A stretch of 43,111 bases of DNA from Vallitaleaceae bacterium. Lineage in GTDB: Bacteria > Bacillota > Clostridia > Lachnospirales > Vallitaleaceae. Each line of letters opens with the position of its first letter. Position 1 is the first letter of the stretch. Below are positions 1-43,111 of this stretch, piece by piece. The translations under genes were made by a program, and so were the position numbers. Where the stretch lies: assembly GCA_028277605.1 (NCBI GenBank), contig JANQFZ010000067.1, positions 1 through 43,111 on the forward strand, read 5' to 3'. The notes under the pieces were generated by a model that was not told the DNA's origin, did no database searches, and saw only the letters and a program-made list of their open reading frames with translations.

Positions 1-118
1 AGATTTTCTCATGAAGAACTTTTTGCAACTTAAAACTTCAATATAACTATTTTATTTCCGTGTGATTTAAGCTTTTCTGCATTTTACGGAAACTCAAGTG
101 GTGTTTGATTAAGACATT

Positions 119-649
119 CTACACAGCTTTACTTTCTATCAGTCTAGCTTGATTCAAGGCATTACAAATGATAGGTATTAAGACAAGTTGAATGATAATA
201 CCGGGCATCCCTTTAACAAGAGAACCTGTTATAAAAGTAATAGGTTGTGGATACTGAGCTGCAAAAAAGGTGGCTAGAACCCATACAGATGCACCTGCTG
301 CTATTCTTCCTATGACAATACTTAAGACCAAAGATAAATGAACATTTAGATTAAGCTTTCTATTTAATAGGCTAATGGATAGTGCATAGATTGCAAGTTC
401 GGTCATCATCATAGGCAAAACAGGAAATAGTGGCGGCATACCTGTTAATAAGGTGCTAAGTAATGGCGTTAATAGACCAACTGCTGCTGCAAAAGGCATA
501 CTCAAAAAAAATCCACACAATAGAACGGGTATATGCATCGGTAATAAAACAGATCCACCACCAAAAAGATGGAATATTATCGGTAGTAAAACACCTAATG
601 AAATAAACAAACCACTTAGAATCAGTTGTTTTAACGTTTTATTTTGCAT
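119..649 (-). CDS. ECF transporter S component (substrate-binding membrane subunit)
   Basis: A 176-residue, very hydrophobic protein with about five to six membrane segments. The HIPVLLCGFF and GLLTPLLSTLLTGMPP stretches, with a Pro/Gly-rich loop between helices, resemble the small S subunits (ECF_trnsprt family) that capture a vitamin or similar micronutrient and pair with a shared EcfT/EcfA1A2 energising module. That module is not in this window, as is usual for group II ECF systems. The start ATG follows a strong AAGGAGGATTATATATC site. The substrate cannot be told from the sequence. The neighbour tgt is divergent, and the protein does not look like the QueT family, so a queuosine-precursor role is not supported. 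The upstream leader carries an intrinsic terminator, which suggests ligand-controlled transcription. Confidence 0.75.
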   Translation of the reverse strand: MQNKTLKQLILSGLFISLGVLLPIIFHLFGGGSVLLPMHIPVLLCGFFLSMPFAAAVGLLTPLLSTLLTGMPPLFPVLPMMMTELAIYALSISLLNRKLNLNVHLSLVLSIVIGRIAAGASVWVLATFFAAQYPQPITFITGSLVKGMPGIIIQLVLIPIICNALNQARLIESKAV

Positions 650-671
650 GATATATAATCCTCCTTAAAAT

Positions 672-790
672 AAAAAACCACAAATAGTACTGCTTCTTGC
701 AGTATTTCTTTGTGGTATCATTAACAAAGTTATAGTCATAGAGCCTTCATGACTCCTATTGATAGTTAATCTATCATAATTAACTGGAAA
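672..790 (-). promoter_or_regulatory. Leader with intrinsic terminator upstream of the ECF S component; possible riboswitch
   Basis: Read on the minus strand, a TTGACT box and a TAGATT box 18 nt apart are followed by about 50 nt of structured leader. A first hairpin pairs AGTCAT with ATGACT. The segment CTTTG-N12-CAAAG can pair as an antiterminator. A strong terminator follows at 715-678 (CCACAAA/TTTGTGG closing an inner TACTGC/GCAGTA stem) and then six T. The right arm of the antiterminator is shared with the left arm of the terminator, so the two are mutually exclusive. I could not match the short putative aptamer to a known riboswitch consensus. Confidence 0.55.
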
Positions 791-823
791 AAGTCAAGAA
801 TAAATACAAATATTAACCTCCCC

Positions 824-852
824 TTGAAATATCATGATAAAACGGTTATACT
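824..852 (+). promoter_or_regulatory. Sigma-A-type promoter of tgt
   Basis: TTGAAA at 824-829 and TATACT at 847-852 are separated by 17 nt, and the tgt start lies about 50 nt downstream. Confidence 0.6.
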
Positions 853-904
853 TGCTAAGGTATGAGTATAAATCTTGTATAGAACTAATAATAATGGTGA
901 TAAT

Positions 905-2032
905 ATGTATCAATTACTTAAGACTGACGGAAATGCAAAACGTGGTCAGCTTCAAACCGTTCATGGTGTTATACAGACCCCTGTTTTTATGAATGTGGGA
1001 ACAGCTGCTGCTATTAAAGGTGCTGTATCAACTCAGGATCTAAAAGAAGTTGGTTGTCAGGTTGAGTTGTCCAATACCTATCATCTTCATGTAAGACCTA
1101 GTGATGAGGTGATTAGACAATTGGGAGGACTTCATAAATTCATGGTTTGGGACAGACCAATCTTAACAGATTCAGGAGGCTTTCAAGTATTTTCTTTAAC
1201 AAAACTTAGAAAAATTAAAGAAGAAGGTGTCTATTTTTCGTCTCATGTGGATGGTAGAAAAATATTTATGGGACCTGAAGAAAGCATGCAGATTCAATCC
1301 AACCTAGGTTCTACGATAGCTATGGCTTTTGATGAATGCGCTCCCTATCCAACAGATAGGAGCTATATGCAGAACTCAGTTGATAGAACAACCAGATGGC
1401 TTTATCGTTGTAAATCAGAGCTAACTCGTTTAAATGGATTACAAAATACCGTTAATCCAAGTCAAATGCTCTTTGGTATTAATCAAGGCGGGACCTATGA
1501 GGATATTCGTATTGAGCATGCCAAGAGAATCTCTGAATTAGATCTGGATGGCTATGCAGTCGGCGGTTTGGCTGTGGGTGAGTCACATAGTGAAATGTAT
1601 AGAATTTTAGAAACCGTTGTCCCTTATCTTCCACAAAATAAACCAACTTACTTAATGGGAGTTGGTACACCAGAGAATATATTAGAAGCTGTTGATCGAG
1701 GGATTGATTTTTTTGATTGTGTTTATCCAACGAGGAACGGAAGACATGGACATGTATATACCAATCATGGTAGGCTGAATTTACTAAATGCTAAGCATCA
1801 ATTGGATGATAGACCGATTGAAGAAGGCTGTAACTGTCCAGTATGTCAAAACTACAGCCGTGCCTATATTAGACATTTGTTAAAAGCAAAAGAAATGCTT
1901 GGTATGCGTTTATGTGTTCTCCATAATCTGTATTTTTATAATCATTTGATGGAAGAAATAAGAGAAGCCATAGAAAATAATACCTACGCAGAGTATAAAA
2001 AGAAAAAGCTTGAAGCACTAAAAATCAGTTGA
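905..2032 (+). CDS. tgt: Queuine/preQ1 tRNA-guanine transglycosylase
   Basis: Exchanges guanine-34 in the anticodon of tRNAs with GUN anticodons for preQ1, the first tRNA-bound step of queuosine synthesis. With the ATG at 905, which follows a GGTGATA site, it is 375 residues, the normal length for the bacterial enzyme. A longer reading from a TTG at 875 adds ten residues without a ribosome-binding site. The base-recognition segment LTDSGGFQVFS is near residue 89, the nucleophile aspartate lies in FDCVYPTRNGRHG near residue 271, and the zinc site CNCPVC followed by a distant HN is near the C-terminus. It precedes yajC, the usual order in Clostridia. Confidence 0.97.
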   Translation: MYQLLKTDGNAKRGQLQTVHGVIQTPVFMNVGTAAAIKGAVSTQDLKEVGCQVELSNTYHLHVRPSDEVIRQLGGLHKFMVWDRPILTDSGGFQVFSLTKLRKIKEEGVYFSSHVDGRKIFMGPEESMQIQSNLGSTIAMAFDECAPYPTDRSYMQNSVDRTTRWLYRCKSELTRLNGLQNTVNPSQMLFGINQGGTYEDIRIEHAKRISELDLDGYAVGGLAVGESHSEMYRILETVVPYLPQNKPTYLMGVGTPENILEAVDRGIDFFDCVYPTRNGRHGHVYTNHGRLNLLNAKHQLDDRPIEEGCNCPVCQNYSRAYIRHLLKAKEMLGMRLCVLHNLYFYNHLMEEIREAIENNTYAEYKKKKLEALKIS

Positions 2033-2057
2033 CAGATAATGGAATACATTGTAAATT
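2029..2057 (+). promoter_or_regulatory. Promoter of yajC overlapping the tgt stop codon
   Basis: TTGACA at 2029-2034, overlapping the tgt TGA stop, and TAAATT at 2052-2057 are separated by 17 nt. The promoter can supply yajC independently of tgt. Confidence 0.5.
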
Positions 2058-2093
2058 ATAGGTAACGTGTACAACTATTAAGGAGGAAAATTA

Positions 2094-2489
2094 ATGAATA
2101 ATTTATTTCTTATTTTAGCCGAAGGCGGCGGCGGTGGAACAAGCATGGTTGGCTTTATTGCTTATATCGTCATCTTATTTGGTTTCATGTACTTTATTCT
2201 TATTAGACCACAAAGAAAGAGACAAAAGGCCGTTGACCAGATGCAGTCCGATATTAAGGTTGGAGACTCTGTGATGACCAATGGAGGTTTATATGGTAAA
2301 GTTGTGGATATCGTAAACGACGTGGTTATCTTAGAATTAGGTACAAACAAGAGTGTAAGAGTACCCATTCAGCGTTCAGCTTTAGCAGCTATTAAAGAAC
2401 CCGATTTAAGCATCAACAAATCAGAAGATGTTGAGGAAGTTAAAGAAATATCCGAAGACAAATCAAACGAATCAAAATCTAATAAGTAG
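2094..2489 (+). CDS. yajC: Preprotein translocase subunit YajC
   Basis: A 131-residue inner-membrane protein associated with the SecDF complex. After a short N-terminus containing a Gly-rich stretch there is one membrane helix (about residues 18-38) ending in the family signature FILIRPQRKRQK. The conserved cytoplasmic domain VGDSVMTNGGLYGKV follows. The C-terminal 25 residues are a charged Glu/Lys/Ser tail. The start follows AAGGAGGAAAATTA. secDF lies 2.4 kb downstream, separated by the SCIFF genes. Confidence 0.95.
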   Translation: MNNLFLILAEGGGGGTSMVGFIAYIVILFGFMYFILIRPQRKRQKAVDQMQSDIKVGDSVMTNGGLYGKVVDIVNDVVILELGTNKSVRVPIQRSALAAIKEPDLSINKSEDVEEVKEISEDKSNESKSNK

Positions 2490-2498
2490 ATAACTAAG

Positions 2499-2525
2499 AG
2501 AGCTGCTGTTCATACGGTTAGCTCT
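2499..2525 (+). terminator. Probable terminator after yajC
   Basis: The arms AGAGCT and AGCTCT enclose a 15-nt loop and are followed by a broken T-run (TTACTTTTGTTT). Weak to moderate as an intrinsic terminator. Confidence 0.4.
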
Positions 2526-2683
2526 TTACTTTTGTTTAAGCTTTGTTTTAGCTCAATTAAGTGTAACATAAGCCAATCAAAAGACACTAAAATATGGTCT
2601 TATTATATATTTCTAGAGAAGATCATCATATTTCCTATTATAGCGCAGTATAATATTATATGAAAAGTATAGGGGGTCAAACT

Positions 2684-3070
2684 ATGCGTAAGCTGCGTAA
2701 TAAACAGGAAATGAGCATGCAGACGATTATTATGTCCTTGCTAAAATCTGTGATTATCGGGTACATAGTTACAACTGTTTTTATTTTTTTATTTGCCTAT
2801 TTTGTTTATAAATATGAGCTGTCAGATCAATACATTAATATTGCTGTCATTGTTATGATGATTATTGCTACTTTTATAACAGGCTTTTCTAGCGCGAAAT
2901 GGTTAAAGAATAACCGATGGATGTATGGCGCCATATCTGGTATTATTTATTTCGTTATTCTAATTGTTGTTGCTCTATTATTTAATAAAGATAATGCGAT
3001 AGCCAGTGAAGTGGTTACGGTTTTTTTAATCTGTTTAGGCGGCGGCATGCTGGGTGGTATGATAGGCTAG
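2684..3070 (+). CDS. TIGR04086-type small membrane protein
   Basis: A 128-residue protein with about four membrane helices and a Gly-rich end (GGGMLGGMIG). This length, topology and position between yajC and the SCIFF genes fit the TIGR04086 family, known from Clostridia and Bacilli but without an assigned biochemical role. I chose the ATG at 2684 because it follows an AGGGGG site. The ATG at 2660 would sit almost at the predicted transcription start, since a TATAAT box lies at 2649-2654. Confidence 0.75.
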   Translation: MRKLRNKQEMSMQTIIMSLLKSVIIGYIVTTVFIFLFAYFVYKYELSDQYINIAVIVMMIIATFITGFSSAKWLKNNRWMYGAISGIIYFVILIVVALLFNKDNAIASEVVTVFLICLGGGMLGGMIG

Positions 3071-3111
3071 ATTGGCAAGGGTAAATTTTACTTTAATTTG
3101 ATAACCGATTA

Positions 3112-3120
3112 TGTTATAAT
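3112..3120 (+). promoter_or_regulatory. Extended -10 promoter before scfA
   Basis: TGTTATAAT (TGn plus consensus TATAAT) lies about 120 nt upstream of scfA, with only a weak -35. The intervening leader holds a 7-bp hairpin (AGTCTTA/TAAGACT) near 3169-3190. Confidence 0.45.
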
Positions 3121-3241
3121 AAACCAAGTTATAGTGTGCTGGGCTAAGTGGCTAGTACTTTATCAGATGAGTCTTATAGGTTAAGATTAAGACTTATAAC
3201 AACTCAATGTAAAGACTATCATGCAATAGGGAGGAAGTAAC

Positions 3242-3385
3242 ATGAAGCATGTCAAGACTCTAAATGGTGCTACATTGAAAAAAAGTATAAAAAAAGGCGG
3301 CTGTGGAGAATGTCAAACCTCATGTCAATCTGCTTGTAAAACATCCTGCACAGTAGGTAATCAGATATGCGAAAATAAAAACTAA
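3242..3385 (+). CDS. scfA: SCIFF six-cysteine peptide precursor
   Basis: A 47-codon gene preceded by GGGAGGAAGTAAC. The peptide begins MKHVKTLNGATLKKSIKK and contains exactly six cysteines (residues 21, 24, 28, 32, 36 and 43). The spacing CX2CX3CX3CX3CX6C is that of SCIFF peptides (six cysteines in forty-five residues). SCIFF is the ribosomally made substrate of the radical-SAM enzyme encoded next door, which in studied homologues installs a thioether (sactionine-type) link. The mature function is unknown across Clostridia. Confidence 0.95.
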   Translation: MKHVKTLNGATLKKSIKKGGCGECQTSCQSACKTSCTVGNQICENKN

Positions 3386-3394
3386 GCTTCTAAA

Positions 3395-3419
3395 AAGCAG
3401 TGACACAAAGTCGCTGCTT
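3395..3419 (+). terminator. Hairpin between scfA and scfB (possible partial terminator)
   Basis: The 10-nt arms AAGCAGTGAC and GTCGCTGCTT pair with one G-U pair around a 5-nt loop. There is no clean T-run after it. It may reduce scfB expression relative to the small, highly needed peptide gene, or protect the scfA mRNA end. Confidence 0.5.
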
Positions 3420-3445
3420 ATTTACTGACTGAAAGGAGAGTTTTC

Positions 3446-4807
3446 GTGATACATCAATATAAAATTAAAGATATGAACATTGTTTTGGACGTATATAGTG
3501 GTGCTGTACATGTCGTAGACGATCTTGTCTATGATATTATTGCCTTATATGAGAAATTAGATGAACAAGCGATTATAGAACAATTAAGTAAGGATTATGA
3601 TAAGGCAAGTCTCTTAGAAGGACTTGAAGAAGTCTGTCAGTTAGAAAAAGATAGTTTACTATTTACTAAGGATATCTATAAGGAGCTGGCACAGCCTTTT
3701 CTAAATAGAAAGCCAGTGGTTAAGGCTTTATGCTTACATGTTTCTCATGATTGTAACTTAAGATGTAAATATTGCTTTGCTGGCGAAGGGGATTATCAAT
3801 GCGGCAAAGAGGTCATGAGTAGTGAAGTAGGAAAAAAAGCTATGGATTTTCTAGTGAAAGAGTCTGGTAATAGAATTAATCTAGAGGTCGATTTCTTTGG
3901 TGGAGAGCCTTTGATGAATTTAGAAGTTATCAAAGAAATTGTAGACTATGCTAGGGGTCTTGAAAAAGAACATCATAAGAATTTTAGATTTACCATAACA
4001 ACCAATGGAGTTCTACTAAACGAAGAAGTAAGAGAATATCTTAATGATAATATGGTCAATGTTGTTCTTAGTCTTGATGGCAGAAAAAATGTTCATGATA
4101 AAATGAGACCTGCAGTAAATGGTAGCGGCAGTTATGATGTTATCATGCCTAAATTTCAAAAAATGGCAGAACTTAGGAATCAGCAAAACTACTACATAAG
4201 AGGAACTTATACACAATATAATAAGGATTTTGCAAAGGATGTTTTACATCTTGCTGATCTAGGATTCAAACAAATTTCTGTAGAACCCGTGGTCGCTTTT
4301 GATAATGAGCCTTATGCCTTAACAGAAGAAGATATTGAAGCATTAAATCAAGAATATGAAAATCTTGCAGAAGAAATGCTCAATAGAAAAAAGGAAGGAA
4401 AAGGATTTAATTTTTTCCATTTTATGATCGATTTATCACAAGGGCCATGTGTTTATAAACGTTTGGGTGGATGTGGTGCTGGTTCAGAGTATATGGCAGT
4501 AGCTCCAAAAGGAGATCTATACCCCTGTCACCAATTTGTTGGCACGGATGGATTTGTTATGGGTAATGTTTATGATGGTATTACCAATAAAAAAATGCTG
4601 AATGATTTTCAACATTGTAATGTCTACTCTAAAGAAGCATGTACCAATTGCTGGGCTAAATTTTATTGCAGCGGCGGCTGTAGTGCCAATGGTTACAGCC
4701 GACATGGTAGTATTCATGCAGTCGATGAACTGGGTTGCGAGTTACAGAAAAAAAGAGTGGAAATAGCCATCTATATGAAGGCTAGAGAGATGATGGAACA
4801 AGAGTAA
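3446..4807 (+). CDS. scfB: SCIFF radical-SAM maturase
   Basis: Radical-SAM enzyme that modifies the neighbouring ScfA peptide. The GTG start follows AAAGGAGAG. An N-terminal peptide-binding (RRE-like) region of about 90 residues leads to the CNLRCKYC cluster motif (CX3CX2C) near residue 103 that binds the 4Fe-4S/SAM cluster. FFGGEPLMN follows. The C-terminal SPASM region carries many cysteines (GPCVYKRLGGCGAG, YPCHQF, then CNVYSKEACTNCWAKFYCSGGC and a last LGCEL) expected to bind auxiliary clusters. At 453 residues it has the usual length. Order and spacing with scfA are canonical. Confidence 0.95.
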   Translation: MIHQYKIKDMNIVLDVYSGAVHVVDDLVYDIIALYEKLDEQAIIEQLSKDYDKASLLEGLEEVCQLEKDSLLFTKDIYKELAQPFLNRKPVVKALCLHVSHDCNLRCKYCFAGEGDYQCGKEVMSSEVGKKAMDFLVKESGNRINLEVDFFGGEPLMNLEVIKEIVDYARGLEKEHHKNFRFTITTNGVLLNEEVREYLNDNMVNVVLSLDGRKNVHDKMRPAVNGSGSYDVIMPKFQKMAELRNQQNYYIRGTYTQYNKDFAKDVLHLADLGFKQISVEPVVAFDNEPYALTEEDIEALNQEYENLAEEMLNRKKEGKGFNFFHFMIDLSQGPCVYKRLGGCGAGSEYMAVAPKGDLYPCHQFVGTDGFVMGNVYDGITNKKMLNDFQHCNVYSKEACTNCWAKFYCSGGCSANGYSRHGSIHAVDELGCELQKKRVEIAIYMKAREMMEQE

Positions 4808-4841
4808 AGAGTTATTTTAAGCTTACAATAAAATGTATCTA

Positions 4842-4870
4842 TTGAAATGTAATATGGGAATACTTATAAT
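4842..4870 (+). promoter_or_regulatory. Promoter of secDF
   Basis: TTGAAA at 4842-4847 and TATAAT at 4865-4870 are separated by exactly 17 nt, about 60 nt before secDF. Confidence 0.6.
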
Positions 4871-4933
4871 TAGTTTTACATGAGAGAATTTCATTATCAT
4901 ATTTTTTAAAGGTACAAAGGAGGATTATAAAGA

Positions 4934-7093
4934 ATGAAAGGGAAAAGTATTTTAAGCCTTATACTCTCACTTATAGTTATAGCAGGATCTGTACTTCTGG
5001 CTGTTTTTGGGATTGGATCGAATAAAATAGGTGGAGCAGAAAAGGTGAACTTAGGACTGGATTTAGCAGGAGGGGTGAGTATCACTTATACCACTGTTAA
5101 AGAAGGGCCAACCGATGAAGAGATAGAAGATACCATTTATAAGTTGCAAAAAAGAACAGATGATAAGAATTATACAGAAGCAGAGATTTATAGAGAAGGA
5201 GCCAATCGGATTAATGTCGATATACCCGGTGTAAAGGACGCTAATAAAGTATTAGAGGAATTAGGTAAGCCCGGTAATCTGCAATTTACAGATCCTAATG
5301 GCAATGTAGTCCTAAGCGGAGAAGACATCAAAAGTGCTAAAGCCATGGAGAATAAACAACAGATTACAGATAGGTATAATGTAGCTTTAGAGATGAACCC
5401 TAGTGGTAAGGACAAATTTGCAAAGGCTACAACAGAATTTGTCGGACAGCAGATTGCTATTGTTTATGATGGAAATATCATCAGTCAGCCTTTAGTTAAT
5501 GAGCCAATAACAGATGGTTCAGCTAGAATATCTCATATGAGATCCTTAAAAGAAGCATCCGAGCTTGCTGCAAATATAAGGATAGGTGCTCTGCCATTAG
5601 AGCTTAAGGAGTTACGTTCTAATGTGGTTGGTGCCAAACTAGGGCAGGAAGCTATTGATAGCAGTATCTTAGCAGGGTTGATTGGTATGATACTCATACT
5701 AGCCTTTATGATTATCATCTATAGAGTACAAGGATTGGCAGCCAGTTTGGCATTGGTTTTTTATGCTGCCTTAGATATTATATTGATTAGCCTGTTTGAT
5801 ATTACGCTAACCTTACCTGGTATTGCAGGTATCATTTTATCTATTGGTATGGCTGTCGATGCGAATATCATTATCTTCTCAAGAATCAAAGAGGAATTAG
5901 CCGCAGAGAAGACGTTAAGGTCAGCTGTAAAATCTGGTTTTAAAAAAGCTACCTCTGCTATTATAGATGGAAATATTACTACTTTAATAGCCTCTATTGT
6001 CCTCTATATCATGGGAACGGGACCCATTAAGGGCTTTGCTCAAACCTTAGCATTAGGTATTATTATTTCCATGTTTACGGCTTTATTTGTTACTAGAATT
6101 ATTCTTAAATCATTCGTTAACATGGGAATCAAAAACAAGGCTCTCTATGGTATTGGTAAAGCAAGAAAGATTTATTCTATTGTAGAAAGAAAAAGAACGT
6201 GGTTTACCATTTCACTGGTGGTTATTATTATTGGTTTAGCAGCAATGCCTATTTTTAATGCTACTGGGGGATCTGAACTTAATTATGATATTGAGTTTAG
6301 CGGTGGTACATCGACTCTTGTAACTATCGGTAGAGACATGACTTTAAGCGAAGCCCAGAGTGAGCTGAGTCCTATAATTGAAGAGGTAACAGGAGAAAAA
6401 AGTCCTCAATATCAAACCGTTCGAGACAAAGGACAAGTCATTATTAAAACAGCCGTATTAAGTGCTGAACAAAGAAATAATCTAGAGAGTGCACTGATAG
6501 AAAAATATCAGATTACAACAGCAGATATTGAGAGTGAAAGCATTAGTGCAACCATCAGTAGTGAAATGAAAAGGGATGCTATTATTTCTATTATCGTAGC
6601 AGCGATTTGTATCTTAATTTATATTACTATTAGATTTAGAGATTATAGATTTGGTGTTAGTGCTGTTATAGCTTTAGTTCACGATATTTTGATTGTACTA
6701 ACCGTTTACGCGGTATTTAGAGTACCTGTTAATAATTCATTTATAGCTGCTATGCTAACGATCGTTGGTTATTCTATCAATGATACAATCGTTGTATTTG
6801 ACCGTGTGAGAGAGAACCAAAAAATGATGAAACGTGGTGACTTTAAAGGACTAGTCAACAGAAGTATCAGCCAGACACTATCCAGATCTATTTATACGTC
6901 ATTAACGACTTTTGTGATGGTTACAATTCTTTACATTTTAGGTGTGGTTTCTATCAGGGAATTTGCACTTCCTCTTATGGTTGGTGTCTTAAGTGGAACG
7001 TATTCATCCATATTTATCGCCAGTCCTTTATGGCATTTCTTTAAAAGAAAAGAAGAGTACAAAATAAAAAAAGCACATAAACCAGCTAAGTAA
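4934..7093 (+). CDS. secDF: Fused protein translocase subunit SecDF
   Basis: SecDF uses the proton gradient to pull secreted proteins through SecYEG. A single 719-residue chain holds both halves. The SecD half has an N-terminal helix, the DLAGGVS signature and the periplasmic P1 domain, followed by a helix block with the GMAVDANIIIF motif. The SecF half begins near residue 415 with the GGSELNYDIEFSGGTS signature and ends with YSINDTIVVFDRVREN. In many bacteria SecD and SecF are separate, so this is the fused form, close in length to the Bacillus fusion. The start follows AAAGGAGGATTATAAAGA. Confidence 0.96.
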   Translation: MKGKSILSLILSLIVIAGSVLLAVFGIGSNKIGGAEKVNLGLDLAGGVSITYTTVKEGPTDEEIEDTIYKLQKRTDDKNYTEAEIYREGANRINVDIPGVKDANKVLEELGKPGNLQFTDPNGNVVLSGEDIKSAKAMENKQQITDRYNVALEMNPSGKDKFAKATTEFVGQQIAIVYDGNIISQPLVNEPITDGSARISHMRSLKEASELAANIRIGALPLELKELRSNVVGAKLGQEAIDSSILAGLIGMILILAFMIIIYRVQGLAASLALVFYAALDIILISLFDITLTLPGIAGIILSIGMAVDANIIIFSRIKEELAAEKTLRSAVKSGFKKATSAIIDGNITTLIASIVLYIMGTGPIKGFAQTLALGIIISMFTALFVTRIILKSFVNMGIKNKALYGIGKARKIYSIVERKRTWFTISLVVIIIGLAAMPIFNATGGSELNYDIEFSGGTSTLVTIGRDMTLSEAQSELSPIIEEVTGEKSPQYQTVRDKGQVIIKTAVLSAEQRNNLESALIEKYQITTADIESESISATISSEMKRDAIISIIVAAICILIYITIRFRDYRFGVSAVIALVHDILIVLTVYAVFRVPVNNSFIAAMLTIVGYSINDTIVVFDRVRENQKMMKRGDFKGLVNRSISQTLSRSIYTSLTTFVMVTILYILGVVSIREFALPLMVGVLSGTYSSIFIASPLWHFFKRKEEYKIKKAHKPAK

Positions 7094-7134
7094 GTGTTGA
7101 ATACAGTAAAATTTGATATATAGTAAACGATCAC

Positions 7135-7173
7135 GGGTGAATGTGTGCGCTCCATGCATTCACCCCTGTTTTT
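7135..7173 (+). terminator. Intrinsic terminator after secDF, just upstream of the recJ start
   Basis: The perfect 9-bp arms GGGTGAATG (7135-7143) and CATTCACCC (7157-7165) are followed by CTGTTTTT. The T-run abuts the recJ ribosome-binding site (CAGGAGATTAATT), so read-through or opening of this stem would set how much recJ is made from the upstream promoter. Confidence 0.75.
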
Positions 7174-7186
7174 CAGGAGATTAATT

Positions 7187-9259
7187 ATGCATTCAAAATA
7201 CATATGGCATATAAAAAATCAAGAGATAGGTCTTATTAAGCGTATTTCTGAAACCTGTCAGGTTTCTAAACCAGTTGCTGCTGTCTTAGCTAATAGAAGT
7301 ATTATTGAAGTTGAAGATGTCTATGCTTTTATGAACCCAGATCCAGACAGATTTCACGATCCGTATCTATTAAAGGATATGGATAAGGCGGTAGCACGTA
7401 TTTTAACAGCAAAAGATAAACAAGAAAAAGTTATAATTTATGGGGATTATGATGTAGATGGTATGACCAGTACATCTATTTTGTATATGTATCTCAAGGA
7501 AAATAACTTTGATGTTGACTATTACATTCCTGATCGACTAAAAGAAGGCTATGGCGTTAATTGTCAAGCAATTGATACCATCTCTAGTTATCAAACGTCT
7601 TTAATCATAACCGTTGATACAGGTATTACGGCTGTTGATGAAGTTAAGCATGCACAAGAGATGGGTATCGATGTTATCATAACGGATCATCATGAATGTC
7701 AAGAAAAGCTGCCAGAGGCTTGTGCTGTTATCGATCCAAAGCGTCCCGATGATACTTACCCATTCAAGCATTTAGCTGGAGTAGGTGTAGCGTTTAAAAT
7801 GATTCATGCTTTATCCTTGAATCTGGGAGATACGGTAGAAATATGGAAGTACCTTGATATTGCTGCTATAGGGACGGTTGCAGACATTGTTTCACTCGTA
7901 GGAGAGAACCGAATCATAACCAAGCTAGCTTTTAGAACCATCCCTACAACATGGAATATTGGCTTAAAAGCTCTGCTAGAGGAATGTGCTATTAAAGAAT
8001 CGGATAAACTAACCTCGGGCATTATTGGTTTTAGAATAGCCCCAAGACTTAATGCTGCTGGTCGTATGGGAGATGCTAAAAGAGGTGTTGAGCTCTTTAT
8101 TACAAAAGATCCCGAGAGAGCATTGGCTATAGCTAAAGAGCTTAATAGTGAGAATAACCATAGGCAGGAGCTGGAACAACAAATATTAAAAGAAGCTATA
8201 GAGCAGATTGAGGAAAATAATAGGCAGCAGGATAATATATTGGTTGTAGCATCCTATAATTGGCATCATGGTGTCATGGGAATTGTTGCATCGAGAATTA
8301 CAGAAAAGTATTATAGACCAACGATTATCTTATGTATAGAAGGCGAACAAGCAACAGGTTCAGCTAGAAGTGTTGAAGGATTTAGCATCTTTGATGCTCT
8401 CTATCAGCAAAGAACAATGCTGATTAAGTTTGGTGGGCATGAGATGGCTGCTGGATTATCCATAGAGAGAGAAAAAATAGATGATCTAAGAAGAGAATTA
8501 AACATCTATGCGAATCAAATGATGGACGAACAAACACTTATTCCCAAGTTAAAGGCAGATATGCTGCTAGACTTAGAAGATATCACCCTTCCACTCATTC
8601 AAGAAATGCAGCTATTGGAGCCTTTTGGAGTAGATAATCCAGAACCAAAGTTTGTGGTTAAAGGTTCGGTTGAAGAAATTAGAGCCATTGGAAAAGAAAA
8701 AAATCATCTCAGACTGAGCTTAAAAAATAAGAGCAATAGTGTCAATGGCATTGGTTTTGGTATGAGTGACTATAGCCTTAATTATTTCTTAAGCAATGAG
8801 GTAGATGTGGTTGGATCCTTAAATATTAATGAGTGGAATGGGAGACAGACACCTCAGATTGTGATGAAAGATATGCGTATGAATGAAAGTATGCTTGAGA
8901 TGCTAAAGGTTCAATTAGATCAATTTAGATTAATTAAACAAAATACATATGAGGCATTCAAATTCCCTATACATATACAAAGAGAAGATTGTACATTTGT
9001 ATATAGAACATTATTAGCACTTGACAAAAGACACATGTATACTATATCATTATTTCGGTTGGTACATGATAATCCTGTTTATGAGTTATGCGATATCATA
9101 AAGATATTATTATGTTTAGAAGTTTTTTTAGAGCTTGGGTTAATCGACTATGATCTTGTTGAGTATGATTTTAGTTTTCAACTAATAAAAGGACGTAAAG
9201 CAGACCTCAATCAATCTAAGCTCTTTAGCAGCATGCAAAATAGTTTTGCTAATGGATAG
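7187..9259 (+). CDS. recJ: Single-stranded-DNA-specific exonuclease RecJ
   Basis: A 5'-3' exonuclease on single-stranded DNA in recombination and repair. I chose the ATG at 7187 (690 residues) because it follows CAGGAGATTAATT; a GTG at 7145 lies inside the terminator hairpin. The DHH phosphoesterase core is clear: YGDYDVDGMTS, TVDTGITAVDE, then TDHHE. The DHHA1 region shows HHGVMGIVASRI and FGGHEMAAG. A C-terminal extension of about 120 residues after the OB-like domain, as in Firmicute RecJ proteins, ends in NSFANG. apt follows after 52 nt, so the two may be co-transcribed. Confidence 0.95.
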   Translation: MHSKYIWHIKNQEIGLIKRISETCQVSKPVAAVLANRSIIEVEDVYAFMNPDPDRFHDPYLLKDMDKAVARILTAKDKQEKVIIYGDYDVDGMTSTSILYMYLKENNFDVDYYIPDRLKEGYGVNCQAIDTISSYQTSLIITVDTGITAVDEVKHAQEMGIDVIITDHHECQEKLPEACAVIDPKRPDDTYPFKHLAGVGVAFKMIHALSLNLGDTVEIWKYLDIAAIGTVADIVSLVGENRIITKLAFRTIPTTWNIGLKALLEECAIKESDKLTSGIIGFRIAPRLNAAGRMGDAKRGVELFITKDPERALAIAKELNSENNHRQELEQQILKEAIEQIEENNRQQDNILVVASYNWHHGVMGIVASRITEKYYRPTIILCIEGEQATGSARSVEGFSIFDALYQQRTMLIKFGGHEMAAGLSIEREKIDDLRRELNIYANQMMDEQTLIPKLKADMLLDLEDITLPLIQEMQLLEPFGVDNPEPKFVVKGSVEEIRAIGKEKNHLRLSLKNKSNSVNGIGFGMSDYSLNYFLSNEVDVVGSLNINEWNGRQTPQIVMKDMRMNESMLEMLKVQLDQFRLIKQNTYEAFKFPIHIQREDCTFVYRTLLALDKRHMYTISLFRLVHDNPVYELCDIIKILLCLEVFLELGLIDYDLVEYDFSFQLIKGRKADLNQSKLFSSMQNSFANG

Positions 9260-9311
9260 GACATTTGATATACTTATACTGTGCTAATTAATTATGAAGG
9301 AGCGATAAACT

Positions 9312-9830
9312 ATGGGTGTAGACGTAAAATCATTGATTCGAGATTTGCCTGATTTTCCTACCGAAGGTATCATATATAGAGATATTACAACGGTACTTCA
9401 GAATAAAGAAGGGTTAAAAGCTTCTATTGAACAGCTTCAAGAATCTTTAGTCGATATAGATTTTGATTATATTATAGGACCTGAGTCAAGAGGGTTCATC
9501 TTTGGTGTCCCTATTGCTTACAATATGAATAAAGGATTTATTCCTATCAGAAAAAAAGGGAAACTTCCCTATAAAACTAAATGCAAAGAGTACGATCTTG
9601 AATATGGTACAGCAGCTGTTGAGATCCATATAGATGCCATCAAGCCTGGAGATAAAGTCGTTATCATTGATGACTTACTTGCAACAGGAGGTACGTCTAA
9701 AGCCATGGTTGAGCTTATTGAAGAATTAGGTGGTAAGGTTATGATGATGAGTTATCTCATTGAACTGACTTATTTAGATGGCAGAGATAAATTAAAAGGC
9801 TATGAAGTACAATCCATGATTCAATACTAA
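9312..9830 (+). CDS. apt: Adenine phosphoribosyltransferase
   Basis: Converts adenine and PRPP to AMP in purine salvage. The 172-residue length is typical. It has the N-terminal IRDLPDFPTEGIIYRDIT, the GPESRGFIFG loop and the PRPP-binding VVIIDDLLATGGT motif near residue 118. The start follows GAAGGAGCGATAAACT. The recJ-apt-relA order is common in Clostridia, and a strong terminator closes the unit. Confidence 0.96.
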   Translation: MGVDVKSLIRDLPDFPTEGIIYRDITTVLQNKEGLKASIEQLQESLVDIDFDYIIGPESRGFIFGVPIAYNMNKGFIPIRKKGKLPYKTKCKEYDLEYGTAAVEIHIDAIKPGDKVVIIDDLLATGGTSKAMVELIEELGGKVMMMSYLIELTYLDGRDKLKGYEVQSMIQY

Positions 9831-9856
9831 TGAATAACTAGCACAAGTTATTGATG

Positions 9857-9895
9857 ACTGCATATATTGATATGATATATGCAGTTATTTTAATT
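9857..9895 (+). terminator. Intrinsic terminator after apt
   Basis: The 11-bp perfect arms ACTGCATATAT (9857-9867) and ATATATGCAGT (9875-9885) enclose a 7-nt loop and are followed by TATTTTAATTTT. Confidence 0.75.
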
Positions 9896-10014
9896 TTAAG
9901 TTTTTCTGTAATCCTTAGAAGATAAGACGACGTTAAGATATTGAATAAATAGCTCAAAATCTAACTATTTTTAGTAACCATAAAATAATGGGAGAACTTA
10001 AAATAACGGTTTTC

Positions 10015-10043
10015 TTGCATTTTGTCAAAAAAAAACCTATAAT
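10015..10043 (+). promoter_or_regulatory. Promoter of relA
   Basis: TTGCAT at 10015-10020 and TATAAT at 10038-10043 with 17-nt spacing. The relA start is about 50 nt further on. Confidence 0.6.
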
Positions 10044-10094
10044 AATAAGAAAATGTTAATATGAAGTAGAAAAATGATTAAGCGGTGATATAGA

Positions 10095-12308
10095 ATGCCA
10101 GATAAAATATATGCGGATTTAATTGGAGAAATTAAAAAATATCATCCTTCTGAGAATTTTGATATGATAGAGAAGGCTTATCGTGTTGCTAAAGATGCGC
10201 ATGCCCAGCAGATCAGAAAGTCTGGGGAACCTTATATTGTGCATCCTTTGGCTGTTGCTCATATACTAGCTCAATTAGAGTTAGATAAAGAATCAATAGT
10301 AGCAGGTATATTACACGACATAGTAGAAGATACCAACATGACAATCGAAGAGGTTGAACAGGAATTTAACAGTGAGGTCGCTCTACTGGTTGATGGTGTA
10401 ACTAAATTAACAAAGCTTAGTAGAATGCCTTACACGGATAAAGAAGAAATTCAAGCAGAAAACTACAGGAAAATGTTTTTAGCAATGGCTAAGGATATAC
10501 GAGTGATACTAATAAAATTAGCCGATAGATTACATAATATGAGAACCCTTCGATATATGCCAGAGCATAAGCAGCAAGAGAAGGCAAAGGAAACGTTGGA
10601 TATCTATGCACCACTTGCGAATAGGCTGGGTATATCTAAGATCAAAGTGGAGCTTGAGGATTTATCTTTACGGTATTTACAACCAAAGGCTTACTATGAG
10701 CTGGTAGAAAAAATTGCTAGAAAAAGAGATGATAGAATCCAATATGTTAACAAAGTTGTAGAAGAGGTTCAAGAAAATCTCAAAGAAGTAGCAATTAAAG
10801 CAGACGTAGAAGGGCGACCTAAGCACTTTTTTAGTATCTATAAGAAAATGATCAATCAGGATAAATCAATCGATCAAATCTATGATTTGTTTGCTGTACG
10901 TGCCATTGTAGATTCTGTTAAAGACTGCTATGGTGTATTAGGTGTTATCCATGAAATGTTTAAGCCTATTCCAGGGCGATTTAAAGATTATATTGCTATG
11001 CCAAAGCCTAATATGTATCAATCCCTGCATACAACTCTGATCGGTCCTGAAGGTGAGCCCTTTGAGATGCAGATAAGAACTTTTGAAATGCATAGAACAG
11101 CAGAGTATGGTATTGCTGCACACTGGAAGTATAAGGAAGGTAAAAGTAACCAATCCACAGAAAAAAGCGAAGAGCAAAAATTAAATTGGCTTAGACAAAT
11201 TTTGGAATGGCAGCGTGATATGTCAGATAATAAAGAGTTTATGGCAATGCTAAAAACCGATCTGGATGTTTTTGGGGATCAGGTTTATGCTTTTACACCA
11301 TCTGGCGATGTCATTAATCTTCCTAAAGGTTCTACCCCAATAGATTTTGCCTATCATATTCATAGTGCTGTAGGGAATAAGATGGTTGGAGCACGAGTCA
11401 ATAACAAAATAGTAACTTTTGATTATAGGATAAAAAACGGAGATAGAATAGAAATTATAACTTCCCAGAATTCTAAAGGACCTAGTAGAGACTGGCTGAA
11501 TATTGTTAAAAGTTCACAGGCAAAAAGTAAGATCAATCAATGGTTTAAGAAACAGTTTAAAGATGATAATATAGTTAAAGGAAAAGAACTGTTAGAAAAG
11601 TATGCTAAGGCTAAAAGTCTGTCTTTAAATGAACTACTAAAAAGCAAGTGGATGGAAATCGTTCAAAGAAAATATGGTTTTAAGGATTGGGACTCTGTTT
11701 GTGCTGCTATTGGACATGGTGGTCTAAAGGAAGGTCAGGTTCTCAACAGGCTAAACGAAGAGCTGAAGAAAACCAAGCTTAAAGAAACCGCTAAACCAGC
11801 GGATATTATGAATGATATAACCAATACTGCTAATACATCCAAAAAGCGTTCAAAAAGTGGTATCGTTGTTAAAGGTGTTCATGATTTAGCGGTCCGCTTT
11901 GCTAAGTGCTGTAATCCAGTCCCTGGGGATGAAATCATAGGCTATGTAACAAAGGGCAGGGGGGTTACCATTCATAGAACCGATTGCAGCAATATTGTTA
12001 ATCTATCCAGTGACGAAAGACATAGGCTCATTGATGTTGAGTGGCAAGTGGCACAAGATGAAGCTAAGTTACTCTATCAGGCAGAAATCAAAATTATAGG
12101 AACCAATCGATTAGGATTATTAATAGATATCTCCAAGGTTTTAACAAATGACAAAGTTCCTGTTAAATCCATTAATGCACGCTCTCAGGATGAAAGCACT
12201 TTTTTTAATATCAAGATAGAAATTAATGGTAAGGATAAACTGAATAAATTAATAAAGAAACTACGAGTGATTCCCGGGGTGAAAGAGATTATTAGAACGA
12301 ATAGTTAA
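10095..12308 (+). CDS. relA: Bifunctional (p)ppGpp synthetase/hydrolase (Rel)
   Basis: Makes and breaks the stringent-response alarmone. The 737-residue chain has the full long-RSH order. The HD hydrolase domain (HPLAVAHILAQL, then GILHDIVEDT) indicates hydrolase activity is retained. The synthetase domain has FSIYKKM and RFKDYIAMPKPNMYQSLHTT. The TGS domain is VYAFTPSGDVINLPKGSTPIDFAYHIH. A conserved-cysteine domain (VRFAKCCNPVPGDEIIGYVT) and a C-terminal ACT domain follow. The start follows a GGTGATA site. dtd follows after 10 nt, a conserved pairing in Firmicutes. Confidence 0.97.
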   Translation: MPDKIYADLIGEIKKYHPSENFDMIEKAYRVAKDAHAQQIRKSGEPYIVHPLAVAHILAQLELDKESIVAGILHDIVEDTNMTIEEVEQEFNSEVALLVDGVTKLTKLSRMPYTDKEEIQAENYRKMFLAMAKDIRVILIKLADRLHNMRTLRYMPEHKQQEKAKETLDIYAPLANRLGISKIKVELEDLSLRYLQPKAYYELVEKIARKRDDRIQYVNKVVEEVQENLKEVAIKADVEGRPKHFFSIYKKMINQDKSIDQIYDLFAVRAIVDSVKDCYGVLGVIHEMFKPIPGRFKDYIAMPKPNMYQSLHTTLIGPEGEPFEMQIRTFEMHRTAEYGIAAHWKYKEGKSNQSTEKSEEQKLNWLRQILEWQRDMSDNKEFMAMLKTDLDVFGDQVYAFTPSGDVINLPKGSTPIDFAYHIHSAVGNKMVGARVNNKIVTFDYRIKNGDRIEIITSQNSKGPSRDWLNIVKSSQAKSKINQWFKKQFKDDNIVKGKELLEKYAKAKSLSLNELLKSKWMEIVQRKYGFKDWDSVCAAIGHGGLKEGQVLNRLNEELKKTKLKETAKPADIMNDITNTANTSKKRSKSGIVVKGVHDLAVRFAKCCNPVPGDEIIGYVTKGRGVTIHRTDCSNIVNLSSDERHRLIDVEWQVAQDEAKLLYQAEIKIIGTNRLGLLIDISKVLTNDKVPVKSINARSQDESTFFNIKIEINGKDKLNKLIKKLRVIPGVKEIIRTNS

Positions 12309-12318
12309 GGGTGATAGT

Positions 12319-12768
12319 ATGAGAGCAGTTATACAGCGTGTTAAACAAGCCAAGGTAGATGTAGATGAAACTACAGTAGGGCAGATACAAGATGGATTGC
12401 TTGTATTATTAGGCTTTAAAGAAACAGACGATAATAAGACAGCTGAATATATGCTGGACAAGCTTTTGGGTTTAAGAATTTTTGAGGATGATAAGGGTAA
12501 AATGAATGACTCTCTCTTAGATATAGGAGGGGGGCTTCTTATTGTGCCTAATTTTACGCTATATGGTGATTGTAGAAAAGGAAAAAGACCAAGTTATTCC
12601 AGCGGTGCAGGTGTTGAAAAAGCTAGAGATTTATTTATTAACTTTATAAGTATGGCTAAAGAAAAATATGAACAGGTAGAAAAAGGAGTTTTTCAAGCAG
12701 ACATGAAGGTAAGCTTGATCAATGATGGACCTGTGACACTATTGTTAGATAGTGAGAAGAATTTTTAA
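12319..12768 (+). CDS. dtd: D-aminoacyl-tRNA deacylase
   Basis: Removes D-amino acids wrongly attached to tRNA. The 149-residue length matches the family. It begins MRAVIQRVKQAKV, has the catalytic-pocket segment NFTLYGDCRKGKRPSYSSGA (compare SQFTL...KGRRPSF in other Dtd proteins), and ends with the NDGPVTLLLDS Gly-Pro motif. The start follows AAGGGTGATAGT, 10 nt after relA, so it is translated from the relA transcript. Confidence 0.95.
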   Translation: MRAVIQRVKQAKVDVDETTVGQIQDGLLVLLGFKETDDNKTAEYMLDKLLGLRIFEDDKGKMNDSLLDIGGGLLIVPNFTLYGDCRKGKRPSYSSGAGVEKARDLFINFISMAKEKYEQVEKGVFQADMKVSLINDGPVTLLLDSEKNF

Positions 12769-12803
12769 TACTTACCAAAGGTAGTACAGAAAGGGTAAAT
12801 GAT

Positions 12804-14252
12804 ATGAATTTAGTGTTTAAAGGGCATAATTATGAATATGAATTGGTTATGCTTTTGAAGCTTTTTTATCCAAGTGAATCGTTCCATGTTGTAGATTATA
12901 TTGCTTTCGATGATAATACGCTATTGACGGTTATTGATGAGTCTATATTCTCTGTTTATTATTATGAACATGGAGTTTTGTTAATGGATAAGGTTGTTAC
13001 CTTTTCTAACGGTGATTACGGTCATGATAAGCATAAAAAAAAGGTGCTTAAGAAAGCAGTCTATGATGTCTTTTGTGACTTAACCCAGTCATCATTACCA
13101 TGGGGTATGCTGACAGGAATAAGACCTACTAAAATTGTTTTTGAGCTCATGAAAAAGTATAAAGGAGATAATGGGCTGATTAAGACTGAATTAAAGAGAG
13201 ATTATGGTATTGCTAATAGTAAAATTGATTTAATGCTGGATATTGTAGAGACTGAAATGAAGATACTCAATAAGAATAAGGAGAATCAAGTAAGCATCTA
13301 TATAGGGATACCATTTTGTCCAACCAGATGTCTGTACTGTTCATTTACTGCTTATCCCATTCATCGCTTCAAGCATAGAATTGAGGAGTATCTATCTGCC
13401 TTGAGTCAGGAAATGACCTTTGTTTCTAATGAATTACTAAGAAAGAATAAAGAAGTTAGAACGCTTTATGTTGGTGGCGGAACACCCACAACACTTGATG
13501 AAACTGAGCTTGAACAACTCATGAGGAGAGTCCATCAGTACTTTGATTTTAATACTATTGAAGAATTCACGGTTGAAGCAGGACGTCCAGACACTATTAC
13601 TAAGAAGAAATTGGAGATTCTAAAAGATTATGGTGTTGATAGAGTGGCAATTAACCCGCAGACTATGAACCAAAGAACACTAGATATCATTGGAAGGAAG
13701 CATACGGTAGAGGATATCATTCGTACGTATCATTTGGCTAGAGAGGTAGGTTTGGATGCTATCAATATGGATATGATTGTTGGTCTGCCAGGGGAGACCA
13801 TGGATGATGTATCGCATACCATACAAGAGATAAAAAAACTAGACCCTGATAATCTAACGGTTCATACACTAGCAGTCAAAAGAGCGTCTAGACTTAAGGA
13901 AAATGAGGAAAGATATGTACTTCAGACTAAAGAGCACATAGAGCAGATGCTGGACATGGTTCATGCCAATACAAAGGGCATGGGACTTAAACCGTATTAT
14001 ATGTACCGACAAAAAAACATGCTGGGAAATTTTGAAAATGTAGGGTATGCAAAGCAAGGAAAGGCTTGTATCTACAATATTGAAATCATGGAAGAAAAAC
14101 AAACCATATGGGCTTTAGGAGCAGGAGCCGTATCTAAGGTAGTTTTTCTTAATGACAATAGAATTGAACGAATAGAAAATGTTAAAAATGTTGAACACTA
14201 TATGTTAAGGATAGATGAGATGATTGAACGTAAAAAGAAGTTTTGGAGATAA
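12804..14252 (+). CDS. hemZ: HemZ-type oxygen-independent coproporphyrinogen dehydrogenase homologue
   Basis: Radical-SAM protein of the HemN/HemZ group, 482 residues. An N-terminal region of about 160 residues specific to HemZ, with SSLPWGMLTGIRPTKI, precedes the cluster motif CPTRCLYCSF (CX3CX2C). LYVGGGTPTTLDE, FTVEAGRPDTI and INMDMIVGLPGET follow, as in the HemN family. The substrate in anaerobic Clostridia is uncertain, since many HemN relatives act as haem chaperones or in other reactions. It lies 35 nt after dtd and is probably the last gene of the relA transcript. Confidence 0.9.
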   Translation: MNLVFKGHNYEYELVMLLKLFYPSESFHVVDYIAFDDNTLLTVIDESIFSVYYYEHGVLLMDKVVTFSNGDYGHDKHKKKVLKKAVYDVFCDLTQSSLPWGMLTGIRPTKIVFELMKKYKGDNGLIKTELKRDYGIANSKIDLMLDIVETEMKILNKNKENQVSIYIGIPFCPTRCLYCSFTAYPIHRFKHRIEEYLSALSQEMTFVSNELLRKNKEVRTLYVGGGTPTTLDETELEQLMRRVHQYFDFNTIEEFTVEAGRPDTITKKKLEILKDYGVDRVAINPQTMNQRTLDIIGRKHTVEDIIRTYHLAREVGLDAINMDMIVGLPGETMDDVSHTIQEIKKLDPDNLTVHTLAVKRASRLKENEERYVLQTKEHIEQMLDMVHANTKGMGLKPYYMYRQKNMLGNFENVGYAKQGKACIYNIEIMEEKQTIWALGAGAVSKVVFLNDNRIERIENVKNVEHYMLRIDEMIERKKKFWR

Positions 14253-14268
14253 TCAAATGAATAAAGGC

Positions 14269-14297
14269 TTGACAAATGGTGTCATACAGCATACAAT
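14269..14297 (+). promoter_or_regulatory. Promoter of the hisS-aspS T-box transcript
   Basis: Consensus TTGACA at 14269-14274 and TACAAT at 14292-14297 with 17-nt spacing, directly before the T-box leader. Confidence 0.7.
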
Positions 14298-14304
14298 AAA
14301 AAAA

Positions 14305-14555
14305 ATTAGAATAATTAAAAGCGTTGATAAGGATAAGTAGGTTATGCTATTTTGACTCAGAGAAAGAAGCCTTAGGCTGAAAGCTTCTTAAGAACCATAG
14401 CCAAAAGACACCTTTGAGTGGTTAACTGAAATAAAGTAAGTTAGTACGATTAGTCTCCGTTATAAGACTTTGAGTGGAAACAACTGTTTCTAACAGGGTG
14501 GCACCGCGGGTTAACGTCTCGTCCCTGACATATGTCAGAGATTGAGATGTTTTTT
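14305..14555 (+). ncRNA. T-box riboswitch controlling hisS-aspS
   Basis: Senses uncharged tRNA and controls read-through into the synthetase genes. The T-box core AGGGTGGCACCGCGGG is at 14495-14510, including the TGGCACC segment that pairs with the tRNA acceptor end. Stem I starts near 14320, with an AGTAGG segment, an apical AGAAGC/GCTTCT stem, and a lower stem in which GGTTATG pairs with CATAGCC. The likely specifier is GAC (Asp) at 14407-14409, followed by A. The terminator pairs AACGTCTC (14513-14520) with GAGATGTT (14544-14551), followed by a T-run. An aspartate specifier before a his-asp operon is known in other Firmicutes. The specifier call is inference. Confidence 0.92.
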
Positions 14556-14581
14556 AGTTTCTAAAAATAGGAGTTGATGAA

Positions 14582-15832
14582 ATGTTAACAAAAGCACCAA
14601 GAGGGACAAAAGACTGGTATGGTCTAGATATTATCATTAAGAGAAAAATCGAGGATACATTTCGAGATCTTATGCACTATTATCATGTTAAGGAAATGGA
14701 GACCCCTGTTTTTGAACATACTGAACTTTTTTTAAGAGGGGTTGGAGAAACAACAGATGTTGTACAGAAAGAAATGTATACCTTTATGGATAAAGGTAAC
14801 AGAAGCATAACTCTAAAGCCAGAGGGAACGGCTGGTTTTGCTAGAAGTTTTGTTGAAAATCATATGTATGCTAATCCTCAGCCTACCAAGTTATTTTATA
14901 TTACACCTGCGTTTAGATATGAAAAACCTCAAGCTGGGCGGTTTAGACAGCATCATCAAGCGGGATTAGAAATATTTGGTAGTAGTGAGCCTATAGCCGA
15001 AGTAGAGTTAATCTCAGTATTAAGACGTTTGTTTCAAATACTTGGGATAAAAAATGCTCAGCTTCACATCAATAGTATTGGATGTTCTAAATGCCGACAA
15101 GAGTATAATAAGGCATTAATGACCTATTTAAAAAAGCATGAAGACGGTCTATGTGAGACTTGTAAAGAAAGAATGGAAAAAAATCCATTAAGAATCCTCG
15201 ACTGTAAAAACCCAAGCTGTCGTAAAGTTATCAAAGATGCCCCTAGAACCATAGACTATTTGTGCGAGGAATGTCAACAGCACTTTGAAGCGTTAAAGCA
15301 AATGTTAGATACATTGAACATTCCATATGTAGTAGACACCAATATTGTACGAGGTCTTGACTATTATACCAAGACAGTGTTTGAGTTTATAGATGCTGAT
15401 GGTGTCACCATATGCGGCGGCGGACGCTATGATAATCTTATTAATGAGATTAGTGGCAAGGAAGTTCCTGCGGTAGGCTTTGGATGCGGATTGGAGCGGT
15501 TAATGCTAGCCTTAACCAAGGAAGGTATTACTTTAGCAGAGGAGTCTGTTCCAGATATTTACATTGGTATATTGGGTGCTGGAGCCACAGCCCAAGCTTA
15601 TGAGCTGGTTACTGAGCTTAGACATAATCAAATCATAGTAGAAACGGATTACTTAGGTAGAAGTGTAAAAGCACAGATGAAATATGCCAATAAGATTGGA
15701 GCTAAGTACACTGTGATAATAGGAGAAAATGAAATAGCTGAAAATGAAGTACAGCTAAAAAATATGGAAACAGGTGAGACCAATAAGATTTCATTAAATG
15801 AATTGGTCAATTATTTTAAACAGTTAAATTAA
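14582..15832 (+). CDS. hisS: Histidyl-tRNA synthetase
   Basis: Class II synthetase, 416 residues. Motif 2 is in [23 protein letters not shown]. The histidine-binding signature [12 protein letters not shown] is near residue 258, then CGGGRYDNL and FGCGLERL (motif 3), and a C-terminal anticodon-binding domain. A Cys-rich insertion (CSKC, CETC, CKNPSC, CEEC) lies at about residues 162-234. The start follows AGGAGTTGATGA, 27 nt after the T-box terminator. aspS follows at 31 nt on the same transcript. Confidence 0.97.
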
Positions 15833-15863
15833 CTAATGATTTGCAAATCATGGAGGGAAAAAA

Positions 15864-17660
15864 ATGAGTGAATCAATGCTAGGAATGAAACGGACACATA
15901 GATGTACAGAAATTAAGCAAGAGCATATTGATGCTCAAGTAACCGTTATGGGATGGGTACAGAAGAGAAGAGACTTAGGCGGTGTTATATTTATTGATTT
16001 ACGTGATAGAACAGGTCTTCTTCAGGTTGTATTTGATGCAGCGAGTATTGGTAACGAAGGATTTCAAAAAGCTGAAAAACTTAGAAGTGAATATGTCATT
16101 GCTGTAGAAGGTATCGTTGAAAAACGATCTGAGGAAACCATCAACACGAATTTAGATACAGGCTATATTGAGGTTAGAGCCCATGCATTAAAAATACTAT
16201 CTGATGCAGAGACACCTCCTTTTCATATTGAAGAAAATTCTAATGTGAAAGAGGATCTTAGATTAAAGTATAGATATTTGGATTTAAGAAGACCAGATAT
16301 ACAAAAAAATCTTATCCTAAGACATAAAACCGCTTCTGCTACTAGAGAATTCTTGAATGGAGAAGGTTTTCTGGATATAGAAACACCTATGTTAACTAAA
16401 AGTACACCAGAAGGAGCAAGAGACTACCTTGTACCAAGCAGAATTCATCCAGGGCATTTTTACGCACTGCCTCAATCTCCTCAGATTTTTAAACAGCTAT
16501 TAATGCTTTCAGGTTATGATCGCTATTATCAAATCACAAAATGCTTTAGGGATGAAGATCTAAGAGCGGATCGTCAGCCAGAGTTTACGCAGATTGATAT
16601 GGAATTCGCTTTTGTCGATGAGAATGATGTAATGGATGTCAATGAAAGATTACTTCAAAAGCTTTTTAAGGACGTTTTAGGCAGAGAAGTAGAGCTTCCA
16701 ATTGAACGTATTACGTATCAAGAGGCTATGGACAGATTTGGCTCAGATAAACCAGATATGCGTTTTGGTATTGAATTGGTCGATGTATCTGAGCATATTA
16801 AAGACTGTGGATTCAAAGTATTTTCAGGAGCTGTTTCCAGTGGTGGCAGTGTCAGAGGTATTAATGCAAAAGGATGTGGAAACTTTCCAAGAAGACAAAT
16901 TGATGCTCTAGGTGAGTTCGCTGTCAACTGTGGGGCAAAGGGCATGGCATGGATTGTTGTCAACGAGGATGGCAGCTACAAATCCGCGATCACTAAATTT
17001 TTATCCGAAGATGAAACAGAAAATATCGTAGAAAGCTTAAAAGGTGAACCTGGCGACTTATTATTATTCTGTGCAGATAAAAATGACGTCGTTTATAATA
17101 CTTTAGGTAATCTAAGATTAGAAATAGGAAAACGACTTGGCTTAACAGATACAGATGTGTTTAAATTTGTCTGGGTAACCCATTTCCCTCTTCTTGAATG
17201 GAGTGCAGAGCAAAAGAGATACGTAGCAAAGCATCATCCATTTACTATGCCCCTAGAAGAAGATATTCCATTGTTGGATACAGAACCGGGAAAAGTAAGA
17301 GCCAAAGCGTATGATATCGTATTAAACGGTGTTGAAATAGGCGGAGGTAGTATTAGAATCCATCAAAAAGATATTCAAGAAAGAATGTTTCAAGCGTTAG
17401 GATTCACTAAAGAGGAAGCTTATGAAAGATTCGGATTCCTTTTAAATGCATTTAAATACGGTGTTCCACCACATGGCGGACTGGCTTATGGCTTAGATAG
17501 AATTGTTATGCTTATGGTAGGTGCTACCAGTATTCGTGACGTCATAGCTTTTCCTAAAGTCAAAGATGCATCCTGTCCAATGACAGAAGCACCGGGAACG
17601 GTTGAAGAAAGACAGTTGGATGAATTACATCTGCGTGTAGAACAATTTGACCTAGATTAA
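15864..17660 (+). CDS. aspS: Aspartyl-tRNA synthetase
   Basis: Bacterial-type AspRS, 598 residues. It has an N-terminal OB-fold anticodon-binding domain (VTVMGWVQKRRDLGGVIFIDLRD), the class II core with QSPQIFKQLLM and FRDEDLRADRQPEFTQID (motif 2), a GAD insertion domain in the middle as in bacterial enzymes, and GLDRIVMLM (motif 3). The start follows a GGAGGG site. The T-box before hisS controls both genes. Whether it is discriminating or also charges tRNA-Asn cannot be decided by eye; gatCAB is not in the window. Confidence 0.97.
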   Translation: MSESMLGMKRTHRCTEIKQEHIDAQVTVMGWVQKRRDLGGVIFIDLRDRTGLLQVVFDAASIGNEGFQKAEKLRSEYVIAVEGIVEKRSEETINTNLDTGYIEVRAHALKILSDAETPPFHIEENSNVKEDLRLKYRYLDLRRPDIQKNLILRHKTASATREFLNGEGFLDIETPMLTKSTPEGARDYLVPSRIHPGHFYALPQSPQIFKQLLMLSGYDRYYQITKCFRDEDLRADRQPEFTQIDMEFAFVDENDVMDVNERLLQKLFKDVLGREVELPIERITYQEAMDRFGSDKPDMRFGIELVDVSEHIKDCGFKVFSGAVSSGGSVRGINAKGCGNFPRRQIDALGEFAVNCGAKGMAWIVVNEDGSYKSAITKFLSEDETENIVESLKGEPGDLLLFCADKNDVVYNTLGNLRLEIGKRLGLTDTDVFKFVWVTHFPLLEWSAEQKRYVAKHHPFTMPLEEDIPLLDTEPGKVRAKAYDIVLNGVEIGGGSIRIHQKDIQERMFQALGFTKEEAYERFGFLLNAFKYGVPPHGGLAYGLDRIVMLMVGATSIRDVIAFPKVKDASCPMTEAPGTVEERQLDELHLRVEQFDLD

Positions 17661-17775
17661 TGCAAAGCTGCTAATAAAGGCACGGTATGCCTCTTCTTAT
17701 ATGATGGCATTCCTTAAATCTGTAGAGTATCTTATTTATGATGGACTAGAGGACAAGGTTAGCATTTTCTGTAGC

Positions 17776-17804
17776 TTTACTTTTTTATGATTTCATACTA
17801 AAAT
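17776..17804 (+). promoter_or_regulatory. Promoter of the RseC-like gene
   Basis: TTTACT at 17776-17781 and TAAAAT at 17799-17804 with 17-nt spacing, 30 nt before the start codon. The 17661-17775 stretch before it holds only a weak hairpin (GGCA/TGCC near 17681), possibly the aspS terminator. Confidence 0.5.
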
Positions 17805-17834
17805 AGTAGTATAGAATAAGACTGAGGTGATAGG

Positions 17835-18272
17835 ATGGCTACGAGTGGCGAGGTCACAGAACTAAAGCGTTGGAATATCGCTGTAATTAGAATGGAACGA
17901 CAGGAAGCCTGTGCTAAATGCCGTGCTTGTGTTGCTGGTCTAAATCCTAAAGATATGTTCCTAAATGCTAAAAATAATTGCCATGCAAATATTGGAGATA
18001 GAGTGGAAATTGCTTTAGCACGCTCGAATTTTTTGATGGCAGTAGTTATTATGTATATAATTCCGCTGTTTGCATTACTAACAGGGATAGGCTTAGGTTA
18101 TGCTTTATCTAATCTATACCATTTGCAGCAGGTTGAATTAATTGCTGTTTTATTAGGGTTTGCTTTCTTAGCTACGACATATCTTATCATTAAGAAGCAG
18201 GAACCTAAAATCAATAAGAAGAAATACCAACCAGCAGCCGTGCGCATTGTAAAAAGAAGGGACGATATTTAA
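17835..18272 (+). CDS. SoxR-reducing system RseC-like membrane protein
   Basis: A 145-residue protein with an N-terminal ACAKCRACVAG cysteine cluster (CX2CX2C), two membrane helices at about residues 60-115 and a basic cytoplasmic end (KINKKKYQP, KRRDDI). This matches the RseC/MucC family, associated in other bacteria with the Rnf electron-transport complex and reduction of SoxR. No rnf genes are in the window. The start follows GAGGTGATAGG. The stop codon overlaps the end of the convergent gene by 4 nt. Confidence 0.8.
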   Translation: MATSGEVTELKRWNIAVIRMERQEACAKCRACVAGLNPKDMFLNAKNNCHANIGDRVEIALARSNFLMAVVIMYIIPLFALLTGIGLGYALSNLYHLQQVELIAVLLGFAFLATTYLIIKKQEPKINKKKYQPAAVRIVKRRDDI

Positions 18273-19543
18273 AGCATATCGTCCTCTTTTTTTTGATATA
18301 GGTTGGATTTCATATTGCTAATCCGTCCTCTAACCTTTTTCAGCTCCATATCCGATCTTAAATACTTGGATTTCCACTTTTTACCTTCCTCTTGAAGTTT
18401 TTTTGCCATACCTGCCAATTCATTGTATTGGTTCTTGATTGTATTCTGCACTTCTTTTAATTCGCTGTTTTCTTTTTGCAAGGCTTCAACCTGCTTATAA
18501 TTTTTTCTCAATAAGTGTATATTATCTACAATTGACTTCACTTCGTTATTTTTATCCTGATAGGGTAAAATACCTTCTGTATCCACTTGACTTAACACAG
18601 ACAAATAAGGCTCTCTGTCTATAAATCCATAGAACTTATGACCAGAGAGTGAAGGCGTTGTATAGTGATAAAAATAGTAATGGATCGCTGACTTATTCTG
18701 TACAGAACAGGGAAGTGGTTCAGTAAACGAATAACCATAATCCGCTGACATGCAGTTCATGAGGGTGTTATCTCGCCAGTTTAACCATATGAGATCATTA
18801 TACAAAAAAAGAACAGGGAATAAATCTTTACGGCTGGAGTAAATGCTTTGAGGTTTTGACCAGTCATTAATCTTTTTGGTATAGTAAATCGTATGATCTT
18901 CCCCTGACTTAACTTCATAAGCAACATGATAACCGTGCTGATTAATGCATAGACTTAAGCTTGTTACTGGATCTTTTAAAACTCTAATAGTCTCAAAATG
19001 ATCCCATTGCTCATTTTTAATATGATATTGATACAGATTGATTTGGTGTTCTTGATCCACAACAATGGTACTTAATAGATAGAGTATACCATTATGGATA
19101 GTACATTCATAAGGTGCATTTAAATGAGTCAGTGTAAATAAGGATTGGGGTGAAGACTCTTCATCGCTGTTAGTAAAAGGATGGAATATTAAGTCGCTGG
19201 TTCCTTCATAAGGATTAACTGCACAGTAGAATAAATAGTGTTTTTTATCATATAAATATCGTAGGTTGGTAACTTGATAGCTGTTATTATAGTCGTCAAG
19301 GATAACCTTTTTAGTGAATTTATTATTATCTTCGAATAAGTGAACCAGATTATTGGCAGAACTCTTATAGATGATATGTAAGTGTTCTAGCTCATCTAAT
19401 TGAGCTGTATAATCATTAAATATGCTCTTAACCATGACACTCATTCTCTGATTATGATGGGATGGGTAATACCTAAGATATAGATTATCACTTGTTTTGT
19501 TGACTAGCAATATTTGATTTTTTATAGAAAATAAATAGGGCAT
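18269..19543 (-). CDS. Unknown protein: predicted beta-propeller-like body with C-terminal coiled coil
   Basis: Not recognised. About 424 residues. The first 310 are Tyr/Trp/His-rich beta-strand-like segments with recurrent patterns such as YLFYCAVNP, GILYLLSTIV, LIWLNWRDN and HKFYGFIDREPYLSV, suggestive of a propeller of sampled values. The last 110 are Glu/Lys-rich heptad-like sequence (VEALQKENSELKEVQNTIKN) predicting a coiled coil. There is no signal peptide. The start was chosen at the second ATG because GGAGGC lies 6 nt before it; the first ATG (19555) is part of that ribosome-binding site. The 3' end overlaps the RseC-like gene convergently by 4 nt. Its neighbours suggest a sporulation or envelope role, but this is only context. 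Confidence 0.75.
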   Translation of the reverse strand: MPYLFSIKNQILLVNKTSDNLYLRYYPSHHNQRMSVMVKSIFNDYTAQLDELEHLHIIYKSSANNLVHLFEDNNKFTKKVILDDYNNSYQVTNLRYLYDKKHYLFYCAVNPYEGTSDLIFHPFTNSDEESSPQSLFTLTHLNAPYECTIHNGILYLLSTIVVDQEHQINLYQYHIKNEQWDHFETIRVLKDPVTSLSLCINQHGYHVAYEVKSGEDHTIYYTKKINDWSKPQSIYSSRKDLFPVLFLYNDLIWLNWRDNTLMNCMSADYGYSFTEPLPCSVQNKSAIHYYFYHYTTPSLSGHKFYGFIDREPYLSVLSQVDTEGILPYQDKNNEVKSIVDNIHLLRKNYKQVEALQKENSELKEVQNTIKNQYNELAGMAKKLQEEGKKWKSKYLRSDMELKKVRGRISNMKSNLYQKKEDDML

Positions 19544-19649
19544 AAAAGCCTCCATAGTGTTGGTTTACTATATATTTATTCTATGGTACAGCCATTTCAT
19601 GATAGATTTATTATCTTTTTTAATTCTCCCTTATGTGATAAGACTTGTA

Positions 19650-19677
19650 ACACTACTAAATCAATACACATAAAATA
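19650..19677 (+). promoter_or_regulatory. Sigma-K-like promoter before the Cys-rich gene
   Basis: CATAAAATA at 19669-19677 fits the sigma-K -10 pattern CATANNNTA, with AC at 19650-19651, 17 nt upstream. The start codon is about 32 nt downstream. No good sigma-A boxes are seen in 19556-19708. This suggests late mother-cell expression during sporulation. Confidence 0.4.
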
Positions 19678-19708
19678 TAGTGACATTAAATTTTAAGGAG
19701 GAAAATCA

Positions 19709-20674
19709 GTGTCTGATTGCAAAATTTGTTTTGATAAAGGCGGAGGAAAATTTATGCACAGACCTTTAGGCGGTGAATGTTCAGTTTGCAATCCTAAATT
19801 AGTGGATCCTCAGAAAGATGCATGTGTATGCCCACCATTAGGAGAACCCAAACTTTTATCAGTTGTAGCGCCTGTTATTTATGATGAATGTGGTATCAAT
19901 CTATGTAGAACCATAAAAATTCCTGATGAATTACTATGTAAATACCCAGCGACCGATTCCATTCAACTAACAGTTATTGATATTGACTTTAGTTTGGATT
20001 GTATGGATGGATCGAAAGTAGAAACCATTCCCAAAAGACCAAATTGTGTAAGAGTTAAGCTATCTAAACTGAAAGTTAAGTTCTCAGCTAAGCTTTTAGA
20101 TCGTTATTGTAAAGTGCTTACAGAGGAATGCTTCCAAGCCCTATATTTGCCTGATCGAGATTCTGAATTCTGTGATGATGATACGAATCCACCTTCCGTT
20201 ATAGTAGAGCTGTATGCACCTTATGGTGTTTCTTTCCACAGCGAGTGTAGAGAGTGTGTTCCTACTATTAATTACCTTGGCTTTATAGAAGGACCCTGTA
20301 GAAACAACGATCTTAGACAAGGCATTGATGCCCAAGCATTAGCAAAAGTTATTGAATTAGATTTAGCAGATGGATGTATGGCGGTTGGATTAAGTATTTA
20401 TCTAAAAGTGGTATACTTTATTCAATATAAATTAAGACACGCTGGACTCTGCGTCCCACCTAAGTGCGTTCCAATCCAATCATGTGGAGATTCTTGCCAC
20501 GATTTTGTAGATGGAGACTTGCTAGAGCAAAGTATTCAACCATTAGAACTATGTACAAGACCAAAGAGTTTCAAACCTTGTGACTCCGAGCCTGTACCCG
20601 ATCCAACACCAGCAGAAGCAGTAATACCTGAAACATGTGATAACTGTGAACTAATAGAAACAAAACATGATTAA
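19709..20674 (+). CDS. Cysteine-rich protein, possible spore coat component
   Basis: Not recognised to family level. 321 residues with 26 cysteines spread through the whole chain, including SDCKIC, CSVC, CVCPP, CREC, CVPPKC, CGDSC and CDNC pairs. There is no signal peptide or membrane helix. The central part has two similar beta-rich stretches (VRVKLSKLKVKFSAKLL and IVELYAPYGVSFH). The GTG start follows a strong AAGGAGGAAAATCA. A sigma-K-type promoter and high cysteine content with no secretion signal fit a disulfide-linked spore coat or exosporium protein. The gerA operon nearby supports a sporulation context. The function is inferred. Confidence 0.7.
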   Translation: MSDCKICFDKGGGKFMHRPLGGECSVCNPKLVDPQKDACVCPPLGEPKLLSVVAPVIYDECGINLCRTIKIPDELLCKYPATDSIQLTVIDIDFSLDCMDGSKVETIPKRPNCVRVKLSKLKVKFSAKLLDRYCKVLTEECFQALYLPDRDSEFCDDDTNPPSVIVELYAPYGVSFHSECRECVPTINYLGFIEGPCRNNDLRQGIDAQALAKVIELDLADGCMAVGLSIYLKVVYFIQYKLRHAGLCVPPKCVPIQSCGDSCHDFVDGDLLEQSIQPLELCTRPKSFKPCDSEPVPDPTPAEAVIPETCDNCELIETKHD

Positions 20675-20677
20675 TAA

Positions 20678-20756
20678 AACTAAAGGCTGAACCTTTAGTT
20701 GGAATAACGGAATAAATTATAAAAACCTGCCAAACGGCAGGTTTAATTGTATTTTT
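20678..20756 (+). terminator. Double hairpin terminator after the Cys-rich gene
   Basis: A first 9-bp hairpin (AACTAAAGG/CCTTTAGTT, 20678-20700) has no T-run. A second hairpin (AAACCTGCC/GGCAGGTTT, 20723-20744, 4-nt loop) is followed by AATTGTATTTTT and is a good intrinsic terminator. Confidence 0.7.
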
Positions 20757-20795
20757 GACAAAGAGCACTCTGCTGTTTTTGATACATTAGATGAC

Positions 20796-20996
20796 ATGGC
20801 TCTAGTTATCTTATGCCGACTAGTTTATAATGAAGCATTAAGAGATTCAACTATATTATGGAAAGATATAGATTGGCATAGTCATGAGGAAGAAGAATGG
20901 CAAGAATACTTTGGTAACTACATACAGCAATTACATTATATGAGGCATCAAAGTTTAACAGAGCTTTTCCAAAAAACAAACTTAAAGCTTAAATAA
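20796..20996 (+). CDS. Small hypothetical protein (uncertain)
   Basis: 66 codons from an ATG with no clear ribosome-binding site. The product is acidic in the middle (DWHSHEEEEWQEYF) and ends NLKLK. The frame is open upstream without a start codon (FDKEHSAVFDTLDD) to inside the preceding terminator, so it may be a remnant whose start was lost, or use a non-standard start. It ends 18 nt before the convergent gerC end. Low support. Confidence 0.3.
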   Translation: MALVILCRLVYNEALRDSTILWKDIDWHSHEEEEWQEYFGNYIQQLHYMRHQSLTELFQKTNLKLK

Positions 20997-21014
20997 GGGT
21001 ATTAAACTGCTCAA

Positions 21015-22181
21015 CTAATCTTTAAGACAATTGGTAATAAGACCGGTACGTTTTAATGTGACCTTTGTATTGACTTCTATGGTTATGGTTCTAAAAACAT
21101 CGTCCCAATTGTCTTTTATAGATTCCCAAGTTTCAGGGTATTTTCTATACACAGAATCGCCAAAGCCAAAGACATCCGCTCTTAGTTCCTGTCCTTTTTT
21201 TATCGCTTTGAGTGCTTCTTCCTTAATGGTTTTAGCAGAAGCTTCATTAAGCTTCTCTATCGTTTCTGCTTTGGTTAGATCGGTTTTTGGATTGGATTGA
21301 GCGACTTTCCCTTGTGCAGATAGTTCAACCACTATTTTAATTTTATTATCTTCAATAACAGGTTTTATTTTAGATCCTGCACGATAAATTTCAATAAAAA
21401 CACAGCTTTCTGCATAAGGGTATTCGACTTTAACAATACACTCTTCAACCTCGCCTCGTGTCCATAAAAGCCCTCTTGTCTGCATAACATCAAACCAGCC
21501 AATTAACTTATGATTTTTAAAAATGCCAGTATCTCTTAATTCTAAGGCATTGCATTTAGTAGTTTTTTCTGGATCGTTTATGAAATTAATTCCTGTCATA
21601 AAAGCACTTGCATTTTTTTCAGACATCATCGTAATATATTTTTGCAAATCAATTGAAATCGTCTTAGCATTGGTACGATAGGTTTCTACCATATCATTAA
21701 AATTGTAGCTCTGTATAGCCTCAAGATTGATTACATTAGCATCCATAATGTCTCTAGCTTTAGATCGTGTGACTAATAAGTAAGTCCTACGCCTTATTTC
21801 ATGATCTCTTTCTAAAACATCAATAATATCTCCAATACCAGCTTTTGCTAATTCTTCCCCTATAACAAAAGTCCCCACATGAGACCAGAAGCCTTTTCGT
21901 CCTGATTGGAGAGAGAAATTCCTATTAGCATCAATTAACGAATCTCCTTCAACAATAATATTCTGAGTAGGACGATCCTCGCCACGCAAGCCGCTTTGAG
22001 CTTGTATTTTCATATCTCTATGAAGTACGACCTGCATGGTTAGACTTAGCTTTTCATCTTCTGTTTGATCGATACCAACGCCAGATAATATAGCAATTTC
22101 ATCTAATTCTTTTTTATCCCAGCATCCTGTCAAGCTGATGATTACAAACAAAGCAATAAGTTTCATTAGTTTTTTAGCCAT
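21015..22181 (-). CDS. gerC: Ger(x)C-family germinant receptor lipoprotein (C subunit)
   Basis: Third subunit of a GerA-type receptor in the inner spore membrane that responds to germinants. 388 residues. A lipoprotein signal ends in the lipobox LTGCWDKKEL, so the mature protein starts at Cys20. GCWDxxEL is the family signature. DEIAILSGVGIDQT follows, and the C-terminal domain ends with ITIEVNTKVTLKRTG. It overlaps gerB by 8 nt, so the two are translationally coupled. The order gerA-gerB-gerC is canonical. Confidence 0.93.
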   Translation of the reverse strand: MAKKLMKLIALFVIISLTGCWDKKELDEIAILSGVGIDQTEDEKLSLTMQVVLHRDMKIQAQSGLRGEDRPTQNIIVEGDSLIDANRNFSLQSGRKGFWSHVGTFVIGEELAKAGIGDIIDVLERDHEIRRRTYLLVTRSKARDIMDANVINLEAIQSYNFNDMVETYRTNAKTISIDLQKYITMMSEKNASAFMTGINFINDPEKTTKCNALELRDTGIFKNHKLIGWFDVMQTRGLLWTRGEVEECIVKVEYPYAESCVFIEIYRAGSKIKPVIEDNKIKIVVELSAQGKVAQSNPKTDLTKAETIEKLNEASAKTIKEEALKAIKKGQELRADVFGFGDSVYRKYPETWESIKDNWDDVFRTITIEVNTKVTLKRTGLITNCLKD

Positions 22182-23262
22182 AGCCTAATCCTTTCTTTAT
22201 TTTGGCAACAATAAATAGAACAACAGGAATCCCCATCTGAATTATGGTATAAGGGAGAGTTAAAGTAATTAACTGGTTTTTAAGCTGTGTTAAATTGCTC
22301 CATAAGGTAATAGATAGAACTGCCATTACTATACCTGTTACAACAGCGGTTATGCGATAATCTTTTAACTCTAACCATTGAGCGATAGCTAGAGTTGCGC
22401 AGTAGTGAAAAATAGTGATTTTGATAAAAACACCACTGATCCACATAAACATGATAATGGAATCTAGCCTTTCAAAGAAATTTGCCACACTGATGTATCT
22501 TGCCAGTGATAAAAATGGATAGCTGAGGTTCTGTGTGTTTTTTCCGAAAGTAGTAATGATAGCAATATTTACAATTGCTCCAAGTAAAACAAGATATATG
22601 ATAGAGATGAACGTCATCTTTTTTACCTTTTTAGGCATGTTGACATAAGGCATGATCATAGATAAGAGAGCAACCTCTCCAAACCAGATAAAGGTTCGAT
22701 AAAATCCGTTCATTATGGAAGTGATATCCTGTGTAAAAACAGGCATCGTATTTCTAAAGTCCATATCTTTATAGGATAAAAGTACAATAGCTGATAGAAA
22801 GATGATATAAATCGGAAATATAATTTGATTGACTCTATCAATAACTTCAAGCCCCTTAATAACTGCATAAATAGAGGGGAGGATAATACCAATCACAAAA
22901 AACCATAAAGGTGTTAATTTCATAAAGGGACCTGCGAGCAATTCGGCGAATTCTCTTATAATAACAGAATTGACATGAACTAAAAATAAGCAGAAAATTA
23001 GACCAGTAATTTTACCTAAGGCTTTACCAAGGATATCTTGACTATATTGAATAATCGTTTTGTTTTGATACATATGACCTAAAGAAATGACGACTTGGGC
23101 AAAAAAAAGAGTTACTATGGTTATCATGATTATAGGTATAAAGCTATCCTGTTTTGCTTCTCTATAAGTCATAGAGGGTAGATATAGGATAGCCGTTGGT
23201 GATACTATCATAAAAATAATGCTAATTAAGTGTTTATAGGATATTTTACCCTTTTCTAACAT
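22174..23262 (-). CDS. gerB: GerB-type endospore germination permease (B subunit)
   Basis: 362 residues with about ten membrane helices. It resembles the amino acid/polyamine transporter-like B subunits that form the germinant-binding part of GerA receptors. It starts MLEKGKISYKHLISIIFMIV, and the recurrent long hydrophobic stretches have no soluble domain. It lies 28 nt downstream of gerA and overlaps gerC. Confidence 0.92.
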   Translation of the reverse strand: MLEKGKISYKHLISIIFMIVSPTAILYLPSMTYREAKQDSFIPIIMITIVTLFFAQVVISLGHMYQNKTIIQYSQDILGKALGKITGLIFCLFLVHVNSVIIREFAELLAGPFMKLTPLWFFVIGIILPSIYAVIKGLEVIDRVNQIIFPIYIIFLSAIVLLSYKDMDFRNTMPVFTQDITSIMNGFYRTFIWFGEVALLSMIMPYVNMPKKVKKMTFISIIYLVLLGAIVNIAIITTFGKNTQNLSYPFLSLARYISVANFFERLDSIIMFMWISGVFIKITIFHYCATLAIAQWLELKDYRITAVVTGIVMAVLSITLWSNLTQLKNQLITLTLPYTIIQMGIPVVLFIVAKIKKGLGYG

Positions 23263-23290
23263 AATACCTTCTCCTCAAAACCTAAGTATT

Positions 23291-24817
23291 TTATTTCTTG
23301 TATTTTAGCTTATGGATTCTTTGTTTTCTATTATTTTTCCAGCCAATGGCTCTAGGTCGATGGTTCATCATCCATAATGGACCTCGGATGATGGAATCAA
23401 TAAGTCCATTTTTATTTCTTGGTGCAAGGGGAGACATATAGGGAGCGCCAAATGAGCGAATGCTTACTAAGTGTATGAGGACAAAAATACTTCCAATAGT
23501 AATTCCAAATAAGCCTGATACAGCACCTAGTATAATAAAAGCAAATCTTAAGAAGGTGATGGAATCATTAAGAGGATAGATGGTAAAGCCTGCAATACCA
23601 GCTAAAGCGGTTATCATAACAATTGGGCTACTGACCAGTCCTGCCTCAACGGCTGCCTCACCTAAGACTAAAGCACCTACAATGTTGACTGCTAATCCTA
23701 TGGGTTTTGGCATTCTTACGCCTGCTTCTTTTAAGATTTCAAATAGAACAGACATAATTAATAGTTCTATAACCGCAGGGAAAGGCACCCCTTCTTTTGA
23801 TGCTGCCATTGTGATGAACAACTGAGTTGGAAGCATTTCTTGGTGATAGGTTTGAGCTGCTATATAGACGCTTGGAAAATAGAGAACAATGATTAAAGAT
23901 AGTAATCGTAACAGTCTAATAAAAGAAGCATACCATGGTCTAGTATAATAATCCTCGCTGGATTGAATGGTTTCAATAAATAAATGTGGAACTGATAATA
24001 CATCGGGAGAGCCATCAACAATTAAGGCGATACGACCTTCTAGCAACTTGGATGCAATGACATCTGGTTTTTCAGAAAAACCAACCGTAGGAAAAAGAGA
24101 AAAAGGTTCGTCTTCTATAAACTGCTCTATATAACCAGCATCTAATACACTATCCGTATCTATTCTAGATAACCTTATTTTCATTTCTTTGATAAGGTTA
24201 TTATTTGTAACTCCCTCAATTGAAGCGATAATCACCTGAGTCTGAGTAAGTTTCCCTATTTTCAAGGATTCAAAGGTCAGTCGTGGTGTTTTGATTTTTC
24301 TTCGTATCAAGGCAGTATTGGTAATCATATTTTCAGTAAAGCCTTCTCTAGGTCCCCTTACAACTGACTCTGCGTTTGGCTCTGTTACATCTCTTTCTTT
24401 CCAATGGCTGGTATCCATTTCAAAAGCATAGTCACAGCCATCAATTAAGATAATCGTTCTCCCGACTAGAATTGCTTCAATCGTTTGATCGAGGTAATCA
24501 CACGGTGTAAAGTCCGTCAGCATTAACTCATTTTTGTCTAATAGGTCTATCAGTGCTTCTTTGCTTGTCGTATTGATATGAGCCAAAAGCGGTTTAACAA
24601 CATTGGATTCTATAGAGCTTTTACTAGTTAAACCATTGATAAATATGATAACGGCTTTAAGCTTGTTTTCATTGACAATGTTTATTTCCTGAAACAAGAC
24701 ATCAAAGCTGTTTCTAAAGAGAGCTTTGATGGTTTGGACATTTTCATCAATGTCCTTGAATAGCTTTTCGTGTTTTGCATCTTGGTACTTCCTAGAATTT
24801 TTGTCATATTGAGTCAT
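23291..24817 (-). CDS. gerA: GerA-type spore germination protein (A subunit)
   Basis: 508 residues. A hydrophilic N-terminal half (to about residue 285) carries the conserved VVRGPREGFTENMITNTALIRRKI and GRIALIVDGSPDVLSVPHLF motifs. Several membrane helices follow, with KEGVPFPAVIELLIM and GLFGITIGSIFVLIHLVSIRSFG, and a basic C-terminal tail. These are hallmarks of the A subunit, which forms an ion channel in studied receptors. It is first in the operon. Upstream on the minus strand is a TGAATA box that could be half of a sigma-G promoter, but no good -10 accompanies it. Confidence 0.95.
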   Translation of the reverse strand: MTQYDKNSRKYQDAKHEKLFKDIDENVQTIKALFRNSFDVLFQEINIVNENKLKAVIIFINGLTSKSSIESNVVKPLLAHINTTSKEALIDLLDKNELMLTDFTPCDYLDQTIEAILVGRTIILIDGCDYAFEMDTSHWKERDVTEPNAESVVRGPREGFTENMITNTALIRRKIKTPRLTFESLKIGKLTQTQVIIASIEGVTNNNLIKEMKIRLSRIDTDSVLDAGYIEQFIEDEPFSLFPTVGFSEKPDVIASKLLEGRIALIVDGSPDVLSVPHLFIETIQSSEDYYTRPWYASFIRLLRLLSLIIVLYFPSVYIAAQTYHQEMLPTQLFITMAASKEGVPFPAVIELLIMSVLFEILKEAGVRMPKPIGLAVNIVGALVLGEAAVEAGLVSSPIVMITALAGIAGFTIYPLNDSITFLRFAFIILGAVSGLFGITIGSIFVLIHLVSIRSFGAPYMSPLAPRNKNGLIDSIIRGPLWMMNHRPRAIGWKNNRKQRIHKLKYKK

Positions 24818-24901
24818 GGATGGTTTCCTCTACTTTAAAGTTGAATAGTTACTCAATATTTCTATTTTTACTAGAATTAACCATTTTTATTCAAGAAGTT
24901 A

Positions 24902-25468
24902 TTAACGCTTTTTTTTAACAGAAAAACCGAAGTGACCTAAGTTTTGCCCTAAGTTGTAATATTGACCATGAGAATAACAGATGGGTTTAGTTTGATCTAA
25001 ATGAAATTTGTTGTTTTGATCGAGATAGGCTTCATCTACATGAACAGAGACGATTTGAGCCATAAACATATCATGTGATCCAAGAGGAACCATTTTCTCT
25101 ACCCTGCATTCCAGATTAACTGGACTTTCTTTAATACAAGGAGCCTTAATTTCTGTTGCTTTTTCAGGGGTCAAGTGCATGGTTTTAAATTTGTCTATGG
25201 TTTTACCCGATTTGACACCACAGAAATCTACAGCTTTGACTAAACGTTCGGTTGAAAGGTTAATCACAAAGGATTTAGTTCTTTTTATAATCTCATAAGA
25301 ATGGCGGCTCTTACGAAGTGAAACATAAGTCATAGGAGGATTGGTACACAGAGTGCCTGTCCATGCAACAGTAATGATATTATAGTTTTCTAAAGTATCT
25401 CCACAAGAGACTAATACTACAGGTAGAGGATAAAGCATATTACCAGGTTTCCAAGTGGTTTTTGACAT
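24902..25468 (-). CDS. Flavin reductase family protein (FMN-binding)
   Basis: 188 residues of the flavin reductase-like FMN-binding split-barrel family, often acting as flavoredoxin-like electron carriers in anaerobes. Visible family features are PLPVVLVSCGD near the start, NIITVAWTGTLCTNPPMTYVSLRKSRHSYEII, FVINLSTERLVKAVDFCGVKSGKTIDKF, and DMFMAQIVSVHVDEAYL before the basic C-terminus (VKKKR). The ATG follows AAGGAGTAACCTC. The exact electron partner is unknown. Confidence 0.9.
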   Translation of the reverse strand: MSKTTWKPGNMLYPLPVVLVSCGDTLENYNIITVAWTGTLCTNPPMTYVSLRKSRHSYEIIKRTKSFVINLSTERLVKAVDFCGVKSGKTIDKFKTMHLTPEKATEIKAPCIKESPVNLECRVEKMVPLGSHDMFMAQIVSVHVDEAYLDQNNKFHLDQTKPICYSHGQYYNLGQNLGHFGFSVKKKR

Positions 25469-25605
25469 GAGGTTACTCCTTAATCATTGTGATAGTTGAG
25501 GTTGCGACATTCAATTATTATACATGTAATGAGGAGTAAAGACAACTAATAGAACAAAAAGCATTTAAAAAGAGTCATGTCTTTATTGTATTCTGATATT
25601 TACAT

Positions 25606-25643
25606 ATTTAATGACTTCTCATACATATAAGAAGTCATTAAAT
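25606..25643. repeat. Perfect 14-bp inverted repeat (hairpin) between the flavin reductase and the CreR-like RNA
   Basis: ATTTAATGACTTCT (25606-25619) and AGAAGTCATTAAAT (25630-25643) are perfect complements around a 10-nt loop. No T-run follows on either strand, so it is not a standard intrinsic terminator. On the minus strand it lies just downstream of the crRNA-like gene and could define or protect its 3' end. Confidence 0.8.
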
Positions 25644-25660
25644 CGTAACGCTTAACTCAT

Positions 25661-25733
25661 GTTTATTTTATCCTTGTTATAGTGGAGTAATTAATTTATG
25701 AGTGTGTTTTAATCCTTATTATTTTGGATAACT
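25661..25733 (-). ncRNA. Candidate CreR-like cas-regulating crRNA-like RNA
   Basis: On the minus strand, pseudo-repeat 1 occupies 25742-25706. Its 24 nt at 25729-25706 match the array repeat at 20/24, keeping the ATCC/GGAT stem with a 10-nt loop and an ATTAAAAC tag (array ATTGAAAC). The 18-nt segment ACACTCATAAATTAATTA (25705-25688) follows. Pseudo-repeat 2 comes next (25687-25661; 15/18 over TCC...GGAT, then AAAATAAAC). The segment equals plus-strand 25827-25844 at 16/18 positions, and the two mismatches are at positions 6 and 12. Type I Cascade skips every sixth base, so pairing with the target would be effectively complete. crRNA-like RNAs with short guides that make Cascade repress cas transcription (CreR) or a toxin gene (CreA) are known. 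This specific RNA is inference. The expected transcription start is near 25733. Confidence 0.75.
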
Positions 25734-25742
25734 ATATAATTA
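25706..25742 (-). repeat. Degenerate CRISPR repeat (pseudo-repeat 1) of the CreR-like RNA
   Basis: Aligned without gaps to the 37-nt array repeat, it matches 24/37 overall: 20/24 in the 3' part and 4/13 in the 5' part. The conserved part is what Cas6 and the crRNA tag need. The lost 5' part coincides with the promoter -10 and the expected start site. Confidence 0.85.
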
Positions 25743-25747
25743 TACCA
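25739..25747 (-). promoter_or_regulatory. Extended -10 promoter of the CreR-like RNA
   Basis: On the minus strand, TGGTATAAT gives a TGn element plus a consensus TATAAT at 25744-25739. Initiation about 6 nt later would start the RNA just before the pseudo-repeat stem. The same nine bases occur at the second cas promoter (26205-26213). Confidence 0.6.
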
Positions 25748-25776
25748 TAAAAAACAATAAAAAAGAAAAGAAATAT

Positions 25777-25805
25777 TTGACATAGTAGAGGAACTAATAT
25801 AATAT
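25777..25805 (+). promoter_or_regulatory. Main cas operon promoter P1
   Basis: Consensus TTGACA at 25777-25782 and TAATAT at 25800-25805 are separated by 17 nt. The expected start is near 25812. It drives the mini-cas8 and, by read-through, the cas operon. Confidence 0.65.
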
Positions 25806-25826
25806 AAAGTTATGGTTTTCGTTTTA

Positions 25827-25844
25827 ACACTAATAAAATAATTA
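25827..25844 (+). promoter_or_regulatory. Predicted target (operator) of the CreR-like RNA in the P1 5' UTR
   Basis: ACACTAATAAAATAATTA matches the guide segment at positions 1-5, 7-11 and 13-18. It sits at about +16 to +33 of the P1 transcript and ends where the AAAGGGGGAG ribosome-binding site begins. The preceding trinucleotide on the protospacer strand is TTA, which differs from the repeat end AAC and could act as a PAM. Cascade bound here would block RNA polymerase. Confidence 0.65.
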
Positions 25845-25858
25845 AAGGGGGAGTTAAA

Positions 25859-26071
25859 ATGATTAAACTCATTAACTTAGAGCAATATATACAACACACT
25901 TATTCTGATACAAATGAAAATGCGCTTAAAGGGATAGTTAATTCCATTAGTAATTATAAGACTTATGATATTAAAGATTTAATAAAAGAAAATGAACATG
26001 CGATTTATTATCAATTAGAAAGAACGGCAGAGATAGATAGTATAAGAATCGTTAAGGGTAAAGACAAATGA
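25859..26071 (+). CDS. Truncated duplicate of the Cas8b N-terminus (mini-Cas8)
   Basis: A 70-residue ORF with its own GGGGGAG site. It aligns colinearly with the first ~85 residues of the Cas8b encoded 200 bp downstream: EQYIQHTYSDTNENALKGIVNSI versus GQYVKNTDTNNSVLKGMVNSI, and YYQLERTAEIDSIRI versus YWQSGRGAEGGGIRL, with about 15 residues deleted between. It ends IVKGKDK at a clean stop. The upstream leader is also duplicated. It may be a relic of a tandem duplication, or a kept small protein that interferes with or tunes Cascade assembly. It is the first gene after the CreR-like target site. Confidence 0.6.
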   Translation: MIKLINLEQYIQHTYSDTNENALKGIVNSISNYKTYDIKDLIKENEHAIYYQLERTAEIDSIRIVKGKDK

Positions 26072-26204
26072 ACTGAGCCATTCAAATTCTATTAAAGTAA
26101 GTAGTAAGGCTTAAGAAAACAGGAAATTATATAGACCCAATATATACAAAAAGTAAAAAACACCCCAAAAAATGTAATAAAAAAGAAAAATTACATATAT
26201 TTGG

Positions 26205-26213
26205 TGGTATAAT
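26205..26213 (+). promoter_or_regulatory. Second cas promoter P2 (extended -10)
   Basis: TGGTATAAT, with a poor -35, lies about 58 nt before cas8b. The following leader (CATTTTAATACTTAAAATAATTAAAGGGGG) is a diverged copy of the P1 leader. It carries small deletions that destroy the match to the CreR-like guide, so P2 should escape that repression. Confidence 0.5.
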
Positions 26214-26270
26214 GTATATTACAATTGTGCTTTTCATTTTAATACTTAAAATAATTAAAGGGGGAATGAA

Positions 26271-27977
26271 ATGATTGAACACATAAAAAATATAGGTCAA
26301 TATGTGAAAAACACGGATACTAATAATAGTGTGCTTAAAGGAATGGTTAATTCTATAGCTTCTAAAGAGTTGAGTACTATACTTTTAATTAATGTACAAC
26401 AAGATAAGATTCAATATGATACCAGGGATTTTGAAAAAGAAATTGTATATGATGCGTTGTATTGGCAATCAGGCAGGGGGGCAGAGGGTGGTGGTATAAG
26501 ATTAGATTATTATGAGCAGCAAAACCCAAAGAAAGAATTTAAAGGTAGAGACAAATTAAAGAAGGCATGCGAATTTTGTGAAGTAGGTAGTCGGTTTGAA
26601 GAAATACGAGATTACATAGAACAGTATCTAAAAGAAAAAGATAAAAAAACATTTGCAGTTATTCAGGTAGACGGTAAAATGCCGAGAGAGCTTTTTGAAG
26701 ATAAATTTATTAAAAAAATGTATGCCATGGTATACAAAGGAATAGAAGGAGAACACACCTGCCATTTATGTGGGCAGATAGGGAAGGGATATAATACCAC
26801 TACATATAAATTTTATACTAATGATAAAGCGATCTATCATAACATTAATGACAAAGTAAAATCAGGAGTTACTATTTGTGAACAATGTTTAAAAGACATT
26901 TTACTGGGTAAACAGCATGTAGAACAATATCTAACAACATATTGGAAAATAATTGGCAAAAAAGTGATGTTTTTACCTCATACGTATGATAAGGAAGTAG
27001 ATAGTATCTACAAAAGTACTAGTATCAGGAAGATTAATGGAACAAGTAGTTTAATCACCACAATTAGATTAAATGAGGAAGACTTAATAGATGAAATAGG
27101 TAAAACAAATACAACAACTGATATTATTTTTTATGAAGATGATTCAAAATATTTTTATATTAATTATCAAATACAAAGTGTACTACCTTCTAGATTCAGT
27201 TATATCAGTGATCAGCTTAAGAACTATGAATTAAGATTATTTTCCATACTTCAATACGTAGGAGCTGTAAAAGTCTCTTTAGATAATGTAGATACAACTC
27301 AAAAGGAAAAAATCCGCATATTAGATTGTGTTTTTTCAGCAAAGCAATTGAATAGAGCTTTATTTTTTAAACGTGTGATGACTGTCTATAAACATCACTA
27401 TCTGAATGGTCATCATCGTAAATATGCATGTATTAAAAATATCAATAAGATTTATAATTTTTTATGTGATTGTCAATGTCTAGAGAAAGGGTGGAAAGTG
27501 TTGCAAAATTATAAAAGCTACAATGAACTTTTTGAGGTTAATCCAGTATATTTTAACTCAAATGAAAAAAAGGCTTGGTTTTTATTAGGTATGGCTTATA
27601 ACAAAATGATCTATTTTATTCAATCAAAAGATAATGCAAAAGACAATGTAGAAGATGAGCAAAAGGATAACGATAGAACATCCCTAGAGAAAACGTTTTT
27701 TTTCGCAAGAAAATTTGACTTTAACGATTTTATCTATTTTTCTAATCTATTAAAAGATAAGCAGTTTAAGTATAAGATAGAAGGTAAGAAAAAGACTTAT
27801 TTTAGCAACTTATTAAATGAAGCAAAGGACTATATATCCAAGAAAGAGAATCAATTATCCTATGATGAAGCAAAATACTTGTTTTTTTGGGGCATGGATG
27901 CCTATTTTAAAGCTGAAAAGAAAACAGATACTAAAGATATTAAAGAAACAGAGACTAAAGAAAGTGAGGGTAATTAA
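26271..27977 (+). CDS. cas8b: Type I-B Cascade large subunit Cas8b
   Basis: 568 residues. The large subunit of the Cascade surveillance complex recognises the PAM and helps recruit Cas3. It resembles the Cas8b/Csh1 (TM1802-like) group. A zinc-finger-like pair CHLCG (about residue 163) and CEQC (about 203) is typical of this family, and QSGRGAEGGGIRL lies in the N-terminal domain. The C-terminal ~150 residues are helical and contain the small-subunit-like region, ending in a Lys/Glu-rich tail. The start follows AAAGGGGGAATGAA. It is 2 nt from cas7, so the genes are tightly coupled. Confidence 0.85.
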   Translation: MIEHIKNIGQYVKNTDTNNSVLKGMVNSIASKELSTILLINVQQDKIQYDTRDFEKEIVYDALYWQSGRGAEGGGIRLDYYEQQNPKKEFKGRDKLKKACEFCEVGSRFEEIRDYIEQYLKEKDKKTFAVIQVDGKMPRELFEDKFIKKMYAMVYKGIEGEHTCHLCGQIGKGYNTTTYKFYTNDKAIYHNINDKVKSGVTICEQCLKDILLGKQHVEQYLTTYWKIIGKKVMFLPHTYDKEVDSIYKSTSIRKINGTSSLITTIRLNEEDLIDEIGKTNTTTDIIFYEDDSKYFYINYQIQSVLPSRFSYISDQLKNYELRLFSILQYVGAVKVSLDNVDTTQKEKIRILDCVFSAKQLNRALFFKRVMTVYKHHYLNGHHRKYACIKNINKIYNFLCDCQCLEKGWKVLQNYKSYNELFEVNPVYFNSNEKKAWFLLGMAYNKMIYFIQSKDNAKDNVEDEQKDNDRTSLEKTFFFARKFDFNDFIYFSNLLKDKQFKYKIEGKKKTYFSNLLNEAKDYISKKENQLSYDEAKYLFFWGMDAYFKAEKKTDTKDIKETETKESEGN

Positions 27978-27979
27978 AA

Positions 27980-28855
27980 ATGGCATATACTAGAGAGTTT
28001 TTATTATATTCAGATTGCACTATGGCGAATCAGAACGGTGACATGATTAATGACAATCGGCCTAGACAAGATGAAAGAACAAGAGCTTTAGAAATATCAG
28101 ATGTAAGAATTAAAAGATATGCTAGAGACGAGATGGTCAATAGGGGTATGAAAGTTTTTGTACAACCGACTAAGAATAATAAAGGTCAGTTTATTGATTG
28201 TAAAGGGGTAGCTGCAAAAGTAATCAAGGATGAAAAAATAAAAGAAAATGAATTAGAAAAGAAATTAAAGGAATCGTACATAGATGTAAAACTATTTGGA
28301 GCAGTAGTGACCAAACCCAAGTTTAGTATAACTGGACCCCTGCAAGTCATGTGGAGTAGAAGTGTTCATGAAGCTGAGATTAAGTTTGCACAAGGAACCT
28401 CTGTCTTTACTTCCAAAGCAGCTGCTCAACAGGGTACCATTTGGTCAAAGTACTTTACACCTTATGCATTGTTCAAAACCTATATGGTATATAATGATAT
28501 GACAGCAAAAAGACAAGATATTGAAGTCACTGAGAAAGATATTGAGGATTTTAAAGAGCTCTTATTGAGTGGTATTAAAAACTATAGAAGCACATCTAAA
28601 AATCAAATGCCAAGATTATTGGTTGAAGTCATCTATAATAAAAATTATATAGATGGAGAATTAGATTATATTCGTGTTAAACATGATTTAACTGATTTAG
28701 AACTAAGGAATATTGAAGAATTCGAATTTGATTTAGAACCATTAGCTAAGTATTATGAAACAAGAAAAAATCTAATTGAAAAAATCAATATATATAAGCA
28801 TTCAAAAGTCATATTAGTTAATTCTGTTGATGCATTTAATCTAATGGATATGTAG
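27980..28855 (+). CDS. cas7: Cascade backbone subunit Cas7 (Csh2-like)
   Basis: 291 residues. Cas7 polymerises along the crRNA spacer and its thumbs displace every sixth base of the guide-target duplex. The N-terminal MANQNGDMINDNRPRQDE is the Csh2/Cas7 signature (NPNGDP in relatives), followed by TRALEISDVRIKRYARD. FSITGPLQVMWSRSVHEA is the conserved central Gly/Ser-rich strand. The ribosome-binding site GAGGGTAATT lies in the end of cas8b. Confidence 0.9.
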   Translation: MAYTREFLLYSDCTMANQNGDMINDNRPRQDERTRALEISDVRIKRYARDEMVNRGMKVFVQPTKNNKGQFIDCKGVAAKVIKDEKIKENELEKKLKESYIDVKLFGAVVTKPKFSITGPLQVMWSRSVHEAEIKFAQGTSVFTSKAAAQQGTIWSKYFTPYALFKTYMVYNDMTAKRQDIEVTEKDIEDFKELLLSGIKNYRSTSKNQMPRLLVEVIYNKNYIDGELDYIRVKHDLTDLELRNIEEFEFDLEPLAKYYETRKNLIEKINIYKHSKVILVNSVDAFNLMDM

Positions 28856-28865
28856 AGGTGACGTT

Positions 28866-29528
28866 ATGCAAAGTTTAGTATTTACAGCAGAAAGTACTTA
28901 TGCAAGATTTAGATGTCCACACACAACGACATCTGCATTAACGTTTTCAACCATTCATCCTATTGCTGTAAAAGGTTTAATAGGTGCCATCTTAGGTATT
29001 GATTATAAAGCATTATACGATTATACATTAGATATGAAAATTGGTATACAGGTCTTAAACCCAGTTTATAAAGATACTCAAGCATTCAATTTGATTGCAC
29101 AAACTAATAATAATAATGCCGCTAATTTTCAATCTAGAATTCAATTTTTAAGAGATGTTCGTTATAAGATATTTGTCTATGAAAAGCCTGAAAATCTAGA
29201 TTTATTAAAGCAAGTATTATTATCTCGTGAATATACATTTACACCTTATTTAGGATGTAGTGAATATATAGCTAAGCTGAATTATGAAGATACTTATATC
29301 ATGGATAAAAGCATAGCAAATACAACGGATACGGTTATTCCACAAACCTATGCTGAACTAGAATATAAAGATAATACCGTGTTTTACTTTGATAGAATAC
29401 CAATTAAGAACAATACTAACCGTGAATATACACGGTACAGTAAGGTTGTTTTTTCTATAGGTACTTTGATACAAGTATCTGAATGTCAGTTGTATAAAGT
29501 AGGTGATCAGAATGTCTTTTTCTTTTAA
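28866..29528 (+). CDS. cas5: Cascade subunit Cas5 (Cas5b)
   Basis: 220 residues. Cas5 caps the 5' handle of the crRNA next to Cas8. It has the Cas5 N-terminal ferredoxin-like fold features: FTAESTYARFRCPHTTTSALTFSTIHPIAVKGLIGAILG, then a mid-chain RVxY-like segment and a beta-hairpin. The ribosome-binding site AGAGGTGACGTT overlaps the end of cas7. Its end overlaps the cas3 start by 17 nt. Confidence 0.88.
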   Translation: MQSLVFTAESTYARFRCPHTTTSALTFSTIHPIAVKGLIGAILGIDYKALYDYTLDMKIGIQVLNPVYKDTQAFNLIAQTNNNNAANFQSRIQFLRDVRYKIFVYEKPENLDLLKQVLLSREYTFTPYLGCSEYIAKLNYEDTYIMDKSIANTTDTVIPQTYAELEYKDNTVFYFDRIPIKNNTNREYTRYSKVVFSIGTLIQVSECQLYKVGDQNVFFF

Positions 29529-31821
29529 ATTAAAATCTCATGTAAAAAAGGATGAAGCCTATGAAGATGGTCAACTTTTAGTTAATCATCTAAAAGGCGT
29601 TACGAATATAGCTCTTAATACAAGTAGAATGCATGGTGTAAGTAAAACAATAAACACAATTATTGAGATAATAGGTATGTCCCATGACTTTGGAAAAGCA
29701 AGTCATTATTTCCAATATTATTTACAAAACAGATACAGAGGAGATAGAAAAGATCATGGAGAAATATCCGCTTACTTTGCGTACTATTTATTACCAGAAG
29801 AATGGAAACTGATTGGTTTTATGTGTGTTAAGAAGCATCATGGTAATTTAAATCCTAAAATTGACCTTTTTGATTATAATGAAAAAAAATTGCAAGAGAT
29901 TGCAGCAAGTATACATGAAAATATAGACGAACTCAATCAAATATATGGTCAAGATATTTCCCCATTTTTTGAGCTTATGAAAACTAAGCAGTTCTTGAAA
30001 GACCCTAGAAAAAAATTTAGGTTGAAATATGGGGAATTTACCATTGAAGATTTTGTGTGGACTCAGTACCTATATTCGTTACTTCTAACAGGAGATAAGT
30101 CACAGCTTATAAGGAAAGAAGAGAATGGGTATGAAAATAGTACAGATATATATGAAACGTATGTTCTGAATCATAAAAATAAAGTTAGAAAAAAGCTGGT
30201 TAAAGAATTTCCAAATATAATCAATACAGATTTGTTCACAATTAGAGAACAGATATATAATGATATTGTGGAGCATGTAAAACGTATCGATCTACAAAAG
30301 CATCATGTGTTCTCTATCAATGTACCTACAGGAACTGGAAAAACATTGAGTGTCTATGCTGCTGCTTTTAAACTACTAGAGAGACTATACAATGAGAGTA
30401 ATAAATCAATCAAGCCAACCATTGTCTATACTATTCCTTTTACCAGCATCATCGATCAAAACTATGAAGTGTTAGAGAATATTTTAAAAACCAATAACAA
30501 AAAGCAATATGACAGCTATATATTAAAGCATCATTCTATGACTGAACTAAAATATATAGGTGATGAAGCATCAGAATATAAGAATTATGATGCACGTTTT
30601 TGTGTAGAAAACTGGCAGAGCACCATAATTACCACTACATTTGTCCAGCTTTTTAATTCTATTTTTCAGTGTGGAAAGAATGCGATAATCAATAGATTCC
30701 ATAAATTAACCGGCTCTATCATTATTTTAGATGAAGTTCAAGCCATACCTCCAAAATACTATGAAATCATAGAAAGAATTTTTAATGTTTTATGTGAGCA
30801 ATTTAATTGTTATGTTATAACTGTAACAGCTACAAAACCTTTATTTTTGAAGGGACTAGAACTTGTTCATAACCATGATGAAGTCTTCAAAAAGATGGAT
30901 AGAATTATAATAGAAAACTATACCAGTAGTCCAAAAACAGTTAATGAATTTTGCGAAATCGTCATTCAAGACATTCAAAAAAATCAAGATAAGAGCTTCC
31001 TTATCGTATTAAATACAGTCCAATCGTCTTTAGATGTATTCAAACAATTAAATGAATCAGATAGATTAAAAGGTAGAAAGAAATTGTATTTATCTAGTGA
31101 AATCTATCCTAAAAGAAGATTAGAGATAATAGATAAAGTAAAAAAAGAAACAAACACTCAATACGTTGTTGTATCTACCCAATTAATTGAAGCTGGAGTT
31201 GATTTAGATTTTGATTGTGTATACAGAGATTTTTCAACGATTGATTCAATTAATCAAACTGCTGGAAGAGCCAATAGAAATGCGATCAAAGGAAAGGGTA
31301 TTGTTAAGTTATTTAGTTTAATCAATGTCAAGGATAATGACAAAAGATTTGCTAGATATATTTATTCTCATTCATTATTGGATGCCACAGAACAAATCAT
31401 AAAAGAAAGAAAGACTATATGTGAAAGGGATATTCTTGAAATCAATAATGCATATTTTAAGGCTGTTTCAGAAAAAAAGAGTCAGGATTCTTCAAAGCAA
31501 TTATTACAGTTAATCAAAGATTTTGACTTTGAAAAAATAAGGAAAGAATTTAAACTTATAGATGACAACTATAATAAAGTGGATATCATCATTAATCAAA
31601 ATAAAGATACACAAAAAAGATTGGACTTAATAGAAGCTGGAACAGTTGGGTATCAAGAAATGATTAATGCATGGAGATATCTAAATCAATATAAGGTAAG
31701 TGTAAAAGCAATAGAATTAGAGAATATCAATACTCAAGAAATAAAAGGGGTACATGTACTGGATAGCTGTAACTACGATATCAATAAAGGTATAACTAGA
31801 ACAAACACATACTGTCATTAG
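29512..31821 (+). CDS. cas3: CRISPR-associated nuclease/helicase Cas3 (HD-helicase fusion)
   Basis: Degrades target DNA after recruitment by Cascade. The HD nuclease is at the N-terminus (MSHDFGKASHYFQYYL with HGEISAYFAYY and KKHHGN). The helicase has Walker A NVPTGTGKTLSVYA (residue ~266), the DEVQ box IIILDEVQAIPP, and motif VI QTAGRANRN. All active-site residues I can see are intact. The ATG at 29512 is preferred to the GTG at 29503 since AGGTGAT precedes it. It is 769 residues, normal for I-B Cas3. Confidence 0.93.
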   Translation: MSFSFKLKSHVKKDEAYEDGQLLVNHLKGVTNIALNTSRMHGVSKTINTIIEIIGMSHDFGKASHYFQYYLQNRYRGDRKDHGEISAYFAYYLLPEEWKLIGFMCVKKHHGNLNPKIDLFDYNEKKLQEIAASIHENIDELNQIYGQDISPFFELMKTKQFLKDPRKKFRLKYGEFTIEDFVWTQYLYSLLLTGDKSQLIRKEENGYENSTDIYETYVLNHKNKVRKKLVKEFPNIINTDLFTIREQIYNDIVEHVKRIDLQKHHVFSINVPTGTGKTLSVYAAAFKLLERLYNESNKSIKPTIVYTIPFTSIIDQNYEVLENILKTNNKKQYDSYILKHHSMTELKYIGDEASEYKNYDARFCVENWQSTIITTTFVQLFNSIFQCGKNAIINRFHKLTGSIIILDEVQAIPPKYYEIIERIFNVLCEQFNCYVITVTATKPLFLKGLELVHNHDEVFKKMDRIIIENYTSSPKTVNEFCEIVIQDIQKNQDKSFLIVLNTVQSSLDVFKQLNESDRLKGRKKLYLSSEIYPKRRLEIIDKVKKETNTQYVVVSTQLIEAGVDLDFDCVYRDFSTIDSINQTAGRANRNAIKGKGIVKLFSLINVKDNDKRFARYIYSHSLLDATEQIIKERKTICERDILEINNAYFKAVSEKKSQDSSKQLLQLIKDFDFEKIRKEFKLIDDNYNKVDIIINQNKDTQKRLDLIEAGTVGYQEMINAWRYLNQYKVSVKAIELENINTQEIKGVHVLDSCNYDINKGITRTNTYCH

Positions 31822-31830
31822 GAGAATTTT

Positions 31831-32502
31831 ATGGAACTATCATACGTACTTACAAAGTTTGAGAATATAAATCTTAAGACGAGACAAGCAGTCAAATTAA
31901 GGGGTTTCTTTGCAAGTCATAATAAAGATAATGAGTTATTACATAATCACCATGGAGAAAGATTGATTTATCAATATCCCAAAGTGCAATATAAAGTAAT
32001 TAAGGGTGTCCCAATCATCTGTGGACTAGGTGAGGGAGCAGAGCTAATTATTCAGTTAGGCAGAGATGCAGATTCTATACGTATTGATGAACAGCAGATG
32101 AGTATTTATCAAAAGGAAATTTTGATAAAAAAAGAATCTTTTGGTGTTACTGATAAGTATATAGCCTATAGATTAATTACTCCGTGGATTGCTTTAAATC
32201 AAAAGAACAGCAAAAAATACTATAAAGCTTCTGATATGGAAAAAGAAGAGTTATTAAAGAAAATATTAGTTGGCAATATCTTATCTATGGCAAAAGGATT
32301 AAATTATGATGTTAAAGAGAGGATTTATTGCTGGTTAGATCTTAAAGAATGTACGGTTCAATTCAAAAATATTAAGATGAAAGCATTTAAAGGAAAATTT
32401 AAGGTTAATTTTAAAATACCCGATTATCTAGGTCTAGGAAAATCTGTGTCCAGAGGTTTTGGAACAATAAAAGGAGTTGAGAATTGTGAAGCTTGTTGTT
32501 AA
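31831..32502 (+). CDS. cas6: CRISPR RNA endoribonuclease Cas6
   Basis: 223 residues. Cas6 cleaves the precursor crRNA at the base of the repeat hairpin, leaving the 8-nt ATTGAAAC tag. The family's C-terminal glycine-rich loop is seen as LGLGKSVSRGFGTIKG. The position between cas3 and cas1 is unusual, as cas6 normally comes first in I-B operons. The start follows TAGGAGAATTTT. Its 3' end overlaps cas1. Confidence 0.85.
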   Translation: MELSYVLTKFENINLKTRQAVKLRGFFASHNKDNELLHNHHGERLIYQYPKVQYKVIKGVPIICGLGEGAELIIQLGRDADSIRIDEQQMSIYQKEILIKKESFGVTDKYIAYRLITPWIALNQKNSKKYYKASDMEKEELLKKILVGNILSMAKGLNYDVKERIYCWLDLKECTVQFKNIKMKAFKGKFKVNFKIPDYLGLGKSVSRGFGTIKGVENCEACC

Positions 32503-33472
32503 TACACCGGGTACATACCTATGTAAAAGAGGAGATTGCTTTCAACTTCAAAAGGATGACAATAAAAGTGAGATATCTGTAAAAAAAGTGGAGCAGATTT
32601 TGATTACAACAAGAGCTGCATTATCAACGGATGCTATAGAATTGGCTGTGGAAAATAATATTGACATTGTATTTCTCAAAAGCACGGGGCAGCCTTTAGG
32701 AAGAGTATGGCATTCTAAGTTAGGGAGTATCAGCACTATCAGAAGAAAACAGCTTTTCTTACAAGAACATCCTTTGGGGTTAGAATTAGTCAAAGAATGG
32801 TTGATACAGAAATTAAATAATCAGATAGAACACCTGACTAAACTTAGTATGAACAGAAGAGATAATAGAAGAAATATTATTAAAGCAGGTGTTGAGAAAA
32901 TTAAGTGTCAAGTAAACCATGTGAAATGCATAAAATCAAAATGCGTAGATGAATCCAGAGAAAAATTTCTAGGTTATGAAGGTAGCGCAAGTCGAGAGTA
33001 TTTTCAAGTCTTATCTGAAATTATTGTACCTAAGTATAAGTTTAACGGTAGAAGCAGAAACCCAGCAAAAGACCCGTTTAATTGTATGCTTAACTATGGC
33101 TATGGTATCTTGTATTCTAGTGTAGAAAAAGCCTGTATACTTGCAGGACTAGATCCATATATTGGCATTATGCATACAGATAATTATAATAAAAAGGCAC
33201 TTGTTTTTGACTTAGTTGAGATGTATAGAGGGTATATGGACGAGATAATTTTCAAACTTTTCTCAACTAAAAAAGTTAAGAAAGAGCACTTTGATGAAGT
33301 AGAAAATGGAGGCTATTACTTAAATAAAGAGGGAAAAACAATTCTAATAACTGAGTATAACCAAGAAATGGAAAAGAAAATACGATATAAAGGAAGAAAT
33401 ATAGCTCTAAAAAATATCATCCAATATGACTGCCACAGTATTGCTAATAAAATTTTGAAGGAGGATTTATAA
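32486..33472 (+). CDS. cas1: CRISPR adaptation integrase Cas1
   Basis: Integrates new spacers at the leader end with Cas2. I chose the GTG at 32486 (MKLVVNTPGTYLCKRGDCF), 9 nt after AAGGAG, over a TTG at 32477 that touches the site. That gives 328 residues. Metal-binding residues are the Glu in LGYEGSASREYF, the His in GIMHTDNYNKKALVFDLVE and the Asp of FDLVE. NCMLNYGYGILYSSVEKACILAGLDP is the Cas1 core helix. Confidence 0.95.
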   Translation: MKLVVNTPGTYLCKRGDCFQLQKDDNKSEISVKKVEQILITTRAALSTDAIELAVENNIDIVFLKSTGQPLGRVWHSKLGSISTIRRKQLFLQEHPLGLELVKEWLIQKLNNQIEHLTKLSMNRRDNRRNIIKAGVEKIKCQVNHVKCIKSKCVDESREKFLGYEGSASREYFQVLSEIIVPKYKFNGRSRNPAKDPFNCMLNYGYGILYSSVEKACILAGLDPYIGIMHTDNYNKKALVFDLVEMYRGYMDEIIFKLFSTKKVKKEHFDEVENGGYYLNKEGKTILITEYNQEMEKKIRYKGRNIALKNIIQYDCHSIANKILKEDL

Positions 33473-33762
33473 TGCTGATATGGGTCATCTATGATATCAC
33501 TAGTGATAAAACTAGAAATAAAATTGCTAGACATTGTAAAGATGCTGGATTGTATCGTGTTCAAAAAAGTGTTTTTCTAGGTGAATTAGATGATAATACA
33601 CTAGATGAATTAAAATTAAGAGTTGAAGATATGGTAGATTTAGAAAAAGATTCTGTATACATATTCCCAATGAGTCAATCAGAGTTAAAGAAAGCTGGTT
33701 TAATAGGACAGGCTTTTGATAAGGAGCTGGTAACCAATGAAATCATTTCAAAGTTTTTTTAA
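33472..33762 (+). CDS. cas2: CRISPR adaptation protein Cas2
   Basis: 96 residues. Cas2 bridges two Cas1 dimers in the spacer-integration complex. It starts MLIWVIYDITSDKTRNKIARHCKDAGLYRVQKSVFLGEL, with the conserved ferredoxin-fold Asp in YDI and the YRVQKSVF segment. The ATG overlaps the cas1 stop (TAATG). It overlaps cas4 by 26 nt. Confidence 0.95.
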   Translation: MLIWVIYDITSDKTRNKIARHCKDAGLYRVQKSVFLGELDDNTLDELKLRVEDMVDLEKDSVYIFPMSQSELKKAGLIGQAFDKELVTNEIISKFF

Positions 33763-34348
33763 TGAAAATAACTATTATGTTACGCCTTCAGAGATTATAG
33801 AATTCTTGTATTGTAAGAGATTTATTTATTTTATGAAATGTTTAGGAATTAGGCAGTATGAAGAGAAAAGATATAAGGTACAAAAAGGAAGAACTTTACA
33901 TAGTAAAAGAGAAAAGGAAAATAAGGATTATCTGAGAAAGAAATTAGGAGTCACTGCAAAAGATATAGATGTTTCCTTAGTTTCTGACACATATAGAATT
34001 AAAGGAATAGTAGATGAAGTGCTCACATTATCAAATGGTACTATGGCACCTTTAGATTATAAATTTGCTTTCTATGATAGTAAAGTATATGATACATATC
34101 GTACGCAAATAGTAATGTATGCGTTGATGATTGAGGAAATTTATGGTAAAGTAGTAGATAAGGGATACATTGTATATTGTCGAAAAGGATATGATGTGAA
34201 GGAAATAGAAATAACATCTCAACTAAAGAGTAAGGTAAATAAAACAATAAGTGAATATTTAAAAGTTGTACAAGGTCATTTTCCTAAAGCTACAAAATAT
34301 AAAGCTCGATGTATAGATTGTTGTTATAAAAATATTTGCATTAGGTAG
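33737..34348 (+). CDS. cas4: CRISPR adaptation nuclease Cas4
   Basis: 203 residues. Cas4 trims prespacers and helps choose the PAM-proximal end. An iron-sulphur cluster is formed by one N-terminal Cys (FLYCKRFIYF) and a C-terminal CIDCCYKNICIR group. The RecB-like nuclease residues are the Asp in GIVDEV and the Asp and Lys in PLDYKF. The start follows AAGGAG at 33721. Its place after cas2, as the last gene, differs from the usual I-B cas4-cas1-cas2 order. Confidence 0.92.
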   Translation: MKSFQSFFNENNYYVTPSEIIEFLYCKRFIYFMKCLGIRQYEEKRYKVQKGRTLHSKREKENKDYLRKKLGVTAKDIDVSLVSDTYRIKGIVDEVLTLSNGTMAPLDYKFAFYDSKVYDTYRTQIVMYALMIEEIYGKVVDKGYIVYCRKGYDVKEIEITSQLKSKVNKTISEYLKVVQGHFPKATKYKARCIDCCYKNICIR

Positions 34349-34518
34349 TAAAAATCCCTAGAAAGCAGTATTTACAACAGATTCATACAGTTGTTTATAA
34401 ATGATAGTTACCAATAATCAAGGCTATATAACTTATTAGAGTTAAATATAATTATTATAAATACTAGGTAAAAATTAATAAAAACCTAGTGTTTATGATA
34501 CTTTGTGCCAAAAGTGCT
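34349..34518 (+). promoter_or_regulatory. CRISPR leader
   Basis: 170 nt of AT-rich, non-coding sequence between cas4 and the first repeat. The array's decayed repeats are at the far end, so this side is the leader where new spacers enter. It holds a TATAAT-like box at 34447-34452 and a perfect 7-bp inverted repeat ACTAGGT/ACCTAGT (34463-34469, 34484-34490) ending 28 nt before repeat 1. This is a possible integration or promoter signal. Confidence 0.7.
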
Positions 34519-37500
34519 ATTTAAGTAAGAGATCCAATAGAACAAGGATTGAAACAGGTCTAGTGATATATAGTATATTTTTTGCATCTGGATTTAAGTA
34601 AGAGATCCAATAGAACAAGGATTGAAACCCCACCATTTCTGTCCAGATGCCTTCAGGAACCGTTATTTAAGTAAGAGATCCAATAGAACAAGGATTGAAA
34701 CCCGTCGCTGACTCTGAACTCGTTGATGTCAAAATATTTAAGTAAGAGATCCAATAGAACAAGGATTGAAACAATATAAATTCCTGTTCATCTAAAACCA
34801 AATCGGCTATTTAAGTAAGAGATCCAATAGAACAAGGATTGAAACCCCACCCCCTAGTGTGTATTGCTTTTCTGTCTGTTCATTTAAGTAAGAGATCCAA
34901 TAGAACAAGGATTGAAACTACTTCATTAGAGCAGGAGGTAAAAAATGATTAAAGATTTAAGTAAGAGATCCAATAGAACAAGGATTGAAACTCCGATGGA
35001 GAGATTCTTATAAAACTAGAGTATTTAATTTAAGTAAGAGATCCAATAGAACAAGGATTGAAACATACTGGATATAGAACCTCGTCTGCATGTTGGTACA
35101 TTATTTAAGTAAGAGATCCAATAGAACAAGGATTGAAACATATAGACATACTTATATTATATGAGAAGCAAATACAATTTAAGTAAGAGATCCAATAGAA
35201 CAAGGATTGAAACCAAAAATCAATTTCTTCCATCTTTGCTATCGCCTGCTTATTTAAGTAAGAGATCCAATAGAACAAGGATTGAAACTCAGCAATTAGA
35301 TGAAATGAAAGGTAGAAATCTTATTATTTAAGTAAGAGATCCAATAGAACAAGGATTGAAACACGAAAGAATTGAAGCGTGGATACACGGACCAGTTAAT
35401 TTAAGTAAGAGATCCAATAGAACAAGGATTGAAACTAATCTACATCAATTTCTTCTGCTATAGATGTTTTGAATTTAAGTAAGAGATCCAATAGAACAAG
35501 GATTGAAACAGTACTTGCTGCGACAATACAAAACGTCCTAAATCTGATTTAAGTAAGAGATCCAATAGAACAAGGATTGAAACTAGACCCTATTATATCT
35601 GGTGCTAAAAAAGTCGTTATTTAAGTGAGAGATCCAATAGAACAAGGATTGAAACACTACTCCTGTAGTTGGTAAAGCACCGTTTGTAGAATTTAAGTAA
35701 GAGATCCAATAGAACAAGGATTGAAACTCAGTACATAAAAAATGAGTATTACGAATCAAGCATAATTTAAGTAAGAGATCCAATAGAACAAGGATTGAAA
35801 CAACCATAGAGATTCATAAAAAAGGAGTGAATTAGTTATTTAAGTAAGAGATCCAATAGAACAAGGATTGAAACGATTTTCCATGCTATAATCGTCTCCT
35901 TTTAATTTTATTTAAGTAAGAGATCCAATAGAACAAGGATTGAAACAGTACCTTATTTGAGCGTCTATGCTCTCTGATCGTTATTTAAGTAAGAGATCCA
36001 ATAGAACAAGGATTGAAACATGACGATAACGGAGTTTTAATAGGCAACACAGAAGGATTTAAGTAAGAGATCCAATAGAACAAGGATTGAAACAAAATGA
36101 TTGCACTCGTAGATGATGCAGATTTTACGAATTTAAGTAAGAGATCCAATAGAACAAGGATTGAAACGTAGTAGCACAAATAGTATACAAATAAAAGCTA
36201 CCATTTAAGTAAGAGATCCAATAGAACAAGGATTGAAACTCAGTTACTGTTGTTGGGCAAGAGGGGCAAAATGCATTTAAGTAAGAGATCCAATAGAACA
36301 AGGATTGAAACTTCTTCATCATCTCCACCTACTTTATGGTCATGTTTAATTTAAGTAAGAGATCCAATAGAACAAGGATTGAAACCTGAACTCATTCCTT
36401 GCACCTTGGCACCTAGGATGATTTAAGTAAGAGATCCAATAGAACAAGGATTGAAACGATGTTCGTCTATTAATTTCAAGTTATCTGCTCCTATTTAAGT
36501 AAGAGATCCAATAGAACAAGGATTGAAACAGTAAAAAAGGACAATATTACAACACTTATGATTACATTTAAGTAAGAGATCCAATAGAACAAGGATTGAA
36601 ACTTTGTAAGAGCAAACCTGATAGCATCTAATACAGAATTTAAGTAAGAGATCCAATAGAACAAGGATTGAAACCTAAGTCTTTAAAGCGCATATAACAC
36701 GTTGTTCTTTATTTAAGTAAGAGATCCAATAGAACAAGGATTGAAACAAAAAGAAGTCCATATGGCAAAAAGAGAACTAGAAATTTAAGTAAGAGATCCA
36801 ATAGAACAAGGATTGAAACATATAGAAACGACAGGCGAAGGTAAGGGGTGCGCGTTATTTAAGTAAGAGATCCAATAGAACAAGGATTGAAACTTAGTTT
36901 TTTGCCTCTTCCACCAGTTCATTCATGTATTTAAGTAAGAGATCCAATAGAACAAGGATTGAAACAACACTAAGTATAAGGACAAAGAAAAAGAGTATAA
37001 AATTTAAGTAAGAGATCCAATAGAACAAGGATTGAAACCCAAAGATGCACTGTAGTGCAGAGCTTGCCACCCCCATTTAAGTAAGAGATCCAATAGAACA
37101 AGGATTGAAACGGTCTGCCCTTGCAGCATTGTAAAACTCGCTGCGTGTATTTAAGTAAGAGATCCAATAGAACAAGGATTGAAACTCTTACTTTCAAGCA
37201 TATTAACTTTTGTTCTGATAAAATTTAAGTAAGAGATCCAATAGAACAAGGATTGAAACCAAGGTTTGTTCGCAGGGGTGCAGACGGTACAAGCGCATTT
37301 AAGTAAGAGATCCAATAGAACAAGGATTGAAACACAAACAGCGACACGGATAAATTTCAGGGGGAAATATTTAAGTAAGAGATCCAATAGAACAAGGATT
37401 GAAACAGAAGATCATTAATCTCTTTTTGATGTAACTTTAGATATTTAAGTAAGAGATCCAATAGAACAAGGATTGAAACACGTGTGGGATAAAGAAGAGA

Positions 37501-37919
37501 AAAAAATGATACTTTATTTAAGTAAGAGATCCAATAGAACAAGGATTGAAACAAAAATCCATATATACCTCCTAATTTCTAAGTATCAAATTTAAGTAAG
37601 AGATCCAATAGAACAAGGATTGAAACGCACTAAGCCCTAAATATGAATATGGATTTTTTCTAATTTAAGTAAGAGATCCAATAGAACAAGGATTGAAACA
37701 CAAGTCTTACATTAAGGATATGCATCCGTATGAAATTATTTAAGTAAGAGATCCAATAGAATAAGGATTGAAACTTTCCAACATCAACTGGAATAATATA
37801 TTTTTTCATCATTTAAGTAAGAGATCCAACAAGAACAAGGATTGAAACTATACGAGCTTGTCAAAAAGAAAGAGTGGAAAAACATTTAAGCTAATGACCA
37901 ACAAAACCTGGATTAAAAC
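34519..37919 (+). CRISPR. CRISPR array, 46 repeats plus one decayed terminal repeat
   Basis: The 37-nt repeat begins ATTTAAGTAAGAGATCC and ends AACAAGGATTGAAAC, with spacers of 34-38 nt and a period of 71-75 nt. I counted 46 repeats, the first at 34519-34555. Variants are repeat 16 (35619, A to G in GTGAGA), repeat 45 (37738, C to T in AATAAGG), repeat 46 (37811-37848, 38 nt, CAA for TA) and a decayed copy at 37884-37919. The stem ATCC-N10-GGAT precedes the ATTGAAAC tag. Decay at the right end sets the leader on the left, next to cas4, and transcription rightward with the cas operon. The repeat tag and the cas8b/Csh2 genes agree on subtype I-B. Confidence 0.99.
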
Positions 37920-38064
37920 ATCCAGATAATCAGGGAGTAATTAATTTTATCTATATCAAAACAAGATATGACTACCCTCCAAAAAACTTGTATATAATGA
38001 AAATCTGAATAATATAAAACCATCATGACATACTAAGCATAATACTTGTGTAAGGAGGAATACA

Positions 38065-38319
38065 ATGAAACATATAGCGGTAGATAAAGATTTGACACCT
38101 ATTCGAACGTATTTAGAAAGCAAAGGTTATACCGTTGAATCTTTTGAAGGAAGTGCGAAGAATGCTTATAAAGACCATCATAACCTTGATGCAGTTGTTG
38201 TATCTGGTCTAAATGAAAACCTTTTAGGCATAGAAAATGCTGAATTTAAAGCAATGATTATTGATGCTAGAGGAAAAACACCAGAAGAGGTTGAACAGCA
38301 AATAGAAAAGTTTGAATAA
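38065..38319 (+). CDS. YkuS/UPF0180 family small protein
   Basis: 84 residues: MKHIAVDKDLTPIRTYLESKGYTV, then NLDAVVVSGLNENLLGIE and MIIDARGKTPEEVEQQIE. This is the pattern of the UPF0180/YkuS family of Firmicutes, whose function is not established. The start follows AAGGAGGAATACA. It sits just past the array trailer and is unrelated to CRISPR as far as can be seen. Confidence 0.85.
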   Translation: MKHIAVDKDLTPIRTYLESKGYTVESFEGSAKNAYKDHHNLDAVVVSGLNENLLGIENAEFKAMIIDARGKTPEEVEQQIEKFE

Positions 38320-38322
38320 ATG

Positions 38323-38366
38323 AATCTCCAACCTGTGCCTTAAATCTTAGACATAGGCTGGAGATT
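38323..38366. terminator. Bidirectional terminator between ykuS-like gene and kbl
   Basis: AATCTCCA (38323-38330) pairs with TGGAGATT (38359-38366) and extends inward with ACC/GGC-like pairs. It is followed by TTATTAAT on the plus strand. It separates two convergent genes. Confidence 0.6.
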
Positions 38367-38385
38367 TTATTAATAATAATCTATA

Positions 38386-39576
38386 TTAAATACCAAGTTC
38401 CTTTTTAACATCTATAAAAGCTTGAATTGCTTGATCTAGATCTTCCTTTGTATGAACAGCAGATATTTGAGTTCTTATTCTAGCTTTTCCTTTAGGTACA
38501 ACTGGATAATAAAAACCGATGACATAAATGCCTTTATCTAGCATATGTTCTGCCATTTTTTGAGCAATGACAGCATCATAAAGCATGATTGGAACAATAG
38601 GATGCTCTCCTTCGGGTATATCAAAACCCGAAGCTTTCATGCCTTCTCTAAAGTAACGGGTATTCTCTTCTAGTTGGTCACGGTATTGGGTTGATTCTGT
38701 TAATAAATCAAGTACTTTGATGGAAGTGGCTGCTATTGCTGGGGATAAGGTATTAGAAAACAAATATGGACGTGAGCGCTGTCTTAATAAATCAATGATT
38801 TCTTTTCTTCCGCTTGTAAAACCACCACTTGCTCCTCCTAAAGCTTTTCCTAGTGTGCTTGTGATGATATCAACACGATCCATTACTTCTCGATATTCGT
38901 GTGTTCCACGTCCAGTTTTTCCTACAAAGCCTGTGGCATGACTATCATCTACCATAACCATAGCATCATATTTTTCTGCTAGATCGCAGATACCCTTAAG
39001 ATTTGCTATGATACCATCCATTGAGAATACACCGTCCGTAGAGATGAGTTTAACTCTTGCGCCGTCAGCATCTGCTTCTATGAGCTTTGCTTCTAAATCT
39101 TTCATATTATTATTCGTGTATCGATAGCGCTTAGCTTTACATAATCGAATACCATCTATAATGCTGGCATGATTTAGCTGATCACTAATGACAGCATCCT
39201 GATCGGTCAAAATAGTTTCAAAGAGTCCGCCATTAGCATCAAAAGCAGAGGAATAGAGTATAGTATCCTCTGTACCTAAAAAAGTTGTAAGCTTGTTTTC
39301 TAAATCCTTATGGACTTGCTGTGTTCCCACAATAAAACGGACAGAGGATAAACCATAGCCCCATCGATCATAGCTTGCTTTGGCTGCTTGAATCACTTTC
39401 GGATGAGACGCTAAGCCCAGATAGTTATTGGCACAAAAGTTTAAAACCTCTTTTTTAGTGGTTGTATTGATACGAGCTCCTTGAGGGGTTGTGACGATTC
39501 TTTCATTTTTCCATAGACCATTAGCTTGAATTGCATCTAAGGCTTCTTGATAGATTTTTTTTGTTGTTTTAAACAT
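38386..39576 (-). CDS. kbl: Glycine C-acetyltransferase (2-amino-3-ketobutyrate CoA ligase)
   Basis: PLP enzyme of the alpha-oxoamine synthase family, 396 residues. It cleaves 2-amino-3-ketobutyrate, the product of Tdh, with CoA to glycine and acetyl-CoA. Visible features: [16 protein letters not shown] near the N-terminus, DDSHATGF, and the PLP lysine in [15 protein letters not shown]. It lies 35 nt downstream of tdh, the standard operon for threonine catabolism. The start follows a TAAGGAGGTAAAGGT site. Confidence 0.95.
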
Positions 39577-39611
39577 ACCTTTACCTCCTTAAATTGATTC
39601 TGATAGGTAGT

Positions 39612-40661
39612 TTAGAGCCATTTTAGTATGACTTTACCTGATTGTCCAGATCGCATCACTTCAAATCCATCCAGATATTCTGTATAATGAAATTTATGGG
39701 TAATAACAGGCGTGATGTCTAGACCCGATTGTATTAAGGCAGTCATTTTATACCACGTTTCATACATTTCTCTTCCGTAGATGCCTTTGATGGTAAGACC
39801 ATTAAAGACAATTTTATTCCAATCTACGGAGGTATCTTTTGATAGTATTCCTAGCATAGCTATTTTGCCGCCATGTTCCATGTGGTCAACCATATCATTA
39901 AAAGCATCTGCATTGCCTGACATTTCTAAACCAACATCAAAGCCTTCTTTCATTCCCAAAGTTTTCATTGCATTAGATATGGTATCCTCCCTTATATCAA
40001 TAGCTAGTGTAGCCCCCATTTTTTTAGCCAGCTCAAGTCTGTAAGGATTGACATCAGTTATAACGACAAATCTTGCTCCCGCTTGTTTTGCTATGGTAGC
40101 TGCCATGATACCAATAGGACCAGCACCTGTAATTAAGACATCTTCTCCAACAAGATTAAAGGATAGAGCGGTGTGCACAGCATTACCAAGAGGATCAAAG
40201 CAGCTAAGAACATCTAGAGGTATGTTCGGATCACAATGCCATGCATTGGTGGCAGGTATAACTAAATATTCGGCAAATGCGCCTGGACGATTGACACCAA
40301 CACCTTTTGTATGAATACATAGATGTCGCCGTCCAGCAAGACAGTTTCTGCAATGACCGCATACAATGTGCCCTTCTCCAGACACAAGGTCTCCTTCTTT
40401 AAATCCTTTAATATTTTCACCGACAGCATCAACTCTGCCCACATATTCATGTCCAACCACCATAGGCGTTGGTATGGTTGCGCTTGCCCAAGCGTCCCAG
40501 TTGTAGATATGTATGTCAGTTCCACAGATGGAGGTATTGTGAATTTTTATTCTTACATCATTTTTTCCTACTTCTGGTATTGGTACTTCATCCAGCCATA
40601 TCCCCGGTTTTTCATATTTTTTTACTAAAGCTTTCATTGTTTTTTTTGCATCAGCCGCCAT
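39612..40661 (-). CDS. tdh: L-threonine 3-dehydrogenase (zinc-dependent)
   Basis: Oxidises threonine to 2-amino-3-ketobutyrate with NAD+. Medium-chain dehydrogenase, 349 residues. Catalytic zinc ligands are in [13 protein letters not shown] and GHEYVGRV. The structural zinc is bound by [15 protein letters not shown]. The NAD fold is seen at [22 protein letters not shown] chose the second ATG (40661) because it is 7 nt after AAAGGAG; the ATG at 40667 is 1 nt from the site. First gene of tdh-kbl, divergent from a TetR regulator. Confidence 0.95.
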
Positions 40662-40693
40662 AAGCATTCTCCTTTAAAAGAGCATATTTTATA

Positions 40694-40722
40694 CTTATAT
40701 TATAAAACAAAATGTTTGTCAG
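40694..40722 (-). promoter_or_regulatory. Promoter of tdh-kbl
   Basis: On the minus strand, CTGACA (40722-40717) and TATAAG (40699-40694) are separated by 17 nt, about 35 nt before the tdh start. Confidence 0.45.
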
Positions 40723-40742
40723 TGAAATACATTTTTTAATAA

Positions 40743-40762
40743 TGTGTTAAATATTTAATACA
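40743..40762. promoter_or_regulatory. 20-bp palindrome between tdh and tetR (candidate TetR operator)
   Basis: TGTGTTAAAT and ATTTAATACA are inverted repeats with one mismatch per arm. The size and position between the divergent promoters suit a TetR-family dimer site. Inference only. Confidence 0.4.
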
Positions 40763-40801
40763 TATCGCATTCCAAATGTTAATCGCGAAAAATATCATAA
40801 T

Positions 40802-40829
40802 TTGACAAATTGGAAATATATGCTAAAAT
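40802..40829 (+). promoter_or_regulatory. Promoter of the TetR gene
   Basis: Consensus TTGACA at 40802-40807 and TAAAAT at 40824-40829 with 16-nt spacing and a TGC extension before the -10. Confidence 0.6.
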
Positions 40830-40866
40830 TATTCTAGTATGAAAAGTTTATAATTGAGGCGATGGT

Positions 40867-41448
40867 ATGAAGAAAAGTGATATAGCTAAACAGAAAATAA
40901 TCAATGCAACTATGACCCTGCTTTGTGAACAGGGGCATGTAACAGTTAAAGAAATTTCTGAATTTTCTAATGTTAATGTTGCAGCTGTTAATTACTACTT
41001 TGGAGATAAACAAAGCTTATGTAATAAGGTTATTCTGTATGTGTTAGATGATTTAAAACAAAGCATTGAACAAACAATAACTCAATATACTGGTAACTTA
41101 ACTCAATGTGTAACGGATATCATTGTTTCGATATATGATTGGACACTGAAATATAGCGGAGTGTTTAAATACAGTCTAACGTCTAAGAAAAATGAAAATA
41201 ACATACTGTTTAATCACTTTTTGTTTGATAAGTCTTTTACAAATAAGGTATTCCATTATTTAGAAAAACTAACTGATATCAAAGACAAAGACATCCTTTA
41301 TATCAAGTACATGATTATTTTTTCTAGTATCGCCTTTCCGATGATGTTAGAGATTATTGGAAAGGATAATGTTAGTCAAACTTCTCTATCTAGAGAATCC
41401 TTTAAGAATAAATATGTTAATGAACTTTTGAAAAACCTGTTGGGTTAG
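40867..41448 (+). CDS. TetR-family transcriptional regulator
   Basis: 193 residues. The N-terminal TetR helix-turn-helix covers residues ~3-55 (IINATMTLLCEQGHVTVKEI, then VNVAAVNYYFGDKQSL). The C-terminal ligand/dimer domain is not assigned. It starts after GAGGCGATGGT. Divergent from tdh with a palindrome between, so it may control tdh-kbl, itself, or both. The inducer is unknown. Confidence 0.85.
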   Translation: MKKSDIAKQKIINATMTLLCEQGHVTVKEISEFSNVNVAAVNYYFGDKQSLCNKVILYVLDDLKQSIEQTITQYTGNLTQCVTDIIVSIYDWTLKYSGVFKYSLTSKKNENNILFNHFLFDKSFTNKVFHYLEKLTDIKDKDILYIKYMIIFSSIAFPMMLEIIGKDNVSQTSLSRESFKNKYVNELLKNLLG

Positions 41449-41512
41449 GTACTATGAATATAGGGTGTATGGAGTATAAATAATGGCAGAGTTGAGAATT
41501 CAAAATGTTATC

Positions 41513-41541
41513 TTTATAAGTGGCTGAGAGTATATTATAAT
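41513..41541 (+). promoter_or_regulatory. Promoter of the Dabb pseudogene
   Basis: TTTATA at 41513-41518 and TATAAT at 41536-41541 with 17-nt spacing, still well formed although the gene is broken. Confidence 0.4.
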
Positions 41542-41577
41542 AGTATTATGCAACTAATATTTAAGGAGGTATATCCC

Positions 41578-41859
41578 ATGATTAAGCATATTGTGATGTG
41601 GACTTTGAAAGATAAGAAAAGAATAAATGAATTAAAGCTTGCTTTAGAGGACTAAAAAGGTAAAATTAGTGAAATAATATATATTGAAGTAGGAATTAAT
41701 TATAATTCTTCTCCTGCAGCTTATGATATTGTATTATATACGGTATTTGAGTCGGAGCAAGCATTAGATGCCTATCAAAATCATCCTGAACATTTAAAGG
41801 TGAAAGCTTTAGTTACAGAGCTTGCTGACAAGCGTAGTGTTGTAGATTATAAAATATGA
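41578..41859 (+). pseudogene. Dabb (stress-response A/B barrel) domain protein, interrupted
   Basis: Reading from the ATG after TTAAGGAGGTATATCCC gives MIKHIVMWTLKDK..., then an in-frame TAA at codon 26 (41653-41655), where the family normally has Leu in LKGKI. The frame continues as KGKISEIIYIEVGINYNSSP, then AAYDIVLYTVFESEQALDAY, QNHPEHLKVKALVTEL and ends VVDYKI. About a dozen residues usual between the first strand and the stop also appear lost. One TTA-to-TAA change explains the stop. Apart from the stop and this deletion, the rest still reads as a Dabb-domain protein. It is either recently broken or a sequencing error. Confidence 0.85.
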
Positions 41860-41907
41860 GTCATTAGTTAAGAAGGATTCATTTGTTAGGAAAGGAAGCA
41901 TGAAGCT

Positions 41908-42396
41908 ATGAAGACCATTGTACTAGCAGGGGGCTGTTTTTGGGGTGTTGAAGCCTATTTTAGTCATGTGAAAGGTGTAATAGCAACAGAAGTTGGATAC
42001 GCTAATGGCAATACCGAGCATCCGACCTATGAAGAGGTATGTACTTCTAAAACTGGACATGCAGAAGTTTGCCATATCCAATATGACGATACCATTATTT
42101 CTTTAAAGCAACTATTAGATAAGTACTGGAAAATTATTAATCCAGTATTGAAAGATCAGCAGGGACCAGATAAAGGAAGTCAATATAGAACGGGTATCTA
42201 TTATTTGGATATCTCTGATGTTGACATTATAAAGAAAAGCGCAGACGGAGAGAAAAAGAACTATGATCAGCCGATTGTAACAGAGATAGAACCATTAGCT
42301 AATTATTATAAAGCTGAAGTTTATCATCAGAAGTATCTTAAGAAAAATCCGAATGGCTACTGTCATATACCAAAACAGTTAATACAAAATCCATAA
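41908..42396 (+). CDS. msrA: Peptide methionine sulfoxide reductase MsrA
   Basis: Repairs methionine-S-sulfoxide in proteins. 162 residues. The catalytic GGCFWG is at residues 8-13 with Cys10. [14 protein letters not shown] and [11 protein letters not shown] are conserved. There is no fused MsrB domain. The start follows GGAAAGGAAGCATGAAGCT. It stands alone between the Dabb remnant and the small zinc-ribbon gene. Confidence 0.95.
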
Positions 42397-42488
42397 GTAA
42401 AGTCTGCAAAACTCTTAAAGCTTACAATAAACAGTTAAATAGTACATTAGAAGGATTTATCAACAAACATGAGTCGGAGGATAATAAG

Positions 42489-42668
42489 ATGTATAACCCT
42501 GAATACATGAGGAAATTAAAACTCAAAAGACGTGAAGCTGGATTATGTCCTACATGTGGAGGGGAAAGAGAGGATCTTGAACGAATCAATTGTAGGGCGT
42601 GTAGCGCCAGTGGAACAAGACGCAAACAAGAAAGTCGAAGACGATTAAAAATGGATGCTAAAACATAA
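42489..42668 (+). CDS. Small zinc-ribbon-like protein (59 residues)
   Basis: Preceded by CGGAGGATAATAAG. The product has two CX2C pairs (CPTCGG at residues 20-23, CRAC at 35-38) in a strongly basic chain (RKLKLKRREAG at the start, TRRKQESRRRLK at the end). The spacing fits a zinc ribbon, as in small nucleic-acid-binding proteins. The function is unknown. A terminator follows directly. Confidence 0.65.
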   Translation: MYNPEYMRKLKLKRREAGLCPTCGGEREDLERINCRACSASGTRRKQESRRRLKMDAKT

Positions 42669-42670
42669 TT

Positions 42671-42690
42671 AAGAGCCAATTAAGGCTCTT
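42671..42690 (+). terminator. Hairpin terminator after the zinc-ribbon gene
   Basis: The 7-bp arms AAGAGCC (42671-42677) and GGCTCTT (42684-42690) enclose a 6-nt loop and are followed by GTTGTCT. The T-run is weak. Confidence 0.55.
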
Positions 42691-43111
42691 GTTGTCTATA
42701 TAAATACTATAATTTGCAATTATACTTCTTATATTAAATTGTTCATTAACGACATAAAACAACATTTTTTCATCATCTTCACAATGTAATCAATCTTTAT
42801 ACTTATAATATAATAAGAACCTTGAAAATGCTCAAATTTAAAGGATTTCAAGACTGCGTACCATCATATTTTTTCATAGATTTAAAGCAAATCTATTACT
42901 ATACGCATGGAATCTTTAGTAAAATAAATTATATATATGGTTTGAGAAGTAGTAATCACTAGGTAACTAAAAACTTAATTTTAAAATAATATAATAAATA
43001 TAATTATACTGTAAATCGTAATGATACTCAATAAAATAGCTGAAAGCATTATAATTATGTAGCATATGACCTTTTTTTAATTACATAAGGATTTTTATTT
43101 ATTTTTTATGT
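42691..43111. other. AT-rich intergenic stretch with no supported gene
   Basis: About 420 nt to the window edge without a convincing ORF, RNA gene or repeat. Only scattered AT-rich boxes are seen. A gene may begin beyond the edge. Confidence 0.6.

What the first reader, a model, noticed from the sequence alone, without database searches (positions are those of the whole stretch)
25661..25844. A crRNA-like gene upstream of the cas operon appears to guide Cascade to the cas promoter region (CreR-like autorepression)
Seen: on the minus strand, a decayed CRISPR repeat (20/24 in its functional 3' part, stem ATCC-N10-GGAT and tag ATTAAAAC kept), then 18 nt ACACTCATAAATTAATTA, then a second decayed repeat (15/18). 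The 18 nt match plus-strand 25827-25844 at 16 positions. The only mismatches are positions 6 and 12, the ones Cascade flips out. The match ends exactly where pseudo-repeat 2 begins. The target lies at about +16 to +33 of the consensus promoter P1. Known: crRNA-like RNAs with short guides (CreR; CreA in CreTA modules) let Cascade repress without cleavage because pairing is too short to license Cas3. Inference: this locus autoregulates in that way, and loss or occupancy of Cascade (for example by an anti-CRISPR) would release cas expression.
Basis: partly seen in the sequence, partly recalled or inferred. Interest (0 to 1): 0.93.

Follow-up and report, generated by a model that had tools for sequence, protein, structure and literature searches.

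The report
Self-silencing guide RNA beside cas genes
Just upstream of its CRISPR-cas genes this bacterium carries a shrunken CRISPR unit whose 18-letter guide matches a nearby promoter region at every position that is thought to be read, so its RNA is predicted to lead the CRISPR complex there and would likely turn down the bacterium's own CRISPR genes, a kind of self-control already known elsewhere, although here a second copy of that promoter region lacks the site.

Summary
A two-repeat mini-CRISPR lies on the minus strand at 25664-25729. Its 18-nt guide matches plus-strand 25827-25844 at 16 of 18 positions, mismatched only at 6 and 12, behind a TTA. Within one mismatch of the flip-masked guide, the 3.34-Mb genome holds only guide and target. 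Shuffled guides gave such a match in 1 of 20,000.

In 49 loci of the same Cas8b type with a readable repeat, the same rule found 9 guide-target pairs, one per locus (window and 8 relatives), all 9 behind TTA. Shuffled guides gave 41 hits in 9,080, none with TTA. In two relatives guide and target changed together at four positions. Five relatives' targets lie in leaders of cas operons.

The targeted promoter (P1) stands before a decaying 70-codon copy of the cas8b start. The real cas8b has its own duplicated leader (P2), whose site is broken (8/18). CreR would reach cas only through P1 read-through, which is inferred. This is a new member of a known kind; the split-promoter layout is the unusual part.

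The parts
25739..25749 (-). extended -10 element TATGGTATAAT, predicted promoter of the crRNA-like gene
   Evidence: exact motif; 2 in the window, 0.79 expected, so weak on its own
25706..25729 (-). psiR1, decayed repeat with stem ATCC-N10-GGAT and 8-nt tag ATTAAAAC (25706-25713)
   Evidence: 20/24 to the array repeat; the only site outside the array in the genome at <=1 mismatch to the repeat pattern
25688..25705 (-). psiS, 18-nt guide ACACTCATAAATTAATTA
   Evidence: lies between the two pseudo-repeats; 16/18 match to 25827-25844
25664..25687 (-). psiR2, second decayed repeat; tag part degenerate (ATAAAATA)
   Evidence: 17/24 to the array repeat; 1 of 500 shuffles of the downstream stretch match as well; tag decay as published for CreA psiR2
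25777..25803 (+). promoter P1: TTGACA (25777-25782), TATAAT (25798-25803), 15-nt spacer
   Evidence: 0 of 300 mononucleotide shuffles of the stretch score as high, but promoter-like pairs as a class are no commoner here than expected (5 found, 7.3 expected)
25824..25826 (+). PAM TTA of the target
   Evidence: TTA precedes 9 of 9 rule-matching targets; TTA is the measured PAM of the P. thermoglucosidasius type I-B system
25827..25844 (+). target (protospacer-like site) ACACTAATAAAATAATTA in the P1 leader
   Evidence: 16/18 with mismatches only at 6 and 12
25859..26071 (+). 70-codon ORF, decaying copy of the start (about 95 codons) of cas8b
   Evidence: 31 of 68 aligned residues identical to own Cas8b, codon-position differences 21/22/25; another alignment gives 33 of 68 and 22/18/25; a word-based search of 5.8 billion proteins returned only itself
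26208..26213 (+). promoter P2 -10 TATAAT with TG one base upstream; duplicated leader of cas8b
   Evidence: DNA copy of the P1 region, 73% identity; no -35-like hexamer at 16-18 nt
26239..26259 (+). broken counterpart of the target in the P2 leader: TTA kept, guide match 8/18
26271..34348 (+). type I-B operon cas8b-cas7-cas5-cas3-cas6-cas1-cas2-cas4
   Evidence: Pfam and NCBIfam
34519..37919 (+). CRISPR array, repeat ATTTAAGTAAGAGATCCAATAGAACAAGGATTGAAAC, 44 listed spacers of 34-38 nt (end approximate; last copies degenerate)

Best explanation
The minus-strand mini-CRISPR at 25664-25729 is a CreR-like gene whose RNA is predicted to be cut by Cas6, loaded into the neighbouring type I-B Cascade and led by its 18-nt guide to the TTA-flanked site at 25827-25844, where it would block transcription from the predicted promoter P1 without cutting. 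P1 transcripts would run through a decaying 70-codon cas8b copy into the cas operon, because no terminator-like site is seen between them. Repression would therefore be a negative feedback of Cascade on its own supply. The duplicated leader directly before cas8b (P2) has kept the TTA but lacks the site, so cas8b would have a second, CreR-blind promoter: a basal P2 level plus a P1 part that rises when Cascade is scarce, busy with crRNAs or blocked. Shown: the anatomy, the match, its rarity, the shared rule in eight relatives, co-variation in two of them, and the broken P2 site. Inferred: both promoters, the transcript, processing, binding, repression and read-through.
For: Mini-CRISPR and match. 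Survey of 75 loci with TM1802-type Cas8b, 49 with a readable repeat, 454 repeat-like sites outside arrays: 9 sites give a guide with >=12 matches and mismatches only at 6/12/18 to a site within 1.5 kb, one per locus in 9 loci, all 9 behind TTA. Shuffled guides: 41 of 9,080, TTA 0. Other mismatch periods: 4 hits (period 4, two of them TTA), 2 (5), 3 (7), 0 (8), 0 (no tolerated position). Lowering the limit to 11 matches adds 3 hits, one with TTA (all). Poisson 2.8e-4; Fisher for TTA 4e-10. The survey did not ask for a second repeat, yet all 9 have one downstream of the guide, 14-20 of 22, reached by 0 to 5 of 500 shuffles in each locus. Targets: five in leaders of cas operons: G893 and G797 before cas8b; G874 between cas6 and cas8b; G853 before cas6; G914 before a WYL regulator gene followed by cas6. 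In 8 of 9 a promoter-like pair scoring >=10/12 sits upstream, its -10 ending from 3 nt inside to 23 nt before the target. G797 and G893 (Cas8b 71% identical): guide and target differ together at positions 4, 9, 11 and 14, with every non-flip position of 1-15 matched in both. Precedents: TTA PAM and repression with crRNAs <=26 nt in P. thermoglucosidasius type I-B; repression by CreA matching an 11-bp seed.
Against: The leader directly before cas8b lacks the site (8/18), so cas8b may escape control. P1 has a non-standard 15-nt spacer, and promoter-like pairs are no commoner than expected in this DNA (5 found, 7.3 expected). The promoter scores in the relatives are partly weak: shuffles reach them in 0, 1 and 4 of 300 for window, L141 and L147, but in 19 to 31 of 300 for L066, L072, L118, L172 and L174 and 294 of 300 for L078. 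Three of the eight relatives' targets are not in cas leaders (L066, L072, L078). No transcript data. psiR2 keeps only three stem pairs, and the modelled mature RNA has no predicted fold. No protospacer of the array confirmed the PAM of this very system: three spacer patterns had no hit in viral contigs, and the best phage match had E 0.08. A. peptidifermentans, the closest named relative fetched (Cas8b 60%), shows no such repeat upstream, but its own repeat was not found. The window's Cas8b is only about 25% identical to those of G797 and G893, so their evidence reaches it across a distance.
Confidence: 0.6

Rival explanations
1. Relic: the guide once repressed the cas promoter, but after duplication of leader and cas8b start the operon is driven by P2 alone; the RNA now represses only a dead-end promoter.
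For: P2 leader is site-less and directly in front of cas8b; the 70-codon copy diverges evenly over codon positions, 21/22/25 of 68, while own cas8b against Alkaliphilus cas8b shows 25/16/51 of 93.
Against: All 15 non-flip guide positions still match although the neighbouring duplicate has diverged by about a third of its aligned bases; no terminator-like site separates P1 from cas8b.
Confidence: 0.2
2. CreA-like guard: the RNA represses the 70-codon ORF or its RNA as a toxin (CreTA/CrePA type), making the cell depend on Cascade.
For: The target lies in the leader of this ORF; a same-family relative (G010, L066) has the same rule with its target before an 86-codon ORF and the guide gene between that ORF and cas6. 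The frame stays open, which only 2 of 5,000 shuffles do, though a frame inherited from cas8b starts open.
Against: The ORF resembles the Cas8b N-terminus, has no Pfam, NCBIfam or PADLOC match and shows even codon-position divergence; no toxin-like feature was found.
Confidence: 0.12
3. Chance: a decayed array remnant whose short AT-rich spacer happens to resemble a leader about 120 bp away.
For: 76% A+T region; a local 18-mer control, which includes the guide and the duplicated leaders, gave 5 of 1,402 rule hits.
Against: 1 of 20,000 guide shuffles; TTA in 9 of 9 loci against 0 of 41 chance hits; co-variation in relatives.
Confidence: 0.04
4. Racr-like decoy: a phage-derived solitary repeat that inhibits Cascade.
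For: Repeats outside the array; such RNA anti-CRISPRs are published (PMC10651486, start of abstract in a search listing).
Against: Two repeats with a guide that matches the adjacent leader; the flanking genes identified are a flavin reductase gene and the cas operon. No search for phage families was made around it.
Confidence: 0.02

Closest known systems
CreR (cas-regulating crRNA-like RNA; Liu et al. 2023 Cell Host Microbe, seen only as a citation, and as described in review PMC12737573, passages)
   Same: crRNA-like gene next to the cas operon, partial match to a cas leader, predicted Cascade-bound repression without cleavage
   Different: the matched leader stands before a decaying cas8b copy; the leader directly before cas8b lacks the site
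CreA of CreTA / CrePA modules (PMC9458426, two sections; PMC12737573, passages)
   Same: psiR1-psiS-psiR2 anatomy; psiR1 tag kept (7/8), psiR2 tag decayed (4/8), as described for haloarchaeal CreA
   Different: no recognisable toxin behind the target; psiR1 (20/24) is here less diverged than psiR2 (17/24), the reverse of the haloarchaeal trend
Engineered short crRNAs in P. thermoglucosidasius and Haloarcula hispanica type I-B (PMC10551041, PMC10989794, passages)
   Same: type I-B Cascade, short guide; the former with TTA PAM and repression at <=26 nt
   Different: designed guides rather than a natural gene; other organisms
scaRNA of Francisella novicida (named in the introduction of PMC9458426)
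   Same: degenerate repeat RNA with a 15-bp match that turns a Cas effector into a repressor
   Different: Cas9, not Cascade; represses a lipoprotein operon, not cas

Membership tests
CreR | mini-CRISPR with degenerate repeats beside the cas operon, outside the array | tested here: met
CreR | guide with limited complementarity, next to a PAM, in the leader of the cas operon | tested here: inconclusive
   full rule match with TTA in the P1 leader, but the leader directly before cas8b does not match (8/18)
CreR | guide too short for Cas3 licensing | tested here: met
   18 nt between pseudo-repeats; published limits 24 and 26 nt in two other systems
CreR | RNA made, bound by the effector, and cas expression repressed | not testable with these tools
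   needs experiments
CreR | no toxin gene coupled to the guide | tested here: inconclusive
   the 70-codon ORF matches no family and looks like decaying cas8b; toxicity untested
CreTA / CrePA | target promoter drives a toxic RNA or protein | tested here: inconclusive
   no family match; decay-like divergence
CreTA / CrePA | psiR1 tag conserved, psiR2 tag degenerate | tested here: met
   ATTAAAAC (7/8) and ATAAAATA (4/8) against ATTGAAAC; criterion
type I-B CRISPR-Cas with TM1802-type Cas8b | cas8b, cas7, cas5, cas3, cas6 and adaptation genes with array | tested here: met

The most novel reading that the evidence does not exclude
A type I-B cas operon with two tandem copies of its own leader, only the outer of which carries the site for a self-made guide RNA: feedback repression has been moved off the main promoter onto an upstream booster, giving a constant basal cas level plus a part that rises when Cascade is scarce or inhibited.
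Probability: 0.35. Interest if true: 0.65.

Novelty: new member of a known kind. Interest (0 to 1): 0.52.

Why it matters
It adds a bacterial type I-B case to RNA-guided cas self-repression, and the survey around it makes the rule testable across seven families of the phylum: TTA next to the site, mismatches tolerated at positions 6 and 12, and guide and target changing together. The split promoter, if real, shows how a cell could keep a basal CRISPR level while leaving a reserve under feedback. One relative (G500) suggests that the same device is turned on a neighbouring type III-B operon.

Tried and rejected
Chance and array remnant: rejected. A second guide gene aimed at P2: a genome-wide pattern for the P2 site gave two exact places, P2 itself and one on contig 8, and seven with one mismatch; the one on contig 8 has no repeat in the 60 nt before it, the seven were not examined. 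A match of the guide to P2: best 12/18 without TTA. PAM from array spacers: phage search at chance level, three viral-contig patterns without a hit (3 of 44 spacers tried), own genome gives one perfect self-match behind AAT. Known RNA family at the place: one sub-threshold match only. Homologues of the 70-codon ORF: none besides itself (word-based). Close relatives by Cas8b protein: 0 of 95 other genomes in one search, one in genome contigs. One search had a scripting error (array filter of the wrong locus), which dropped three hits; one search replaces it. My first hand count of the P2 match, 10/18 in a notebook entry, was wrong; it is 8/18. No structure prediction was run.

Survey coverage: matches were found in 5 of 392 genomes, 20 of 391 and 73 of 398, own genome counted in each. 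Loci fetched: 2 of 4, 16 of 19 and 56 of 72 other genomes, those left out being mostly weak or split matches; with the window 75. 24 had no repeat found and 2 only a short one; these 26 were dropped before the count of 9.

Full report
What is there. The window holds a complete type I-B operon, cas8b-cas7-cas5-cas3-cas6-cas1-cas2-cas4 (26271-34348), and an array with a 37-nt repeat from 34519. Upstream, on the opposite strand, lie two decayed repeats, psiR1 25706-25729 (20/24) and psiR2 25664-25687 (17/24), with 18 nt between them. A pattern scan of the 3.34-Mb genome for the repeat (up to one mismatch) returned 45 array copies and psiR1 only.

The match. The 18 nt read ACACTCATAAATTAATTA; plus-strand 25827-25844 reads ACACTAATAAAATAATTA, preceded by TTA. 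The mismatches are at 6 and 12, the bases that Cascade is known to flip out (knowledge of type I effectors, recalled). Within one mismatch of the flip-masked guide, the genome holds guide and target only. Shuffle controls put the match at about 1 in 20,000 by the flip rule and 15 in 20,000 for any 16/18. A local control with neighbouring 18-mers is less kind (5 and 29 of 1,402), but it contains the guide, its shifts and the duplicated leaders.

Relatives. In 49 of the 75 loci, window included, a repeat of at least 24 nt could be derived. 454 repeat-like sites outside arrays were tested as psiR1, without asking for any PAM or second repeat. Nine, in nine loci, give a guide with at least 12 matches, mismatched only at 6/12/18, to a site within 1.5 kb. 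All nine sites are preceded by TTA. Twenty rounds of shuffled guides gave 41 hits in 9,080 trials and never TTA. Mismatch periods 4, 5, 7, 8 and none gave 4, 2, 3, 0 and 0 hits, two of the period-4 hits with TTA; a limit of 11 matches adds three hits, one with TTA. All nine have a second repeat-like stretch behind the guide, reached by 0 to 5 of 500 shuffles per locus. By family label the nine belong to seven families. Positions 6 and 12 are mismatched in 7 of 9 each; the rule itself forbids other mismatches, so this only shows that the two positions are free. TTA is the measured PAM of the type I-B system of P. thermoglucosidasius, where crRNAs of 26 nt or less repress and do not cut (PMC10551041, passages).

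Where the targets lie. G893 (L141) and G797 (L147): cas8b leader, guide gene divergent, as in the window. G874 (L174): between cas6 and cas8b. G853 (L172): just before cas6. G914 (L118): before a WYL regulator gene followed by cas6. These five are cas-operon leaders. G010 (L066, same family as the window): before an 86-codon ORF, with the guide gene between it and cas6, a CreTA/CrePA-like layout. G593 (L078): no clear gene. G500 (L072): before a DHH-CorA-Cmr operon. In 8 of 9 a promoter-like pair of at least 10/12 lies upstream of the target; shuffles seldom reach it in three (window, L141, L147) but in 6-10% in the other five, and L078 has none.

Co-variation. G797 and G893 have Cas8b proteins 71% identical. 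Their guides differ at non-flip positions 4, 9, 11 and 14 within the first 15, and their targets differ at the same positions to the same bases; no non-flip position of 1-15 is unmatched in either.

The complication in the window. The matched leader P1 leads into a 70-codon ORF (25859-26071) that copies the start of cas8b (31 of 68 residues; 33 of 68 in another alignment). The leader is duplicated with it: 73% DNA identity to 26167-26287, ribosome-binding site included. The second leader, P2, directly precedes cas8b. It keeps TTA but matches the guide at only 8 of 18 in the homologous register. Differences between ORF and cas8b spread evenly over codon positions (21/22/25 of 68), while cas8b against A. 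peptidifermentans cas8b shows the coding pattern 25/16/51 of 93; so the ORF looks like a decaying copy. Its frame is still open, which I cannot explain firmly. No terminator-like site was found in 25470-26300, so P1 transcripts could reach cas8b.

Reading. The most likely mechanism is Cascade-mediated repression of P1 by a CreR-like RNA, with feedback on the cas operon through read-through and a CreR-blind P2. The relic reading (P2 alone drives cas) is the strongest rival. CreR is known from Liu et al. 2023 (seen as citation [74] and as described in PMC12737573, passages; not read). CreTA anatomy is from PMC9458426 (introduction and one results section). The short-guide data of H. hispanica are from PMC10989794 (passages). 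The listings (aimed at CreR; aimed at type III operons under crRNA-like control) showed no paper whose title or abstract start describes either the split promoter or a type I-B guide aimed at a type III operon; no search was aimed at split promoters as such, and most subscription papers are outside that library.

Noticed in passing
L072 (G500:C29) 7143-7209 and 7337-7353, operon 7473-16053: A crRNA-like gene behind a type I-B cas6 has a guide (15/17, mismatches 6 and 12, TTA) matching the leader of a DHH-CorA-Cmr1-Cas10-Cmr3-Cmr4-Cmr5-Cmr6 operon (PADLOC). Type I-B Cascade may thus hold down a neighbouring type III-B system, which would be released when Cascade is lost or blocked. Among the fetched loci the DHH and CorA genes were found here only.
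   Followed up: partly
window 36530-36565: Array spacer identical (36/36) to a place inside an ABC-transporter-like ATPase ORF (my reading of its sequence, no family search) of the same genome (contig 78, 174341-174380), preceded by AAT, not TTA; likely tolerated for lack of PAM.
   Followed up: partly
L066 2176-2670 (G010, same family as the window): Two near-intact ectopic repeats (20/22 each) with a guide matching the leader of an 86-codon ORF without Pfam or PADLOC match, followed by cas6: a likely CreTA/CrePA-type module.
   Followed up: partly
psiR1 tags of L066, L072, L118, L141, L147, L172, L174: In 7 of the 9 loci the last base of the psiR1 tag is T where the repeat has C (...AAAT); not so in the window and L078. 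No explanation.
   Followed up: no
L118 2088-2104 (G914): A crRNA-like guide matches the leader of a WYL-domain regulator gene that precedes cas6: Cascade may control its own regulator.
   Followed up: no
L078 1922-1938 (G593): Guide match of 16/17 behind TTA in a stretch without a clear promoter or gene; possibly a small toxic RNA.
   Followed up: no
window 25606-25643: Palindrome (matches its own reverse complement at 89% over 38 nt) downstream of the crRNA-like gene, without a T run on either side; could be an operator or an atypical terminator.
   Followed up: no
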